Assembly (NCBI GenBank): GCA_021734475.1
Contig: JAIPIU010000004.1
Coordinates: 1-64,000 of the forward strand
DNA: 64,000 nt
Direction: 5' to 3'
Origin: Candidatus Altimarinota bacterium
GTDB taxonomy: Bacteria > Patescibacteriota > Gracilibacteria > Absconditabacterales > Absconditicoccaceae
In this document: in pieces, positions 1 through 64,000 of the stretch
Layout of the letters: every line of letters begins with the position of its first letter
Position numbering within the stretch: the stretch's first letter is position 1
Position numbers and translations under genes: made by a program
The notes under the pieces: generated by a model
Databases searched by the model: none
What the model saw: the letters and a program-made list of their open reading frames with translations, nothing else
Told to the model about the DNA's origin: nothing

Positions 1-183
1 GGGACTCATTAAATTTAGACTTAAATCATCGCTTACTTGTTGTTGTATATTTGTCGTTTGCTCTGTTTGGTTTGTTTTTTTATCATTGGATTTTAATGTC
101 TCTGCTATAGCAGAATTATATCTAGCTAATAAAGATATAGCTACAAGTCATGTAATTATACCAAATCTTTCTGATCTATTCAT
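1..183 (-). CDS. Secreted or membrane protein, N-terminal fragment
   Basis: Only the first 61 residues lie in the window; the gene runs off the left edge. The ATG at 183 is followed by a short basic stretch (MNRSERF) and a hydrophobic segment with one in-frame TGA read as Gly (IITGLVAISLLA), which looks like a signal peptide or membrane anchor. After that the sequence is polar and Gln/Asn/Thr-rich, typical of an exported linker. A promoter of the local TTGACA-N16-TATATA type lies about 50 bases upstream. No family can be assigned. Confidence 0.55.
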
Positions 184-231
184 TGAAATTTATTAGATAA
201 TAAAGAGAAATTTATGTTTTAAAATTAACTA

Positions 232-259
232 TATATAAATATTTAACAATAAATGTCAA
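232..259 (-). promoter_or_regulatory. Sigma-70-type promoter of the leftmost gene
   Basis: On the minus strand TTGACA (259-254) is followed by exactly 16 bases and TATATA (237-232). The spacer starts TTTATTGTTAAAT and resembles the other TTGACA-N16 promoters in this window (14984, 30592, 31148, 31759, 38079). Confidence 0.6.
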
Positions 260-307
260 TTACTATTTTATTTCAAATATTTTAATTGAAATGATAAATA
301 ATAACTT

Positions 308-336
308 TTGACAATTTATATATAAAGCAATATAAT
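308..336 (+). promoter_or_regulatory. Promoter of the coiled-coil protein gene
   Basis: TTGACA at 308-313 and a perfect TATAAT at 331-336 with a 17-base spacer, about 30 bases before the ATG at 366. It lies back to back with the minus-strand promoter at 232-259. Confidence 0.6.
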
Positions 337-365
337 GATATATATATTTACTTAAAACTACCAAT

Positions 366-2432
366 ATGGGATTTTGAGAAGATATAAAACAAACAAATTC
401 AAAAGATATAGCTCCTCAAAAAAATATTGAGAAGAGTGATGATTTTTTTCTAAAAAATCCTGAATTTGAAAATTTATGGCAAAATGAATTTAAAGATTTT
501 GATAAAGATATATTTTCTTGAATAATGGCTAATATATTGAAAGAATGAAAAAAAAATTCTACAATAAATAAGGATGACATACTCCAATTTTGAAAAGATA
601 TTATAAAAGACATTATACAGAACAATAAGAGTCTTTTTAAAATAAATAGTTGGGGGGATTTTTATAGAAATATATTAAAATATAAAGATATAGATACTAA
701 TAAAAAAGATATAGATACTAATAAAAAAGATATAGATACTAATAAAAAAGATATAGATACTAATAAGGAGAACATAAATAAACTAATGATAAGTCTCAAA
801 TGATTATATGAATGAATTGATAAAAAATATAAATGATCAAAAGTAGAAATAGAAGATCTAAAAAATCAAAGACCGGGTATTGTAGCGAAACTTGATAATT
901 TTGATATATCTCCAGATGAATACTTTAGTTATCGACTAGCAGCACAAAAACTAGCCAAATCCAATGAGCCAATTCCAAATAAATATGAATTTGTAAAATC
1001 ATTTAATCAATTAAATAAATTTCTTGATATTGATGTACAAATATCATTTGATAATAGAGATGAAAGAAGAAATGAAATATTAAAATCTAAACCCGACTCA
1101 CTAAGCGATCTAAAAAATAATTCTGAGAGAGTTTTGCAAAATGCAGATATAGAGTCTTTCGTCTTGGATGATCAGAAGTATATAGAAAATTTTAATAGCC
1201 AAGAGCATCCAAAAAAAATTATAGAATTATATTCTGGTGAAAATGAAAAACTATGAAAACTATTAAAATATGTAAATGACGATCTGAGTATAAATAATGA
1301 ATTATTGAATAAAGAAATAAAAGATAAAAAAGAAAGAGAGAAAATAATAAAAGATATTACAGAAAAAATAAATCAGATTTTTGAAAATTCTAGTGGTCGT
1401 ATAGAAGAAGATACAAACAAATGGTTTAAAGAAAAAATAATGACAAATTGTTTCCAAGCATTAGCAAGTTATTTTGATAATACTACTCCCAATATGGAAA
1501 ACTTTGCTGATGATTTTAAATTGGACGTCAATCAAGACATCTCCTTTGACGGCAAAACTATCTATATGCAATGAAGTATAAACTGAAATCATGTATGACT
1601 GTATTACAATATGGACAGCTGAGAATTATCTATGGATGATTTTATGGCATATTATAACCAAGATAATGGTTGAACTTATGTCATGTGAATCAAGAATGGT
1701 CAGAAAGAAAAACTCAAATTCAAGTTACCCACCATTGATGAACTCAAGCGTTGAACCTGAGATGTCGATATAGGCAAACATATAGAAAACTCTGACTCTA
1801 TCTCAGATTATGAAAAAAATATTAAATCAGATTTGGATTCTAATATTTCTAATAACTTTTCTAATGTAAATTTGAATAAATATTATATAGAACAATTTAA
1901 TGAAAAAAATATCGCCGAGCAGTCTGCTTTGAGCGATATTTTTTATAATTGGGAAATTTCTAATGGTGTGCCTATACTAGATTTTGAAAAAGAAAATAAA
2001 ATATCTAGAGATTTACAACCCAAACAATATGAATTAATAAAACTAGTTTTTAATAGTTTAGAAGATTACAAAGATCCTGATAAACTTAGAAAATTTAGAA
2101 ATTGTGTAGCTAGATTGAATCTAATAATAGATACAAATGAAGTAAAAGAAGGAATAAATAACGAAGATATGTTCAATAAATTATTTGATTCAAACAACAT
2201 GAAAGAAAGTATGAATAATCGAAAAAATAACTCTTGAGAAATAAACTATTTTCAACTATTTGATCTAATGAGTAAATGAGTATGAGATGAAAGAGTTATA
2301 AATTTGGAAGTATTTGATAAAATTTTGAACATAGTGGAAAAAAAGCAGGAAATAAATGACAACCCCAAATTAGCTTGATATAGCTGGTTTATGGATAAAT
2401 ACAGAGAAAAATATTATGATATTCAGATATAA
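366..2432 (+). CDS. Large Lys/Asp/Asn-rich coiled-coil protein, unknown function
   Basis: A 688-residue frame that is continuous only if TGA is Gly; it crosses many in-frame TGAs and ends in TAA at 2432. Composition is strongly charged (Lys, Glu, Asp, Asn) with few hydrophobic clusters, so it is probably an elongated cytoplasmic protein. Residues about 105-132 carry four tandem copies of the heptad KDIDTNK, encoded by a perfect 21-bp repeat; a heptad period suggests a coiled coil. No signal peptide or catalytic motif is visible. It ends exactly where the convergent RAYT gene ends. The family is not recognised. Confidence 0.7.
678..768 (+). repeat. 21-bp tandem repeat inside coding sequence
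   Basis: About four direct copies of a 21-bp unit encoding KDIDTNK. The unit is a multiple of three, so copy-number change by slippage would keep the frame and add or remove one heptad. Confidence 0.85.
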
Positions 2433-2999
2433 TTAGTTAATTTCAAACTCTGGTATAATTTCAGAATTGGGATAGATATTTATTTCTTGTGAGGGAATAG
2501 ATATTTTGATATATGTTTCTTGACTATAGTCGTATCACGTATCTGTGAGCTGATGAACACTACAATATGGTCGATTGGATATAGATTCTACTATCTCATG
2601 ATGAAGTGGATTGTAATTTACATAACTTGTAATTTTATCTAAATCTTCTAGTTCTATCTTTCGAGCTTTGAATCTTCATTTGAAAACAGGTAATCATTTG
2701 ATGCTAGCATTATCTTGGTGACTTCTCTTGAAATACATAGCATAACTAATTTGTATCTTTCTCATAAAATTTGATATATCAAATCATCTCCTGGAATTGA
2801 AAACTACAAAATGAAAATGATCTGGCAAAATACAATAAGAAATTAGTTTGATATGAGGGTATCACATCAAATGGTCGATAGTCTGTAGAATAAATGTCTT
2901 GTAATCGTTTCATGTTTCTCGCAAAATCGTGTTTCAAAAGCTCTTATTCACTATGTGATAGTACATTCATTCTTGAAATTGATCACGTGAATTCCCCAC
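2433..2999 (-). CDS. REP-associated tyrosine transposase (RAYT, Y1/HUH family)
   Basis: 188 residues with TGA as Gly. The N-terminus reads EGMYYHIVNKSFGN, matching the usual start of the Y1_Tnp fold. The HUH motif is present as DHFHFVVFN at about residues 58-66, followed by FMRKIQISYAMYF and VFKGRFKARKIE, all typical of RAYT proteins. RAYTs are single-strand HUH nucleases related to IS200/IS605 TnpA, and they are domesticated or associated with REP palindromes. The start is uncertain: GTG at 2999 or ATG at 2966. No flanking left/right ends of an IS are evident. Together with the abundant intergenic palindromes, this enzyme is the natural candidate for moving them; that link is inference. Confidence 0.85.
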
Positions 3000-3035
3000 T
3001 ATAATTGATTAATAATTAAAAAATTATTCAATTTA

Positions 3036-3413
3036 TTATGGTCTAATAGCTAAATCTTGTTTGGATTGTAAATCTACTATTTTTGGACTAACATCGATTA
3101 CTCTATCTTTGGATCAGAAATTGTCATGCATTTCTTGTCGATTGAGTTGTTTATGATTCAATACCGTAGTTTTTACTATTTCATATCTAAATTTGATTGT
3201 ATTTAGATCATTATTTGCCTGCCTAAGGAAATATCATTGAGTGGAAGATTTGTTTACAAAATATAGATATATCAAAGTGAAAGAAAAAACAGCTATAGCT
3301 AATCATCCGATTTTCAAAATATCTACTACTCATTGGTAGGTCTTGTACTTATTCAACAAGGAACTGTAACCCTGATGAATAGCCTTTTTGGATGTAAAAG
3401 CTAATAACTTCAT
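3036..3413 (-). CDS. FtsL-like division/cell-wall membrane protein
   Basis: A 125-residue protein: cytoplasmic basic N-terminus, one membrane helix at about 35-53 (LAIAVFSFTLIYLYFV), then a hydrophilic region with coiled-coil character (DLNTIKFRYEIVKTTVLNHKQL). This topology, and the position directly downstream of rsmH in the same orientation with a 41-base gap, is that of FtsL in the dcw cluster, which bridges FtsB/Q and FtsI at the septum. FtsL sequences diverge too fast for motif-level proof, so the assignment rests on size, topology and gene order. No ftsI follows here; the next gene downstream is the RAYT. Confidence 0.5.
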
Positions 3414-3454
3414 AAATATCGTTGAAACGTAAAAGCGATTAAACGTTTAAACGT

Positions 3455-4324
3455 TTAGTCGTTTAAGCGTATTGTTCTAAGTAAAGCTGATCTAGATGCT
3501 CTATTTTTTTTAACTTCCTGGTATGTAGGTTTTATAGCTTTTTTGTTTACAAGTTCAAATGCTTTTGTAGATACCAATGACTGAAAGGTTTTTTTGACTA
3601 GTCTATCTTCTATACTATGGAATGTGATGATACTACATACTCATCCAGGAGATAATACTTCTGATAAATTTTCCAAAAATATTTTTAAATTCTGGATTTC
3701 ATTGTTGGTTTGGATTCTAATAGATTGAAATATTACTGTGATAGCAGATTTTCATAAACCACACTCTCATAGGATTCTTTTGAGATCAAATGTTGTTTTG
3801 ATTTCAGATTTTTTTCTGTTTTGGATAATTTTGTCTGCAATTTCTCTGGATTTAGCTGGAGTGAAATCAGCGTAGTCGATAAAAATCTGTTCTAATTGTT
3901 GAGCAGAATATTTGTTTATAATATCATGAGCAGATATTTGGGAATTTTGATCAAATCTCATATCTAGTGGTGAATCATAATTGATAGAAAAACCGCGATC
4001 TCAAACCTTGAAATGATCCATATTTACTCAAAGATCTAGAAGTATAAAATCGGCTTTTCAATACTGTTTGGTGACCAAGTCGATATTTGCGTATGAATCA
4101 TGAATATAAGTAATTGGGAATTGGGAATTGGGAATTTGTGATTCTAATTCTTTTTGAGCTACTAGTAACATATTGGAATCCAAATCCATTCATATCAATT
4201 GCTTAGTCTTACTGGAAAGTAATGAAGAATGTCATCAATGTCACAGAGTTCAATCAATGATTAGATTACAATTATCTGGACATGAATCGATAACTTCGTT
4301 TAGAAGGACTGGTACGTGGAGCAT
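3455..4324 (-). CDS. rsmH: 16S rRNA m4C1402 methyltransferase RsmH (MraW)
   Basis: 289 residues, slightly shorter than the usual 300-315. The SAM motif I is IIDGTLGHGGHSS, where all four Gly are TGA. Further family motifs are VGDRGFSI, SPLDMRFD, the helix TPAKSREIADKI, and the C-terminal SPGGVCSIITFHSIEDRLVK. The usual DLGVSS is altered to DLGVNM. RsmH N4-methylates C1402 of 16S rRNA in the decoding centre. At about residues 63-72 the protein contains QIPNSQFPIT, encoded by a tandem AATTCCC repeat (plus 4108-4136) that also occurs in other genes and looks like an in-frame repeat insertion. Its 3' end overlaps a palindrome (AAACGTTTAAACGTTT). Confidence 0.93.
4108..4136. repeat. Tandem GGGAATT repeat within rsmH
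   Basis: About three copies of AATTGGG inside the rsmH coding region. The same microrepeat recurs in the YgjP-like gene at 48380-48410 and, in degenerate form, in the leaders near 27955, 28940 and 32160. Confidence 0.7.
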
Positions 4325-4342
4325 ATGAATTAGAAGACTAAA

Positions 4343-4420
4343 GCTCCCCTGATAAGGGGAGGTAGGAGGGGTTCTATTTTCTTTTAACCTCCCCGTCCCT
4401 CCTTATTAGGAGGGCTTAGC
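4343..4420. repeat. Palindromic repeat, family C (CCCCT...AGGGG / CCTCC...GGAGG)
   Basis: Paired arms CCCCTgataAGGGG and CCTCCttattAGGAGG separated by an A/T-rich spacer; it fills the mltG-rsmH gap. Related copies occur at 7430, 33933, 45897, 46355, 47886, 49948, 60166 and 63901. Confidence 0.7.
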
Positions 4421-4423
4421 GAA

Positions 4424-5443
4424 TTATAGATAGTTTCTTTTATTCTGATTGTGTTGATCAAGTGTTTTACCGTAATGGATATTTCCAGAAGAATCATGTA
4501 GGTAAAACATATAATCTGTATCAGTATAATTTAATGTAGCATCGATAGTATCAAATGATGGATTGGAAATTGGTTGTGGAACAAATTTAGCATTTCATCT
4601 AGTATTATAAGGATTATTGGAATCAGAAATTTTGGATGCGATAAAAGATGGAGTACAAGATTCATATGGCATCTGGTAGCCATAACATAATGTAATATCT
4701 GCATCTATTCTCATTCAGACTTTGATTCTATTTAATAATATTCATGCTACGGTAGTTTTGTTATTGGGATTTCTCTCCTCTTTTTCTACTACGCTAGCTA
4801 AGGAAATTAATTTGTAAAAATCATATGGAAAAAATCCAAGCTGATTGTAAATTTTATTTCGAACTTTGTTTTTGAATGCCTGAAGTTGTAGATAAACCAA
4901 TTGATCTATATATCCTTTTTCTACATCTATATTGTAAGTATCTGGGTATAGAAATCATTCTAGACTAGAAATATATCAGGCCTGAGCTAGGAAATCATAT
5001 CTAGTAATATATTTGGAAATATATGTAGAGTCTGTGACAAAAGCAATATATTCTCATGCTTGGATAAATCACTTTTTCGTTAGATCTGCATCGATATCAT
5101 AAATACTTCGTCACTCCAATACTGTGTAGCGTGAATAATTGGTCTGTGGTCATGCCTGAACAATTGAAAGAAAAGATGACGGTGAATATGATCATGAAAA
5201 ATAATAATTTCAAACCTGAATTTTGGATAAATTTACTTCGTCTTGATTGAAAAATAAATAAAATTTAATTCTAAATTGTTCTGACTTAGACAGACTATCT
5301 GCAAATATTTGAAAATTATCTCATGCCTGTACTGTAACTTTGGAATCTAATGTGATAGATCAAAATAAAAATCTGTATCATAAAAATATGATAATAATTA
5401 ATAATATTCGTCTTCAGATTTTTGGTTTAGACTTTGATTTCAT
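4424..5443 (-). CDS. mltG: Endolytic murein transglycosylase MltG (YceG-like)
   Basis: 339 residues: an N-terminal membrane helix at about 13-29, a LysM-like subdomain, then the YceG catalytic region. Recognisable signatures are SLEGFLYPDTYNI, the catalytic-Glu segment ISLASVVEKEERN (Glu of VVEKE), ILLNRIKVGMRIDADITLCYG, and the C-terminal PQPISNPSFDTIDATLNY. MltG cleaves nascent glycan strands at the outer face of the membrane and sets their length. It lies upstream of rsmH and the ftsL-like gene in the same orientation, giving a small wall-synthesis group. Many of its glycines are TGA. Confidence 0.92.
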
Positions 5444-5468
5444 GCTAAATGTGAAATAATAAATAACT

Positions 5469-5560
5469 GTCATTGCGAGGACTCCGTAGTACTACGGGGG
5501 ACGTGGCAATCTTTTTTATTATTTTAAGATTGCTTCTCCGCCTAGGCGGATCGCAATGAC
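5469..5560. repeat. Palindromic repeat, family B (GTCATTGCGAG...CGCAATGAC)
   Basis: Long imperfect inverted repeat with outer arms GTCATTGCGA / TCGCAATGAC and inner arms GCAATCTT / AAGATTGC. It sits between mltG and the UGA-free purC. Related copies are at 12308, 35011 and 61623. Confidence 0.8.
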
Positions 5561-5675
5561 AGCAGTATAGTTTTTGACAGATTTACATCAAGTAAAAAAG
5601 TTCTTGAATTAAGTGATTTTATATATATAAGTCAAGATGTAAATAAAATATTAAAAAACCCAAATAAAAAAGATT

Positions 5676-6635
5676 ATGAAACAAAATGCTATTATCGGCA
5701 CTAATTTTCAGATTCCTGGACTAAAAAAAATTCACACTGGAAAAGTCAGGGACATTTATGAAATCGAAGGTAAAAATTTATTAGTAGTGATTGCTACTGA
5801 TAGAATTTCAGCCTTTGATGTGGTTTTACCCAAAGGTATTCCCAACAAGGGAATGGTATTGAATAAAATCGCTTTCCACTTTTTAGGGGAAGCAGAAGAT
5901 CATGGGATCTGTGATACCTGGAGAATCAACAAGATCCATCCAATGGTGACTGTTGGTAGAAAAGTAAAACCATTCCAGATCGAAATGATTGTCCGGGGTT
6001 ATTTAACCGGCAGCTTGTGGCGTGAATACAAAAAAGGCGTTCGTCAAGTCTGTGGTATAACTTTACCTGACAATATGGAAGAGTTTGAAATGTTTGAGGT
6101 ACCAATCGTAACTCCCACTACCAAAGCTGAATCAGGCCATGATCAAAACATTTCTCCTGAAGAAATTGTAGCTCAAGGCCTTGCAACAAAAGAAGAGTAC
6201 GAAGAAATGGAAAATCTAGCCATTGAACTCTTTGACATGGGGACAGAATTAGCAGCTGAAAAGGGGCTAATACTAGTAGATACCAAATACGAGTTTGGTA
6301 AAACCGATTCAGGAGAAATTATCCTCATTGATGAGATTCACACCCCAGATTCATCCCGCTATTGGTATGAAGATGGATATATGGAAGCTTTTGAAGCCGG
6401 CAAAGCACCAAGGTCGCTTGATAAGGAATTTGTTCGTCAATGGTTGATGGAACAGGGATTTAAAGGAGAAGAAGGACAAGAATGTCCTGAAATGCCGGAT
6501 GAATTTGTTCAAGAAGTTTCAGCCAGATATTTGGAACTTTACAGAAAAATCACTGGCGATGGTCTTATACCTGGAGACTATTTCATTGAAGAAATGGAAA
6601 ATAGTATCATGCAGTTTATGGATGATATAGAATAG
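5676..6635 (+). CDS. purC: SAICAR synthetase PurC
   Basis: 319 residues, the longer bacterial/eukaryote-like form. It catalyses CAIR + Asp + ATP to SAICAR in purine synthesis. Motifs: GKVRDIYEI near the N-terminus, ATDRISAFDVVLPKGIPNKG, VRGYLTGSLWREY, SGHDQNISPEE, and LVDTKYEFGK followed by LIDEIHTPDSSRYW. It has about 27 glycines and none is TGA, unlike the neighbours, and its composition is visibly richer in GC and in codons such as GGC and CCC. It has its own promoter-like region and a strong terminator, and no other purine genes are nearby. This suggests recent import from a standard-code bacterium, or strong avoidance of UGA. It ends in TAG. Confidence 0.95.
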   Translation: MKQNAIIGTNFQIPGLKKIHTGKVRDIYEIEGKNLLVVIATDRISAFDVVLPKGIPNKGMVLNKIAFHFLGEAEDHGICDTWRINKIHPMVTVGRKVKPFQIEMIVRGYLTGSLWREYKKGVRQVCGITLPDNMEEFEMFEVPIVTPTTKAESGHDQNISPEEIVAQGLATKEEYEEMENLAIELFDMGTELAAEKGLILVDTKYEFGKTDSGEIILIDEIHTPDSSRYWYEDGYMEAFEAGKAPRSLDKEFVRQWLMEQGFKGEEGQECPEMPDEFVQEVSARYLELYRKITGDGLIPGDYFIEEMENSIMQFMDDIE

Positions 6636-6654
6636 ATTAAGTTTTCAATTCAAA

Positions 6655-6684
6655 AACCCTGGTTTTTTACCAGGGTTATTTTTT
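6655..6684 (+). terminator. Rho-independent terminator of purC
   Basis: AACCCTGG stem, TTTTTTA loop, CCAGGGTT stem, then a T-run. It overlaps the end of the convergent Nudix gene and could act in both directions. Confidence 0.85.
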
Positions 6685-7342
6685 ATATTATTTCTACTAT
6701 CTCAACTTTTTTGGATCTAAATTGGTATAGTTTAGCTGGCCTATTTTGAACTCAGATTTCTTTTTCTCATGTCTCTTTGACAATTCATAATTTATCGATT
6801 TTTTTTCTAAAATTTCTAACATCAAATTTTTGGTTTAATATAGTTTCATAAACATTTTGAAGTTGAGAAAGAGTAAATTTGGATGGTAATATATATTGAG
6901 CTACATTAGTATATTCCATTTTCCATTTAAGTCTTTGTATAGCATAATCAAGAATTTTTTTATGATCAAAAGCTAATTTTGGTAATGATTTGACTGGGAA
7001 AAATTTTACTTCAGCAGCATCTGATCAAGCTTTTATCAAAATATTTTCTCTAGATATGAGAGCCATATAGGCGATACTTACTACTCTACCCCTAGGATCT
7101 CTTTTGGGATCTGAGAATGTATATAGTTGTTCTAGATAAACATTTTTTACATTTGTTTCTTCTTCTAGTTCTCTATAGGCAGCAGTCTGACAATCTTCGT
7201 TATCATAAACAAATCATCATGGAATAGCTCGTTGATTTTTGTATGGATCGATAAGTCTTTTGATTAGTAGCACTTGGAGCTTATCTTTGATAATACTAAA
7301 GATAACATTGTCTACAGTTACCAGGATTTTTTGTTTTATCAT
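6683..7342 (-). CDS. Nudix hydrolase with C-terminal winged helix (NrtR-like)
   Basis: 219 residues. The N-terminal Nudix domain holds [22 protein letters not shown] at about 39-61; the Nudix box is present, with one Gly as TGA. It is preceded by [18 protein letters not shown]. The C-terminal third ([25 protein letters not shown]) matches the winged helix of NrtR-type proteins. NrtR proteins bind ADP-ribose and repress NAD-salvage genes, so this could regulate the NAD operons at 28-37 kb, which share a promoter type. Alternatively it is a plain ADP-ribose pyrophosphatase. The regulator role is inference from domain architecture and window content. Confidence 0.8.
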
Positions 7343-7660
7343 TTTATAGAAAAAGAAATTAAATTGTATTTAGTATAATATTTTTTTAGAGAAATGCAAT
7401 ATTTGTTGTTTGGACAATAAGAAGACTTTGTCCTCCTTTGAAAAAGGAGGGGTGGTCCGAAGGACAGGAGGATTTATAAACGTTCTTTATGGGGCTTTTC
7501 CCGCCCCAAACCCTAGGACCAGTCTTTTTGACTTGACTTCCCGCTTTGCGGGACAGGCGCCAACACTGGACAAAAAAATCAAGTCGCAAAAAACGACACG
7601 TTTTGCGACAAATTTTCTATTTTTATATTCTTTGTAGTACTAAAATCGTATGTATTGCTA
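7343..7660. other. Repeat-dense intergenic region without a supported gene
   Basis: Contains a family C palindrome (7430-7478), a GGGGC...GCCCC hairpin near 7490, a CCCGCtttGCGGG hairpin near 7540, a GACTTGA / TCAAGTC pair and a GTCGCAAAA / TTTTGCGAC hairpin near 7582-7610. Open frames on either strand simply cross these repeats. Confidence 0.6.
7430..7478. repeat. Palindromic repeat, family C
   Basis: CCTCCTTTgaaAAAGGAGG core followed by GGTGGTCC...GGACAGGAGGATTT, the same layout as the copies at 45897, 60166 and 63901 and as the insertion in pflB at 59243. Confidence 0.75.
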
Positions 7661-7670
7661 TTAGTTTATT

Positions 7671-7698
7671 AAAAAAAGCCGCTTGAATCAAGTGGCTT
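7671..7698 (-). terminator. Rho-independent terminator overlapping a TGA stop
   Basis: On the minus strand AAGCCACTTGATTCAAGCGGCTT is followed by seven T. The first stem arm contains the TGA that ends the preceding frame, so the gene and its terminator fit together only if TGA is a stop. Confidence 0.8.
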
Positions 7699-8119
7699 CT
7701 AAGATTGGTTTAAATCCTTGCATTTCTTTTCGTCTTTGGAGAACGAATGAAATTACATCGATTTGGGACTCTGGAATATTTTGTCTCAAAGTATTATCAG
7801 CAAATTTGATAAGTTCCCAAAAATCTTCTTCAGACTTGGGGAATATCAAAACTTTGTGATTAAGATTTAAATGAATGTAAGCACAATCTTTTGGCAAAAG
7901 ACCAGTTTTGGTTACTGCCTCTCTCAAAGATATACAACTACAATCGTCTTTGCTTAACCTCTGTTGGTAAATTTCACAAGAATTTTCATTTGTGAGATAT
8001 TTGCAAACATAAAGAGGATCTGCAAGAAAAAACACAAACAGATCATATTTAGCATGACAACACTTAGCACATCGATGACACATAGCTTCCCACTGAGCGT
8101 CAGTTTTTTGATTTATCAT
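7688..8119 (-). CDS. YcgN/UPF0260-like cysteine-cluster protein
   Basis: 143 residues under the standard code. The N-terminal WEAMCHRCAKCCHAKY, followed by CEIYQQR, DDCSCI and DCAY, gives the Cys pattern of UPF0260/YkgJ-type putative Fe/Zn-chelating proteins; the biochemical role is unknown. It has only two glycines, both GGN, and it ends in TGA inside the stem of an excellent terminator. If UGA is read as Gly here, the protein gains nine residues through the terminator stem (to TAA at 7661). That architecture points to a standard-code origin. Confidence 0.8.
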   Translation of the reverse strand: MINQKTDAQWEAMCHRCAKCCHAKYDLFVFFLADPLYVCKYLTNENSCEIYQQRLSKDDCSCISLREAVTKTGLLPKDCAYIHLNLNHKVLIFPKSEEDFWELIKFADNTLRQNIPESQIDVISFVLQRRKEMQGFKPILEAT

Positions 8120-8230
8120 TTTTATTTTGTTTTTTAGATGTATAAGTATTTATAAATGAATTTCAATCTAATATTGACTTTTTATAGTAAATATATATAG
8201 TAAATTCGATTTATTCGCTAATAACTTTGT

Positions 8231-9139
8231 ATGAAATTTAAATTTGATAGAGATCTAAAAACACAAGAGATTTATGCTACTGGTCCAGAACTAGCAGAAA
8301 CCATGTGACATGATAGAGATGAATATGGGAAAAGAATATATAAATATCCACATACAAAAGAACAACTTGTAACTGTATTAAACAATCCAGTACTAATGAC
8401 TGATGATTGGAAACTCTTTAATATTCAAGATTATACAGCCAGGCAAACAGTACAATTATTACTTCGTAAGCCTATGACTATAGTAGAATATAATGGTCTG
8501 AGAATGGAGTTTGAACAATGAAAATATCATGGAGTACGATCTCCAAATATCGATACACTATTGTTTTGTAGAGCGATCAAAGATCTGGATTATAGTGAAG
8601 TAGAAAGTGTGATAGAAGTATGAAGTGGACCAGGTTTTATTGCAAAATATATCGCAAAAAAAACGCCAAATTTACAAAGAATCATCATGAATGATATAAA
8701 TAAAAATGCTGAAAGATATTTTAATGATAGTAATAGAGATGATAGAGCCCATTTTGTTTTGGGAGATGCGAGGAAATATTTGAAATGAAAAGAATTTGAT
8801 TTGATAGTCTGCAATCCTCCGTATATTCCTAGACCTAGAGCTATAGAAGACAATCCATATGAATGATTGGAATTATTGATATATCTTATCAAAAACTTTA
8901 ATAAAAATTTGATCATAAATGTATCCAATCTTGCTGATGATGTTATCAATCCGATATTGGAATCTTGCTGAGCAAAGATCGAAGTACTAGATCAAATGGA
9001 AGTACCTTTGAAAGTTGGTAATGTATTGAATAACCAAGAATGGATGGACTATTTAATCAATGAAAAATGACTAAAAGAAAATTATCATGATGGACATAAA
9101 TATCGACAGAAATTGAGAATATTGAAATTAGACAGATAG
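8231..9139 (+). CDS. Class I SAM methyltransferase, PrmC/HemK-like
   Basis: 302 residues. The N-terminal half has helical character (KEQLVTVLNNPVLMTDDW). The SAM-binding motif VIEVGSGPGFIAKYIAK starts at about residue 134, and the catalytic motif IVCNPPYIPRPR at about 195-206. NPPY with this spacing is typical of N5-glutamine methyltransferases (PrmC, acting on release factors) and amino-MTases. The downstream ELLIYLIKNF segment also fits PrmC. Release-factor methylation is of interest in a genome where UGA is sense, but the substrate cannot be read from sequence. Confidence 0.75.
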
Positions 9140-9159
9140 ATTTATTTAAGAAAATATTG

Positions 9160-10218
9160 ATGGAAAAATTAAATGAAATAAAGACACAAGATATAAATAA
9201 ATTATTGACTATAATAGAACGTTTCTATGATATAGAACATTTTTCCGAAGATTGAACTATGTTTAAGTTTGGTAATAAACCTAATATAGATAGATTAAGT
9301 TTTTTATTAGAAACTATAATAGTATACAATACTGATACCTCTCTACAAGATAAAAAAGATTTGATAAATATATTTGATACAAATCTAATTGAATATCTTT
9401 ATGAATTTTTGAACTTGGAAAGCTATCTAAATGACAATATAGAATTTAGAATATTTCTACAAGATTTTTTTGAAAAAATAGATGTAGTAAAAAAAGATAT
9501 AGAGAAATGAGATATGCTGATGAAGATAAAAAGAAATCTTAAATCAAATCTAGAGCATGTTGATATATTCAAACAAAATTTTGGAGAAAATGGAGATATG
9601 AAAATATTGAGAAGATTTTGAACCTCTAGACAGCCTATATTTTTGATAAAATCAAAAAATTGAGAATTGTTTTTTGTAGATATGATAAACGCAAAAATAA
9701 TATTTGAATGCTGAAATGTTTTTGAAAAATGATACTCTTTTGGAGAAAATAAACTTTTTGTTTTTCAAAAAGAATTGGATTTTGATTTTGATATATTCAA
9801 ACAAGAAGCGAAAGAATTTGATATAAAAAATAATGACGTAAAAATCTGAGATTTTTTGGAACTTTTAGAAGAGAAATATAATGTAAAAAAAATAGTTGAT
9901 ATTAAATCTAGATTCAAAGAGCGAGATAAGTTTGTAGAACAAGATCTAAATGCTGTATTTGTAAATGAGAATATATTCAAAGCTTTGTTTTTTATAGTAA
10001 ACAATCTTTGTTTCAAAGAGATAAAAAAACAGATTTTTGTAAATAATAAATTTGGAAATATTATAGATTTAGGATTATACGATGATGTTTGAATTCCATG
10101 AAAAATAAAAAACTGATACAAAGATAAAGAAGCTATACAAATTAGTATTACTCAATGAGATATAGAAAAGATACTTATAACAAATGGTATAGACTATGAT
10201 ATTTTTGATATTCAATAA
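9160..10218 (+). CDS. Uncharacterised acidic protein
   Basis: 352 residues with TGA as Gly, 20 bases after the methyltransferase and 21 bases before the next gene, so probably one operon. Rich in Asp, Glu, Lys, Phe and Ile. The N-terminal 130 residues are predicted helical (TNLIEYLYEFLNLES); the middle looks like alternating strands. No signal peptide, membrane segment or catalytic motif is visible, and the family is not recognised. Confidence 0.65.
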
Positions 10219-10239
10219 ATTTATTTTGAAAAAATATTG

Positions 10240-11184
10240 ATGAATCGTTTAGATAGTTTTTTGTGATATGAATCACAGCTAAGTAGAAAAAAACTAGAAG
10301 CTAATATCAGAAAATTTTGGGTTAGTGAAGATTTTTTGTTAGCCAAAGATTCATTATTGAAGCCATGAATACTTAGTCCTGTAAGTGTAAGACTAGATAA
10401 AAAACTTTTTCCTGATATGGGAAATATTAGTTTGTGAATGTTTAAGCATCTAGAGATATCTATGAGAAGTTGTTTTGCTCAATCATGAATTCACATCGTA
10501 TGAAATTTTTTTGATTATATAGATCGAGATGATATAGATAAATTGAATCAGAATTGATTTGTAGATGTAGATATAAAGGTCATCAATAGATGACTAGCTG
10601 ATGTAGAGCTGAAAAAAGAATGAGCGTTCTTTAGATTATATTTTAGACCAGCAGGAACTGCTATTACAGGTAAAAAACTATACGATATCATCAAAGAATG
10701 AAAACTGAAAATGGAATGAGAATACTGAAAAACCCGATGTCTGGTATGAGCAAATAATTTTGAAATGAAAAATAGAGATGATTTTAAAAAATTGGATGAA
10801 TATATGGAGATGAAAGATTTGGATGAAGATCAGTCAGATGAAGCTCTGACTTTGAAATTGATATTGAATGAAAATAAATATATCCCAAATAATAAAAAAC
10901 AAATACTGATTGAATCCAAAAGAAATTTGGTAGATGTATTGGAACCATTAGATTTAAATAATAATGAGCACGTTAATCATGACTTTAATATAGGTGAAAC
11001 TTATTATGTAGATTTTGGAGAATATTTTGGGGTAATTATTTATCAATGATATGATGGATGATGACATCATATTATATCTCCACTCATTGATCCATGATTT
11101 AAATGACCTATTAGAACTGAGATAGTGAAGTGATGGGAATTTAATGAATTTATAGAATTACATATCTATCATAAGGATGGATAG
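10240..11184 (+). CDS. dCTP deaminase / dUTPase-fold protein
   Basis: 314 residues. Two segments resemble the duplicated dUTPase-like fold of 2'-deoxycytidine 5'-triphosphate deaminase proteins: ILSPVSVRLDKKLF near residue 48, corresponding to the P-x-S-x-D-L-R signature, and a C-terminal IISPLIDPGFKGPIRTEI, which matches the PGF-x-G strand of Dcd/dUTPase. Dcd makes dUTP from dCTP. The canonical catalytic E and R-x-x-x-H motifs are not clearly seen, so it may be inactive or act on another nucleotide. It is the third gene of a probable operon starting at 8231. Confidence 0.55.
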
Positions 11185-11192
11185 AAAAAATC

Positions 11193-11288
11193 GTCATTCC
11201 GGTGTTATTTTCGTTTTAGCGAATGCAACCGGAATCTACTAATTTTAATATCAAAGATTCCGGCTGCAAAACTTGGCGCCGGAATGAC
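11193..11288. repeat. Palindromic repeat, family A (GTCATTCCGG...CCGGAATGAC)
   Basis: Two nested arms: GTCATTCCGG with a trailing GCAACCGGAATCT, then GATTCCGGCTGCA with CGCCGGAATGAC. A full-length copy of the most abundant repeat in the window. Confidence 0.85.
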
Positions 11289-11336
11289 GTGTAAAATAGT
11301 TAAATAAAAAAATCTCAAATATCTTGTTAAACAAAA

Positions 11337-12242
11337 ATGAAAAGAAAAATGAAAAAGAAAATTGGAAAAGATGGAATTATATTCCGTCAAGAAGGAAACA
11401 CTGTAGTACAGGTTTTAGGGTCTGAAGGATCATTGAAATATGGTGCAATATGTATCAATCCTGATGCACCTCAAGAAGATAGGATCTACCAAAAAACTTT
11501 CTACAAAAAACCTGTTTATCTTCCAAACGAATATGACTCGTTTGTAAAAGAACACTTATCATTCCCGGACAATTTTGTACTAACAATGAATGGTTATTCA
11601 TACATGGGAGAAGAACATCTTTTGAGATATGGTATCAAGGATGGCGAATATGAAGCTGCCTGTGAAGCTATTCTCAAAAACGCTATCAAACATCTGAGAA
11701 TGAAATTTGATGGAGCAAGATTGCAAATAACTTACGGTGCCTCTGACATGGGAGTAGATATGGCAATAGAAAATATTGCAAGATATTTCAATATTGATTT
11801 ACTCGGATTCTCTTGTCCTGAATATATGCTTTATGTCAAAGATGATGAAATTCCTGTATTTGTAGCTGCTAATTCCGATGATTATGCGGACTATTATATT
11901 CGTTCATCTGACTTACTTATAACAACAGGAGGCAGAAAACAAGCACTTGAACATGATGTTCTCGCTACATGCATCTACAATAAAAGAGTTCACTTTGTAG
12001 ATGTGCTAAATAGTCTTTCTTCAACCGGTGGTGTACCTGCAACCATAAAAGGCAAAGACGGTAAGATTAATGTTGATAATGCCGCTGCTGCTTTTGGAAG
12101 AAATATTTCTTTCTACAATCGTGACAATGCACTTGCTCAGGCGCCTGTGAATGGCGATAAATGGGATGCAATATTCAACAACATCAACTCTGTTGCCACA
12201 GAAGTTTGTCGAAGCAAAATGTCACCGGCAAGAATGTTCTAA
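11337..12242 (+). CDS. Uncharacterised Rossmann-like protein (UGA-free)
   Basis: 301 residues with more than 20 glycines, all GGN. The central part (QITYGASDMGVDMAIENIARYF, then LGFSCPEYMLYV, IPVFVAANSDDYADYYIRSSDLLITTGG) alternates strands and helices, and its Gly-rich turns recall nucleotide- or nucleotide-sugar-binding Rossmann folds such as SLOG/LOG. I do not recognise a named family. ATG at 11337 is used; ATG at 11349 is possible. It stands alone, between a family A palindrome and its own terminator. Confidence 0.7.
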   Translation: MKRKMKKKIGKDGIIFRQEGNTVVQVLGSEGSLKYGAICINPDAPQEDRIYQKTFYKKPVYLPNEYDSFVKEHLSFPDNFVLTMNGYSYMGEEHLLRYGIKDGEYEAACEAILKNAIKHLRMKFDGARLQITYGASDMGVDMAIENIARYFNIDLLGFSCPEYMLYVKDDEIPVFVAANSDDYADYYIRSSDLLITTGGRKQALEHDVLATCIYNKRVHFVDVLNSLSSTGGVPATIKGKDGKINVDNAAAAFGRNISFYNRDNALAQAPVNGDKWDAIFNNINSVATEVCRSKMSPARMF

Positions 12243-12262
12243 ATCGGAATTTCCGAAAATCA

Positions 12263-12300
12263 AAAATCTGTCTCTTTATTAGGGGCAGATTTTTTTTATT
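12263..12300 (+). terminator. Rho-independent terminator
   Basis: AAAATCTGTCtC / GGGGCAGATTTT stem with a short loop and an eight-T tail, 21 bases after the stop of the preceding gene. Confidence 0.8.
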
Positions 12301-12307
12301 TACTATT

Positions 12308-12392
12308 GTCATTGCGAGCGTATGCGAAGCAATCTTAATTTAATTATAAAAGATTGCCGCGTCGTCCGCTTTGGCGGACTCCTCGCAATGAC
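12308..12392. repeat. Palindromic repeat, family B
   Basis: GTCATTGCGAG / CTCGCAATGAC outer arms and GCAATCTTAA / AAGATTGC inner arms, with an extra GTCCGCtttgGCGGAC hairpin. Confidence 0.8.
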
Positions 12393-12400
12393 TAGTATTT

Positions 12401-13414
12401 TTATTCTTGCAAAGAAAGATTGTATGCTGAGACTCTAAATTTATTTTCCTCCCCTACTTCAGTTTTGGGAATCTGTGAAAGCATAGTGAAACTTCCATTT
12501 GCTGGTCTTCGTAAATCATTTAGTTTATAAAATGTCTGAAAAGATCATCCAAAAATAGATAGCAATGCTCATATCATTGTAAGGTGATGTGACACTACCA
12601 TCATATTTCAGAATTTATTTTTTTCAAAATTTCTTAATAAAAATTCTTTTGCACGAGCGTTGGTCTGGACCTGTGATTCTCATCATGCTGGTGCTGTATG
12701 ATAATATACTTTTTCTCTCTGTAATTTGCTAAGTAGATCATGAAATCATTTTTCTCCATCTCGAAAATCCCTAATAAAACTAGGTGCAACATTTGCACCA
12801 TGATCTCTTTCTCTGATACGTTCATCCATCTTGATAGCGATATCTTTTCAATTAAAAGATCAGATAATTAGATCTTCAAGTTTGTTTTCATCGATCATTT
12901 TATCAAAATCGATATCGAGTCATTCAATATTTTTTAGTAGATAATGTGCTGTAGTCCTGGTTCTAATATATGGAGAGATATAAATTAAATCTGGAAATAT
13001 TTCAGGATTGGATTTGATAAGCTGTGCATATAATTTGGATAAGACTTCTCCATCTTCATGTCACTGCGATGATAATCATGTTTCATAATCTATTCATACT
13101 TCAGCAAAAAAATCTTTTAACAAAATCATAGCTAGTTCTTTTTTTCTAGAAATATCTGTAGTGGTCATAAATTCTTGATAGTCTGGATTGGATTTGATTA
13201 GTTCTTTGTATTCATTGTATTTACTCTCTAGGTGTCTGATAAAAGTGATACGTCTAGTCTCAGGAATATTATCATTGATAATATTTATAGGCAATTGTTG
13301 AAATTTTTCCATATCTAATATATCTAGTAATGGCTTTTGTAATCAACCAACATATAGTTTCATATTGGGTGATGATTGAAATCATTCTTTGGGTAAGTTT
13401 GGGACTAAGCGCAT
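12401..13414 (-). CDS. Histidine phosphatase superfamily protein
   Basis: 337 residues. The phosphohistidine loop appears as FIRHLESKYNEY (canonical RHGxS, with Leu for Gly), followed by SPYIRTRTTAHYL (second Arg) and MMVVSHHLTMIG (second catalytic His). This is the phosphoglycerate-mutase-like fold used by sugar-phosphate mutases, phosphatases and SixA-type enzymes. The substrate is unknown. A 60-residue N-terminal extension and a long insertion make it larger than usual. RHL instead of RHG is unusual. Confidence 0.8.
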
Positions 13415-13446
13415 GGTGGGAATGTGAAATGATAAATATTTATCTG

Positions 13447-13547
13447 GTCATTCCGGCGATAAGTTTTGCAGCCGAAATCTATTTTTATTTGTCATTATCT
13501 TTTCTTTAGATTCCGGTTGCAGACTTCGTCCTTGAGACCGGAATGAC
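13447..13547. repeat. Palindromic repeat, family A
   Basis: Outer GTCATTCCGGC / GACCGGAATGAC, inner GCAGCCGAAATCT / AGATTCCGGTTGCA. Separates the NADAR and histidine-phosphatase genes. Confidence 0.85.
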
Positions 13548-13556
13548 GAGTTACTG

Positions 13557-14087
13557 TTATTTTATTGAATCTCTATATTCCATTAGTAATTTTCATAAGA
13601 TATTTGATCAAATTAAATCTGATTGATCGATACCAAAGAATCTGTCTCATCGATATGTATATTCTATAATTTGTAGATCTCATGTATCGATAAGTTTTTG
13701 TTTAAGATCAGGATTGGAATCAAATTTCTTTTTGATAGCATCTCTCATATACATGATTCTATTATCAGAATTATTATCCAATTCAAAAAGTTTTGAAGAT
13801 TTTTTTGCTAATCAATGTCATATAGAAAGAAAAGATATCATTTTTTTTATCTCTATATCTGTTGTTCTAGCTGCCATGTAATATCATTCACTATCTCGAA
13901 ATTCATTTCAATATTCATCATATATTGGAGTGGTAAGTTGTGTGAAATTTGATCATTCTTCAAAAAGCATAGCAATTTGATCTGTGGTAATATTGTAAGC
14001 AGCTAAAGTAGGATGCATAATAATAGCCGAGTCTTGAATCTCATTTGGAGCGTATTGTCTGGAATTTTTTAACTCTTGATTATTCAT
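13557..14087 (-). CDS. NADAR / YbiA-like N-glycosidase domain protein
   Basis: 176 residues. Family features in order: IYDEYGNEFRDSEGYYMAARTTDIEIKK, the variable helical middle, MRDAIKKKFDSNPDLKQKLIDTG, and the C-terminal EYTYRGDRFFGID...GSNILGKLLMEYRDSI, which matches the W/F-G and G-x-N-x-L-G-x-x-L-M-x-x-R blocks of NADAR. NADAR proteins cleave N-glycosidic bonds in riboflavin intermediates or reverse ADP-ribosylation of DNA bases. It may act in ADP-ribose metabolism with the macrodomain and Nudix proteins in this window (inference). Confidence 0.8.
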
Positions 14088-14152
14088 TATTATATATAAG
14101 CTATAAAACTGTTCTAATACTATCTATTTAACTTCTAATATCAATATTAGTA

Positions 14153-14180
14153 TTGACTTATTTTATTAGATAAATATATG
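14153..14180 (+). promoter_or_regulatory. Promoter of the 61-aa gene
   Basis: TTGACT at 14153-14158, a 16-base spacer and TATATG at 14175-14180, 27 bases before the ATG. Confidence 0.5.
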
Positions 14181-14206
14181 TATTAAGAAAATATAAAGAT
14201 AAAAAT

Positions 14207-14392
14207 ATGTCAGAAGAAATTAAACAAGTAAACAAAGAAGCTACTATCCAAAATATTTTGGATTGGGCGAGTCGCAGTAATGGTCATTCAATCGACATCC
14301 AGAAGTTTAATGAAAAAATGGATAGTTCCGATTGGGAAACCTTCCTAATCGAAGCTGCAAAGTTTTGTGAAGTTGAAATTGTTTATCTGTAA
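14207..14392 (+). CDS. Small acidic protein, unknown function
   Basis: 61 residues, predicted mostly helical (ATIQNILDWASRSNG; DWETFLIEAAKFCEVEIVYL). One Gly, coded GGT. It is flanked by its own promoter and a hairpin terminator, so it is a monocistronic unit. The family is not recognised; no membrane or signal segment. Confidence 0.65.
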   Translation: MSEEIKQVNKEATIQNILDWASRSNGHSIDIQKFNEKMDSSDWETFLIEAAKFCEVEIVYL

Positions 14393-14404
14393 ATTTACAT
14401 CAAA

Positions 14405-14437
14405 ATGTCTCAGTTTTTTATCTGGGACTTTTTTTAT
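14405..14437 (+). terminator. Rho-independent terminator
   Basis: GTCTCAG / CTGGGAC stem around an A/T loop followed by a seven-T tract, 12 bases after the 61-aa gene. Confidence 0.8.
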
Positions 14438-14524
14438 AAAATCTCTTGTAATATACCTTATTTCTACTACTATCACGTCTGTACATATAAATAAGTTTTT
14501 TTATTTAATTATAATAGTACAAAA

Positions 14525-14800
14525 ATGACAAAGACAAATCTTATTGCAAGTCTAGCTGAAGACTTAGGAGTTTCAAAAAAATTAGCAGCAGAATTGGTAA
14601 ATGCTTTCATCGAAACAGTTATCGTTGGTGTTAAGAAACAAGGTCAAGTTAGATTACAAGGTTTTGGAACTTTCAAAGCTTCTAAAAGAAAAGCTAGAGA
14701 AGGTGTAAATCCACAAAACCCTTCAAAGAAAATTAAAATTCCTGCTATGAGAGTAGTAACTTTCAAAGCTGGTGCTGTTTTCAAAAAGGCAGTTAAATAG
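14525..14800 (+). CDS. HU-family DNA-binding protein
   Basis: 91 residues, the canonical HU/IHF size. N-terminal helices MTKTNLIASLAEDLGVSKKLAAELVNAF, the signature VRLQGFGTFKASKRKAREGVNP and the arm PAMRVVTFKAGAVFKKAVK are all present. It is a dimeric nucleoid protein that bends DNA. Seven glycines, none TGA. High expression may select against UGA, or the gene may be imported. It sits between two hairpin terminators. Confidence 0.96.
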   Translation: MTKTNLIASLAEDLGVSKKLAAELVNAFIETVIVGVKKQGQVRLQGFGTFKASKRKAREGVNPQNPSKKIKIPAMRVVTFKAGAVFKKAVK

Positions 14801-14805
14801 TTTAA

Positions 14806-14848
14806 CTTTAAGTAGTTAAACAAATTAACTATAAACAGTTAAATAATT
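14806..14848. repeat. Short AGTTAAA direct repeats
   Basis: Several AGTTAAAYA / TTAACT units directly after the hup stop codon; a possible folding or protein-binding site, no known function. Confidence 0.4.
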
Positions 14849-14873
14849 TTTCTTTTCTTACTGCAAAAAAAAT

Positions 14874-14898
14874 ACTCCTCTCTTTGAGGGGTTTTTTT
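14874..14898 (+). terminator. Rho-independent terminator of the HU gene
   Basis: ACTCCTC tcttt GAGGGGT stem-loop followed by seven T. Confidence 0.85.
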
Positions 14899-14983
14899 AT
14901 TATCCGTCATTTCGACCAGCTTGTCCCGCAATGGTGGGATAGTGGAGAAATCGCTTTTAAAAAAGTAAAGTCAATACTTATTA

Positions 14984-15011
14984 TTGACATTTAGTAATGA
15001 ATATATATAAA
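14984..15011 (+). promoter_or_regulatory. TTGACA-N16-TATAAA promoter
   Basis: TTGACA (14984-14989), a 16-base spacer starting TTTAGTAATGAAT, and TATAAA (15006-15011). Same architecture as promoters at 30592, 31148, 31759 and (minus) 38079. Confidence 0.65.
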
Positions 15012-15039
15012 TCTAATGTAAAAATAAAAACATATTGCT

Positions 15040-15717
15040 ATGAAAACAAAAAAAATTGCAAAAGAAAAAATCCTTGCTTGGATTGTATATACGATATTTA
15101 TGAGTCTGTTTATGATTTTCTTCTTTGGCTATCTTCGTATGCAAGATGGTTCTGAGATGATAGATCATGAATTCAGATTCTTGATAACTTATATGTTACC
15201 TATCGGTTTGTCTTCTACGATATCTGGCATAATAGCTGCTATATCCACCAAAGGAAAATATATCATTATATTTCTTTTGGGATATATTCCAGCAATACTT
15301 TTTATGCTGATAATGTACACTATAATATTTTTCTTCTCCGACAATCATTCAAAAAATGACGTAAGAGATCAATATATTGTAGAACAAGTACAAGACACTG
15401 TAATCACTACCAAGTCTGGATCTGAGTGGAAAGTAAGCAAAGAAAAAGACACTTACTATCATGTAGTAAAGCATGGTGAATCATTGGAATACATTTTCAA
15501 TGACATCAATCTGAGTCTACAGAAAGCACAGGAACAGGGTTTCGATATCCTCAAAAAGGATGAGCAAAACAAATTTGAGATCATTCCTATTGAAAAATAT
15601 GGATATGAACTCAATCAAAAAACCTATCTGTATTCTGGATTAAATCCAGGTGATACTGTATATCTACTAAAGCATGAACTTGAAAAGTTTAGAGCAGAAA
15701 AACATGTGTCTGAATAA
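15040..15717 (+). CDS. Membrane protein with a LysM-like C-terminal domain
   Basis: 225 residues. Three membrane helices at about 11-30, 46-66 and 74-97 are followed by a hydrophilic domain. That domain contains YYHVVKHGESLEYIFNDINL...KAQEQGFDIL and ends LNPGDTVYLLKHEL, a LysM-like pattern (VxxGESL ... LxxGDxVYL), so it may bind peptidoglycan. Nine or so glycines, none TGA. It has its own promoter and terminator and no operon partner. Confidence 0.7.
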   Translation: MKTKKIAKEKILAWIVYTIFMSLFMIFFFGYLRMQDGSEMIDHEFRFLITYMLPIGLSSTISGIIAAISTKGKYIIIFLLGYIPAILFMLIMYTIIFFFSDNHSKNDVRDQYIVEQVQDTVITTKSGSEWKVSKEKDTYYHVVKHGESLEYIFNDINLSLQKAQEQGFDILKKDEQNKFEIIPIEKYGYELNQKTYLYSGLNPGDTVYLLKHELEKFRAEKHVSE

Positions 15718-15729
15718 GAAATTTAAAAG

Positions 15730-15759
15730 GAGCGGGAGTTTTATTCTGCTCTTTTTTTT
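15730..15759 (+). terminator. Rho-independent terminator
   Basis: GAGCGGGA / TTCTGCTC stem followed by eight T, directly downstream of the LysM-like protein. Confidence 0.75.
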
Positions 15760-15765
15760 ACTAAA

Positions 15766-15799
15766 GTCATTCCGGCGTTAAGTTTTGCAGCCGGAATCT
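15766..15799. repeat. Palindromic repeat, family A half copy
   Basis: GTCATTCCGGCG ... GCAGCCGGAATCT, one arm pair only; it abuts the stop codon of the Fic gene. Confidence 0.8.
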
Positions 15800-16680
15800 T
15801 ATTCACTAATCTCCTTAGAGATCATCCACTTTCCATGCATTCTAAAAGCCGCTATGGTTTGTCTCTTTGCTTTGTTGAGAGTAGAATTGAGGTTTTGTTT
15901 ATGTAATTTGGCTCGTTGATTTAATGGTATTATTTTTTTGGCACTTAGAATAGTGATTCTTTTGTGAAGTGATTCCATTAGCAATAGTGCAAATATTTCT
16001 GTGAATCTGTCGTATTTATTCTGCTTGGTATAATGATCAAATAATGGATAATAATCAGATTTTTTGCTTTTGTTGGGAATGATTATTGGAGGATAGCCAA
16101 GTTTCATCAGCTGTTGATTGATGATCACTCTCCCCATTCTTCCATTTCCATCACAGAAAGGATGAATAGTTTCAAACTCTGCATGAAAATATGCTATATT
16201 ATCCAAAAAATATAAATCTTTATTTTGGTTATATTTATTTACGAGTTCATACATCAAAGCATTTACAAACGATGGATTGGCTCACATATGAGTTCAGACT
16301 CTTACCCATTCTTTTCAAGATCTGAAACGACCAGCTATATTATCACCGATTTCTCTAAGTAAAATCTGATGAAAATCCAATATCAGTTTTATAGTCAGAT
16401 TTTGATTGGGATTGTTTAGTAGATTTTTAATAATATTTGCTAGGTTTTTGGCTTCGTAGACTTCACGGAGATTATAATCTTTTTTGATCTTATCATAGAT
16501 CAAAATTTCCTCAGTATCTTGGAGACTGAGAGTAGAATTTTCTATTGCATTGGAATTGTAGACCATTTCTGGTATCTCAGCAATAGCAATCTCGTTTAGA
16601 GCTTTTTTGTTAGCTTTGGAAAGCTGTTTGTATTGGCTCATCAAGCTAGCAATCTTATCTTTGGTAGTCTGATAAATCAT
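15799..16680 (-). CDS. Fic-domain protein, class II
   Basis: 293 residues. The active-site loop HPFCDGNGRMGR (about 171-182) is canonical HPFx[D/E]GN[G/K]R, so it should transfer AMP or another NMP from a nucleotide triphosphate to a Ser/Thr/Tyr. The N-terminal inhibitory helix S-N-A-I-E-N (about 42-47) matches the (S/T)xxxE(G/N) motif, placing it in class II, self-inhibited Fic proteins. The flap region GKEWVRVGTHMGA carries three TGA glycines. ATG 16680 is chosen; a TTG four codons upstream is possible. It follows a RhuM gene with a 32-base gap. Confidence 0.9.
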
Positions 16681-16712
16681 ATCTAGATGCAAAATATAAA
16701 TACGTGAAATTT

Positions 16713-17183
16713 TTATGTTTTTATATATTTTTCACGTATTTCATTATAAAGATATTTTGGTAATTTGCAAGTATATGTTAATTTTTTGAAATATTTTCCT
16801 CCTCATTTGACTAGATAATCCTTGAGTCTTTGAGTTGCTCGGATACGGAACTGGGTTCATCTAAGAGACTTAACTCTATAACCAACTGAGATAATTACAT
16901 CAAGATTATAAAATATCAGGTTTCTTTTTACAGTTCTATTTCATTCTTTTTGAACTACCGGAAAATTTCCGGTAGTTGCTTCGGGATCTAATTCTTTCTC
17001 TTCAAAAACGTTTTGAATATGATTTCAGATAGTATCGCTATCTCTATCAAAAAGCATAGCCATCTGTTTTTGATTTAACCATACAGTCTCATTTTCAAAT
17101 TTCACCTCAATCTCCGTTCTTCCATCTTTGTCTTTGTATAATAAGATTTCTCAAGTTTTGAGTGAGTTTTCTGCTTTAGTCAT
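16713..17183 (-). CDS. RhuM family protein (N-terminal part only)
   Basis: 156 residues. It matches the start of the virulence-associated RhuM family: GEILLYKDKDGRTEIEVKF, TVWLNQKQMAMLFDRDSDTIGNHIQNVFEEKEL, and NLDVIISVGYRVKSLRGTQFRIRATQRLKDYLVK. Family members are usually about 300 residues or more, so this is a short form lacking the C-terminal region. RhuM genes are often found with toxin-antitoxin or Fic/Doc genes, and here a Fic gene follows directly. RhuM may supply an antitoxin-like DNA-binding function (inference). Confidence 0.85.
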
Positions 17184-17308
17184 TTTATTTATTTCAAAAA
17201 TAAACTCTTATATATGAAATATAAGAATCTGATTTTATTTGTCAAATATATTTTTGACAGAGTCTAATTATCATTTTTTAATTGAAATTTAAGAGGAGCG
17301 AGGTTTTT

Positions 17309-17836
17309 TTATTTTTCTAATAATTTTTCATACAGCTTATAATCATCTTCAGAATGTAATACAAATCTGACTTCTTGGATCTTGGGATTGGAGTGAAGAA
17401 AATTTTTGACTGTACTCACAGCTATTTGGCTAGACTCCTGTATAGGACATCCATAGGCTCAAGTACTTATAGATGGGAAAGAAATTGATTGGATATCATG
17501 ATCCAATGCGACTTTCAAGCTATTGAGATAACAATCAGCTAATTTATTTTTTCGGCTATCATCTGAGTAATTTTTGAATTGTGGTCAGACTGTATGGATG
17601 ACATATTTAGCAGGGAGATTTCATCATGTAGTAAGGACTGCTTGTCAAACTAGCAATCATTTGGGATAGAGAGTATTTCTGATATGTTTACAAGATTCTA
17701 GGATAGCTGGTCATCAAGCTCTATGGATTGCTCCATCGACTCATCATCATCACAAAAGTGAGCTATTAGCAGCATTGACTATAGCGTCTGTGTTTTGGGT
17801 TGTGATGTCTCAGAGGTGGAGGGTGATTGAGGGCAT
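17309..17836 (-). CDS. Macro-domain ADP-ribose deacetylase-like protein
   Basis: 175 residues, a complete MacroD-type macro domain: [35 protein letters not shown] at the N-terminus, then YVIHTVGPQF and ISFPSISTGAYGCP. The Asn and the GGGG-V-D-x-A-I-H loop bind and hydrolyse ADP-ribose esters or O-acetyl-ADP-ribose. The four loop glycines are four consecutive TGA codons (plus 17741-17752), the clearest single proof of recoding here. It probably forms a transcription unit with the upstream restriction enzyme and zinc membrane protein. Confidence 0.95.
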
Positions 17837-17861
17837 GAGAGAAGATTATTTTCAATAAACT

Positions 17862-18155
17862 TTATTTCATTATTTTATCTCAAAACAAGAAAGTTAAAAA
17901 GGCAATAATTAAAACTATTGCAGAAATAATATTTGCTAACATTCATGTTTTTGTTTGTCTTTCTTGAATTTTTAAAGATTTATTGTTTGCTATGGCTTGA
18001 TCTAAAAAACATTTTTCTTGTAATGTAATTGAATGATAACATTTATCACAGATGAAAAAAGATTGCCAAGGTTTCATTCATGGTCATCAACTCTCTGTTG
18101 CATCTATATGAAATCTCCATTCATGCTTACAAGTATCAAAATTTCACTTATTCAT
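17862..18155 (-). CDS. Small zinc-binding membrane protein
   Basis: 97 residues. The N-terminal half contains TCKHEWRF and, 30 residues on, FICDKCYHSI: a C-x-H ... C-x-x-C-x-H set suited to one zinc ion. A single membrane helix lies at about 73-92 (MLANIISAIVLIIAFLTFLF). It starts 10 bases after the restriction-modification gene ends and stops 25 bases before the macro-domain gene, so all three are likely cotranscribed. The family is not recognised. Confidence 0.65.
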
Positions 18156-18165
18156 AGTTTAAAAA

Positions 18166-21100
18166 TTACCCACCTAAAACAACCCTCCTCTCATCTTCAC
18201 TCAATCCATACAAATCGAACACCATCTCATCAATCTCTTTATCCGTCCTTTCAATTTCTCCCTTCACCACCAAAACTTTTTCCTTATATTCTTTGAAATA
18301 AGGTTCTCGGTCGTCTTGGTCGGATAGTGAAAGTGAAATTTTTTGCTTTTTCAATTCATCCAAAAAATCTTTGAATTCTCATTTGTAGAAAGATTCTAGT
18401 TTCTTTGTAAGCTTTTCTATTTTTAGGTTATCTTGGATTCTGTGGAGAAATTTATCTGTAAGTTCGTGAAGTTCTTTGGTTAGCAAAAGTATTTTATCTA
18501 CATGTTCTATAAATCTTTTTTGATCTATTAACATTTTATCTGGAATTGGTATCGACTCTATCGCATCTTTTGTAATATTAGTGTTTGATTCTCAATAATA
18601 TGAATTATAGAAATAACTAATTAATTTTGAGTTAATAATTCAAAGAATCACTCTTATATCAATCACTCCTTCCATAATGTTTATTATATTTGCATTAGGG
18701 AAAACAATATTATTAGAACAGTCTAAAGAAGCAAATATTTTATTTATATTTTGACCAACAATTCTTTGTAATATTATTTTTTCTGAGAAATGCCATTTTT
18801 TTGTTTTATCATCAATTCATGATATATTAACATATTTTTCTACTGGATCTATGTAGTATCTATGGGTATCTCTTCATTCTATATATTTATTACATATTTT
18901 TATTAACTTTTGATCATTATCTAAATCGGTTTTACTAAATATTCATGTAGGGTACTTAAAATCATTCACAATTGTTTCCGTCGGTATACTCATCCATCAT
19001 TTATGTAAAGAAATATATTTTTTAAAATTACATTTATTAGATAATATCTTCAAAATAATATTATCTATATCTAAAACTATATTCCCATCTAAAACATCAT
19101 TAAATATTTTTTGTTCAACAATATTTATTTTTTTAAAACTATTATTAGTTATTACTCAATTATTAGAAAGTTGAGTTTTATCTACTATTTTAAGAAATGT
19201 TTTTAGATCATCTTTATATTTTATTTTATTATAAACAGTGATTGTTGTTTCCGTATTTACTTCAGTAAATGGGAAAAATCTGTAAGGAAAATCTATAATT
19301 TCTATTAAATGTGTTTCTTCAAAAATGAACTTTCTTAATTTATAAAAACTTTTGTTCGTATAAAATGAGTTTGGGGTTATAAATGAAAGATATCAATTAT
19401 CTTTCAGTAAAAATCTAGTGGATACATATATAAATATTTCATATAAATCCATTTCGGAAAATAGAATGTCGCTGTATTTACTTCGAAAATAATTTCTATC
19501 TACAGTATTTATTGCTTTTGTGCTAACATACGGTGGATTCCCTACAATAACATCAAATCATCAATTTTTCATAATTTCCTTAAATTGAACATTCCAATCA
19601 AAGGCTTTTTCTTTCGCTACAAATGGATCATCAATTAAACTATTCCCACACTTAATATTTCCATCCAAGTTATTTAATTTCTTTCATTTTTGTGCTGACT
19701 TCAATCGTAACGAAAGCTTGGTAATTTCCACACTTTCTTCGTTCAAATCTACTCAGTAAATATTATTGGTCAAAATATTTTTATAGAGAGTTGTATCGTC
19801 GAAGAGTCATTTGATTCATAAACTTTTTAGGATTTTCCCTATTCTTTCATTTTCTTCCAAGAGAACATCGAAAACACGCACAAGAAAAGCTCCACTTCAA
19901 CAAGCTGGATCGAGGACTTTGATATTTTGGAGTATTTGTTGATATTTTAAATATGCTTTCTGTTCAGGATTTTCTATATTTTTTTTTCGTCTTCTTTCTC
20001 CTGTTTTTTCGTCTATTGTACTCACTTCTGATAAACATTCATCTTCTTTTTCATTAAGATATTTCATTACGCTATTTTGTACGATATAGTCCACGATATA
20101 TTCTGGTGTATAGAAGATTCAGTCTTTTTTTCTTCTTCATTTAGAATTATCTTGAGTTTCTCTTCATATCAAATCTTCTTTGATTTCTTCTAGGTCGCTA
20201 ATAGATTGCTCGAAGATATGTCAGAGAATATTTACAGAAATATCATCCTCGAAGTTGTAATTGGTCAGTCATACAAAATCATTACAAATATCATCACTAA
20301 TTCTGAGACTATTTAAGATATGATCTTCCTTGAATAATCATCCGTTGTATCAATCTGGAATTCATAGTTTTTCGCTCCCGCTATCTACTCCAGTAAAAAA
20401 TCTTTTGGTCATCTCTCGTGGAGAAATGTCAAATTCTCATGCTCTCACGATTCACTCTTTGAGTTTCTTGTCTGGAAGCAAGCCTTTGTCTTCGCAGAAG
20501 AAAATAAAAATAAGTCTATCTATAATTTTCTGTGCTTTTTCTACTGATGTGGTGACGGATAGATTTGGATTGTTTTTTCTGATATCTTGGATCAATCTGA
20601 TTCTAAGTTCTTTGTATTCCTGATAAAATTTCTTTGTGATTTTTTGTTGTTCTTCCCTGAAATGTGAAAGAAGTTTTTCTGTCTTTCCTGTAAGTAGATT
20701 ATCTCTGTGGAGAAGTAGGTATAATTTCCTGAGATTGAAGTAATTATCTTTTGGATCTAATAATTCGTCTAAGTTTCGAATTTCGAAATCTGTCGTATTA
20801 TCTCTGTATAATCTGATTTCATAAAAATTACTAACAATAAGTCGTTTGCAATTTTTCAATCATGTTTTGTATGCGAATCCTTGACCGACAGCAGAAAGTC
20901 ACCCATGTCAGAATTGTTTTTTTGTTAGATTAGTTTTAGCTCATTTGAGTTCACAAACAATCTGAACATTTTCTGGTTCATATTTTCAGTCAACAAAATC
21001 TCATATTGTAAGGTCAGCTATTCCTCAACCCAAAACTCATCATTTGGGAATACGATTTATCATATCTTGGTATCACAACAATTCTCAGAAAAAAATCTGA

Positions 21101-21252
21101 TTGAAAGTTTGTTCGTATCTACTTTCATCGTCTAGCAATTTATTTTTCCGATCTTGATGAAGTCTTTTTATGATTTCTATTTTTCAATCATCAAATCAAG
21201 GAAGCACTTCTATATGTGATTTGATTGTTCATTTACCGAAGAGTTGCGACAT
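18166..21252 (-). CDS. Type IIG restriction-modification enzyme (Eco57I-like)
   Basis: 1028 residues, one frame with TGA as Gly. The N-terminus carries a PD-(D/E)xK-like nuclease: ADLTIGDFVDG ... VQIVCELKGAKTNL (about 78-102), with ELK as the metal-binding core. The methyltransferase domain has motif I KVLDPACGSGAFLVRVFDVL at about 449-468 and motif IV VIVGNPPYVS at about 563-572, typical of N6-adenine methylases. The remaining C-terminal 400 residues should hold the target-recognition domain. Such single-chain enzymes cut at a fixed distance from an asymmetric site. Upstream lie paired CCCTATAGTTT inverted repeats and a Fic gene. Confidence 0.92.
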
Positions 21253-21294
21253 ATTTTTTTTGTTGAATTAAAGTTTTGGGTAAATTTTGGTGTT

Positions 21295-21371
21295 CTTTCC
21301 CTATAGTTTGTCAAAAAACATAAACTATAGGTAAGTTTTTGTATATTTTCCCTATAGTTTACAAACTATGG
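21295..21371. promoter_or_regulatory. Paired inverted repeats upstream of the RM gene (operator candidate)
   Basis: CCTATAGTTT-N12-AAACTATAGG (about 21299-21330) and CCTATAGTTTACAAACTATGGG (about 21351-21371) form two palindromes made of four half-sites, embedded in a roughly 57-bp direct repeat with the element GGTAARTTTT. The second overlaps the Fic stop codon. The position between fic and the RM gene suggests an operator or hairpins controlling RM expression. Confidence 0.55.
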
Positions 21372-22483
21372 GTAAATTTTATAACTTTTTCCTTATTCTT
21401 GATGTGTCCAAATAAGATATTGATATATTCAGGAATATAATAAGGCACTTCGTATTCTGACTTATATATTTGTAAGATAGTGTTAAAAACCAGTATATCA
21501 ATATATTTTTTGATTGTTTTTCTAGTGTACTTGCCGTCTTTTTCGATCATCGCTATACTACAATATGGTCTATCAAAAAAATAATCAATGAAAGTTCATG
21601 GAATTTTGAGTTTTAGATCATCTATTTTTTGTTTCTTTTCTCTGATAAGATTTGTGATAGCTTCTAGCTTATTTTTAGTCTTTTGGGCTTGTTCTTCTAC
21701 AGCTACAAGCATATAATTTACAAGACTATCTCGGTCTCACTTAGTTCTAATTCAATTCAAAAATTTGTAATAATCAGATTTATGTTCGTTGATATATTCA
21801 CTAAGATATAGAATTGGCAATTTCAATAAGCCTTTGAGAACTAAATAAAGAATCATCAAAATTCTACCAGTTCTTCCGTTTCCGTCTGGAAATGGATGAA
21901 TAGATTCAAACTGATAGTGGATGATCGCTAGTTTTACTAATGGATCTATTTCATCATCAGTATTGATATATTTCTCTAGGTTGGATAATAAATTTCTAAT
22001 AACATTTTCTCCAATAGGTGGAGTATAAATTACTTCTCCTACTCCATTCATCAAGACCGTTCATGGTATTTTTCTAATTCATGATTTATCTGGTTCTATC
22101 ATAGATTGGATAGTAATAAGCGTATTTGCGATAAGTGATCAGTATTTATCTACTTGTTCGATTCACCAAAGTGTAGCCTGTCTATAGTGTAATACTTCTT
22201 TATCCTCCTTAGAAATTTTACCAGAAGAGATATCAGCTTGAAAAACACTCTCAAGAGTAGTGTTGATATTTTCTATGGCACTACTTGCTACTCATTCCTT
22301 AATCAAAAAAGATCACAATACCAAAAGACCTACATTATCTGTATTTGTTGTAATATAGGTATTGAGAGTAGCTAATGCCCTACTTGCCTTGGATAATTGT
22401 CGATAAGTTTTTTCTGACAATTTTAGATTTTTGGGAGGCAAGTGTGACAAATTATTGTCTGCTAATATTGGATTAAACATCAT
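21359..22483 (-). CDS. Fic-domain protein, class II, with C-terminal winged helix
   Basis: 374 residues. The inhibitory motif S-S-A-I-E-N at about 64-69 is class II type. The flap and core [20 protein letters not shown] precede the active loop [12 protein letters not shown] at about 193-204. The C-terminus ([18 protein letters not shown], then [17 protein letters not shown]) fits a winged-helix DNA-binding domain common in Fic proteins of the COG3177 type. It is the first gene of the minus-strand RM/macro block and could regulate or modify its neighbours, possibly through the palindromes just downstream. Confidence 0.92.
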
Positions 22484-22629
22484 TTATATTAGATATAAAC
22501 CTAATTGATTATGTATATATTTATTCCATTTTCAACCAAAATTATATGTAAATATTTTTAACATATCTCCATAATATGTTAATTTTTCACCACTTTTTTA
22601 ACATATTTATTCCTCCAATAAATTTCCTC

Positions 22630-22657
22630 TTGATTTTTCTTTCTTTTTGTTTATATT
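22630..22657 (+). promoter_or_regulatory. TTGATT-N16-TATATT promoter of the four-gene island
   Basis: TTGATT at 22630 preceded by CCTC, a 16-base spacer and TATATT at 22652. Similar CTCTTGATTTT promoters precede the two NAD operons (27904, 32110). Transcription would start near 22664, giving a leader of about 350 nt. Confidence 0.5.
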
Positions 22658-22660
22658 ACA

Positions 22661-22830
22661 ATTACTCAAGAGAAAGAAATATTGTATGATCGTATATCTG
22701 CGACGGACTGTCAGAGCGATTGTACCCCGCTTCTCCTTAGAAGATTCTTCTCACGAGTAATATCTAAATCACTATAGACTTTGCTATGAAGAAAGTCTAT
22801 TCAAATTACAATTTACTTATTGTAATTTGT
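22661..22830 (+). ncRNA. Candidate structured leader or small RNA
   Basis: Starts at the predicted transcription start with ATTACTC pairing to GAGTAAT 94 bases later; inside are AGAGAAAG / CTTCTC and AGAAGA / TCTTCT pairings. Two further perfect hairpins follow. The internal sequence is more GC-rich than the surroundings. No match to a known RNA family is claimed. Confidence 0.35.
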
Positions 22831-22871
22831 ACAAGTTCATTAACATATAGATTAATTAATGTAAACAATTT

Positions 22872-22962
22872 AACGCCGATTGTTTTGGAAATCTTCAACT
22901 AAATAACACAAACATATTTGAAGCATCCAAAATCACCGGCATAATTTCGACATCGCAAAAAT
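22872..22962 (+). repeat. Left copy of the ~90-bp inverted repeat flanking the UGA-free island
   Basis: Forms a hairpin CCGATTGTTTTGG ... CCAAAATCACCGG with an inner CTTCAA / TTGAAG pair, then continues ATAATTTCGACATC. The reverse complement of 27722-27802 aligns along its length (CCGACTGTTTTTGAAATC ... TCAAAAATCGCCGG, then TATAATCTCGATGCC). Confidence 0.6.
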
Positions 22963-23009
22963 CTTCTTTATAATCAGATTTTTACTGTGTCTCAAATAAA
23001 CAAAATAAT

Positions 23010-23858
23010 ATGAAAACCTTAGATCAATTCCAAATCGCTGGAGCTAGCGTTGCAGGTTCTCGCCACTTCAAAATTGGTAAGAACAACCAAGACGCTTATG
23101 TCTGGATAAAAAATTCTGATCACATTATATGTGTAGTCAGTGATGGTTGTAGTAGTGGATCTCACAGTGAGGTCGGCAGTCAGATCATAGCTCCCCTGTT
23201 TGCCCAGACACTATCAACTTATTTATCCCGGCCACATCCTGGTCTGAGTGATGAAAATTATTTTCGTCATGACTGGCTATGGTACAATGTCAGGCAAGAT
23301 GTACTTGCCCGTATACGTATACTTGCACAGAGTATGGATGATAATCTGATCGCTACGATCTGCAAATATTTTCTATCCACTGTTGTAGGATGTGTAATTA
23401 CTACTACTAGTACTTGTATATTTGGCTGTGGAGATGGAGTATTCTATCTCAATGGTGAAATGCATGTACTAGGTCCTTTCCCAGGCAACAAGCCTCCCTA
23501 TCTATGCTATGGTATCACTGGTAGTGAAGTAACCAATCAAAATCCTTCGCTATTGGATATCCACAGACATATCATTTGTTCGACTGATGAAGTGCAAACT
23601 TTATTGATTGGGACTGATGGTATCTCTGATCTGGTAGAAATATCTGAAAAGAATTTCCCCGGACAAGACAGGATTATCGGTGATATTAGTCAGTTTTGGA
23701 CTGATGATATTTACTTTTACAATCCTGAATGGATGCGCAATGTATTGACTACTATCAATACTGAAAAGCGCAAACCTATATGGGAAGAAAGGACTATCAT
23801 GAAGCATCAGGCATTATTACCTGATGATACTACATTAATCGTTTTGAGAACAATTTAA
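23010..23858 (+). CDS. PP2C-type protein phosphatase (TerY-P triad-like)
   Basis: 282 residues. Metal-binding PP2C motifs: KNNQDAYVW (about 27-35), CVVSDGCSSGSHSEVGS (about 44-60), LIGTDGISDL (about 203-212) and LPDDTTLIVLR near the C-terminus. This divergent PP2C class accompanies a zinc-ribbon kinase and a VWA protein in the TerY-P triad described by comparative genomics. It probably dephosphorylates proteins phosphorylated by the kinase encoded 11 bases downstream. All glycines (about 20) are GGN; no UGA. It ends in TAA. The long structured leader upstream may regulate it. Confidence 0.88.
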   Translation: MKTLDQFQIAGASVAGSRHFKIGKNNQDAYVWIKNSDHIICVVSDGCSSGSHSEVGSQIIAPLFAQTLSTYLSRPHPGLSDENYFRHDWLWYNVRQDVLARIRILAQSMDDNLIATICKYFLSTVVGCVITTTSTCIFGCGDGVFYLNGEMHVLGPFPGNKPPYLCYGITGSEVTNQNPSLLDIHRHIICSTDEVQTLLIGTDGISDLVEISEKNFPGQDRIIGDISQFWTDDIYFYNPEWMRNVLTTINTEKRKPIWEERTIMKHQALLPDDTTLIVLRTI

Positions 23859-23869
23859 AAAATCTGACT

Positions 23870-25756
23870 ATGAAAACCGTTTATCTCAATGGTCAAGCCA
23901 TCCGACTTTCGAAAGAAATTGGTGCTGGCCAAGAAGCAGTAGTGTATGATATGGGACATGGTCAGGTTGCGAAAATTTATCGTTTCCCAAATGATCCTTA
24001 TTATGCACAATCTCTCGAAGAGCAGAAAGCTGCCAAAACAAGGATCTCTATACATCAGAAAAAATTAGCAATGTATCCTGGTGGGCTACCAAGCAACATC
24101 ATAGTTCCTAGTAATCTGTTGACGGACAAACAAGGAATCATCGTGGGGTATACAATGCGATTTATTACTGGTGGGGAAACTCTTCTCAAATATGGAGATA
24201 TGGGATACAGACAATCTATGAACATTAGCAATAATGAAATCAGAGATATCTTTATCAATCTCCATGATACTGTACGCAGTCTTCATGCCAAAAAAGTAGT
24301 GATTGGCGATTTCAATGATCTCAACATCTTGGTAAAGAACAAACAAGTTTATATGATAGATACTGACTCCTACCAATTTGGTCCATGGGTCAGCACTATG
24401 TATACAGAAAAATTTGTCGATCCTTTGCTATGTGATGTGCTAATCAAAAACAATGACCCTTTTTGGACTATGACTCGCAATCACAACTACAATGGTGACT
24501 GGTATGCATTCTCCAGTCTGCTATTCAAATCACTTCTATTTGTCGATCCCTACGGTGGTATTTACAAGCCCAAAGATCCAAATAAAAAACTGAAACAACA
24601 ATTACGTCCTTCAAAACGTATCAATGTTTTCAATCCTGAAGTGATCTATCCCAAACATGCATATCCTTTCAATGTGCTTGATGGCAACTCTATTCGCTAT
24701 TTCCAGGATCTCTTTAACAAAGATCTAAGAGGCGAATTTCCTAGAGCACTACTAAGTAATATGCATTGGAATATGTGTAATGCATGTGGCATAGAATATG
24801 CAAGTCATGTATGTCCTGTGTGTAATGCAGGTCGTATCCATGTATTTGCTCCTATCTCTGTGAGTGGCAATGTACAGGTAAAAGAAGTTTTTGTGACTGG
24901 AGGTATCATCATGTTTGCCGATGTACAACACGGCAAGCTGGTATATGTCTATCATGAAAATGACCAATACAAACGTGAAAGTGATAGGGTTATAATCTCT
25001 GGGGCTTTGTCCCGTGGTTTACATATCGCTATCAATGGTACATCTACTGTACTTAGCGAATCTCACACTATGGCAGTTATTGATCAATCCGGCAAATCTC
25101 AGAAAATGTTTATTGATTGTGTAGGCACACGGGCTGTATGTGATGCTAGCGCCAATCAGATTTACTGGGTAGAAAACGGAAATATCTACAAAACTAATCC
25201 TTTGGGATTGGAGTACTCACCTATCAATATAGGTCAGGCTATCGTAGACAATACTCTGCTATGGACTGGAGATAAATTTGGATTTGGTATTTACAAAGCT
25301 GGCAATATTTTGCAAGGATTTATGTTTGATGATAATAGTAAGGTAATCAACGACAAGGTTAATTTACCTTTCATCAAAGGACAGATCATCGATGCAAAAG
25401 CGTATATCAGCAATGATATTACATGGTTTATGATTGCCACCAAAGATCAATCCAAATACATTAACCATTGTCTGGTAATAGATAAACATGGAAAAATTCT
25501 GACTCATATTACTGATGAGAATGAAAACAAAGCATGGTTATCTCACATCAAAGGTAAATCTGCTATTGGCAATTATCTTTTCTGTCCCAGTAATGATGGT
25601 ATCATGAGAATAGGTGTAGATAATAATGGAAATATAGAGACGAAATTGTTTGTCGATACAGAGCATTATGTCAACGAACAATCTAGTTTACTAGTCTCCC
25701 CTATGGGTATTTATGTTATCAAGCGAAATAAGATTCTTCTTGTTTCGATGAAATAG
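23870..25756 (+). CDS. Protein kinase with zinc ribbon and C-terminal propeller-like region (TerY-P kinase-like)
   Basis: 628 residues. The N-terminal kinase domain has a Gly loop (IGAGQEAVVYDMG), the ATP-binding Lys in VAKIYRF, a catalytic loop VVIGDFNDLNILV in place of HRD, and YMIDTDSYQFG as the Mg-binding motif; GDxNxxN plus DTDSxQ is characteristic of TerY-P kinases. A zinc ribbon CNACGIEYASHVCPVCNAG lies at about 301-319. Residues 330-628 are beta-rich and may form a propeller (VNLPFIKGQIIDAKAYIS and similar strands). It would phosphorylate the VWA partner or ribbon-bound clients. UGA-free; ends in TAG. Confidence 0.87.
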   Translation: MKTVYLNGQAIRLSKEIGAGQEAVVYDMGHGQVAKIYRFPNDPYYAQSLEEQKAAKTRISIHQKKLAMYPGGLPSNIIVPSNLLTDKQGIIVGYTMRFITGGETLLKYGDMGYRQSMNISNNEIRDIFINLHDTVRSLHAKKVVIGDFNDLNILVKNKQVYMIDTDSYQFGPWVSTMYTEKFVDPLLCDVLIKNNDPFWTMTRNHNYNGDWYAFSSLLFKSLLFVDPYGGIYKPKDPNKKLKQQLRPSKRINVFNPEVIYPKHAYPFNVLDGNSIRYFQDLFNKDLRGEFPRALLSNMHWNMCNACGIEYASHVCPVCNAGRIHVFAPISVSGNVQVKEVFVTGGIIMFADVQHGKLVYVYHENDQYKRESDRVIISGALSRGLHIAINGTSTVLSESHTMAVIDQSGKSQKMFIDCVGTRAVCDASANQIYWVENGNIYKTNPLGLEYSPINIGQAIVDNTLLWTGDKFGFGIYKAGNILQGFMFDDNSKVINDKVNLPFIKGQIIDAKAYISNDITWFMIATKDQSKYINHCLVIDKHGKILTHITDENENKAWLSHIKGKSAIGNYLFCPSNDGIMRIGVDNNGNIETKLFVDTEHYVNEQSSLLVSPMGIYVIKRNKILLVSMK

Positions 25757-25843
25757 TAAAGAATGTAGAATGCTGAATGTAGAATCAGTTTTCTGAATTC
25801 TTAATTCTTAATTAATTAAATAAACCTTTTAAATTATTTTATC

Positions 25844-26869
25844 ATGAAAAAGTTTGAAACACCGAAGCATTACGATGCTTCCAAGGCCGATCAGGTTTAC
25901 AAGATTGGCTATCAGAATCTAGCAGATGACGCGCTGGTATTCAAAGCAAATAATGCCATTAGCGATGCAGCTACTGACAAGTTTAAAATCGCTCTCATGC
26001 CGATCGATATGCAGAATACATTCTGTATTCCCGGTTTCGAGCTCTTCGTTGGAGGTGCACCCGAAGACAGCAAACGTCTCGCTGAATTTATTTATGCCAA
26101 TGTTGGTAGGATCACAAAGATCTTCCCAACTATGGATACTCACAAAACCATGCAAATTTTCCACTCGCTATTCTTTTTGGATGGGAATGGAAAACCAGTG
26201 CCTGCGATGACTATGATCTCTTCAGCAGATCTGATCAATGACACATACACCATCAATCCTGGTGTTGCTGCAAGTTTAGGAGTATCCTACACTGCCCTCA
26301 AAAAGCACACTATTCACTATGCACAGTCTCTGGAGAAAAAAGGAAAGTATCAGTTAACTGTATGGCCCTATCATGCAATGCTTGGTGGGATCGGACACGC
26401 TCTGGTATCTCTCATCGAAGAAGCCGTTTTCTTCCACACCGTTGCAAGAAACAGTGAATCAGGAACAGAGATCAAGGGAGGTAATCCTTTGACCGAAAAC
26501 TATTCCGTGCTCAGCCCTGAAGTCTTGGATACCTTCAATGGTACAGCTATTGCTCAGCGTAATGCCAGCTTCATCCAAAAACTTCTGGATTATGACATGC
26601 TCATCATCGCTGGTCAGACTAAATCACACTGTGTAGCTTGGTCTATCGATGACCTATTGACCGACATTATGGCCAAGGATCCTTCACTTGCAAAGAAAGT
26701 CTACCTGATGGAAGACTGTACTTCGCCTGTGGTTATCCCTGGTATAGTGGACTTCACCGACCAAGCCAATCAGGCTTTTGAAAAATTCCGTAATGCCGGT
26801 ATGCACATCGTCAAAAGCACCGATCCAATTGATCAGTGGCCAGACGTAGATGTAAGTAAATTTGTTTAA
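25844..26869 (+). CDS. Isochorismatase/nicotinamidase-superfamily hydrolase
   Basis: 341 residues, longer than the usual 180-220. The Asp strand is KIALMPIDMQNTFCIPG, then FPTMDTHKTMQIFHS and YQLTVWPYHAMLGGIGHALV, and the nucleophile region is MLIIAGQTKSHCVAWSIDDLL with Cys in SHC. The family cleaves amides or vinyl ethers such as nicotinamide or isochorismate. Its place between the kinase and VWA genes suggests it makes or removes a small-molecule signal for the system. UGA-free, with GC-richer codon use than code-25 neighbours. It ends in TAA, 27 bases before the VWA gene. Confidence 0.85.
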   Translation: MKKFETPKHYDASKADQVYKIGYQNLADDALVFKANNAISDAATDKFKIALMPIDMQNTFCIPGFELFVGGAPEDSKRLAEFIYANVGRITKIFPTMDTHKTMQIFHSLFFLDGNGKPVPAMTMISSADLINDTYTINPGVAASLGVSYTALKKHTIHYAQSLEKKGKYQLTVWPYHAMLGGIGHALVSLIEEAVFFHTVARNSESGTEIKGGNPLTENYSVLSPEVLDTFNGTAIAQRNASFIQKLLDYDMLIIAGQTKSHCVAWSIDDLLTDIMAKDPSLAKKVYLMEDCTSPVVIPGIVDFTDQANQAFEKFRNAGMHIVKSTDPIDQWPDVDVSKFV

Positions 26870-26881
26870 CAGATAAAAATT

Positions 26882-26888
26882 TAGGAGG
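26882..26888 (+). promoter_or_regulatory. Strong Shine-Dalgarno sequence of the VWA gene
   Basis: TAGGAGG lies 8 bases before the ATG at 26897. Most genes in the window have A-rich, SD-less starts, so this one is exceptional. Confidence 0.75.
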
Positions 26889-26896
26889 ACAAAACA

Positions 26897-27688
26897 ATGT
26901 CACAAAGTAAATCAAATTTAGGACTCTTGCAGAATGCCCATGAAGATGGCGATCTGAGTAGCAATTCTTTGAATGCTCTCACAAAGATCCCTGACATCGG
27001 AGCGATTATTCAACAGGGGCTTGGTGTACCGATTGATTCGGTAAAATCGAGCGAAGTTATTCTGCTCAATATACTAGTTGATGACTCAGGTTCTATCAGT
27101 GGTGCTGGTAACGAACAGCCCATCAGAGATGGACACAATATGTTGATCCAGGCATTGCTCGAGAGCAAACAGCAGGACAACATCGAGGTTATCAACAAGT
27201 ATCTCAATGGAACGGTTCTGTATCCTTACACACCGCTTTCACTGGTCCCCAAAATGGATTCCAGAAATTATCATGCCAATGGAGGTACTCCTCTATTTGA
27301 CGAAACAGCCAAGCTTCTTGCCACTGTTATTGCCAAAGCTCAGGATTTCAAAAATAACGGTATCCAGGTAAGGACAATTACTCTGATTCTCACCGATGGT
27401 GACGATTGTCATTCACGTACAAGCACAGCTGCTGATGTCTCTAAGATTGTCACAGATATGCTCAGAAGTGAAGATCATATCATTGCCGCCATGGGATTTG
27501 ACAATGGATCATGCAATTTCAAAAATGTATTTAGCAATATGGGGATTCCCGATCGCTGGATACTGACCGCAAATGCAAATCCAAGTGAAATCCGTAAAGC
27601 ATTTCAGGTTTTTAGCCAGAGTGCTGTACGTGCATCTCAGAGTGCCGCTCATTTTAGCCAGACCAGTCTTGGTGGGTTTGGTAATTGA
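26897..27688 (+). CDS. VWA-domain protein (TerY-like), ends in TGA
   Basis: 263 residues under the standard code. The MIDAS metal site is complete: LVDDSGSISG (DxSxS), GGTPLFDETAK (Thr) and LILTDGDDC (Asp). The fold matches TerY-type VWA proteins, the third member of the TerY-P triad with the upstream PP2C and kinase. The frame ends GGFGN-TGA at 27686. If UGA is Gly in this host the protein would gain 47 residues, to TAA at 27829, running through the flanking repeat. This conflict indicates a standard-code origin. UGA-free otherwise, with a strong SD site. Confidence 0.87.
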   Translation: MSQSKSNLGLLQNAHEDGDLSSNSLNALTKIPDIGAIIQQGLGVPIDSVKSSEVILLNILVDDSGSISGAGNEQPIRDGHNMLIQALLESKQQDNIEVINKYLNGTVLYPYTPLSLVPKMDSRNYHANGGTPLFDETAKLLATVIAKAQDFKNNGIQVRTITLILTDGDDCHSRTSTAADVSKIVTDMLRSEDHIIAAMGFDNGSCNFKNVFSNMGIPDRWILTANANPSEIRKAFQVFSQSAVRASQSAAHFSQTSLGGFGN

Positions 27689-27721
27689 GATGTGATAAAA
27701 ACTTGAATTTTTATGAGAGTT

Positions 27722-27802
27722 TTTAGGCATCGAGATTATACCGGCGATTTTTGACGCATAAAGTACGAAAGTAATTTATGATTTCAAAAACAGTCGGTGT
27801 GG
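27722..27802 (-). repeat. Right copy of the ~90-bp inverted repeat flanking the UGA-free island
   Basis: Inverted relative to 22872-22962. On the plus strand it reads CGAGATTATACCGGCGATTTTTGA ending in TTTCAAAAACAGTCGG when split into its two arms, and can itself fold into a hairpin. A gap of several bases in the loop distinguishes the copies. Confidence 0.6.
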
Positions 27803-27850
27803 TTAATGTTTGGAAAGTTTACTTTCTAAATCAACCAAGGATTTTTAAGA

Positions 27851-27880
27851 CCCGTACTGTTTTTCAGTGCGGGTTTTTCT
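27851..27880 (+). terminator. Rho-independent terminator of the four-gene island
   Basis: CCCGTACTG tttt CAGTGCGGG then TTTTT. An additional TTTGGAAAG / CTTTCTAAA hairpin lies just upstream at about 27808-27830. Confidence 0.85.
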
Positions 27881-27903
27881 TATTTTAATTTTTACATTTT
27901 CTC

Positions 27904-27931
27904 TTGATTTTGGAAATAAAATCATTATAAG
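27904..27931 (+). promoter_or_regulatory. NAD-regulon promoter 1 (pncA-pncB)
   Basis: TTGATT (27904-27909), 16 bases, TATAAG (27926-27931), preceded by ATTTTTACATTTTCTC. The 30 bases up to and including the -35 box are nearly identical to the promoter at 32110 before nadE. Confidence 0.6.
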
Positions 27932-28115
27932 CAAAATGAAGATGAAAAAAAAGATAGTTTATTTGGAATTAGGAAATGGTTTAACTGTAATCGGCAATTA
28001 AATAAACAAATTCCAGATAAACAAATTCCAAATCTAGTTTTATTTTTTTTACAAATTAGTTATTGTATTTTATACATTATTAATCTACTCTATTTATTAT
28101 TTAACCCCCTAAAAA
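27932..28115 (+). promoter_or_regulatory. Leader of the pncA-pncB operon with imperfect hairpin
   Basis: GTTTATTTGGAATT pairs with a downstream AATTCCAAAT, and AAATTCCA repeats occur between. A 21-codon frame (ATG at 27935) could be a leader peptide. A second promoter-like TTTACA-N17-TATACA follows. The same layout is seen at 32141-32295 before nadE. Confidence 0.45.
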
Positions 28116-28931
28116 ATGGAAACAATGACATCAAACAAAACTTACACAAAAGAAACTTTGGAAAAGAAACTTAAATTGCAAGAATGCCAAGATATAGAAG
28201 ATATTGCTATGATAAGCGTAGATAATACTCAGACATTTGAGAATAAAGAATTGAATGAACTATATGTAAATGAAGGTGAACAAGCTGCCCATGGAACAAA
28301 AAAAATTATGGAAGCTTGTAAGTATTATGGAATAACAATGATCAATGTATTGGAAGAACATCCAATATGACACATCTCATTGGCCTCTAATTACAAAAAC
28401 AAAAAGCCATTTGAAATGATAAATTATTTTGAAGTAGCAGATCGAACAGATGAAGAAAATGGATTAAGTGAAAGAGCTCAGTTTACAGTAGAAGAATTAA
28501 AAAGTTTTTTGAAAGAACTTAGTTTAGAGTGAAAATCACAGATGCTGTGGCCAGATCATGGAGTAAAATGAACTCAGTGAGTGGAACTAAGTGAACCATT
28601 GAATGAATCAGATTTTGATTTGAAAGTTATAAAATGAACAAATGCAGCAAGAGAGGCTTACAGTGGATTTGATGAAACAGTACTGGACGAAGAATTGAAA
28701 AAGATGTGAAAAAAAATTTTGATTGTTGGATGAGTAGCTACTGACTACTGTGTCGGACAGACAGCATTGGATGGGCAAGAAAAATGATATCAAGTATATC
28801 TAGTAAATGAAGCTATCAGATGAGTAGCTCAAGAAACTACTGACGCTATGATAGAAATATTGAAAGCAAAAGAAGTTGAATTTATATCTGCTATGGAATT
28901 GTTTAACATCATTGAGAAGAAATTTGCTTAA
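28116..28931 (+). CDS. pncA: Nicotinamidase PncA-like
   Basis: 271 residues with TGA as Gly. Catalytic Asp in MISVDNTQTF, HPIGHISLAS zinc-site region, the MLWPDHGVKGTQGVELS segment, and the nucleophilic Cys in ILIVGGVATDYCVGQTALDG. The enzyme deamidates nicotinamide to nicotinate, the entry step of Preiss-Handler salvage. It is followed by pncB, which uses the product. ATG at 28116 or 28125. Confidence 0.92.
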
Positions 28932-28934
28932 TTA

Positions 28935-29015
28935 GGAATCTGGAAATGGGAAATGGGAATCGGTTGTTGGATACAGATAAACCAGTTCCAAGTTCCAAAT
29001 AAACAAAATTTTAAT
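28935..29015. repeat. GGAAATGGG / CCAGTTCC imperfect inverted repeat between pncA and pncB
   Basis: AATCTGGAAATGGGAAATGGG followed by ACCAGTTCCAAGTTCCAAAT when split into its two arms; related to the hairpins in the leaders at 27955-28045 and 32155-32228. Confidence 0.5.
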
Positions 29016-29035
29016 TTGTTAATCCCCCTATTAAA

Positions 29036-30511
29036 ATGAATACTTTCGATACCCAATCATACAAAGCTAAAATGAAGGAATTTCCAGAAATTAGCTATCA
29101 AGAATATCAAGAAATTACTGATTTGGAAATCAGGAGAGATATTGCTAAAAAAAATAAAATCATACAAACCGATGCCTACAACAGAACTATGGAATTTTTG
29201 AAATGAAAAAGATGAGAGTTGATAGAGACTTTAACGTTGGCATTTAGAAGATCTCCAAACAAAAGCTACAATGTAGTAGATGGTATCAGAAGTACTCTAA
29301 AAGATATTTTGTGAGTAAAAATCACACAATCAGAACTCGATTTCGCTAAAGCATATTACGCAGATCAAAAATCTAAGTGAGCAAATGGATATTTCAATGC
29401 AGATATGCGACAAGAAGTAATAGATAATGGATGATATCTACCATTGAAAATAATGGCTGTAGAAGATGGTACTGTAGTAAAAATCAAAGAACCAGTAATG
29501 ACTGTGACATGACCAGGAGAATTGGCTGCAATATATGAACCGATTTTTATTAGAGCTTTTTTCAAAAGCGTGGTAGCTACAGATGCGCACGAAATAGATA
29601 AAATTATAGGTGAAGGTAGAATAGCAGAATTTGGTAAAAGAGCTGCCCCAAATGAAGATTTTCATCTAGATGCAGTAGAAGCAAATATTGTAGGTGGTGG
29701 ATTGAAAATTACTTCTAATGATACAGCTGCTCTAGTATATCCTCAGACGCTCAGTGGATGAACTACTGCTCATAGATATTTTGCATGCTACCCTAGCGAA
29801 GATGAAGCATTTTTGAATGCTATAGAAAAATGTGATAAAATTTCTCTATTGGTAGATCTAATAGATTCATACAAATGAATAGACAAAATAGTTGCTTTGA
29901 AAAAGAAATATAGAAATTCATGAAAAATTATAGGAATGAGATTGGATAGTTGAGATCTAGCTGATCAGGCAGTATATGCTTTGAAAAAATTAAAAGAAAA
30001 TTGAATGCTAGATCCGACACTAGATAAAATCGTAGTAGCAGATATATCAAGTATAGATGATATTAGAAGAGTAGAAAATGCAGTCAGAGAAGCTGGATTT
30101 GATCCAAAAGATTTTATTCAATACTGACTTGGATGATTATTGGTAGCTAGAAACAAGACTAGAGATGCTCTATCTGCAGCATACAAATTAACAAACATAG
30201 AAAGCTGAGCAACATGAAAATTGAGTAATGATATAGACAAAGAACCTATTCCATGAGTTTTGAATATCGAAATCAGAGATGATGCAAGATATGTAGTACA
30301 AGAAGATGAAGAAATAAAATGAGAAAGATTATTGAAAACAGTGTACGAAAACTGAAAACTAAACTATGATGATAATGATATACAAGCAGTGAGTAATGCA
30401 AGAGCAAGACTAATGAATACCTTAGCATTTGCAAATATGAAAACTAAAGAATCTGATGAAACCCAAAGAATTCATGCAGAACTAAGAGATAGATTTTTAA
30501 ATAAAATGTAG
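29036..30511 (+). CDS. pncB: Nicotinate phosphoribosyltransferase
   Basis: 491 residues. Converts nicotinate + PRPP + ATP to nicotinate mononucleotide. Features: SYQEYQEITDLEIRRDIAK at the N-terminus, VMTVTGPGELAAIYEPIFIRAFF, EFGKRAAPNEDFHLDAVEANIVGG, IVADISSIDDIRRVENAVREAG with IQYGLGGLLVARNKTRDALSAAYK near the C-terminus (phosphate-binding and product-binding segments of the NAPRT family). Many of the Gly are TGA. The substrate comes from PncA upstream; PRPP can come from Prs encoded at 51.7 kb. Confidence 0.88.
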
Positions 30512-30591
30512 AGAACTGTCATTCCCGTAAAAACGGGAATCCATAAATATAGATACCCAATCAAGCTGAGTATGACAAATTTATATTATAC

Positions 30592-30619
30592 TTGACATTA
30601 TATTTCAAATATTTATAAA
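30592..30619 (+). promoter_or_regulatory. TTGACA-N16-TATAAA promoter, cassette 1
   Basis: TTGACA 30592-30597, 16 bases, TATAAA 30614-30619; first of four tandem promoter-gene-terminator units. Confidence 0.65.
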
Positions 30620-30643
30620 ATATAAAACAAAATATAAAAAGTC

Positions 30644-31081
30644 ATGAAAAGATATTTTATTTGGACTGTATTTTTGTTTATTATTATCAGTGTAATTCTA
30701 TATCTCTTTGGGGTATGGGATTTGGAATACTGGAATATGAACAATATCAAAAAAATTGTTGCTATAAGTATTTTGGAGATAGCTGTTGCAATAGTTTCAT
30801 GGATTATACCGTATACTATTATGGATAATCAGTCTGTATCAAAAGTAGAACTTGTTGCTAAAGTAATCAGCAAAAAAGCTGATGATTCATGGAGATTTGT
30901 TGTATTTATGCCAACATTTAGAAATGAAACTTTATATTCTATTTTTGTATTAGCAGATAATAATAAAATCTACGAATGTACTTGTAATGAAATAGAATTT
31001 GAAGAGATAAAAGAAGGTGATAGCATTAGTTTTATTGAAGATACAAGAAAATCTGGATCTATCTATCATTATATCAAATGA
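30644..31081 (+). CDS. Small membrane protein, unknown; frame ends in TGA
   Basis: 145 residues. Two membrane helices at about 5-23 and 38-57 (KIVAISILEIAVAIVSWIIPY), then a soluble domain rich in strands (VELVAKVISKKADDSWRFVVFMPTF; IKEGDSISFIEDTR), reminiscent of small beta-barrel domains but unassigned. Its few glycines are GGN. The frame stops at TGA (31079-31081); reading UGA as Gly adds only GQII before TAA. It has its own promoter and terminator. Confidence 0.65.
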   Translation: MKRYFIWTVFLFIIISVILYLFGVWDLEYWNMNNIKKIVAISILEIAVAIVSWIIPYTIMDNQSVSKVELVAKVISKKADDSWRFVVFMPTFRNETLYSIFVLADNNKIYECTCNEIEFEEIKEGDSISFIEDTRKSGSIYHYIK

Positions 31082-31104
31082 CAGATAATCTAAAAAATTA
31101 ACTG

Positions 31105-31130
31105 CCTTGGGTTTTACTCAAGGTTTTTTT
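31105..31130 (+). terminator. Terminator, cassette 1
   Basis: CCTTGGGTTTTACTCAAGG followed by seven T; the identical 19 bases recur at 31728. Confidence 0.85.
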
Positions 31131-31147
31131 ATTAATTCTAGCTTCTA

Positions 31148-31175
31148 TTGACATTTATTATAAAATAATTATAAG
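31148..31175 (+). promoter_or_regulatory. TTGACA-N16-TATAAG promoter, cassette 2
   Basis: TTGACA 31148-31153, spacer TTTATTATAAAATAAT, TATAAG 31170-31175. Confidence 0.65.
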
Positions 31176-31196
31176 ATACAAAACAAAAATATAATT

Positions 31197-31709
31197 ATGA
31201 AAAACTTCGCACTTATTTTAATCATTTTTTTGAATGTAAGTATTGCTTCTAGTCAGAATTTATTCTGGTATGATATGGAAGCTTTGGTAAATGATAATAT
31301 TGAATTACTTCCCACAGTAAGATCTCTATCTATGAATGTTGCCTGCCCAAATAAGCCACTTATTCTGAGTGGTGATACTATGTATAAGGAATATAATTTA
31401 ATCGAAAGATTTGTTGTATTTGAACACAGTGGCTACAGATTTAGCATTTATTATCAATGGGAACCTAGTGCTATGCTATTGATAGACAATCCAGAAGCCT
31501 TGACTATCTATTATCGTCCAATTGGGACTGATGATCCAGATAATTTAAAAAAGATTTGCGATTATTATATCAATGGTAGTTGGGATGAATTTGATAATGG
31601 AATCTACATCTATCGACAATATATGTATGATGAGAGGTGGGAAGATCCAATAATTCAAAAAGAATATCATAAAATAGCTAAGATTGCTTTGGAATATTTC
31701 ACAAAGTAG
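31197..31709 (+). CDS. Exported protein of unknown function
   Basis: 170 residues with a signal peptide, MKNFALILIIFLNVSIASSQ, cleavage likely after SSQ. The mature part is aromatic-rich (FWYDMEALVNDN; YRFSIYYQWEPSAMLLIDN), with two Cys at about 50 and 121 that could form a disulfide. No family recognised. UGA-free, ends in TAG. Second unit of the cassette array. Confidence 0.65.
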   Translation: MKNFALILIIFLNVSIASSQNLFWYDMEALVNDNIELLPTVRSLSMNVACPNKPLILSGDTMYKEYNLIERFVVFEHSGYRFSIYYQWEPSAMLLIDNPEALTIYYRPIGTDDPDNLKKICDYYINGSWDEFDNGIYIYRQYMYDERWEDPIIQKEYHKIAKIALEYFTK

Positions 31710-31727
31710 TTTAGAAAAAAATTATTG

Positions 31728-31755
31728 CCTTGGGTTTTACTCAAGGTTTTTCTTT
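31728..31755 (+). terminator. Terminator, cassette 2
   Basis: CCTTGGGTTTTACTCAAGG stem-loop and T-rich tail, identical core to the terminator at 31105. Confidence 0.85.
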
Positions 31756-31758
31756 TAC

Positions 31759-31786
31759 TTGACATTTATTAGTAAATAACTATAAG
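31759..31786 (+). promoter_or_regulatory. TTGACA-N16-TATAAG promoter, cassette 3
   Basis: TTGACA 31759-31764, spacer TTTATTAGTAAATAAC, TATAAG 31781-31786; almost identical to the cassette 2 promoter. Confidence 0.65.
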
Positions 31787-31823
31787 ATAAAAACAGAATG
31801 ATTGTTATACAAAAACTTAAGAT

Positions 31824-31931
31824 ATGGAAAAATGGCGTGAATTTTGGACTTATACTGCCGCTATAGCTATTAATTTAGCTGTTATAGTGGCCGGAATTTT
31901 TGGGAGTATGTTTGTATTATCTTGGTTTTAA
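31824..31931 (+). CDS. 35-residue membrane peptide
   Basis: Starts at ATG 31824, ends in TAA. MEKWREFW is followed by one hydrophobic helix (AAIAINLAVIVAGIFGSMFVL). Both Gly are GGN. Small size makes it tentative, but the tight fit between its own promoter (31759) and terminator (31964) supports a real gene. Confidence 0.5.
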   Translation: MEKWREFWTYTAAIAINLAVIVAGIFGSMFVLSWF

Positions 31932-31963
31932 TAAATTTGTTAAAACAGGATTTGTACTGATAG

Positions 31964-31996
31964 AAGCGAACCTTTATTTGGGGTTTGCTTTTTTTA
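31964..31996 (+). terminator. Terminator, cassette 3
   Basis: AAGCGAACC / GGGTTTGCTT stem followed by T-run. Confidence 0.8.
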
Positions 31997-32006
31997 TTTA
32001 TTCATA

Positions 32007-32080
32007 TTGACATTTACTAGTAAAATAAATTTAAAATATTAATAAATACCTTAGGTTTTTCCTGGGTATTTTTTTATTTA
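32007..32080 (+). other. Promoter followed directly by a terminator (empty cassette)
   Basis: TTGACA (32007-32012) with spacer start TTTACTAGTAAA, a weak -10 near 32030, then AAATACCttAGG / CCTGGGTATTT and a T-run (32044-32076). There is no room for a gene, so it looks like a cassette that has lost its ORF or makes a very short RNA. Confidence 0.5.
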
Positions 32081-32109
32081 TTTTCTTATTGTAATTTTTA
32101 CATTTTCTC

Positions 32110-32137
32110 TTGATTTTTGTAAAAAAATCATTATATA
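32110..32137 (+). promoter_or_regulatory. NAD-regulon promoter 2 (nadE-nadK-nadM)
   Basis: TTGATT 32110-32115, 16 bases, TATATA 32132-32137, with the upstream ATTTTTACATTTTCTC shared with 27904. Confidence 0.6.
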
Positions 32138-32140
32138 TAA

Positions 32141-32295
32141 TTGCGAAGATGAAAAAGTATCAGTTTATTAGGAATTAGTTTATTGGAAATCAGCAAGACA
32201 AATTCCCAGTTCCAAATAAACCAATAAACGATTTATTTTTTTACAGACAACTTATTGTATTATATAAAATTATTTATAATCTAACTATTATAACA
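32141..32295 (+). promoter_or_regulatory. Leader of the nadE operon, related to the pncA leader
   Basis: GTTTATTaGGAATT ... TTTATTGGAA in the 5' arm opposes TTCCAAATAAACCAATAAAC in the 3' arm. The downstream CTTATTGTATTATATAAA (TTTACA-N17-TATAAA) also has a counterpart in the pncA leader. Confidence 0.45.
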
Positions 32296-33927
32296 ATGAA
32301 AATCTGAATAGCTCAAATCAATACAAAACTCTGAGATATAGAAAAAAATACTCTCAAAATTGAAGATACTATCAGAAAAATCTGAAATGAATCTGATGTG
32401 ATAGTTTTTCCAGAAATGAGTATCTCTGGTTACCCTCTCAATGATCTACTAGATGATGAAGATATGGTAAAAAAACAGAAGGAAGTGATTTATAAAATAA
32501 GAAATATAGTAAACGAAGTAAATGAAAATCTCAAAGTTATACTTGGATTTATAGACTATAATGAAGCCGAAGTATTGCCTTCATGAGAAATGAAAAAATA
32601 TAATGCAGCAGCCGTAATATGAAAAGATGTTCAGATTTATCATAAAAGATTATTACCAAATTATGATGTGTTTTTTGAACAAAGATATTTTGCTCCAGGA
32701 AAAGAATGATTGACATTCAAAATAGCACAAGATCTTAAATGAGCTATGACAATATGTGAAGATATACGAGATGATAATTATGAAGATAAGCCCATACAAG
32801 AATATAAAAATAAAGACGTAGATGTAATATTTAATATATCTAGCTCTCCATATGCTAATGAAAAAATAAAAAAAAGATTAAAACTACTTAGAAAACATGC
32901 AGAAAATATATGATCTCATATGGTATATGTCAATCAAGTATGAGGACAAGATGAACTCGTTTTTGATGGATGAAGTATGGTAGTTACTCCTGATGGATGC
33001 CTACAACATATTAGTAAAAGATTCCAAGAAGATATAAGTATAGTAGATACAGATAAAAAATGTCATGACCATAGCTATGAAGTAGTCAATGAAGACCAAT
33101 ACAGATATAGTAATATAATAGAAGCGATGAAATTATGATTAAAAGATTATTTGGAAAAGACTGGTATCAAAAATGTAGTAATATGAGTAAGTGGGGGTAT
33201 AGATTCAGCTTTGAGCTTGTATATTTTGAGTAAAGTATTAGATCCAGAAAATATACATGCGATCTATATGCCAACTAAATACAATAGTAATGAATCTCGA
33301 GAACTAAGTAAAAAATTAACAAAAAATTTGGGAGTAGAATTGAAAGTAGGAGAAATTCAGGATATAGTAAAAAGTTTTGAAAAATTTGGAGAAGAAAAAT
33401 TATGAAAAAAACCTGAATGAATCACACATGAAAATATCCAAGCACGTATCAGATGAATGATACTAATGAATATTGCAAACGATGTAAAATGAATGGTAAT
33501 AAACAATTCCAACAAAACAGAATTAGCTATGTGATATGGCACTCTCTATGGAGACTTAATAGGATGATTATCTTTGATATGAGATTTGAATAAAAAAGAA
33601 ATTTATGAAATGGCTAGATATATAAACGCACATAAACGTGAAGAAATAATACCAGCAGGAATTATAGATAGAAAAGCATCAGCTGAATTAGCAGAGGGAC
33701 AAGTAGATCCATTTGATTATGAAAAAGTTTCTGATGCCATTGAAGAATTACAGTTTGGAGCTAACGTAAAAGAAGTAGCTGAGAAATATAATTTGGATCT
33801 AGAAGAAGTAAAAGCTATGAGAAAAAGAATCAAGATAAATGAATTTAAAATCAGGCAAGCTCCTCCAGTAATTAAATTGAAGGAAAGGAGTGTAGGAATT
33901 GGAAGGTTGTATCCGATAGTGGAGTAA
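32296..33927 (+). CDS. nadE: Glutamine-dependent NAD+ synthetase
   Basis: 543 residues. The N-terminal nitrilase-fold glutaminase has Glu (VFPEMSISGYPLND), Lys (YHKRLLPNYDVFFEQRYF) and Cys (TICEDIRD). The C-terminal synthetase has the P-loop VIGVSGGIDSALSLYI and NKTELAMGYGTLYGDLIGGL. Several of these glycines are TGA. It amidates nicotinate adenine dinucleotide to NAD+ using glutamine, the last salvage step. First gene of the operon with nadK and the nadM pair. Confidence 0.96.
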
Positions 33928-33932
33928 GAATG

Positions 33933-34000
33933 TTACCCCTCTAACTCCCCTGAAACAGGGGAGAATTTAGAGCCCCTCTATTTTAGAGGGGTTGGGGAGT
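33933..34000. repeat. Palindromic repeat, family C
   Basis: CCCCTctaaCTCCCCTgaaACAGGGGAG and CCCCTCTattTTAGAGGGG arms in the nadE-nadK gap. Confidence 0.75.
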
Positions 34001-34041
34001 AAAAAAATAGACAAGAACTTTATTTCCTAACAAATATCATC

Positions 34042-34848
34042 ATGGAAAACAAAGAATTAATCTACTATCCAGTACTGGATACCTTTAGGGATAAAGCCCA
34101 AGAAATAGAAAAAAAAATAAAAGAATGATTATTAACTAATCTCAAAATCACTGATAATATAGATGAAGCCAATGCTATATTGGTCGGATGATGAGATGGA
34201 TTTATGCTGGATACTGTGAAAAAATATTATGATTTTGATAAATCTCCAGAAGATAATAAATTGTTTTTTGGAGTAAATTGTGGAACTTTATGATTTCTTT
34301 TGAATAATATACAGCTAGATGATATACCTAGTAATACCCAATGATTGGAGATAGTAAAAGCCAATCTAATGAAAGTAGAAATAATAAAAACTGATACAAG
34401 TATCGAAATCAAACATGCTATCAATGATGTAGTAGTAGGATGAAACATGTTGGACTATTTTAAATTTGATATAGATTCTAATCAAGTAAAAAAGAGATTT
34501 CATGGTTCTGGAGTAATAGTATCTACAGCTATGTGAAGTAGTGCATATTGGTTGAATAACGGATGACCACTGATGCCTGCTGGTAGTCAATTACGAGGTA
34601 TAAGTGGATTAGCAGCATTACCATTTGGATATACAATACTCAAACCAGAAAACGTAAATATAAAAATAAAATGAAGAACACCAGTGATGGTAGGAGTAGA
34701 TTGATATGGAGGTAAAGTTGATGATGTACAGGAATTGACTATAAGTCCTACTGAACATTATGCTAATATAATGTTTACAAACTGAACATCATTTGACACC
34801 AAGAGGATGTTATTGGCTGAAGAAAAATTATTGAGGGAAGACTTTTAA
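34042..34848 (+). CDS. nadK: NAD kinase
   Basis: 268 residues. NAILVGGGDGFML (GGDG motif, partly TGA-coded), FFGVNCGTLGFLLNN, the helix AMGSSAYWLNNGGPLMPAGSQ corresponding to the conserved TAYxxSAGGP block, and a C-terminal beta domain ending MVGVDGYGGKVDD. Phosphorylates NAD+ to NADP+. Encoded between nadE and the nadM pair. Confidence 0.93.
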
Positions 34849-34859
34849 TACTAAGCCTA

Positions 34860-34999
34860 GTCATTCCCGGACTTGTCCTTCGCGTAGTCGAAGGGTTAAG
34901 TTTTGGAAGAGGGAATCTACTATTATTTTTTATTCCGCTGAAGCGGAATTCGTTTCACTCAGATTCCGGCTGCAGTTACACAACATCGCCGGAATGACA
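34860..34999. repeat. Composite of family A repeats
   Basis: A variant GTCATTCCCGG half, an ATTCCGCtgaaGCGGAAT hairpin and a GATTCCGGCTGCA ... CGCCGGAATGAC half in series. Confidence 0.7.
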
Positions 35000-35010
35000 G
35001 GAAGGAAGAA

Positions 35011-35042
35011 GATTGCTTCGTCTTTACTCTCCTCGCAATGAC
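35011..35042. repeat. Palindromic repeat, family B half copy
   Basis: GATTGCTTCGTC ... CTCCTCGCAATGAC, matching the right half of the copies at 5469 and 12308. Confidence 0.75.
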
Positions 35043-35077
35043 AGTGGAAAAGAATTTTAAATTATAAATTAAAATAA

Positions 35078-36001
35078 ATGACAAAAGTCTGACTATTTAT
35101 TACTCGTTGTCAACCGGGCTTTCACGACTGACATATAGATAGTATCCGTGAAGCTTATGATGCATGAATAGAAAAAATAATTGTCTGAGTATGATCTGCT
35201 GACAAAGAATTTACCAAAGATAATCCATTCACTTACGATGAAAGAAAAAAGATGATAGAACTGTCTATCAAGGAATTTTTGCCAGCAAAAGACATTGAAA
35301 TTTATCCAATACCACATAGCAATGATAGCAAACAATGGAAAAATTATATATTAAAGAATCTTCCAGAATTTGATTATTTAATTAGTTCAAATCCTATGGT
35401 TTGGGAAGGATTTAAATGAGATAATAAAAAATTTTTTGCAACAAGTTTGACAACAAACACAAGAGCATCTATAATTAGAAATAAAATATCGATGTGAGAT
35501 TATCAATATTTATATAATGTATTAGCTACTAGTGTAGTAGAATATTTGAAGAATATAAAAGCATTCGAAAGACTCAAAGATATATTCAAAGATGAAAGAG
35601 TAACTCCAAATATAGTAACAGATGCTGTATTTTGTGATGAAAAATGAAAACTGGTTTTAATCCAAAGAACTAATGAACCCAAATGAATAGCCTTGCCATG
35701 AGGATTTGTAAACTATGGAGAAAGTACCGAAGAAGCTTGTATTAGAAAGGTTAAAGAAGAAACTTGAGCAGATATAAAAATAATAAGGTTAGTCTGAATA
35801 TATGACAATCTATCTAGAGATCCTCGCGATCATAATATTAGTGCGGTGTATCAAGTTGAGCTAACATGAAATGAAGTAGATCGGAATAGTTGAAATAAAA
35901 AAGTTTTGAAAGTAGATTTGAAAAAAATAGATGAAATAGAATTTGCTTTTATGGATCATAGGAAGATGATTAATGATGCATTTAGATATCATAATGACTA
36001 G
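35078..36001 (+). CDS. nadM: NadM-type NMN adenylyltransferase / Nudix fusion, paralogue 1
   Basis: 307 residues. N-terminal nucleotidyltransferase: GLFITRCQPGFHDGHIDSI keeps the (H/T)xGH motif as HDGH, with FTYDERKKMIELS and a weakly conserved second motif (TRASIIRNKI). C-terminal Nudix domain has GGFVNYGESTEEACIRKVKEETG, where the canonical RE is RK, so hydrolase activity is doubtful. NadM-Nudix fusions make (nicotinate) adenine dinucleotide and hydrolyse ADP-ribose. It is followed by a second copy with the complementary pattern of motif loss. Confidence 0.9.
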
Positions 36002-36008
36002 CTTTTTA

Positions 36009-36098
36009 GTCATTCCGGCGTTATTGACAAAGTCTGCAGCCGGAATCTTACTGATAATAATAGTAGATTCCGGTTGCAATGAATAACACCGGAATGAC
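36009..36098. repeat. Palindromic repeat, family A
   Basis: Full copy with both arm pairs, GTCATTCCGGCG ... CACCGGAATGAC, between the two nadM paralogues. Confidence 0.85.
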
Positions 36099-36134
36099 AG
36101 TGAGTAAGAATTTTAGTTACTAAGCAATGAAAAA

Positions 36135-37064
36135 ATGACACAAGAAAAAAAAACTTGATTATTTATTACTCGTGCTCAGCCATGACTACATGCTGGTCAA
36201 ATTGATGGAATCAGACAGGCTGTATCACAATGAATAAGTAAAATTGTTATCTGAGTCGGATCTGCTAACAAAGAATTCACTAGTGATAATCCCTTCACTT
36301 ATGATGAAAGAAAAAAAATGATAGAACTAAGTGCAGAAGAGCTTTTGCAGGATATAGAAGTTGAAATTTTACCAGTACCAGATATGTGAGATAATGAAAA
36401 ATGGAGAAATTATATTTTCAATAATGCTCCTGAATTTAAATATATCATAAGTGGTAATGCTTGGGTTCAAGAAGTTTTTAAAGATACAGACAAGAAAATC
36501 ATACCCTTGGAAATAAGAAAATTTGTAAAATGATCGACTATCAGATGAAATCTAACAACTAGAAATATTCCAGAATTGGAAAAAGTTTTGCCGAAATCAG
36601 TAGTGGATTATCTATGAGAAATTAGAGCATTTCAAAGACTTAGAGAAATATTTAATGCAGAGAGAAAAACTCCAAGCTTGGTTGTCGATATGGTTTTGAT
36701 AGATAATGATGGAAAAATAATTTTGATTGATAGAAAAAATTTTCCTCAATGAGCTGCTCTACCATGATGATTTAATGACTATGGAGAAAGATGAAAAGAT
36801 GCAGCAATCAGAGAAGTAAAAGAAGAAACTGGACTAATAGTAGAAATTGAAAAGGAGCTATGAGTGTGGGATGAACCCAATAGAGATCCTCGTGCTCACA
36901 ACGTTACTCGTGCATTTAAATGAAAAATTATTTGATGAGAATTGAAAGCTGCAGATGATGCAAAAGCCATAGTAAAAATAGATCCAGAAAAATTAGATGA
37001 TGTAAAATTTGCATTTCCTGATCATAAAGAAATGATTTTGGAAGCATTAAAAAAAACTAGTTAA
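36135..37064 (+). CDS. nadM: NadM-type NMN adenylyltransferase / Nudix fusion, paralogue 2
   Basis: 309 residues. N-terminal GLFITRAQPGLHAGQIDGI has HAGQ in place of HxGH, so nucleotidyl transfer may be impaired, while the second motif KGSTIRGNL is canonical. The C-terminal Nudix box GGFNDYGERGKDAAIREVKEETG is intact, predicting an active ADP-ribose-type pyrophosphatase. It clearly arose by tandem duplication with the preceding gene, the two being separated by a family A palindrome. Its last codons overlap the terminator of the convergent radical SAM gene. Confidence 0.9.
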
Positions 37065-37078
37065 GAAAACTTAACTAG
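37050..37078 (-). terminator. Rho-independent terminator of the radical SAM gene
   Basis: On the minus strand ACTAGTTAAG tttt CTTAACTAGT followed by seven T; overlaps the last codons of nadM paralogue 2. Confidence 0.8.
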
Positions 37079-37099
37079 TTATAAATTGATTTTTACATA

Positions 37100-38026
37100 T
37101 TAAAATAATCTAGATCCAGCGTCATCCCATTTACTATACAAATGGCAATCGGGACGCAAGATAAGATATTTCATAACATCATTATCTTCTGCTGTACTCA
37201 TACAATCCTCATCTACAACACATGACATTCCGTGAACGCTGTAACGATAAGCACCAAATGGAAGTCGTTCTAATTTTTTTCCATGTTTGATAATGTATTC
37301 ATTGATCTTTTTAATTACGTCAGGATTTGCACGATGATCTTTTATCCATTGAGAAATTTCTTTCTCTTTTGAACTTTGAAACTCCACTGGAGTATCTGAA
37401 TCGTATAAAACCCTGAATGTGATTTGATTTGCACCAAGTTCTTTTGCCCTATTAAATATATCAACAGGATCAATATCATTGTAATAATCAACCATATTGA
37501 GTGAAAGACGGAGCGTGAAATCATATTTTCTGATTTCAGAACAAGTTTTGTCGATATCAACTACTGCTTTTGGCGATTTAGGCCGTGAATAAGCTTTGTT
37601 TAATTCTGAATCAAAGATATTAAACAAGCTCAATGAAATTGTTTTTACACGAATCATGTTTCTAAGCCAACGAAGATTAATACTACCCCCATTTTCTGCT
37701 GATTTCTTTAATAGAAACACTCCTGATGTCTGGAGCTCAATCCACCTAAATGGCTTATCAAGAGTTTTATTTAACTCTGTAATCATGCGAAGATAATAGA
37801 TATTCATAAGAGGTTCTCCATCGCCAGTAAGCATCATAACATTACAACCATTGTCACGAGCAAAGCTGAGAGCATCATGAAAGTCATCACGATAAAGATC
37901 TTCAAATTGATAATTTTTCTCTATCTGATTACTATAATTATCATCAGCATGTAGTTGAGATACACAACAAGCACAACTATTTGGACAGCCACCTGGTACT
38001 ACAATACTTAAACTTTGAATTTTCAT
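37100..38026 (-). CDS. Radical SAM protein (UGA-free)
   Basis: 308 residues. The [4Fe-4S]-binding motif is CPNSCACC (CxxxCxxC) at about residue 14, followed by MMLTGDGEPLMN (the GGE-like SAM motif) and FRWIELQTSGVFLL. The C-terminus has further Cys (GMSCVVDEDCM; LRPDCHLYS) that could hold an auxiliary cluster. The substrate is unknown. Glycines are all GGN, in contrast to flanking genes. It has its own TTGACA-N16-TATAAA promoter and its own terminator. Confidence 0.85.
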   Translation of the reverse strand: MKIQSLSIVVPGGCPNSCACCVSQLHADDNYSNQIEKNYQFEDLYRDDFHDALSFARDNGCNVMMLTGDGEPLMNIYYLRMITELNKTLDKPFRWIELQTSGVFLLKKSAENGGSINLRWLRNMIRVKTISLSLFNIFDSELNKAYSRPKSPKAVVDIDKTCSEIRKYDFTLRLSLNMVDYYNDIDPVDIFNRAKELGANQITFRVLYDSDTPVEFQSSKEKEISQWIKDHRANPDVIKKINEYIIKHGKKLERLPFGAYRYSVHGMSCVVDEDCMSTAEDNDVMKYLILRPDCHLYSKWDDAGSRLF

Positions 38027-38051
38027 AATATTTTTGTTTTTTGTTTTTTAT

Positions 38052-38079
38052 TTTATAATTATTTACTAGTAAATGTCAA
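38052..38079 (-). promoter_or_regulatory. TTGACA-N16-TATAAA promoter of the radical SAM gene
   Basis: Minus strand TTGACA (38079-38074), spacer containing the palindrome ATTTACTAGTAAAT, TATAAA (38057-38052). The spacer palindrome could be an operator. Confidence 0.7.
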
Positions 38080-38090
38080 GTATAATAAAA

Positions 38091-38112
38091 AACCCAGCTA
38101 GATGCTAGGTTT
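38091..38112 (-). terminator. Terminator downstream of RNase J
   Basis: Minus strand AACCTAGC atc TAGCTGGGTT then TTTTT. Confidence 0.7.
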
Positions 38113-38129
38113 TGATATCTATTATATAA

Positions 38130-38164
38130 GATTCCGGCCATAAAAATAATCTCGCCGGAATGAC
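38130..38164. repeat. Palindromic repeat, family A half copy
   Basis: GATTCCGGCCAT ... CTCGCCGGAATGAC. Confidence 0.8.
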
Positions 38165-38178
38165 TAGCTTATATATAT

Positions 38179-40122
38179 TTAATCGTCGTATCATTGTTCA
38201 TCTAGAGTCATACCAACTATTGCTTCTTCTGCTGGTAAATCTCAATTTTGAGTTTGAGGATCTCTATTGATATAAACAAACATTGGCATAATCATAGGTA
38301 CTCTACCGATAATTTTGGTAATATATTCTCATAAAATTTCTTTTATACTTTTGAGGTTATCTTTTATTTCCATTTTCTTTTTGCGATTTTCATTATATTT
38401 TGCTCTTGCATATTCTACTATTTGAGTATGGATTGTTTTTACTTCTGATGAATAAACAAATCATCTAGATTCAATTTGAATATTTCAAACCAATTCTTGT
38501 GATTTGGTATCTACCTTGAAGATCAATGAAACTATACCATTTTGAGCCATAATATGACGTGCTTTGATTACATATTCTCATGACATATGTCATTGTCATT
38601 TACCATCTATCATTATAGTATCCAATTTCATTGGTTTATCTGACATCAAAACTACATCGTCATACATTTCTATAATAGTTCAATTGCGTAATGGCATCAA
38701 AATATTTTCTTCTGACATTCATAGATCTAGAGCTAATTTTTTGTGAGCATATCTATGAGACATATCATCAAAAAATGGTAAGAAATATTGAGGTTTGGTC
38801 AAACTCAAAAACAATTTATGATCTTCCGCATAACCATGTCAACTAGTGTGTACATCCATTTCATTGTTTGTAACTAGTTCTACTGACTGAGCCAATAGAT
38901 CGTTCATCATTTTATTGATTGCTAATTCATTTCAAGGGATAGTAGAAGCTGACATCAGAATTGTATCTCATTTTTTTAATTCTACTTGAGCATGTTCTCA
39001 TCTAGACATTCTAGTAAGAGCAGCAAATTCTTCTCATTGAGCTCATGTACAAAGTATCAATACTCTATCATCAGGCATATTATTGATATCATCATCTATT
39101 TTGCGGATCATTCATTTGGGAACATTGATATATCATAATTCCTGACAGATATCTACATTATTCAATAAAGATCTTCAAGCCAAAAAGACTACTTTATTGT
39201 ATTTGATAGCACTATTTACAATCTGAATAACTCTACCTATATTGGAAGCAAATGTGGCTATTACTATTCTTCATTTCACATCTCTAATCTGTTGCTCTAA
39301 TGTATCTCAAATAAGTTTTTCTGATTTAGCTCGTCCAGGATTTTGTGATCATAGAGAATCTCAAATATAAAGTTTCACTCATTCTGTTCATATTCTAGCT
39401 ATTTTTGCTAAATCTGTTGGTCTATCTATAGATGGCGTATGATCTACTTTAAAATCGGCTGAATTAAAAATAATTCATTTGGGTGTCTGGATAGAAACAG
39501 CCATAGTTTCAGGAATATTGTGATTTACTCTAGCAAATTCTATACCAAAAACTCATAATTTTAGAAAATCATAATCTGGGTCTATTATTTTGTATTTTAC
39601 AAGATTTGCTTTTTTGGGATCATCGAAAGTTTTTTTGATAATTCATATACTTAGTGGCGTAGTATATATTGTTGGAAATCATAATTCTGGTAAGATATCT
39701 CTCAAAGCTCATACATGATCCAAATGTCAGTGAGTAACTACTATTCATCTAATTTTTGATTTATTTTTCTTTAGATAAGATATATCTGGAATAATATAAT
39801 CAGCTCAAAGTTCTTCATTTGCTGCAAACTCCATACCAGCATCTACTATGATAATATCATTTTTGTATTCTACTACCAAACATTGTCATACTTGCTCAAG
39901 TCACAATAAACTTATAACTTTTACTGGTATTTCATCTTTTTTTATAAGTTTACGAGGATCTTCTAATGGAGCTGTAGGAGTGGTTTGTGCACGAAAAAAT
40001 GCTTTTGAATTTAGTTTATCTTTTGATGGAATGTTTTTGTGTGTGGTTCTTCATCTATGTTTAGAATTGTTTTTGGATTTAAAATCTATAGAAAGATTTC
40101 AATTTAATGGTTGTGTGTTCAT
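38179..40122 (-). CDS. rnj: Ribonuclease J
   Basis: 647 residues. A basic, low-complexity N-terminal extension of about 65 residues precedes the metallo-beta-lactamase core: VISLLGLEQVGQCLVVEYKNDIIIVDAGMEF, IPDISYLKKNKSKIRGIVVTHGHLDHVGALRDILPELG. THGHLDH is the two-zinc site. This order matches RNase J, which has 5'-3' exonuclease and endonuclease activity in RNA decay and maturation. In this AT-rich genome without evident RNase E it may be the main degradative enzyme (inference). Confidence 0.94.
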
Positions 40123-40172
40123 TTATTAAATTAATAATTAATAATTAAAATTTATAAGTTTAAAAATATTGA

Positions 40173-40718
40173 ATGGTTCATAGTCTTTTAAAAAATCTTA
40201 GAATAAGTTGTAGACAAAGAAATATACCTATAATAAGCCAAGAAACACAAGAAGTGTTATCTAATCTCTTATACAAAAATAAACCTAAAGTTTGTTTGGA
40301 AATATGAAGTGCAGTATGATATAGTACAATATTTATTGCAAATATATTGAAACAATGGGACGGGATTATATATTCTATGGAAATTTCATATCTTTCTTAT
40401 ACAGAATGATTGAAAAACATAAAACAAAGCTGATTAAACAATATCGTATTGTATCCTTTTGATGTAAACAAGGTTGATATACAAAAACTTGTAAACAAAG
40501 ATATAGAATTTGCTTTTATTGATTGACAAAAAGATCAGTACGCAAATTATTTAATGAAAGTATGGAATATGGTAAGTAGAGATGGAATCATTGTATTGGA
40601 TGATGTGATCAAATATCGTAACAAACTGTTATCATTATATAGATATTTGGAAAAAAATCAAATTTATTATAAATTAATTAAAACTGAACCTGGTGATGGT
40701 ATTATAGTAATAGAATAA
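40173..40718 (+). CDS. O-methyltransferase-like SAM enzyme
   Basis: 181 residues. SAM motif VCLEIGSAVGYSTIFIAN (two TGA glycines), acidic loop IYSMEISY, FAFIDGQKDQYANYLM, and IIVLDDVIKYR, which fits the metal-binding DD of COMT-type O-methyltransferases such as TrmR or CCoAOMT-like proteins. Divergent from RNase J, starting 50 bases away. The substrate is unknown. Confidence 0.8.
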
Positions 40719-40720
40719 AT

Positions 40721-41206
40721 CTATTGTGTACCCTGTTTAGAATCATCATTTTCTGCTACTTTTTGATCTGTAGTTTCTTCTTTTTTAACTTCTTCTAGAT
40801 TTTTTTCTCCCAAAAGAGTCTTGTCTTCAAGTTTAATTTTTTCTCATTCCAATTCTAGTTGATCTATTTTTCTTTCTACAGAATCGTTTGTATACAATCG
40901 ATATTCCATATCCTCTACTTCATTACTTTCAAGAATTTCTGGAGATTGTATAATTCAGAATTTTTTTCAATTTGCAAATATTAGGTAATTTAATCTATTA
41001 TCCTTTCATACTAAGCAAATGATTTTTTTTCAATTTATATCATATTCACCAGGATAATTAACCAAATCATAATCTGGCTGGATATAAGTCATATCTTCTC
41101 ACATATTTATATCTAGGTTGATATATTTTTTATTTGGCTGAGTAAATGAATATAAAAATTTGTTTTCGATCAGATATCAATTTTCATCAAATGTAAATTT
41201 TACCAT
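40721..41206 (-). CDS. Uncharacterised acidic protein with coiled-coil tail
   Basis: 161 residues. The N-terminal 90 residues are strand-rich (YINLDINMGEDMTYIQPDYDL; NYPGEYDINGKKIICLVG); the pattern NYPGEYDI followed by LVGKDNRLNYLIF recalls beta-lactamase-like proteins missing their active site, but this is weak. The C-terminal 60 residues are Glu/Lys-rich (LEKLxxEE pattern) and probably coiled coil. Ends two bases from the convergent methyltransferase gene. Confidence 0.6.
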
Positions 41207-41236
41207 TTATATCAATTAATAATTTAAAATGCTGAT

Positions 41237-42673
41237 TTAACCAAAAAAGTTTGGATTTATAAGACGTAGGATAATTCATGATGCTCATAATAATATAAGT
41301 CATATCACAACCTGTCTGATATATTTTTTTCATGTAGTAAAGTTTCATTCTTGTCATTTGATTCATCATGTAATTATCATCACTCATCATACTATTACCA
41401 TTACAAATGAGAATACCAATATAACAGTAAGTAATATTCTACTAAGTCATCACATAAGTCTAGGGAAAGCATTTACTGGATTGACTCTAGTGGTATTACC
41501 ATCCGAAGTTCAGCCGTTCATTTCTATACAATCTCCTATAAAAGGAACTACTGTATTGAGTTCTATTCCACAACATCATTGAGCTGGATCACAGACGCAT
41601 TTTCAATTTCAATCATCTATTTTTCATTCTGGACAAACACATTGACTATCTTTATAAACTTTTCATCAAGAACAGGAACAAATTTCTCATGTACCATTAC
41701 CAGTACAACAAGCTCAGTTTTTTAAAGTTCATCAATCTGGACATTCACAAACTCATCAGCTAATAACTTGTGGTGCTTCACATCATGTTATTCAACTTGT
41801 AACTGTTTCTGTAGCTGTTGAGCTATCTACTCAATCTATATATTTTACTACTCATACTGGTGATGTAATTACAATATCTTGAAAATCTTTTGGTTTAACG
41901 GTGGTTTCACAATCAAGAATATCATTTGCTCATTGATTTCAATTTCGTACAGCAGTATCTATATTTGTGACTGTTATTTGATTGCAATCTTGTGCAGTTA
42001 AATCTACCCATTCTCAAAAACTAACTGTGATATCTATTGTAGTATTTAAATCTTGAAAAGAAGTAGGATTTGCTGTAATAGTTGTTTGATGTGTAAGATT
42101 TTCTACTTTACAACATCATTGTCAATCTCATGTAAATCATGATGGACAAGATCAATTAGCATATGATGCTTTTCAAGGTCATGAACAATCTTTTGGAGTA
42201 CAACAGCTTGAACTATTTAATTCATATCACAACTCACAGACTAAATTATCATTTTCTATTGTTGGTGGTTTTGATGGACTAGGACAAGCTAATCATGGAC
42301 AATCTGCCATTCTAGTTCTAGTAGAATTTCATGCCTTTCCATCTATACATGTAGAACAAGCTCATCATATAGATTGCATTTGACTTTGAATACTAGCAAC
42401 TGAAGATGCGTTACAATTTAAATTTGGATCAAAACCAAACATTTTTAAAAATACTAATGCATTTTCTCCAACTATTGGATTTTGATTGTTATATCGAGCT
42501 GTACCAGATGGAGCATTTGATCGACAATTTCAAGCAGATGGAGTACTTGATGGATACGGAGTGTTTGATCCTGCTGTAAAATTATTTGTACAAGCTCAAT
42601 TTGTTAATCAAAAAAATAGTCAAATAATAAATATCATAGAAAAAAATCTAAATATGATTTTGTGATTGAACAT
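41237..42673 (-). CDS. Cys-rich surface protein with VirB2/TrbC-like C-terminus
   Basis: 478 residues with an exceptional density of TGA glycines. An N-terminal signal/anchor (MIFIIGLFFGLTNG) is followed by a long extracellular part with many Cys-Gly motifs (GACSTCIDGK, SSSCCTPKDCSG, CVCPEGKIDDGNGKCVC). The last 75 residues form two membrane helices (LSRILLTVILVFSFVMVIVGGVMI; YIRQVVIGLILLGASGIIL) ending NPNFFG, as in pilin-like VirB2/TrbC-type proteins common in Candidate Phyla Radiation genomes. It may be an adhesin or surface-pore component. Confidence 0.65.
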
Positions 42674-42718
42674 GTTTTTTTATCTAAAATAAATCCTCCG
42701 TCCGCCTAGGCAGATAAT

Positions 42719-43165
42719 TTATGTTAACATACTATTTATAATTTCATTTACCAGTGATCAATCTATTTGTCATTTGTATTTTGCCATTAGTTCTTTCATA
42801 AGGATTCCTCTTTGTTTAGCAAGTTCTGTTATATTTAATTCTTGGATTAGTGAATCAATAAGATCCTTTGTCTGCTCCTGAGACATAGTAGCTGGTAGAT
42901 ATAATTCCAACAACATTTTTTTCTGTTTCTCCAATTCTAGGTCATCTACTTTGTTTGCTTTTTCCAAAAATCAAATTGTTTCAGCTATTTCTTTGATTTC
43001 TTTTTTGATAATTTGGACTATATCAGAATCTTCCAAATCTTTTTGGAGTTCTATTTTTTTATATTTTACTTTGGATAATATCATATTCAAAGTTGTTTTT
43101 TTAGGCTCAATTTTTTCCATCATAGCCTGTTTGTAATCCGTCATAATTTGATCTAATAGAGACAT
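42719..43165 (-). CDS. yqeY: GatB/YqeY-domain protein
   Basis: 148 residues, the standard YqeY length. MSLLDQIMTDYKQAMMEKIEPKKTTLNMILSKVKYKKIEL at the start, IIKKEIKEIAETI, LYLPATMSQEQTKDLIDSLI and LMKELMAKYKG match the family. YqeY shares the tRNA-binding tail domain of GatB; its role is uncertain. It is encoded just after the tRNA-Leu genes on the same strand. Confidence 0.88.
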
Positions 43166-43206
43166 TTTTATAAATTAAGAATGTAAAATTCAGAATTAAG
43201 GATTTT

Positions 43207-43287
43207 GCTGGAGAGGGGACTCGAACCCCCAAGCCCTAAGGCATACGAACCTCAATCGTACATGTATACCAGTTCCATCACCCCAGC
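43207..43287 (-). tRNA. tRNA-Leu (anticodon GAG)
   Basis: 81 nt. Acceptor arms GCTGGGG / CTCCAGC pair over seven positions with one G-T; the anticodon arm is TACGA-TTGAGGT-TCGTA with GAG at the decoding positions; the long variable arm TGCCTTAGGGCTT and T-arm GGGG-TTCGAGT-CCCC identify a class II Leu tRNA. CCA is not encoded. Confidence 0.9.
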
Positions 43288-43321
43288 ATTTAATTGATTT
43301 TTTTATTAATTATTGTTTAAA

Positions 43322-43460
43322 TAAGAAGGGACTGAACCACGGAGGACTCCGTGGCGGGAACCCTCAAGCCCTAAGGCATACGAACCTCAATTTTACCAGC
43401 CTATGGCTGGCGTACATGCCCCGCCTTGCGGGGTAAATATACCAGTTCCATCACCTGAGC
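43322..43460 (-). pseudogene. tRNA-Leu(GAG) copy interrupted by three hairpin insertions
   Basis: Matches the neighbouring tRNA-Leu almost base for base over the D arm, anticodon loop, variable arm and part of the T arm, but is split by three insertions absent from the intact copy: an ACCCCGC-aagGCGGGG hairpin in the D region, a CCAGCCataGGCTGG hairpin before the anticodon loop, and a CCACGGAgtcCTCCGTGG hairpin in the T loop. The 3' acceptor arm is no longer complementary to GCTCAGG, so it is probably non-functional unless processed. Confidence 0.75.
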
Positions 43461-43505
43461 GTAAATCTTATATTAAAAATTAGCTGATTATTATCAAGAT
43501 TAAAG

Positions 43506-43530
43506 AAAAAATCTCCGTTTCCGAAGATTT
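43506..43530 (-). terminator. Rho-independent terminator
   Basis: Minus strand AAATCTTCGG aaa CGGAGATTT followed by T-run, after the sigma-region-4 gene and ahead of the tRNA genes. Confidence 0.8.
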
Positions 43531-43552
43531 GATCTATATGTTATATGATAAA

Positions 43553-44644
43553 TTATTTTTTTATAAGTTCATAAACTCATTTTTCTATTCTTTGGAATAA
43601 GTCCTTGTATTTTTGTAAATTTAACATTACTGTATTTGGACTAACCATTTTTTCTTTTAACATTTCTTTGCATAATTCTTTTACATTCATTGGTCTATCA
43701 TTTCTTTCAAATATTCTTACCAAGATATCTTTTACCATACCTCATTCATATCATCGTTCTTTGAGTCAATAAATACCCAATCATAGATTAACAAATATAT
43801 CATTGTTCTTTACTAATTCATTGTGAATTGTATTTACCTTTACGCTCTTTTGAGGGAATCGTTCGATAATCTTTGCAGGTAATTCCTGATAATGAATAGG
43901 TTTATTGATCCTTCTCATAGTATAAAGAATTTTTAATTTGATTGTCTTTGGATTTACATCAGCAAATATAGGTAATCAAATTTTACCGTCAAATACACTT
44001 ATTTCTCTGATAGTTTCAAAAAAGTTTATGTAGAATAAATCATTTTTTAGATATGTAACGTCTTTGTAATCTTTAGCAAAATTTTCTTTTAGATGTCAGA
44101 TAAATTCGTATATATCTTGGCTCTTTTTCCTTTTATCAAAATATTGAGCAATATCCAAAACTAGTTTTGTAAGCATATCTTCATACAAAGGTTCTAAGTA
44201 GAAAGACTTGTTTAGATACTTATTTCTCTTTAGATATGTAACATCAAAATCTGAAACTAAAATCAGTTTCAATTCTTGTTTTGTAAATTTGAAGATATTT
44301 TTGTTCACCATTTTTGCTATCAAAACATCTTCTCAAAGTATTCATCCATGAGAATCAAGAATCTTTTTTGCTTCTTGCAAAACTTCCATATAAGTTTCGT
44401 TTCATACGATAAGTCTTCTAAATCTCATAAGAGCTTGAGTTTCTATTTGTCTGATTCTTTCTCTAGTAAGATTGTACTCCTTTCAAATTCTTTGTAAAGG
44501 TATTTCTTTTTCTCATGTAAGTCAAAATTTCTTCATAAGAACTAATCTTTCTTTTGGTTTACAATAAATAAGTACATCTTTCAGATTTGTACCTTCAATA
44601 TCTACTTTTATCTTCTTGTCATCCATTTTTACGTTGAAGTTCAT
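43553..44644 (-). CDS. Sigma-70 region 4 / HARE-HTH-like transcription factor
   Basis: 363 residues. The N-terminal 110 residues hold an HTH: KPKERLVLMKKFGLTGEKEIPLQRIGKEYNLTRERIRQIETQALMRFR, the sigma region 4 pattern in which LTRERIRQIE contacts the -35 box. Regions 1-3 of sigma are absent. The C-terminus (MRRINKPIHYQELPAKIIERF; FERNDRPMNVKELCKEML) has two winged-helix repeats of the HARE/RpoE(delta) kind. It may be a partial sigma factor or a modulator of promoter choice. Confidence 0.8.
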
Positions 44645-44763
44645 TAGTTTTTTTATTAACAAGTAAAGTTGAAAACTTTTTGTTTTATAAACTGCTCATA
44701 GATATAAGAATTAGACCTTCAATGTCAAGAGATTTTTTATTAAAAAACAACTAGCCTATGTGA

Positions 44764-45870
44764 TTATACATTAAATTTGAATATCATGACATCTCAATCC
44801 TGGACTATATAATCCTTTCATTGCATCTTGAGTAATCATCAATCCCTAGCCTTGGATCGAGATCAAACTGATAGCAAATCTGAGTACTTAACTACATCAG
44901 CCTTGATAAATCATCTTTCAAAATCTGTATGTATTGCTCATGCCGCTTGTGGAGCCGTAGAATTCAATGGTATAGTCCAAGCTTTGGTTTCTTTTTCTCA
45001 TGTAGTAAAATAATACATCAATCAAACCTTATTGAATGTAATAGAAATAAGATCATCTAAAGTTGGTATATGAGTAACTTTGTCTATAGATAGTAATTCT
45101 GTGATAAACTCTTGTTTCTCATCATTGCTCATATCCATCATCTCAGATTCAAGTTTAGCAGAGACAATAGAAACTGGAGATTGAAGTTTGATCATAAAAT
45201 CATCTGCTATATGATGAGCTGAAGCTAGATCTTCTTGTGAAACATTGATAGCATAAATAAATGGTTTCATAGTCAGAAAATTATATGGTTTAATTAGTTT
45301 TAGTTCTTCATCACTTAGGTATTCTTTTAGACTATGTGCTATCTTTCACTGTTGCAAAACTTGCTGAATTTTACCAAGTATTTCTGCTAATTTATGATCA
45401 TCTTTGTTTCATGCTACCTGTCATCTCTTGGCTATAGCAGGCAAATGTCTATCAATTTGTTCTAAATCGGCCATAATTAATTCAGTATTGATTATTTCTA
45501 CATCTCTGAGTGGATCTATAGTTCATTCTACATGCACTACATCTGTATCTTGAAAATATCTTAAAACCTGAACAATAGCATCTACTTCACGGATATGTGA
45601 AAGAAATTTATTACCTAGTCATTCCCCTTTACTAGCTCATTTCACAAGTCAGGCAATATCTACAAACTCTATATGAGCGTAAACTTTTTTCTTTGATTGA
45701 GATATTTCAGCTAGCTTGTCTACTCTAGTATCTTTGACCTGGACTATTCATACATTTGGATCTATAGTACAAAATGGAAAATTCTCCGCGGGTGCGGAGT
45801 AAGATTTGGTAAGTGCGTTGAAAAGTGTTGATTTACCTACATTTGGAAGGCCTACGATTCAGATTTTCAT
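44764..45870 (-). CDS. ychF: Obg-family GTPase/ATPase YchF
   Basis: 368 residues. Walker [17 protein letters not shown], the switch [45 protein letters not shown], the YchF-specific NxxE replacement NVSQED, and the C-terminal TGS domain (TYFTTG-type, ending [16 protein letters not shown]) are all present. YchF binds ATP or GTP and ribosomes. Residues about 24-30 (SYSAPAE) coincide with a CTCCGC...GCGGAG palindrome and are one residue longer than usual, a possible small insertion. Confidence 0.95.
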
Positions 45871-45896
45871 TATGAAATGTTGAAGTGTTAAAACTT

Positions 45897-45958
45897 GTCC
45901 TCCTTTGGAAAAGGAGGGGGACCCGAGCACCATTACTTGGTGCCGGGTGGAGGATTTA
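45897..45958. repeat. Palindromic repeat, family C
   Basis: TCCTCCTTTggAAAAGGAGG, then CCCGAGCACC ... GGTGCCGGG and GGAGGATTTATA; overlaps the stop codon of the DUF559 gene. Confidence 0.8.
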
Positions 45959-46336
45959 TATTTCTTTTTCTCTTAATCTTATTTGCTCTTGTAAATCTAG
46001 AAATACTCATTCAAGATTTTTTTGAATATCATAATTTGAATACCTTATTGTTTTTATTCAAAAACTTTCTAAAATTTTATTTCTTTTCTCATCATAATCA
46101 ACTGAATAATTATGACTTTCTCAATCTATTTCTATAGCTAATTTTAATTTACCGCAATAAAAATCAAGAATATATGTTGCAATTATTTTTTGTCTAAGAA
46201 ATCTATATCAGGTTTTATTTCATTTTAAGATTAAATTCCAAAATATTCATTCATATTTTGTCATTGTATTTTGACTTCTATTTATTTTTGCAAACTGTTT
46301 TAATTTAGGATTATAATAAATTGCTCAATTGGACAT
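45956..46336 (-). CDS. DUF559 / VSR-like endonuclease-fold protein
   Basis: 126 residues. MTKYEGIFWNLILKGNKTGYRFLRQKIIATYILDFYCGKLKLAIEIDGESH, followed by RNKILESFGIKTIRYSNYDI, is the DUF559 pattern: E, DFYC and EIDG-x-H residues of a PD-(D/E)xK-like fold. The family is widespread near repeats and mobile DNA and is thought to cut DNA, but its role is not established. It is flanked on both sides by family C repeats. Confidence 0.88.
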
Positions 46337-46354
46337 TATTTTAATATATTTATA

Positions 46355-46404
46355 AATCCCCTCCCGCCTACGCGGGTATCCCCTTTTACAAAGGGGAACT
46401 TAGT
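46355..46404. repeat. Palindromic repeat, family C
   Basis: AAATCCCCTCCCGCCTACGCGGG ... CCCCTTTTacAAAGGGG when split into its arms; mirror partner of the copy at 45897 around the DUF559 gene. Confidence 0.75.
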
Positions 46405-46460
46405 TGAAATGTTTTTAGTAAAAGGTGGGAAAATTGCAAATTGAAAATTTTTGAAATAAT

Positions 46461-46489
46461 AAAAAAAATCCTGAATACTATCAGGATTA
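46461..46489 (-). terminator. Rho-independent terminator
   Basis: Minus strand AATCCTGAtagtatTCAGGATT followed by seven or more T, downstream of the arginine decarboxylase. Confidence 0.85.
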
Positions 46490-46567
46490 GTTGTGATATG
46501 CCCTATTAAAGCCTAAAGATAAAAGCATAAATCTAAATTTTTTTTTATTACTTTATAATCATTTAGC

Positions 46568-47143
46568 TTATGTGATAATTGGGAATATATAATTTGTAAA
46601 GCATAGTGCAACCAATGCTGTGCCGTGCTTTTTTGTAGGTACGAATGTTTCTGTAATCAGTCTGATTTGTTTAAGATCATATTTTTTATCAAATCAATTG
46701 ATATACAATTCGTTGATACTAGCACGGAGTAAATTTTTTAACTCAACTAATGGATAAGATCAATTGTGTTCACATACCAATCAGCCAAATTTTTTTCAAG
46801 TCTTTTTGTCATAGAGTCGTCAAAAAATAATTCCTGCAGATACTCTTTGTCAATTTTCTCAGTGTGCTACTGCCATAATTGATTCCATTACTTCACCATG
46901 ATTGTAATTTTTTGGTTGAGTAATTTCTTGTGCAATTGATGGTAGGATAGAAGAATAAGTCATAATATTCGCTCTATGAATTCACGCTGTTTTGAGAGCA
47001 AGATGATAAGACCCTGCATGAATAGTTATATCACTCTCACCTGTTCCTTTGGTAATAAAATAGTCTCTTGGGATACGATTACCCAAAATCATTCCTCATG
47101 GCGACAAGGGAGCTAACCCTCATCTGATTTGATTTTTTTTCAT
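46568..47143 (-). CDS. Pyruvoyl-dependent arginine decarboxylase
   Basis: 191 residues. GTGESDITIHAGSYHLALKTAGI contains the serinolysis site (Ser of GSYHLAL), where the chain cleaves itself to give a pyruvoyl group; NIMTYSSILPSIAQEI and HGEVMESIMAVAHGENGQRVSAGIIFGRLYD complete the PvlArgDC pattern. It makes agmatine from arginine, for polyamines or acid resistance. No agmatine-using gene is next to it. Followed by its own terminator. Confidence 0.88.
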
Positions 47144-47257
47144 ATCATAATTTTTTTTGGAATATAAAAAATTGAAAAAATTTGGTATTTGATAAACAAT
47201 TATCTCTACAATACAATAGATTTTTGATTTACTGAGAATTGAGGAAATTATTGTTTA

Positions 47258-47857
47258 TTAAATTTTGATAAGAAATATTTCTTTTGATTCTTTACGAGAG
47301 CTATTTGGTTTAAATAGTTTTATATTTTTTCAACCATATTTCTTTTTCATACTGAGGACAAGTTCATCGAAGCCTGGTCACATAAAAAGTTTGATAGCAA
47401 ACCTTCAATCTTCTTTGAGGTATTCATTATAGATTCGTAGAGTCTCTTCTATTAGTCCAAAAGCCCTAATAGCATCGATATCTTTTAGTCAAATAGTAAA
47501 TGGAGCCATATCAGATTGGATAAAATCAACTTTGGAAATATTATTTTGAGTCAGTATTTTTTTTACATTTTCTACATCAGTTACATCTTGTTTGTAAGTA
47601 GTAATATTGGGTATTTTGACTTTGACGTCTTGGATATCAAATCATAGAATTTTAAAACCCTTCACTCAAAGTTTGAGTAATAGTCATGATGTGTATTGCA
47701 TCCAACTTCATGGAGCACATCCAATATCCAAAATTATTTTAGTTTTTTTGTCTATCAAATGAAATTTATTCTGAATTTCTTCTAATTTAAAAGCGCTCCT
47801 AGCAACGTATCACTGCTCTTTGGCTTTTTTGAAATATGGATCTTGGTATTTGAACAT
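47258..47857 (-). CDS. rlmE: 23S rRNA 2'-O-methyltransferase RlmE (FtsJ/RrmJ)
   Basis: 199 residues. The catalytic tetrad K-D-K-E is visible: YVARSAFKLEEI (K), FIQSDMAP (D), GRFAIKLFMG (K) and SSRKESKEIF (E). SAM motif ILDIGCAPGSWMQYT. It methylates U2552 of 23S rRNA. Confidence 0.93.
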
Positions 47858-47885
47858 AGATGAAATGTGAAATGGTAAATGTATC

Positions 47886-48062
47886 GCTCCCCTGATAAAG
47901 GGATATAGGGAATTCTTTTTCTTTCGCTTTTTTTTGAACCCTCCAGACCTCCCTTCATAAAGGAGACTTAGAAGTCCCCCTAAGAAGGGGGAATGTAGGG
48001 GGTTCTTTTCTTTCGTAATTTACTCAACCTCCCCAACCCCTCCTCACAAAGGAGGGCTTAGC
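47886..48062. repeat. Cluster of family C palindromes
   Basis: Three consecutive CCCCTgataAGGG / CCTCCctt...GGAGaCTTAG / CCCCCTaagAAGGGGG and CCTCCCC...GGAGGGCTTAG blocks fill the 205-bp gap between the YgjP-like and rlmE genes. Confidence 0.75.
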
Positions 48063-48635
48063 TTATCTAATTATAAAATTTCTAAGTTCTTTACGTAATT
48101 TTTTATAATCTGGGCAATATTGTCAGACTAGATCTCGGAATTTGGATGAATGATTTTTGACTCTAATATGACAGACTTCATGGATGATTACATATTTTAT
48201 GTATTTGGTTTGTAAGTGAATCAAATCAAGATTGAATGTCAGAACATTATCATATGAGCAAGATCATCGTTTGGATTTCAGTTTTCTGATTTTGATTTCT
48301 TTATAATTTTTTCAAATTAGATCTGAATATTTATCTGCTATGGGTTGTATGTATTCATGAAGAGTGGACTTTAAATATGGAATTGGTTTATTGGGAATTG
48401 GGAATTGGGCGATAGATACTTCTTCTCAAAATAGGATAATTGAATCTGATGTATGTGATTGTATTTGGATTCTTTTTTTATTTCTAGATAATAATTTCTC
48501 TCATTTTTCAATTAGACTTTTTTTGAAGTTTTCATCGTTTTTGAGAGAATGTGGAATAGTGATACTGAGTTTCCCATTAGGAGATAATCTCACATATCCA
48601 TGTCTGATTTTTTTGTAAGATATTGTATATTCCAT
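48063..48635 (-). CDS. YgjP-like zinc metallopeptidase (DUF45)
   Basis: 190 residues. KEIKIRKLKSKRGSCS, NLDLIHLQTKYIKYVIIHEVCHIRVKNHSSKF; HEVCH is the HExxH zinc site and the preceding K-S-R-x-G-S-C motif is typical of the YgjP family, which often associates with restriction systems. Residues about 77-87 (AQFPIPNKPIP) are encoded by a tandem ATTCCCA repeat (48380-48410) like that in rsmH. This looks like an in-frame repeat insertion. Confidence 0.88.
48380..48410. repeat. Tandem GGGAATT repeat within the YgjP-like gene
   Basis: GAATTGGTTTATTGGGAATT followed by GGGAATTGGG in coding sequence; related to the repeat in rsmH and to NAD-operon leaders. Confidence 0.65.
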
Positions 48636-48704
48636 AGAGTGCTTTATAAGGAAATTCTAGTCATTTTGCAAACTAATGTGTTATCCTAAAAAATAAAGAC
48701 AAAG

Positions 48705-49925
48705 TTAAATTTTTTTCCAAAAAATACATTTGTCTGATCAGTTGAAAATAGTTTTGGTAGAATAAGTTTTGGGGTTTATAATATTTTGAAATCAATCATA
48801 GGAAGATATAATTCATCAAGTAGTAGTCTCGTTAGAAAGTAATTTATCTATATGAGAATATGTCTGATTTAGATCAAATTCTTGCAATCTTTTTCCATAT
48901 GGAGGGTTACTCAATATATGTCATGATAACTCTGAAATTGAGAGAAAATCTTGTTGTGTAAATGTGATAGTATCTTCTACTCATGCATTGATAGCATTTT
49001 GTTTAGCCGATTGTATACTATCAATATCAATATCTGATCCAAATATTTGGTATTTTTTGTCTGTATATACTTTGGACAATAATTTCTCTTTGATTGACTG
49101 AAATAACGGATGATCATAATCAGGGAAATTTTGGAAAGCAAATTTTCTATTTATTCATGGTGGCATATTTCTAGCTATCATCGCCGCTTCGATACAGATG
49201 GTTCATGATCAACAAAATGGATCGTAAAAGTTTTCTTTGAATTTTCGTCATGATAATAAAACCAATCACGCTGCTACATTTTCTTTGATGGGAGCTTCTA
49301 CGGTATATTTACGATATCATCTATTGTGCAAAGAGTCGCCAGATGTATTGATAAATACTTGGCAAATATCTTTTTGTATAAAAATAAAAACCTCAAAATG
49401 ATATTCTCTATCATCCTCTTCTCGTCTATCTTGACCAGCAGGTAAAATACTTTTGATCATAGCTTTTTGGGATATAGATTGGATAGTTTTGCTGCTGTTT
49501 AGTATAGAATCTTTGGTAGCAACAGAAATATCTATTTTTTGTCAGACTTTGATATATTGTAAAAAAGGTAAAGAATTTACAAAATCAAAAAGCTGATCAA
49601 ATGTTGTGATTTTTTTTTGTCATAATGAAAGATAAACTTTGTTTGCTATCCTAGAAGCTAAGTTGATATTATAAATTGCTGATAAACACCGATCTGTTTT
49701 CGAAATTTGTAATCACTTCACTTCGTTTGTGTTTACTTTTTCTCAAATAGTCGGTATATTTCTCTCATCCAAAAAAGATTTGTCATGCAAATTTTTTTGG
49801 TGGTCGAATATATCACCTTGTACAAAGGTTCAAGTAGGAAATGTGTCTTGTGAATTGTATCACAAAATTTTTAACTCTTTTCAGAGAATAGAAGAAAATC
49901 CAAATGGGCAAGTAATTAAGAGCAT
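48705..49925 (-). CDS. RlmL/UPF0020-type RNA N2-guanine methyltransferase
   Basis: 406 residues. N-terminal THUMP-like region with KVYLSLGQKKITTFDQLFDFV and the linker HRGYRKYTVEAPIKENVAAGLVLLS; SAM motif FYDPFCGSGTICIEAAMIA and catalytic SGHILSNPPYGKRL. This is the order in RlmL/RlmK and Trm-G10-type enzymes that modify rRNA or tRNA guanosine. The exact target is unknown. Confidence 0.9.
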
Positions 49926-49947
49926 GTTTAAAATAAGATATCAAAAC

Positions 49948-50022
49948 TCCCCTTTAAAGGGGGTGTAGGGAGGGGTTCAATCTGATTTTTTATTAACCCT
50001 CTCAGTCCCCCTAATAAGGGGG
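49948..50022. repeat. Palindromic repeat, family C
   Basis: CTCCCCTttaAAGGGGGTG ... CCCTCtcagtCCCCCtaatAAGGGGG arms. Confidence 0.7.
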
Positions 50023-50030
50023 ATATTTTG

Positions 50031-50945
50031 TTATTTAAATATTTGAATTTCTCGATTTCAGGTATAGAGAGAATTTTTTCTAATCCAAGGATTGAGTTGT
50101 TTGATCTGTAGATAGCTATGATTTTTTTCTAATGATCGTAATTTTAAATCTTGGATCTGATCAACTGAAATAGTTTTAGTCTCAGGAGAGATATATTGTG
50201 ATCAAAGTAATGTAGTGTCAAAATATTGACCAGCATTTTCCATTAAATACTTCATAGCAAGTAGACGAAAAACGAATCTGTAAGTTTCATTATTTAAATA
50301 TAAATCATAATATCAACTCTGACTCTGTGACTGCATATCTGCCAATAATCAGTATTCTCATCTATTGTATGCTGCAGCTACTAATGTTCGATTTCAAAAT
50401 ATAGAATATAAGTCTTGTAAATATTGTACGGCTGAGTCAGTAGCTTTTTGATAATCAAACCTCTGATCTACAAAATCATCTACTATCAATCAATATTTTT
50501 TCGCAGTACCAGGCATAAATTGTCGCATTCAAGCTGCTCATGCGCTACTTACTGCACTATTTTTTAGATATGACTCTATCATTGGTAAATATTGAAAATC
50601 CAGTGGTATGTCATATTTTTTTAGTTGTTTGTGAATATATGGCAAATACAATCACTGTCTTTTGTAAGTAAGTATAAACTGTGAATCATTGGTAATCATA
50701 GATAACATCTCTCTATCAAATCTCTCTTGATTGGATGAATATATTCCATCCATAGGAACAATTTCTCATGCAAAATTTAGAGACGAAATATCTGATGATT
50801 GTGAAGTATAGTTTTGTACAGACTGGGTTTTTGGTTTGATAAATTGTAATACTATAATAAATAATATGAATAACAAAAATAAGTATCTGAGAAGCATTCT
50901 TTTGTCAGAATAATATTTTTTGATATTTTGAATAAACGATGGCAT
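50031..50945 (-). CDS. Lytic transglycosylase (SLT/MltD-like)
   Basis: 304 residues. N-terminal membrane anchor at about 19-37 (LLRYLFLLFILFIIVLQF). Catalytic region DIPLDFQYLPMIESYLKNSAVSSAGAAGMRQFMPGTAKKYGL has the Glu of MIES and the GxxQFMPxTA signature; then VAAAYNRGEYG. It cleaves peptidoglycan at the outer face of the membrane. It precedes a lipoprotein gene read in the same direction. Confidence 0.92.
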
Positions 50946-50970
50946 GATGTATTTTTTTAATGATTAAAAT

Positions 50971-51501
50971 TTATTTGGCATTTTGGATATCTATTTCATA
51001 TTTATTTACAGGATTGTATCATCGTATATTTACATCACTTACATAAATCAACTTACATTTTTCTAATTTTTCACACATAGGATTGAGTTGATATCTTTTT
51101 TCTTTATCGAAATCACAGGTCAAAATTTGTTTTCATCGTTTGTCGTAGACCATATTTGGTAGACTAAAATTATTTATATCTACAGAAAAGTACATCTCTC
51201 ATTGGTATTGACATTCACTGATCATTCATGCTCAAAGTTTGATGAAATTTGTGATAACAGATATTTTTGTAGACTGATTTGTAAGTGTTGTTTGAGAAGT
51301 ATTTCATTGTGGTTGAGAGTCTTTTATATTTTTGATTGATTGTGATTGTTTATTTACAGATGAAATTTCATCTGCACTTGAATGAATATCAGCTTCTCAT
51401 GATCATAAAAGTTGCTGAGAATAGCTAGACTTATCAGTTGAACATGCCGATAAAAAAAATATTGATGCAAACAGGATTGTAAGTAATAATTTTTTATTCA
51501 T
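50971..51501 (-). CDS. Lipoprotein of unknown function
   Basis: 176 residues. The signal peptide MNKKLLLTILFASIFFLSACS ends in a lipobox (LSAC), so Cys would be lipidated. The next 70 residues are a Ser/Gln/Thr linker; the C-terminal part has four Cys (SECQYQ, LTCDF, MCEKLEKC) that may pair. An in-frame ATG at 51513 is possible, but 51501 gives the better signal peptide. 25 bases upstream of the transglycosylase gene. Confidence 0.75.
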
Positions 51502-51678
51502 TTGAGATATCATTGATTATAAATTGGATAATACAATAGAAAATCTGTTTTAAAATATATATTTATCAATAATTAAAATATCCAAAAATTCAAGTGACAA
51601 TAAATAGTTGACTTTTCATATAAGATATGTATTGTATAATTTAATAAATAAAATGTAAAACCAAAACAAATATAAAAT

Positions 51679-52617
51679 ATGAGTAAAGTTTTTATTGTAC
51701 CAGGAAGAAATAGCCAAAATCTAGCTGCTAGAATTTCAGAAGTTTCTGGATATCCATTGGCTGAAATAAAATGGACTGATTTCTCCGATGGCGAGACAAA
51801 GCCAAAATATGAGGATAATATTCGTGGAGCTGTACTGTATATAGTCAACTCTACTAATGCTCCTGATAGAAATCTCAAGGATATTTTGCTTTTGTCGGAT
51901 GCCGCTGTGAGAGCATCTGCAACAGAAATTATATCTGTAATACCTTATTTTGGTGGACAACGTCAGGAAAGAAAAGATGAAGGACGAGTACCTATCACAG
52001 CAATGTTGAATATCCAATTACTTGAAGCAGCAGGAGTTCAAAAAATTGTTGCTATGGATCTACATGCTGATGCTATTCAAGCATTTTTCAAAAGATTTGA
52101 CCATCTCTATGCCTCCTATCTTTTTGTTCCATATATTGAAAATTTGGGACTCAAAGATTTAATCTTTGCGTCTCCTGATACAGGTGGTGGAAAAAGAGTG
52201 GAAAAATATGCTGAATATTTCAATGTGGATTTTGCGATTTGTTATAAACAAAGAGCTAAAGGTCCAGATGAAATCAAAACAATGAGACTCTTGGGAGATG
52301 TAAAAGATAAGGATGTTATTGTGTTTGATGATATGATTGATACGGCTGGCAGCGTGGAGTTTTGTGTAAATTTAATCAGAGACAAAGGAGCAAGAAGTAT
52401 AAGATTTTTTGCTACCCATCCTGTATTCTCTGGTAAAGCATATGACAGAATGAAAGCTATGTCAGATGTGATGTTTGTAGTAACTGACACAATCCCATTG
52501 GAAAAAAAATTCTTGGATTTGCCAAATCTTGATGTAGTATCATCTCACGTATTACTTGCTGATGTAATCAGCAGGGATGTGAAAAACGAATCCATTTCAT
52601 CGTTATTTGTGTTTTAA
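51679..52617 (+). CDS. prs: Ribose-phosphate pyrophosphokinase (PRPP synthetase)
   Basis: 312 residues. FSDGETKPKYEDNIRG (ATP-binding), VIPYFGGQRQERKDEGR, the MDLHADAIQAFF metal site, flexible loop KQRAKGPDEIKT, and PRPP-binding VIVFDDMIDTAGS. It makes PRPP for purine (PurC), pyrimidine and NAD salvage (PncB). UGA-free over about 17 glycines, ends in TAA, with its own terminator, like purC. The local sequence is AT-rich, so it is better ameliorated than purC. Confidence 0.96.
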   Translation: MSKVFIVPGRNSQNLAARISEVSGYPLAEIKWTDFSDGETKPKYEDNIRGAVLYIVNSTNAPDRNLKDILLLSDAAVRASATEIISVIPYFGGQRQERKDEGRVPITAMLNIQLLEAAGVQKIVAMDLHADAIQAFFKRFDHLYASYLFVPYIENLGLKDLIFASPDTGGGKRVEKYAEYFNVDFAICYKQRAKGPDEIKTMRLLGDVKDKDVIVFDDMIDTAGSVEFCVNLIRDKGARSIRFFATHPVFSGKAYDRMKAMSDVMFVVTDTIPLEKKFLDLPNLDVVSSHVLLADVISRDVKNESISSLFVF

Positions 52618-52624
52618 TTATTAT

Positions 52625-52658
52625 AAAGAGTATGGTTTTTTACCTGCTCTTTTTTTTA
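52625..52658 (+). terminator. Rho-independent terminator of prs
   Basis: AAAGAGtatGG / CCTGCTCTTT stem and eight T. Confidence 0.8.
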
Positions 52659-52754
52659 AAAATTTGAGCTGTATTTTTGGATTTAAATGATTAAAATTTT
52701 AAGTAATAAATTTCGTCTATTTATCAAAGATTTTATTTTTTGTATAATAATCAA

Positions 52755-54215
52755 ATGAAAAAATTACTATTTTTACCACTATTGATATCTATTTTTGGAA
52801 TAGGATTTTTGCGAGCATATGATCAAGAATTGGTTCAAGCATATGATTATGCTTATGATATGGGTATAACGACTATGCCAAATATTAATCAAGCTAATAT
52901 GTATGGTAATTTACAGAGATCTCATATGGCTAAAATGGTAGCAAATTATGCCACAGATGTATTGGGACTTGTGCCAGATACATGAAAAATATGTGAATTT
53001 AGCGATATAGATAATGAAAGTGATGAATTAAAATGATATATTACCAAAGCATGTAGATTATGACTAATGGGAATAGGAATAAGTAAATTTGAGCCCAAAT
53101 GAATAGTTACTAGAGCTCAGTTTGGAACTGTCCTTTCTAGAGCATTACGATGAGATATTTATAATGAATGAAATCCTTATTACGGCAGACACCTAAAAGC
53201 TCTGAGAGCTAAATGAATAATGAATAATATAGATAATCCAAATCTGACTGAAAAAAGATGATATGTAATGCTAATGATGGAAAGAGCTGATGAAAATTAT
53301 GAAGCACCTGAAATTATTGATGAAGAAGATGAAATAAATAATGATCTCGTAGATTTGTCTGATAATCCTCCTAATAGTAATGTAAGCGTGACAGATAAAA
53401 ATATGTATTCAAATATAGTATACGACACACAAGAAGGAGTCAGTTTAAAATTACATTTATTAGTACCTGAAAGATCTGATGGTAAAGATGCTCCATTGTT
53501 ATTAACATTTAGTGCAAAAGAAGTTAAACTATCTGAAAACAGTCTTGATCTACTAGAACAAGAAATGATAGAGAGATGATATGCTATATGAAAAGCTAGT
53601 CTACGTTTCTATGAAGAAGATTCTAAGTTTCCAGATGCTTATGTAGATGCAAAATCTGCCGTAAGATATATCAAAGCCAATGCTTCACAGTATTGAATAA
53701 ATCCTGATAAAATAGCAGTAATGGGTAGTAGTAAAAATGGTTTGATAGCAGCAGCTATATGAACTATGTGAGAAGAAATTCAATATGATATTTGAAAAAA
53801 CTTGAATTATAACAGTAAAGTTGCCGCTGTAATAAATTTTGCATGACATACTGATTTGACTAATTTTTATCAAGATGGTATGGATGATCCTCAAGTAAAA
53901 ATGGATGAAAAAACATATGAAGCAAAAAACCAACAATTTTTATGATGTCCTGCTTTTGAATGTGATGAAACAGAAGCTGCTGCAAGTTCTATAAATTATA
54001 TAGATGAAGAAGATCCTCCTTTTTATATGATGATTGGTAGTGAGGATAATTTAGTTCCCAAAATACAGTTGGAAAGATTCAAAGATAAATGTGATGATGA
54101 ATGAGTAGCTGCTTATTTTGAAGTAGTCGATGGAGCTCCTCACAGTGTAGAAAGATATTTGGAACAAAAACATGTAAATAGATTGGTATCTTTTCTAGTG
54201 GAATATGTAGAATAA
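52755..54215 (+). CDS. SLH-domain surface alpha/beta hydrolase
   Basis: 486 residues. Signal peptide (MKKLLFLPLLISIFGIGFLRA). Residues about 22-170 carry SLH-like repeats (MGITTMPNINQANMYGNLQR; FEPKGIVTRAQFGTVLSRAL), which anchor proteins to the cell surface. The C-terminal 270 residues are an esterase-like hydrolase: LHLLVPERSDG, DAKSAVRYIKANASQYGINPDKIAVMGSSKNG (nucleophile Ser in GSS, with Asn in place of the last Gly), and DGAPHSVERYL (His). TATAAT ends only seven bases before the ATG, so the message may be leaderless. Confidence 0.85.
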
Positions 54216-54236
54216 TTTATTTTATATTTTGAAGAT

Positions 54237-55223
54237 ATGAAAAAATTACTTTTTGTAGCGCTATGAATATCTATTATTTCTGCTGTTATCGTTTTTGCTA
54301 ATATGGATAATATTCAGTATTTTTATTTAGATAAAGATTATGTATGATTAAATAAAATTGAAACAATATGATCTAAAAAAGATAAAGCTATTGAAAAAAA
54401 AATAGACAATACAATTACTCCAAACAATAAATTGGAAATCCCAAATCAATTAAATTTGACAATAAATGGAAATAAATTTTACCCTAATATAAGATACGAT
54501 AAACAAGAATGAATAGACTTGGAATTACACCTTTTGGTACCAAATAGATCTGACGAAAAACCTGCTCCTCTATTATTAACTTTGGTAGCTAAAAAAACTA
54601 AATTATTGGAAAATAATCTTGATTTACTTGAAAAAAAAATGTTGGCTAGATGATATGCTGTATGAAAAGCTAGTCTACGTTATTTTGAAGAAACATCATG
54701 ATATCCAGATGCTTATGTAGATGCTAAATCTGCAGTTAGATTTATCAAAGCTAATGCTTCACAGTATTGAATAAATCCTGATAAAATAGCAGTAATGGGA
54801 AGTAGTAAAAATGGATTATTTGCATCTGCTGTTGGTACTATGGGGAATGAAAATATTTTTGAAATATGAAATAATTTAAGCTTTGATAGTAAAGTTGCGG
54901 CTGTGATTAATTTTGCTGGACCGACTGATTTTATGAAAGATAAAAAAATGGACTGCTATTCTTTTGAATGTGAAGAAATAGATAATCAAGTAAATATAAT
55001 AAGTTATCTAGACAAAAATGATCCTCCTTTTTATATGATGATCGGTAGTGAAGATAGATTAATACCACATGAACAAATGGAGAGATTTAAAAAAAAATGC
55101 GATGAATTATGAGTAGCTGCTTATTATGATATGATAGATGGAGCTCCTCATGGTGTTGCTAAATTTTTGAATAATGATCAAGTATGAAGATTAGTTTCAT
55201 TCCTAGTGAAATATGTAGAATAA
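54237..55223 (+). CDS. Secreted alpha/beta hydrolase, paralogue without SLH domain
   Basis: 328 residues. A signal peptide (LLFVALGISIISAVIVFA) is followed by a short linker and the same esterase-like domain as the preceding gene (KASLRYFEETSGYPDAYVDA; KIAVMGSSKNG; DPPFYMMIGSEDRLIPHEQ; DGAPHGVAKFL). It is a tandem duplicate that lacks the SLH repeats, so it is probably released or anchored differently. 21 bases separate the two. Confidence 0.85.
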
Positions 55224-55300
55224 TTTATTCTATTCTGCTTGATAATTTGATTAGTATAATTAGTATGAAAATAATTTTTACATAGTAATAAAAAATAATA

Positions 55301-56326
55301 ATGAAAAAAAATCTGATTTTATTTTGATTTTTGTCGATTTTTGCTGTGAACTTTTTGTTTGCAGAAAGTAATTATTGAGCAGAATTGGAATGAGCATACA
55401 ACTATGCTTACAATATATGAATAACCACCATGATGCCCATAAGTAATGCAAATATGTATGGTAATTTGATTAGATCTCATATGGCTAAAATGATGTCAAA
55501 CTATGCTACAGAAATTTTGGATTTAGTTCCAAATACTGGGAAAGTTTGTGAGTTTGATGATATAGATGGCGAAAGCGATGAATTGAAATGATATATTATC
55601 AAAGCATGTCAGCTTGATCTGATGTGAGTAGGAATCACAAGTTTTAATCCTAGTGGAAATGTAAGTAGAGCACAGTTTGGAACTGTTCTTTCTAGAGCGA
55701 TATATGGAGATGTAAATAATGGAGGTGATCCATACTATGTAAATCATCTAAATGCTCTAAAGACTGATAATATAATGACAGTAATTGATACCCCAAGTAA
55801 TCTTGAAGTGAGATGATATGTAATGTTGATGATGAAAAGAGCTGATGAATTGATAAATAATCTAAACACATGAGGTATAGTAATAGATCTAACTCCACCA
55901 ACAGCTAATGTAGTTTATTCTACTACTGGAAACACTACTGGTAATGTGACTGCTTATCTGACTGGGCGAAGTGAAAGTATTACTGGTGTAAATACTTATT
56001 CTCATGTATTTGATGAAAATGGTAGTTTTATATTCTATTTTCAAGATCTAGCTGGTAATGCTGGTAGTGTAAGCGCTACAGTTAATCGAATAGATAAAAC
56101 ATCTCCTACAGCTAATATAAATTTGAGTCCTATACAAGCTGATTATACATCATGAAATATAGTAGCAACTCTGACATGATATTCTGAAAATATCACTATA
56201 ACAAATAATGCCGGTTTAAGTAATTATACATTTACTGGTAATGGAAATTTCGTGTTTAATTTTGTAGATGCTGCTGGAAATACCGGTAGTACTACTGCTA
56301 CTGTAAGTTATTGGACTGGAAGTTAA
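55301..56326 (+). CDS. SLH-domain protein with Ig-like repeats
   Basis: 341 residues. Signal peptide, then SLH repeats closely related to those at 52755 (GITTMMPISNANMYGNLIRSHMAKMMSNYATE), then two beta-sandwich repeats starting at about 190 (DLTPPTANVVYSTTGNTTG; DKTSPTANINLSPIQADYTS), each ending in DLAGNAGS / DAAGNTGS, a common bacterial Ig-like motif. Gly in the Ig part is mostly GGT/GGA, lower TGA use than average. Probably an adhesin or S-layer-associated protein. Confidence 0.82.
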
Positions 56327-56333
56327 TTACTCA

Positions 56334-56418
56334 GTCATTCCGGCGACAAGCTTTGCAGCCGGAATCTTACTAAATAAATATTTTAGATTCCGGTTGCAAT
56401 GAATAAGACCGGAATGAC
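56334..56418. repeat. Palindromic repeat, family A
   Basis: Complete copy GTCATTCCGGCG ... GACCGGAATGAC, 15 bases before ackA; its right half matches the insertion inside ackA. Confidence 0.85.
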
Positions 56419-56432
56419 ATAAAAAAACAAAG

Positions 56433-57677
<1,245 letters not shown>

Positions 57678-57689
<12 letters not shown>

Positions 57690-57720
57690 TAATTAGTAAT
57701 TAGTAATTAGTAATTAGTAA
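57678..57720. repeat. Tandem TAATTAGT repeat
   Basis: About five copies of an 8-bp unit spanning the ackA stop codon; a likely slippage site that could vary the ackA 3' end. Confidence 0.75.
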
Positions 57721-57726
57721 TTGGGT

Positions 57727-57750
57727 AAGCGACTGATGTCGCTTTTTTTT
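57727..57750 (+). terminator. Rho-independent terminator of ackA
   Basis: AAGCGACtgatGTCGCTT with eight T. Confidence 0.8.
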
Positions 57751-57799
57751 ATTAATTTTTGCATTTTTTTTGTTTATGATTAAAATTAAATAATTCTAA

Positions 57800-57832
57800 A
57801 TTCTGGTTGCAAAATAATAAAACCGGAATGAT
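57800..57832. repeat. Palindromic repeat, family A half copy
   Basis: ATTCTGGTTGCA ... AACCGGAATGA, degenerate. Confidence 0.65.
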
Positions 57833-57864
57833 AAAATATTTATTTTAATATTTAAAGTTTTGGA

Positions 57865-60159
57865 ATGAAAATAGATGTAAGAAATTTTATTTATGATAAT
57901 ATCACTCCCTATGATGGAGATGAAAGTTTTTTGGTTTGACCTAGTGAAAGAACGAAAAAATTATGGGAACAATGTAAGAAACTTTTGGAAAAAGAAAAAA
58001 ATAATGGATGAATATTGGATATAGATACTGAAACTATATCTACAGTTAGCTCTCATCAAGCCTGATATATAGATAAAGATTTGGAGCTTATAGTTGGACT
58101 ACAAACTGATGCTCCACTCAAAAGAGCCATCAAACCTTTTGGATGATATAGAGTAGTAGAAAAAGCTTGTGCTGAAAATGAGAAAGAATTAAGCCCAAAA
58201 GTAAAAGAAATTTTTACTAAATATAGAAAATCACATAATGATGGAATATTCGATGCGTATACTCCTAGTATGTTAACATATAGAAAAACATGAATTCTGA
58301 CCTGACTTCCTGATAATTATTCTAGATGAAGAATTATATGAGATTATAGAAGATTGGCTTTGTATGGTATTGATAACTTGATAGAAGCTAAGGAAGAAGA
58401 TAAGATTAAGATTATAAATCCTCAGTCTGCTTCGCATCCAGCTCCTTTAGAAAAGGAGCACAACTTTGAAATGACTGAAGATGTAATAAGACTTAGAGAA
58501 GAAATAAGTGAACAAATAAAAGCTCTAAAAGAAATAAAAGAAATGGCAATAATGTATGGCTTTGATATTTCTAAGCCAGCTAAAAATGCGACTGAAGCTG
58601 TTCAACGAACATATTTTTGATTTTTAGCAGCGATCAAAGAGCAAGATTGAGCTGCTATGAGTTTGTGAAATGTGAGTAGTTTCTTGGATATTTTTATCGA
58701 AAAGGATTTGAAAGAATGAAAACTGAACGAAGAACAAGCTCAAGAATTAATTGATCAATTTGTAATAAAATTAAGGTTGGTGAGACAACTACGTATGAGT
58801 GAATACAATCAGCTTTTTGCTGGTGATCCGACATGGACAACAGAATCTATATGATGAATATTTCAAGATTGAAAGCATAAAATAACTAAAACATCTTTCA
58901 GATTTTTGCAGACATTGTATAATCTATGAGCTGCTCCAGAGCCTAATTTGACTATTCTTTGGTCAAAAGATTTACCTAAATGATTCAAAAAATTTGCTAC
59001 TAAAGTTTCTATAGATACATCTAGTATACAATATGAAAATGATGATATGATGAGAAAAATCTGATGTACTGATGACTATGGAATTGCCTGTTGTGTATCA
59101 CAGCTAGAAACTTGAAAATGGATGCAATTTTTTGGAGCTAGATGTAATTTAGCTAAAGCATTATTATTGACAATCAATTGATGAAAAGATGAAATAACAT
59201 GAACTCAAATATTGGATGATATAAATAAGATTCCGGATATAAATAAATCCTCCACCACTTCGTGGTCCCCCTCCTTTTCCAAAGGAGGACAGGAAGAGAT
59301 TTTGAAGTATGAAGAAGTATGGGAGGATTATAAAAAAGTTTTGTCTGAACTTGCTAGAGAATATGTTAATACAATGAATATAATCCACTATATGCATGAT
59401 AAATATTATTATGAAAAATCTCAGATGGCTTTTATGGATAGTATAGTCAAAAGATATATGGCTTTTGGTGCTGCATGATTAAGCGTAGTAGCAGATTCTC
59501 TATCAGCAATCAAGTTTGCAAAAGTAAAAGTAATTAGATATGAAAACTGACTTAGTAAAGATTTTGAAATCGAATGAGATTTTCCTAAATATGGAAATGA
59601 TAACGATGAAGCAGATCAGATTGCTGTAGATGTAGTAAAATATTTTATAGAAGAACTCAGAAAACATAAAATATATCGTGATGCTGAAGCTAGTCTATCG
59701 ATACTAACTATAACCGCTAATGTAGTTTATGGACATAAAACATGAGCTACTCCGGACTGAAGAAAAGCTTGAGAGCCATTTGCTCCGGGTGCTAATCCAA
59801 TGCATGGTAGAGATAGTTCATGAGCGATTGCATCACTAAACTCTGTAGCAAAAATATCCTATGAAGATGCAAAAGACTGAATATCAAATACATTCTCTGT
59901 AGTACCTATTACACTTGGAATCAATACAGATGAACAGACTAGTAATCTAGTAGATATGCTTGATGGATATTTCGCTAAATGATGACATCATTTGAATGTA
60001 AATGTTTTGAATAGAGATACATTATTGGATGCAATGGAACATCCTGAGCTGTATCCACAGTTGACTATTAGAGTTTCGTGATATGCTGTTAATTTTGTAA
60101 AATTAAGTAGAGAGCAACAAGAGGAAGTAATTGCGAGAACTTTTCATGAAAGAATGTAG
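57865..60159 (+). CDS. pflB: Pyruvate formate-lyase with two in-frame repeat insertions
   Basis: 764 residues. The active-site Cys pair is in YGIACCVSQ and the C-terminal glycyl-radical loop is IRVSGYAVNF, whose radical Gly is a TGA codon. [43 protein letters not shown] and [15 protein letters not shown]-like segments are typical. It cleaves pyruvate with CoA to acetyl-CoA and formate. Residues about 183-200 ([16 protein letters not shown]) and 459-476 ([17 protein letters not shown]) are translated family C repeats. PflA follows two genes downstream. Confidence 0.96.
58415..58463. repeat. Family C repeat inserted in frame in pflB (first)
   Basis: AAATCCTCagtcTGCTTCGCA followed by CTCCTTTagaAAAGGAGCACAA; same order of blocks as the intergenic copy at 63901 (AAATCCTCctgTGCTTCGCA ... 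CTCCTTTT). Encodes about 16 residues. Confidence 0.75.
59243..59292. repeat. Family C repeat inserted in frame in pflB (second)
   Basis: AAATCCTCCACCACTTCGTGG followed by CTCCTTTTccAAAGGAGGACA when split into its arms; near-identical to the intergenic copy after pflB at about 60228-60275. Encodes about 17 residues. Confidence 0.85.
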
Positions 60160-60165
60160 AACAAA

Positions 60166-60277
60166 AGTTCCCCTTTGGAAAAGGGGACACCCCGAATTTT
60201 CGGGGAGGGGATTTATAAAACTTTTTTAAATCCTCCCCCACTTCGTGGTTCTCCTCCTTTTCCAAAGGAGGACAAGT
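60166..60277. repeat. Family C palindromes, two in series
   Basis: CCCCTTTggAAAAGGGG with an ACCCCGAAttTTCGGGG hairpin, then AAATCCTCCCCCACTTCGTGG and CTCCTTTTccAAAGGAGGACAAG. Confidence 0.85.
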
Positions 60278-60306
60278 GGAAATAATTTTAAATTATCTTT
60301 ATAAAA

Positions 60307-60852
60307 ATGATAAATAAAATGAACAGTAATGAGTCAAAAGAAATTGAAGCTGAATTTAAAATAAGAGAAGTAGAAAAAAAAGATATGAAAGATATCTGTG
60401 ATTTTCATTCTAGATGTCGAAAAGAAAACTTTAAATGAATAATTGATCAAGATTATCTAAAAGATGTTTGAAGAAAACCTGCGTGATGGTGGAAACATAT
60501 TTTAGAAAAAAAATCTGAATGAAACTATGTAATGTTTGTTTATGAAAAATGATGAAAAATTGTCTGATTTATAGACGGATGACCATCATATGATGAAAGT
60601 TATGATTTTAAAATACCATGATTTTATATCAATCCTGATAATCAAAGAGAATGAATCTGAAGAAAATTATGGGACTATTTATTAAACAGTAAAAACTTTA
60701 AAGATAAAAAAAGTTTTTATTTACGAACATTAAAAGATAATATTATTTGATCTAGTTTTTATGAAAAAATGTGATGAAAACTAATTAATGAAAAGAAAGA
60801 TAAATTTTGAGATAAAGAATATGATTTAGTTTGTTATGCATGGAAAAGATAA
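60307..60852 (+). CDS. GNAT-family N-acetyltransferase
   Basis: 181 residues. FKIREVEKKDMKDICDFHSRCRKENF at the start, MFVYEKGGKIVGFIDGG in the middle strands, and the acetyl-CoA loop IPGFYINPDNQREGIGRKLWDYLL (R/Q-x-x-G-x-G/A, with TGA glycines), then IIGSSFYEKMGGKL. The substrate is unknown. It lies between pflB and pflA and could acetylate a protein or small molecule linked to acetyl-CoA supply (inference). Confidence 0.88.
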
Positions 60853-60883
60853 TTCTGAATTTTAAATTCTTAATTCTTAATTA

Positions 60884-61612
60884 ATGTTAAGAGTACACTC
60901 AACAGAAACATTTGGGACACAAGATTGACCAGGGATCAGGTTTTTGCTTTTTTTACAATGATGTAATTTCAAATGTGTCTACTGTCAAAATCGTGATACT
61001 CGAGAATTTGGATGATGAAAAGAAATGAGTGATGAAGATCTAATAGAAATGATCCATAGAGAAGAAGTTTATTTTGGTGATAGATGAGGTGTAACAGTAA
61101 GTGGTGGAGAACCACTAATGCAAGCTAAATGACTGATAAGTTTTTTTACTAAATTAAAAAAAATCTGAATACATACAGCATTGGATACTAATGCTTCGAT
61201 ATTGAATGATGATGTAAAAAAATTACTAGAAGTAACTGATCTAGTCTTGCCTGATATCAAACATATGGATAATGAGTGGCATAAAAAAGTGACATGAGAA
61301 AATAATAAATCAGTTTTTGAATTTTTGGATTATTTGGAAAAAATTAAAAAACAGTTTTGGGTTAGATATGTATTGGTACCTGGATATACAGACCAAAAAG
61401 AAAGTATAGAAAATATGTGAAAATATTTGAGTAAATTTAAATTTTTACAAAGAATAGAGATACTCCCCTTTCATAATTTGGGTGAATATAAATGGAAAGA
61501 AATGGGTGAAAATTATTTTTTGAAATGAATCCATTCTCCCAAAAAAGAAGAACTAGAAGAAGTGAAAAATATTTTGGATAAGCATTTAAAGAACGTATAT
61601 ATAAGAATATAG
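60884..61612 (+). CDS. pflA: Pyruvate formate-lyase activating enzyme
   Basis: 242 residues. [37 protein letters not shown] contains the CxxxCxxC radical-SAM cluster; VTVSGGEPLMQ, ALDTNA, LPDIKHMD and VRYVLVPGYTD match PflA. It installs the glycyl radical in PflB. Here that Gly, and several PflA glycines, depend on UGA decoding. Ends in TAG. Confidence 0.96.
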
Positions 61613-61914
61613 ATTTTAAACCGTCATTGCGAGTACAAAGTATGAAGCAATCTTAAATATTAAACGTTTACTGGGGTCTTGTCCCCAGACGACAAAATAC
61701 TTTTTAACATTACCTTAAAAAGTATTCAAAAAATGCTAGAAAAATCATCCGCCATGTTGATTTTTCATTATTTTGCTATTGAATGTAATTTTTCCAGCTA
61801 AATAAAAACGTATATATTACTATGAATATTTATAATGACCTTTAGAATAAAAAAAACCGTCCTTGATATACAAGGACGGAAAGCGGGGCAAACATGGGAA
61901 AATGGTGAGGAGAA
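61613..61914. other. Gene-free region with hairpins
   Basis: No coding frame. Holds a family B half copy (61623-61655), a CTGGGGtcttgtCCCCAG hairpin near 61670, an AATACTTTTTAA / TTAAAAAGTATT hairpin (about 61697-61727), and the terminator of the minus-strand small gene. Confidence 0.6.
61849..61879 (-). terminator. Terminator of the 46-aa gene
   Basis: Minus strand CCGTCCTTG tatat CAAGGACGG followed by eight T. Confidence 0.85.
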
Positions 61915-62055
61915 TTATTGTTCTCTTATATTAATTTTAGTTTTTGGCTTTTTATCAAGTGCTTCCTTGATAAGCTTTTGAGTGCCTGTTGTCATAGGAG
62001 TATTAGGTTTTTTAGTTTTTTTATTGCCTGTCTCCACTTGTTCTTTCTTTTGCAT
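61915..62055 (-). CDS. 46-residue basic peptide (UGA-free)
   Basis: MQKKEQVETGNKKTKKPN at the start, then a probable helix (TQKLIKEALDKK) and a basic tail ending NIREQ. Both Gly are GGC. A promoter with TTGACT-N16-TATAAA lies about 30 bases upstream and a strong terminator about 36 bases downstream, making a compact monocistronic unit. Function unknown; possibly a nucleic-acid-binding peptide. Confidence 0.55.
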   Translation of the reverse strand: MQKKEQVETGNKKTKKPNTPMTTGTQKLIKEALDKKPKTKINIREQ

Positions 62056-62116
62056 TTTTTGATGTTTTTATTAGGGTAAATTTTATAATTATTTAGATAT
62101 AAAAGTCAATAGTATT

Positions 62117-63076
62117 TTAATTTAGTCATATATTACTAAAAAGCTGATCTTTTATGTTTTTTTCAATACTCTGATATTGTGGAATTGTTTTTTCAAATAT
62201 AGATAGAGCCTCTCAATTTTCTACTTTTCATTTGGTCATAACTGTATTCATATAATTTTTGAAAAATGAAAATATAATTTCTTGATCATTCAAAACAATC
62301 AGGGATCTTGGTATAGCAAATTTAATTCTATTGTTGAAATGAAAATGTGGACAAAAAACAGATTTTAATTTTTCTTTATTTTCAAGATTTTGAGATGAAT
62401 GAGATGTAGTCAAATCATAGGCTCAATACTCTTTGTGAGATGGATATTCTATCTCTATAATAAAATCTGTCTTGGCTGTGACATCATCATATTCGTTTGT
62501 TTTATATACTTTGACTCACAACATATCCTTGATTTTTTGGGACTTGATATAATCATTGATAATATCTTCCAATAGATCCGCTATAGCAAATTCTATTATA
62601 TTATTTAATGCAACATCTCTGGTATCAAAGTTTTTTACTATAGATTTATATTTTTCTTCGAAATGTTCTTTGTTTATAAAATTTGGACTTTTGTCATAAG
62701 ATTTTTTCTTTTTTTGATCCAAAAATCGTTTCTTGATATTCTCAATTTTGTCTAATTCTGCTGGTTTACCTTGTTGTTGTTCCAATCGAAATAATGGACG
62801 ATGTTTTTTTTCAAAATCAAAAAGTATTTCTTGATCATCAATATGCTTCATATCATATCAATCTGTAATCTGATCTTTACATTGATTATCTGTCAGTAAA
62901 GAATTGATATACATATTCATTTCTGCTTCAGTTAAAAATCAGTTGGAAACTAATAACTTCCTCATAAAACATCATGGAGATTTGATATGACGATCTATAT
63001 TTCTTTCAGCAATATCAAATTCTGATCAGAAAGATCTATTGTAAGCATAATTTCATGCATTGGAACTTCTTGCCAT
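62117..63076 (-). CDS. Uncharacterised protein
   Basis: 319 residues with TGA as Gly. N-terminus ARSSNAGNYAYNRSFGSEFDIAERNIDRH, a Lys/Glu-rich centre (KKRFLDQKKKKSYDKSPNF), and a C-terminal part with strands (TDFIIEIEYPSHKEYGAYDL; NNRIKFAIPRSLIVLNDQEIIFSFF). The C-terminal alternation could be a nuclease or sensor fold but no motif is diagnostic. An in-frame ATG at 63100 is an alternative start. Confidence 0.6.
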
Positions 63077-63165
63077 TGAGAATAGAGAAAATAAATACAT
63101 CTCTATTATAAATAATTTTTGATTTTTTGTCAAAAAAGGATATAATGATTATTAATTAATTTATA

Positions 63166-63199
63166 GATTCCGGCTGCAAAAAAACCTCGCCGGAATGAC
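63166..63199. repeat. Palindromic repeat, family A half copy
   Basis: GATTCCGGCTGCA ... CTCGCCGGAATGAC, upstream of pduL. Confidence 0.8.
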
Positions 63200-63229
63200 A
63201 AGAAAAATTTATTTTATAAATTATAGTAA

Positions 63230-63799
63230 ATGCGTATACCAATTTGAATATCCAATAGACATATTCATCTCAGTCAAATAGATGCTGATAAACTTTTTGG
63301 TAAATGATATGAATTCAAAGTTTTGAAAAATCTATCACAACCATGACAATTTGCATATGAAGAAACAGTAGTTATCAAATGACCAATCTGAGAGATAAAA
63401 AATGTCAGAATTTTGTGACCAGTTAGAAAACAGACTCAAGTAGAAATATTTGTTACGGACAATTATATCTTGTGATGTAATGCTCCTATCAGATTATCAT
63501 GAGATTTGAAATGAAGCGAAAGTCTGACTGTAATATGACCAAAATGATCGGTCTATTTACAAGAATGAGTAATAATAGCAAAAAGACATTTGCATATCAC
63601 ACAGTCTGAAGCTGATGATCGATGACTAAAAAACAATCAGAAAATTAAAATCAAAACAAATAATGGAGAAAGATGACTGATTTTTGATAATGTATTGGTA
63701 AGAATTACTGATAGTTCTGCACTAGACTTTCATATAGATATGGAAGAAGCAAATGCATCAGGATTGAAGATGTGAGATTGGGGGGAAATTATAAAATAA
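63230..63799 (+). CDS. pduL: Phosphate acyltransferase PduL
   Basis: 189 residues. [18 protein letters not shown] (first metal-binding HxH), [73 protein letters not shown] (second HxH) and [13 protein letters not shown] are the complete PduL pattern. Converts acetyl-CoA to acetyl phosphate, linking PflB to AckA. No shell protein genes are nearby, so it is probably a cytosolic form. Confidence 0.95.
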
Positions 63800-63804
63800 T
63801 TTTC

Positions 63805-63891
63805 GTCATTCCGGCGCTATCACGAAGTTGCAGCCGGAATCTTGATTAATGATTAGTAGATTCCGGCTGCAAAAAATCACGCCGGAATGAC
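63805..63891. repeat. Palindromic repeat, family A
   Basis: Complete copy, GTCATTCCGGCG ... ACGCCGGAATGAC, just after pduL. Confidence 0.85.
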
Positions 63892-63900
63892 AAGAAAATT

Positions 63901-63972
63901 AAATCCTCCTGTGCTTCGCACCACCCCTCCTTTTCCCTTTATTCTTCAGGACAAGCCAAAGGAGGACAAGTT
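63901..63972. repeat. Palindromic repeat, family C
   Basis: AAATCCTCCTGTGCTTCGCA, CCCCTCCTTTTCC ... CCAAAGGAGGACAAG, with an internal insertion of about 20 bases. Confidence 0.75.
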
Positions 63973-64000
63973 ATTACATCTTCTCTATAAATTGCATTCA

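Follow-up and report, generated by a model that had tools for sequence, protein, structure and literature searches.

The DNA analyzed here (the window, 64,000 nucleotides of a Candidatus Altimarinota bacterium whose family reads UGA as glycine under genetic code 25) contains a single operon encoding a PP2C phosphatase, a protein kinase with a zinc ribbon, a cysteine hydrolase, and a VWA protein. We interpret this operon, with a probability of about 0.72, as an NAD-linked phospho-switch of the TerY-P type that includes a nicotinamidase-like enzyme and belongs to an NrtR-type NAD regulon. The reading draws on gene content, gene neighborhoods, operator sites, sequence motifs, distribution, and the lack of UGA codons, all of which were computed. 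The first-pass annotation had recognized both the compact operon and its TerY-P-like gene set, and the gene positions and the set itself (PP2C, kinase with zinc ribbon, VWA protein with MIDAS) are confirmed; it had taken the system for stress signaling with an unusual hydrolase, for which NAD salvage with a nicotinamidase-like hydrolase is the better fit.

Table 1. Operon, regulatory sites, repeats, and NAD-related genes in the window, by position.
Feature	Position	Strand	Evidence or remark
NrtR, Nudix-type repressor of NAD metabolism	6683–7342	-	PF21906 1e-24 and NUDIX 4e-17
Probable operon promoter (TTGATT, 16 bp, TATATT)	22630–22657	+	sequence; -35/-10 context conserved in L032, L034, G001, G027
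Operator site 1, TTTTGTTTATATTACAATT	22645–22663		overlaps -10 of operon promoter
Structured 5′ leader, conserved	22659–22850	+	fold z -4.8; covarying pairs; single genomic copy
Operator site 2, TTATTGTAATTTGTACAAG	22817–22835		in leader; exact match, one of five in genome
Left copy, dispersed two-hairpin element	22868–22992	-	covariance model 128 bits; covariation; site empty in L032, G001
PP2C phosphatase	23010–23858	+	PF13672 1e-18; Asp motifs for metal binding present
Protein kinase with CxxC..CxxC zinc ribbon and β-propeller	23870–25756	+	PF00069 3e-4, alignment, AlphaFold/Foldseek
Nicotinamidase-like cysteine hydrolase (predicted)	25844–26869	+	motif alignment; weak PF00857; hhalign versus PncA
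VWA protein, complete MIDAS	26897–27688	+	alignment; Foldseek VWA/I domains E 6e-7
Right copy, dispersed two-hairpin element	27688–27805	+	covariance model 125.5 bits; site empty in L034, G001, G027
Rho-independent terminator	27850–27879	+	sequence; kept in relatives
Operator upstream of PncA	28060–28078		pattern search
PncA nicotinamidase	28116–28931	+	PF00857 4e-17; NF008623 2e-28
Nicotinate phosphoribosyltransferase (NAPRT)	29036–30511	+	NF006696 8e-41
Operator 1 upstream of NadE	32086–32104		pattern search
Operator 2 upstream of NadE	32252–32270		pattern search
NAD synthetase NadE	32296–33927	+	NF010588 over cut-off
NAD-kinase-like protein	34042–34848	+	PF20143 3e-4, below cut-off
NadM-Nudix (nucleotidyltransferase and Nudix)	35078–36001	+	PF01467 and PF00293
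Second NadM-Nudix	36135–37064	+	PF01467 and PF00293
Radical SAM protein, UGA-free	37100–38026	-	PF04055 2e-4

The Pkinase model matches the kinase weakly, and all of its catalytic residues are kept: Lys35, Asp147, Asn152, and Asp164 are invariant in an alignment of ten homologues, as are the four cysteines (Cys303, Cys306, Cys315, and Cys318) of the zinc ribbon, which spans residues 303–318 and sits just C-terminal of the kinase domain. AlphaFold and Foldseek give a confident β-propeller for the C-terminal region (residues 335–628) and a poor model of the kinase domain itself. The VWA protein has an invariant MIDAS (D62xSxS66, T131, and D167), and its AlphaFold model retrieves VWA/I domains in Foldseek; no Pfam, NCBIfam, or PADLOC model matched it. 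Among solved structures, no operon protein has a close relative by sequence. The VWA frame closes at a UGA (27686–27688), which code 25 does not read as a stop, and under this code the frame crosses the right repeat to a TAA at 27829, taking in four UGA codons. In the relative G001 the gene ends with ...GGT TGA TAG at the same place; the right repeat copy has removed the stop of the VWA gene in the window, with code-25 read-through into the element. Strictly, then, there is one UGA at the extreme C-terminus of the VWA protein in two orthologues, those of the window and of G001.

The hydrolase, at ~340 residues longer than PncA, carries the motifs D55, D98-T-H100..H107, WPYH174-177, KG211-212, YS220-221, and C263. 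The metal site, WPxH, KG..YS, and cysteine of the nicotinamidase type are kept in an alignment of 23 hydrolase homologues, eight of which match the isochorismatase model PF00857 weakly, under its cut-off (best E = 0.0035). An hhalign comparison with canonical PncA is full-length and matches the catalytic residues (E = 3.5e-5, probability 72%; the VWA protein, used as a control, scores 0.1%), such that the Asp-Lys-Cys triad and the metal-site Asp and His residues of the two enzymes align. These motifs are consistent with a nicotinamidase-like enzyme that may act on nicotinamide, and its substrate may also be a different one, as a canonical PncA adjoins it.

Downstream of the operon, the window encodes a whole NAD salvage route, and the NrtR gene lies upstream of it at 6.7 kb. 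The operon is followed by PncA and NAPRT in L032, L034, G027, and G069 as well, and a radical SAM gene adjoins it in L032, L034, G027, and the standard-code locus L074. Within the family, NAPRT is present in 5/5 operon carriers versus 1/15 genomes without the operon (p = 4e-4), and NrtR in 6/6 carriers versus 3/13 (p = 0.003). NrtR also adjoins the operon in three standard-code loci, L036 (a cyanobacterium), L043 (Parcubacteria), and L058 (Paceibacterota), as confirmed by the NrtR_WHD model; the L058 locus holds NAPRT and NadE in addition, and that of G138 holds PncA/NAPRT. Homologues of the hydrolase that have no kinase beside them are found next to NAPRT or NrtR in many phyla, including Desulfobacterales, Calditrichota, and Chloroflexota. 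The operon is therefore an NAD module, tied to NAD recycling in several bacterial phyla.

The same operator, TTATTGTA-N5-TACAW, is present in the operon leader and upstream of both PncA and NadE. With up to one mismatch to TTATTGTANNNNNTACAWT allowed, the window contains five sites versus 0.39 expected (0/100 shuffles), and the six family genomes together hold 28 upstream sites versus 1.3 in shuffles, a significance that is somewhat inflated because the operator was spotted by eye and tested afterwards. Across the 1.17-Mb genome there are only five exact sites, at the operon, at pncA, at nadE, and two before a C4 locus with a gene that is MazG-APRT-like as judged from its sequence. A more independent check is provided by the standard-code loci, in which TAGTGT-N7-ACACTA, an operator that shares this geometry, turns up 18 times over 758 kb versus 0–1. 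Almost all of these sites directly precede PP2C, the hydrolase, NrtR, or PncA, and in L074 the radical SAM gene is preceded by the operator as well. As NrtR operators vary between groups (PMC6800001), NrtR is named here as the putative binding protein. The 5′ leader that contains the second site shows six base pairs changed on both sides across four genomes and may add RNA-level control of the operon.

From these observations we infer NrtR binding, phosphorylation, a substrate, and a direction of regulation. NAD turnover or shortage would raise the level of the ligand of NrtR, which is ADP-ribose in the NrtRs studied, and NrtR would leave both operators of the tandem, one at the promoter and one within the leader. 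The hydrolase would then be produced together with the PP2C/kinase pair, whose reversible phosphorylation could set the activity of the hydrolase or of a partner; the MIDAS-containing VWA protein would act as a metal-dependent adaptor and the kinase β-propeller as a docking or sensing part. That the whole constitutes an undescribed system, in which an NrtR-controlled TerY-P-type switch governs a nicotinamidase-like enzyme, NAD salvage is set by phosphorylation as well as transcription, and the code-25 genes are kept UGA-free by selection, is a tentative proposal that we think is probably not correct in full. If it were true, the operon would behave as if its translation were needed even when UGA-glycine decoding fails, or as if it had to remain exchangeable with standard-code cells. 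Cyanobacteria, several Patescibacteria, and the code-25 family all share this gene set with its operator and its regulator, a recurrence that offers a testable hypothesis on what the triad senses or controls.

Two other accounts keep the gene assignments and change the function. The operon could be a usual TerY-P stress or anti-phage module, sensing metal or phage, whose place in a variable region with NAD genes, Fic, and a type IIG enzyme nearby is fortuitous. PP2C, kinase-zinc ribbon, and VWA do define TerY-P, restriction systems are known to accompany TerY-P (PMC11090510), and matches to SoFic and a type IIG restriction enzyme adjoin the operon in the window. However, these two neighbors are not conserved in L032, L034, G027, and G069, whereas the NAD genes are, an NAD operator stands before the operon, and models of known defence families fit no further than weak matches to the kinase; we consider a module of this kind quite improbable here. 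A possibility that we take more seriously, while still judging it unlikely, is that the operon shares its regulation with the NAD genes, while the substrate of its hydrolase is some other amide or ester (isochorismatase-like or a different metabolite) and the triad serves to control a different process, such as the use of host-derived metabolites. The length of the hydrolase, its scores below the PF00857 cut-off, and the coexisting canonical PncA would agree with such a substrate; the nicotinamidase-type residues kept in all 23 homologues and the location, in several phyla, of stand-alone homologues next to NAPRT or NrtR argue against it.

A further account, that of the first-pass annotation, is a discrete mobile island bounded by inverted repeats and inserted recently as a unit. 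The two inverted, structured copies at the ends are real, and each is longer than had been proposed; both fold into two hairpins (fold z of −4.5 for the left copy and −6.6 for the right) and match each other, and BLAST finds two further copies, so that the repeat does occur elsewhere in the genome, between genes. The element is ~125 nucleotides long, intergenic, and present in about 10–14 copies in this 1.17-Mb genome, a number for which 0.4–0.8 copy pairs less than 5 kb apart are expected by chance. A covariance model built from four copies detects it in 16/49 family genomes, with up to 43 copies in one, and in 0/23 genomes of other families in the class. To the left of the operon, the window and L034 carry a copy and L032 and G001 do not; to the right, a copy is present in the window and L032 and missing from L034, G001, and G027. 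Accordingly, G001 and G027 have the operon without either repeat, and L032 and L034 have a repeat on one side only. Because copies are dispersed where there is no operon and the operon is present without them, the repeats are not the ends of an island; they are copies of a dispersed element that is mobile or readily lost. Recent insertion as a unit, to which the inverted pair, the lack of UGA, and the atypical GC had pointed, is at odds also with synteny across genera and is highly improbable. Shared location among relatives, the lack of a second repeat pair, and UGA codons in orthologues had been named as signs against such an island: the carriers have the operon in the same place and no paired element was found, but its gene bodies have gained no UGA.

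Over 59 distinct copies of the element, 91.6% of cells pair (35–52% in slid controls) and 34/39 pairs change on both sides, figures that lean toward the structure because the alignment was fitted to it. G-U exceed A-C mismatches by 98:34, which suggests that the structure forms in a single strand or in RNA and is not a double-stranded cruciform, and Rfam gave no convincing match to a known RNA family. Copies occur in either orientation beside ordinary genes. We rejected a cis-regulatory leader, as there is no constant orientation relative to adjacent genes, and a marker of UGA-free cargo, as the neighbors are mostly ordinary UGA-using genes.

The operon has six carriers in the family (G000, G001, G060, G063, G027, and G069), the hydrolases of which form one clade (SH-aLRT 99). 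The same four-gene order was found in standard-code bacteria, as the first-pass annotation had suggested checking, namely in the cyanobacterium L036, Parcubacteria L043, Paceibacterota L058, Patescibacteria L074, and G138 (L195); Desulfomonile L091 has PP2C-kinase-hydrolase at a contig edge. Orthologues in relatives from other genera adjoin the same set of NAD genes, belong to one clade, and are all UGA-free, so the operon is no newcomer to this genome, and its supposed recent acquisition is not borne out. Carriage by viruses or plasmids was dismissed, since phages and plasmids have only distant homologues (<40% identity) and IMG/VR has none. An assembly chimera was likewise dismissed, since independent genomes have orthologues at this NAD locus, and a family-specific promoter, leader, and terminator surround the operon. 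It would have entered the code-25 family once, from a standard-code donor; in its carriers it now stands at the NAD locus, with gene bodies still without UGA.

The lack of UGA itself, claimed earlier over some 100 glycines, holds: apart from the UGA at which the VWA gene ends, UGA accounts for 0/107 glycine codons of the operon (20, 47, 20, and 20 in PP2C, kinase, hydrolase, and VWA), in a genome that does use UGA for most glycines (66% in the 588 kb on which the genome statistics rest). Chance is excluded (0.34^107 ~ 1e-50). UGA use is bimodal, with 16/267 ORFs of at least 15 glycines having none (~6%; 588 kb); purC, prs, a purB-like gene, and the radical SAM gene are other such ORFs, and the operon clearly belongs to this UGA-free class. 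Its GC content (0.37–0.44 versus ~0.30 elsewhere) looks foreign, in agreement with the origin first proposed. In the adjoining genes of the window, UGA encodes 9/18 (PncA), 18/33 (NAPRT), and 19/39 (NadE) glycines. High expression alone is no explanation, as the highly expressed AtpD has UGA at 37/41 glycines.

Selection against UGA-glycine in the operon, as opposed to repeated supply by standard-code donors, could account for the persistence of this pattern. Between the window and L034, none of 37 glycine codon changes in the operon involves UGA versus 41/56 in the adjoining NAD genes (p = 4e-14), and the code-25 operons are one clade. Among family carriers, four-fold silent sites of the operon differ by 0.17–0.63 and glycine codons changed often, never to UGA within gene bodies; the hydrolase gene is UGA-free in 6/6 carriers, and every fully read copy of the four genes is likewise UGA-free, an argument that is weaker for G027 and G069 because overall UGA use is low in their sampled genes. 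However, the silent sites of the operon are less diverged than those of neighboring genes, and its proteins in the window, G001, and L032 are closer to one another than native genes, which makes transfer within the family likely. Other accessory genes such as prs show the same pattern, and the composition remains foreign, which favors transfer over the other explanations. The pattern thus has three candidate explanations, in-family transfer, renewed standard-code input, and selection against UGA, of which we regard the last as doubtful. The operon offers a clean natural test of codon reassignment, with diverged genes lacking UGA in their bodies beside genes that use it.

Several known systems are reminiscent of these features. 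The repeat resembles REP/RAYT repeats in being intergenic, multi-copy, hairpin-forming, and variably present at orthologous sites, and Y1 transposase genes are found in 7/11 element carriers versus 3/25 others (p = 0.003, relatedness not corrected), a hint of REP/RAYT-like behavior; in contrast to REP/RAYT repeats, it is ~125 nucleotides long with two distinct conserved hairpins, is restricted to the family and not in Rfam, and has a purely statistical link to Y1. The operon hydrolase resembles PncA at its catalytic and metal-site residues and differs in its greater length, its Pfam score below the cut-off, its fixed phospho-switch partner, and its coexistence with canonical PncA. As in known NrtR regulons, the window has an NrtR gene, tandem palindromic operators, pncA, NAPRT, nadE, and nadM, but here the kinase/phosphatase/VWA operon is included, as is the radical SAM gene in L074, and the half-site is unlike those quoted for Streptococcus and Mycobacterium (PMC6800001). 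With the TerY-P triad (PMC11090510), the operon shares PP2C, kinase, and VWA in one transcription unit, an intact MIDAS, and a zinc ribbon straight after the kinase. In the literature searched, no paper linked TerY-P modules to NAD metabolism. Unlike that triad, this operon has no Ter, CoCoNuT, restriction, or DNA-processing partner among its conserved neighbors, which are NAD genes under an NrtR-type operator; its VWA protein matches no curated model, its kinase carries an extra β-propeller, and a nicotinamidase-like hydrolase is placed between kinase and VWA.

The UGA-free operon is flanked by copies of a repeat of two hairpins, a new structured dispersed element of the code-25 family (UGA read as Gly) that is absent from Rfam. 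Hairpin 2 is common to the copies (shortened at locus L034), hairpin 1 is of several sequence types, and a single genome carries as many as 43 copies. Tandem copies occur at times (G024:C63, G063:C23). Y1 transposase genes, of which those in the window and on C4 abound in UGA-Gly, are more frequent in genomes with the repeat than in those without. The VWA stop appears to have been lost through insertion of the right copy, and the code-25 frame therefore extends 47 codons into it.

The folded, conserved 5′ leader of the operon, a candidate riboswitch-like element, has covarying pairs, occurs once in the genome, and is without a match in Rfam. Between NrtR and the operon lie type IIG and Fic genes, both of which use UGA and neither of which is kept at the operon locus. 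The sharp class of UGA-free genes comprises 6% of ORFs, and prs of genome G001 is likewise UGA-free (73% identity). Because two exact operator sites precede a small gene and a MazG-APRT-like fusion, the NAD regulon is suggested to reach adenine salvage too.

Features of the window and of other sequences (C2–C8) of its genome
Feature	Position	Strand
Y1 (IS200-like/RAYT-like) transposase	window 2433-2999	(-)
Y1 (IS200-like/RAYT-like) transposase	C4:122945-123298	
purC, UGA-free	window 5676-6635	
Unknown protein (301 aa), UGA-free	window 11337-12242	
Radical SAM gene, UGA-free	window 37100-38026	
prs, UGA-free	window 51679-52617	
purB-like gene, UGA-free	C4:4155-5495	
Type IIG restriction enzyme-methyltransferase, SoFic-like Fic protein	window 18166-22483	
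Operon 5′ leader	window 22659-22850	
Repeat, left copy	window 22868-22992	
VWA frame with extension, code 25	window 26897-27829	
Repeat, right copy	window 27688-27805	
Repeat, third window copy	window 49681-49804	
Repeat, copies outside window	C2:29631, C3:21404, C3:178265, C4:8536, C5:38522, C8:33568	
Two exact NAD-operator sites, small gene, MazG-APRT-like fusion	C4:33157-33597 (= L169:13157-13597)

Follow-up and report, generated by a model that had tools for sequence, protein, structure and literature searches.

The pyruvate formate-lyase gene (pflB) of this genome contains two copies of a palindromic repeat, family C, that are read in frame as part of the enzyme, and the same repeat, in inverted pairs, brackets genes for a DUF559 nuclease, one of which lies in the same window (the whole stretch of 64,000 nucleotides that was analyzed). 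We regard it as practically certain that the translated insertions are themselves real. On balance, we think it fairly probable that family C consists of nonautonomous ends, similar to the RPEs of Rickettsia, that are spread by a DUF559 nuclease element and tolerated as in-frame protein. The original prediction had likened the repeats in pflB to RPEs, as translated and protein-tolerated palindromes in a lineage that reads UGA as Gly, and this much is upheld; it was incomplete in that pflB is not special and that the DUF559 partner in the same window was missed. The genome holding the window (G000) is a draft of 1.17 Mb in 8 contigs, and it falls in the same family as genomes named Candidatus Absconditabacteria or candidate division SR1. 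The comparison used one genome per species, including two congeners (G001 and G002) and a class relative (G041), and reading frames were translated with NCBI code 25 (UGA=Gly). Apart from the features collected in Table 1, the window holds several long direct repeats at 52738-55609 (75-76% identical, ~1-2.5 kb apart), which indicate putative tandem paralogous genes.

The pflB frame includes 33 TGA=Gly codons, and its product matches PF02901 (E 9e-198) and PF01228 and keeps the active-site residues Cys409/Cys410 and the radical Gly739. The codon for this Gly, in the motif RVSGYAV, is itself TGA (window positions 60079-60081); the activity of PflB therefore depends on the reassigned codon, because the catalytic glycyl-radical residue is encoded by it. 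Relative to G001, the gene has a dN/dS of ~0.12 (Nei-Gojobori), with a dS that is near 1.

Table 1. Features of the window discussed in the text
Feature	Positions	Strand	Remarks
pflB, pyruvate formate-lyase	57865-60159	+	764 aa, single open frame, code 25
Family C copy 1, translated in pflB	58414-58465	+	TCAG/GGAGCAC subfamily; read AAT CCT CAG...
Family C copy 2, translated in pflB	59243-59294	+	TCC/GGAGGAC subfamily; read AAA TCC TCC...
Inverted family C doublet	60163-60277		60163-60216 (-) and 60226-60277 (+), separated by 9 nt; immediately 3' of pflB
Complete DUF559 element	45893-46403	-	nuclease gene flanked by family C in inverted orientation, 45893-45959 (-) and 46352-46403 (+)
DUF559 (PF04480) PD-(D/E)XK/Vsr-like nuclease coding region	45980-46300	-	E 2e-25; motif DFYC...EIDGxxH kept
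Y1 (IS200/REP-type) transposase-like gene	2613-2969	-	candidate mobilizer under a rival reading
Family C copy, solo	7426-7477	-	crossed by short open frames only
Family C copy	63899-63971	+	extra insert (TTCCCTTTATTCTTCAGGACAAGCC) in second hairpin loop

The two inserts, of about 15-18 residues each, had been described as in-frame, stop-free copies of an intergenic repeat. When the whole genome is searched with a 52-position covariance model of the family (R1), whose training copies include both pflB inserts, copy 1 is returned at E 1.4e-9 and copy 2 at E 6.3e-13, and both are also found by an independent hairpin-core pattern, which has 14 sites as compared with 0 for the reversed control. The near-identical intergenic copy that had been placed just 3' of pflB is there as the plus-strand half of the doublet in Table 1, where it shares 94% identity with insert 2 across 48 nt, and the minus-strand half is a second intergenic copy that had not been listed. 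PflB was found in 16 of the 59 genomes searched, and both insert stretches are absent from all 14 of the PFLs outside the genus (726-738 aa versus 764), so that these relatives do not carry the same residues, a finding that would have refuted the original prediction. Among the best 80 PFLs of named genomes, the span is at most 2253 nt versus 2292 in G000. When mapped on a PFL structure, as had been suggested, the AlphaFold model of PflB (pTM 0.78) matches the fold of E. coli PFL with TM 0.87-0.88, and its confidence is very low (pLDDT <50) at residues 188-201 and 459-476, which correspond to the two inserts, and also at six other short segments. The residues before insert 2 (IPD/IPAA) are similar to how family A begins (ATTCCGG); a family A remnant is not claimable at this place because relatives carry IPKL there.

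G001 is the sole congener with pflB, and its PflB is ~80% identical to that of G000. Both loops are filled with family C in this species too, with other subfamilies and reading frames: the TCAG subfamily, read NPQSAS..., is found at site 1 in G000 and site 2 in G001, the TCC subfamily, read KSS..., is found at site 2 in G000 and site 1 in G001, and the insert positions are offset by a few codons. The simplest reading of the two sequences is that the same tolerant loops would have been filled by independent insertions in each species. Occupation of both loops in two species, along with the stability of the hairpins, might also be expected if the inserts had been domesticated under positive selection as mRNA hairpins (for stability or pausing) or as enzyme-modifying peptides; however, at each site the two species have peptides of different sequence and frame, which are predicted to be disordered, and we consider such a role highly improbable. 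Hardly credible at all is an artifact, in which pflB would be a decaying pseudogene or the product of an assembly error. The draft state of the genome would allow for it, but the gene is one 764-codon open frame with conserved catalytic residues and the low dN/dS given above, and the independent assembly of the congener has the same two loops occupied.

The genome-wide search for translated repeats proposed with the original prediction shows that at least 9 of the ~30 family C copies in G000 are translated: two each in pflB and rimO and one each in rsmI, ruvB, murF, leuS, and fmt (a yidD-fmt fusion). The same is true of 7 of the ~27 copies in G001, with two in pflB and one each in ackA, mutS, lepA, rluA, and a YgjP-like gene. 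A copy was counted as translated when a long code 25 frame crosses it with a recognizable enzyme on both sides; host families were confirmed with Pfam where scanned, and the names rsmI, mutS, ackA, and ruvB come from PDB matches or sequence reading. Family C is translated from both strands and in several frames. PDB homologues of RuvB, AckA, and MutS have a gap at the family C insert, and the ruvB site is empty in both congeners; in the RuvB of G004, the loop that holds family C in G000 has instead a translated palindrome of a different family (GTCATTGCGAACGCAGTGAAGCAATC). The host genes are under purifying selection, with dN/dS values of 0.04-0.13 for pflB, ruvB, rimO, and mnmA; the RimO alignment leaves out the G005 row, which was in the wrong frame. 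The hairpins of several copies hold nested small palindromes, and one copy in G000 (C2:88249-88308) itself lies within a repeat of family A (GACTCCGGCCGCAAA...TGCCGGAATGAC). An Rfam search gave a spurious weak miRNA match only.

In-frame TGA occurs in 7 of the 16 translated copies of G000 and G001. With code 25, 110 of 180 frames are open in G000, up from 95, and 83 of 162 in G001, up from 62. The reassigned stop codon thereby leaves more frames open to the translation of selfish DNA. It is helpful and not essential, because neither pflB insert uses TGA. The class relative G041 has no in-frame TGA there, yet it carries in-frame copies as well as an in-frame DUF559. Three zinc-ribbon-like proteins of that genome share one translated hairpin peptide, KKSSFLKE(D/N)LGGFK.

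Family C is associated with DUF559 genes. In G000, inverted copies of family C bracket three of the five DUF559 genes (the element in Table 1, C4:103653-104179, and C1:114081-114655), and the same arrangement is found in G002 and G015. Across six genomes, family C pairs no more than 150 nt apart are oriented (-,+) in 25 cases, (+,-) in 2, and on the same strand in 0, and at 151-600 nt the orientation is (-,+) in 7 of 9 pairs, 5 of those 7 (300-500 nt apart) holding DUF559. The orientation of the ends is therefore fixed, and what separates them is either ~10 nt or the nuclease gene. Of 15 DUF559 loci, 7 are flanked on each side by a GC-rich hairpin within 150 nt, versus 0 of 1191 control positions. 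All 8 genomes of the family that have family C also have DUF559, as compared with 3 of the 13 without it (Fisher p 0.001, an optimistic value because the genomes are related). The family C unit measures 40-100 nt; lengths of 100-140 nt are seen in the inverted doublets alone, and their terminal inverted ends are those of the full-length DUF559 elements in the genome. The doublet just 3' of pflB looks like a deletion derivative of such an element, with the gene missing. Inspection of 13 elements by eye revealed no target-site duplication, within-species empty sites being unavailable for comparison.

Whole DUF559 nucleases also reside in frame inside host proteins. RimO of G001 has a stop-free, in-frame insert of ~150 codons, a palindrome-flanked DUF559, at the loop that carries family C in G000. 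In-frame DUF559 is found in the MnmA of four genomes (G000, G004, G018, and G048) and elsewhere in Elp3-like proteins (G005 and G041), PrmC (G000), Fmt (G015), and LeuRS (G019). Both cases in G000, PrmC (C1:95344-95658) and MnmA (C3:51990-52298), are whole and palindrome-flanked. Pfam splits the host domain of MnmA around DUF559 and, for four fusions, detects host and nuclease (DUF559/MTES_1575) domains only, with no Hint/intein domain. The MnmA loop is 31-37 aa long in most genomes without an insert, 49-63 aa when it holds a repeat only, and 166-220 aa with the nuclease; it is empty in G001 and G002 (35 aa), repeat-only in G019 and G005, and filled with DUF559 in G000, and different palindrome families insert in it. 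The AlphaFold model of G000 MnmA-DUF559 (mean pLDDT 84.7) has an intact MnmA with TM 0.87-0.89 to PDB MnmA/TrmU structures and a well-folded extra domain at 147-251, joined by low-confidence linkers (pLDDT <50) at 130-144 and 258-264 that correspond to the palindromes. The host folds are thus predicted to be intact.

In the DUF559 tree, the nuclease of G000 MnmA has as its nearest relative that of G000 PrmC (support 0.75), and the MnmA insertions are scattered over at least three places of the tree; the element therefore probably moved between genes and hit the MnmA loop repeatedly. The in-frame copies form clades other than the family C-bracketed ones, some with a different palindrome family at their ends, and almost every member of the alignment retains the motif DF...ExD...H. 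Other composite proteins were seen as well. In G045, a MiaA-like tRNA dimethylallyltransferase is preceded by a DUF559 fused to it in frame; the LeuRS of G000 (C8:175889) has a NUDIX domain within the editing region besides its translated family C copy, and that of G019 has DUF559 together with further inserted domains in the same region.

We propose that family C would be both the terminal inverted repeat and the nonautonomous derivative of a small DUF559-encoding mobile element, which would occur in three forms: the whole element of ~0.5 kb (end, DUF559, inverted end), a gene-less inverted doublet, and a solo end of ~50 nt. That the movement is the work of the DUF559 protein is our inference, as is the descent of solo ends from whole elements. 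The element would copy itself to new sites, coding sequences included, possibly by the nuclease opening the target DNA and the element being copied in, as in homing, or alternatively by hairpin ends moving as single strands; gene-less derivatives would arise afterwards. In coding DNA, purifying selection would spare only in-frame, loop-sited copies, and because only such frame-open copies survive, ends and even a whole nuclease would come to be translated within a host enzyme without splicing. The two inserts of PflB would then be solo ends retained by this selection. It counts against the account that solo ends are common, whereas movement in pairs is expected of a nuclease element, that target-site duplications are not visible, and that the in-frame DUF559 copies belong to other clades than the bracketed ones. 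The loop hotspots could also reflect mere tolerance, dS is close to saturation, and with one genome per species neither a transposition intermediate nor a polymorphism was observed. A broader form of the proposal, to which we give slightly less than even credence, is that these are splice-free homing elements, in which a palindrome-ended DUF559 gene jumps between conserved genes and stays as an in-frame domain of essential enzymes, and in which the ends that lack the gene spread in the form of translated repeats.

The first candidate for the mobilizer was a Y1 (RAYT/IS200-like) transposase, which would act in trans on family C as a REP/REPIN sequence, with DUF559 as a passenger that had landed between two REPs. 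Y1_Tnp genes are present in the window (Table 1) and at C4:122945, and the inverted doublets resemble REPINs (PMC3116915). However, RAYTs normally adjoin their REPs, and the nine Y1 loci checked have no family C above noise within 1.5 kb (one weak match, 13.8 bits, E 0.08), which weakens this candidate. Moreover, G005 has ~20 copies and no Y1_Tnp, and the co-occurrence of Y1 with family C (5 of 8 versus 2 of 13, p 0.056, again optimistic for related genomes) is weaker than that of DUF559; we consider this explanation unlikely. We also doubt a scheme of two separate parasites in which DUF559 and family C occupy the same tolerated sites, with DUF559 targeting palindromes by preference and the palindromes spreading by another route (e.g., hairpin-based recombination or template switching). 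The finding of different palindrome families in the same RuvB and MnmA loops, as well as of palindromes nested in one another, would fit such a scheme, but the ends that flank DUF559 have one fixed orientation and spacing, unlike what random insertion beside a repeat would give.

In this lineage, the translated repeats are accompanied by a candidate enzyme gene that is bracketed by the same ends, and because the MnmA loop is empty, repeat-only, or complete in related genomes, the origin of translated repeats becomes testable. The fusions point to whole nuclease domains being tolerated, apparently without splicing, in tRNA-modification enzymes. It has been known since 2000 that Rickettsia carries protein-coding palindromes, and to our knowledge no mobilizer has been described for them; splice-free homing elements, if general, would supply the missing mobilizer for RPE-like coding palindromes. 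In the literature searched, with most subscription journals outside its coverage, we found no description of translated palindromes for a UGA=Gly lineage, as the original prediction had supposed, no paper tying DUF559 to palindromes, and no report of translated palindromes with a DUF559 element or of a complete DUF559 within housekeeping enzymes.

Family C resembles the RPEs of Rickettsia and their Wolbachia counterparts in that palindromes lie in frame in conserved genes and also between genes. RPE orthologues can bear different repeat groups at one site (PMC3767692), and an RPE host enzyme can stay active, as reviewed for Gmk (PMC2229807); experimental support for RPE spread is not given in PMC2229807, PMC3767692, or PMC10969869. 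RPE units are 100-150 bp long with no known mobilizer, whereas the ends of family C measure ~50 nt, have a nuclease gene linked to them, and are translated from either strand and in several frames, in a lineage with UGA=Gly. With REP/REPIN-RAYT systems, family C shares small GC-rich hairpins, inverted doublets with short spacers, solo remnants, and a genome-encoded candidate enzyme. The enzyme beside it is DUF559 and not an HUH/Y1 transposase, however, and its gene is multicopy; REPs are extragenic, in contrast to the 9 of ~30 copies in frame within G000 genes, and a RAYT adjoins its cognate REPs, unlike the Y1 genes here. MITEs such as RUP, NEMIS, and ERIC are likewise nonautonomous inverted-repeat elements found beside a full-length relative, but the partner of family C is not a DDE transposase, and no target-site duplication is visible.

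Homing endonucleases of inteins and group I introns offer another parallel, in that a nuclease gene enters conserved housekeeping genes repeatedly at one site. They differ in that DUF559 stays in the host protein, its ends are palindromes, and a Hint/intein domain is lacking; the insert needs no intron because the frame runs through it. Caulobacter VsrA belongs to the same Pfam family, PF04480, and is a solitary gene with a suggested role in mismatch repair (PMC12907096), whereas the DUF559 described here is a repeat-bracketed, multisite element. Family C is therefore distinct from RPEs by length, from REP-RAYT systems by association and location, and from inteins by domain content.
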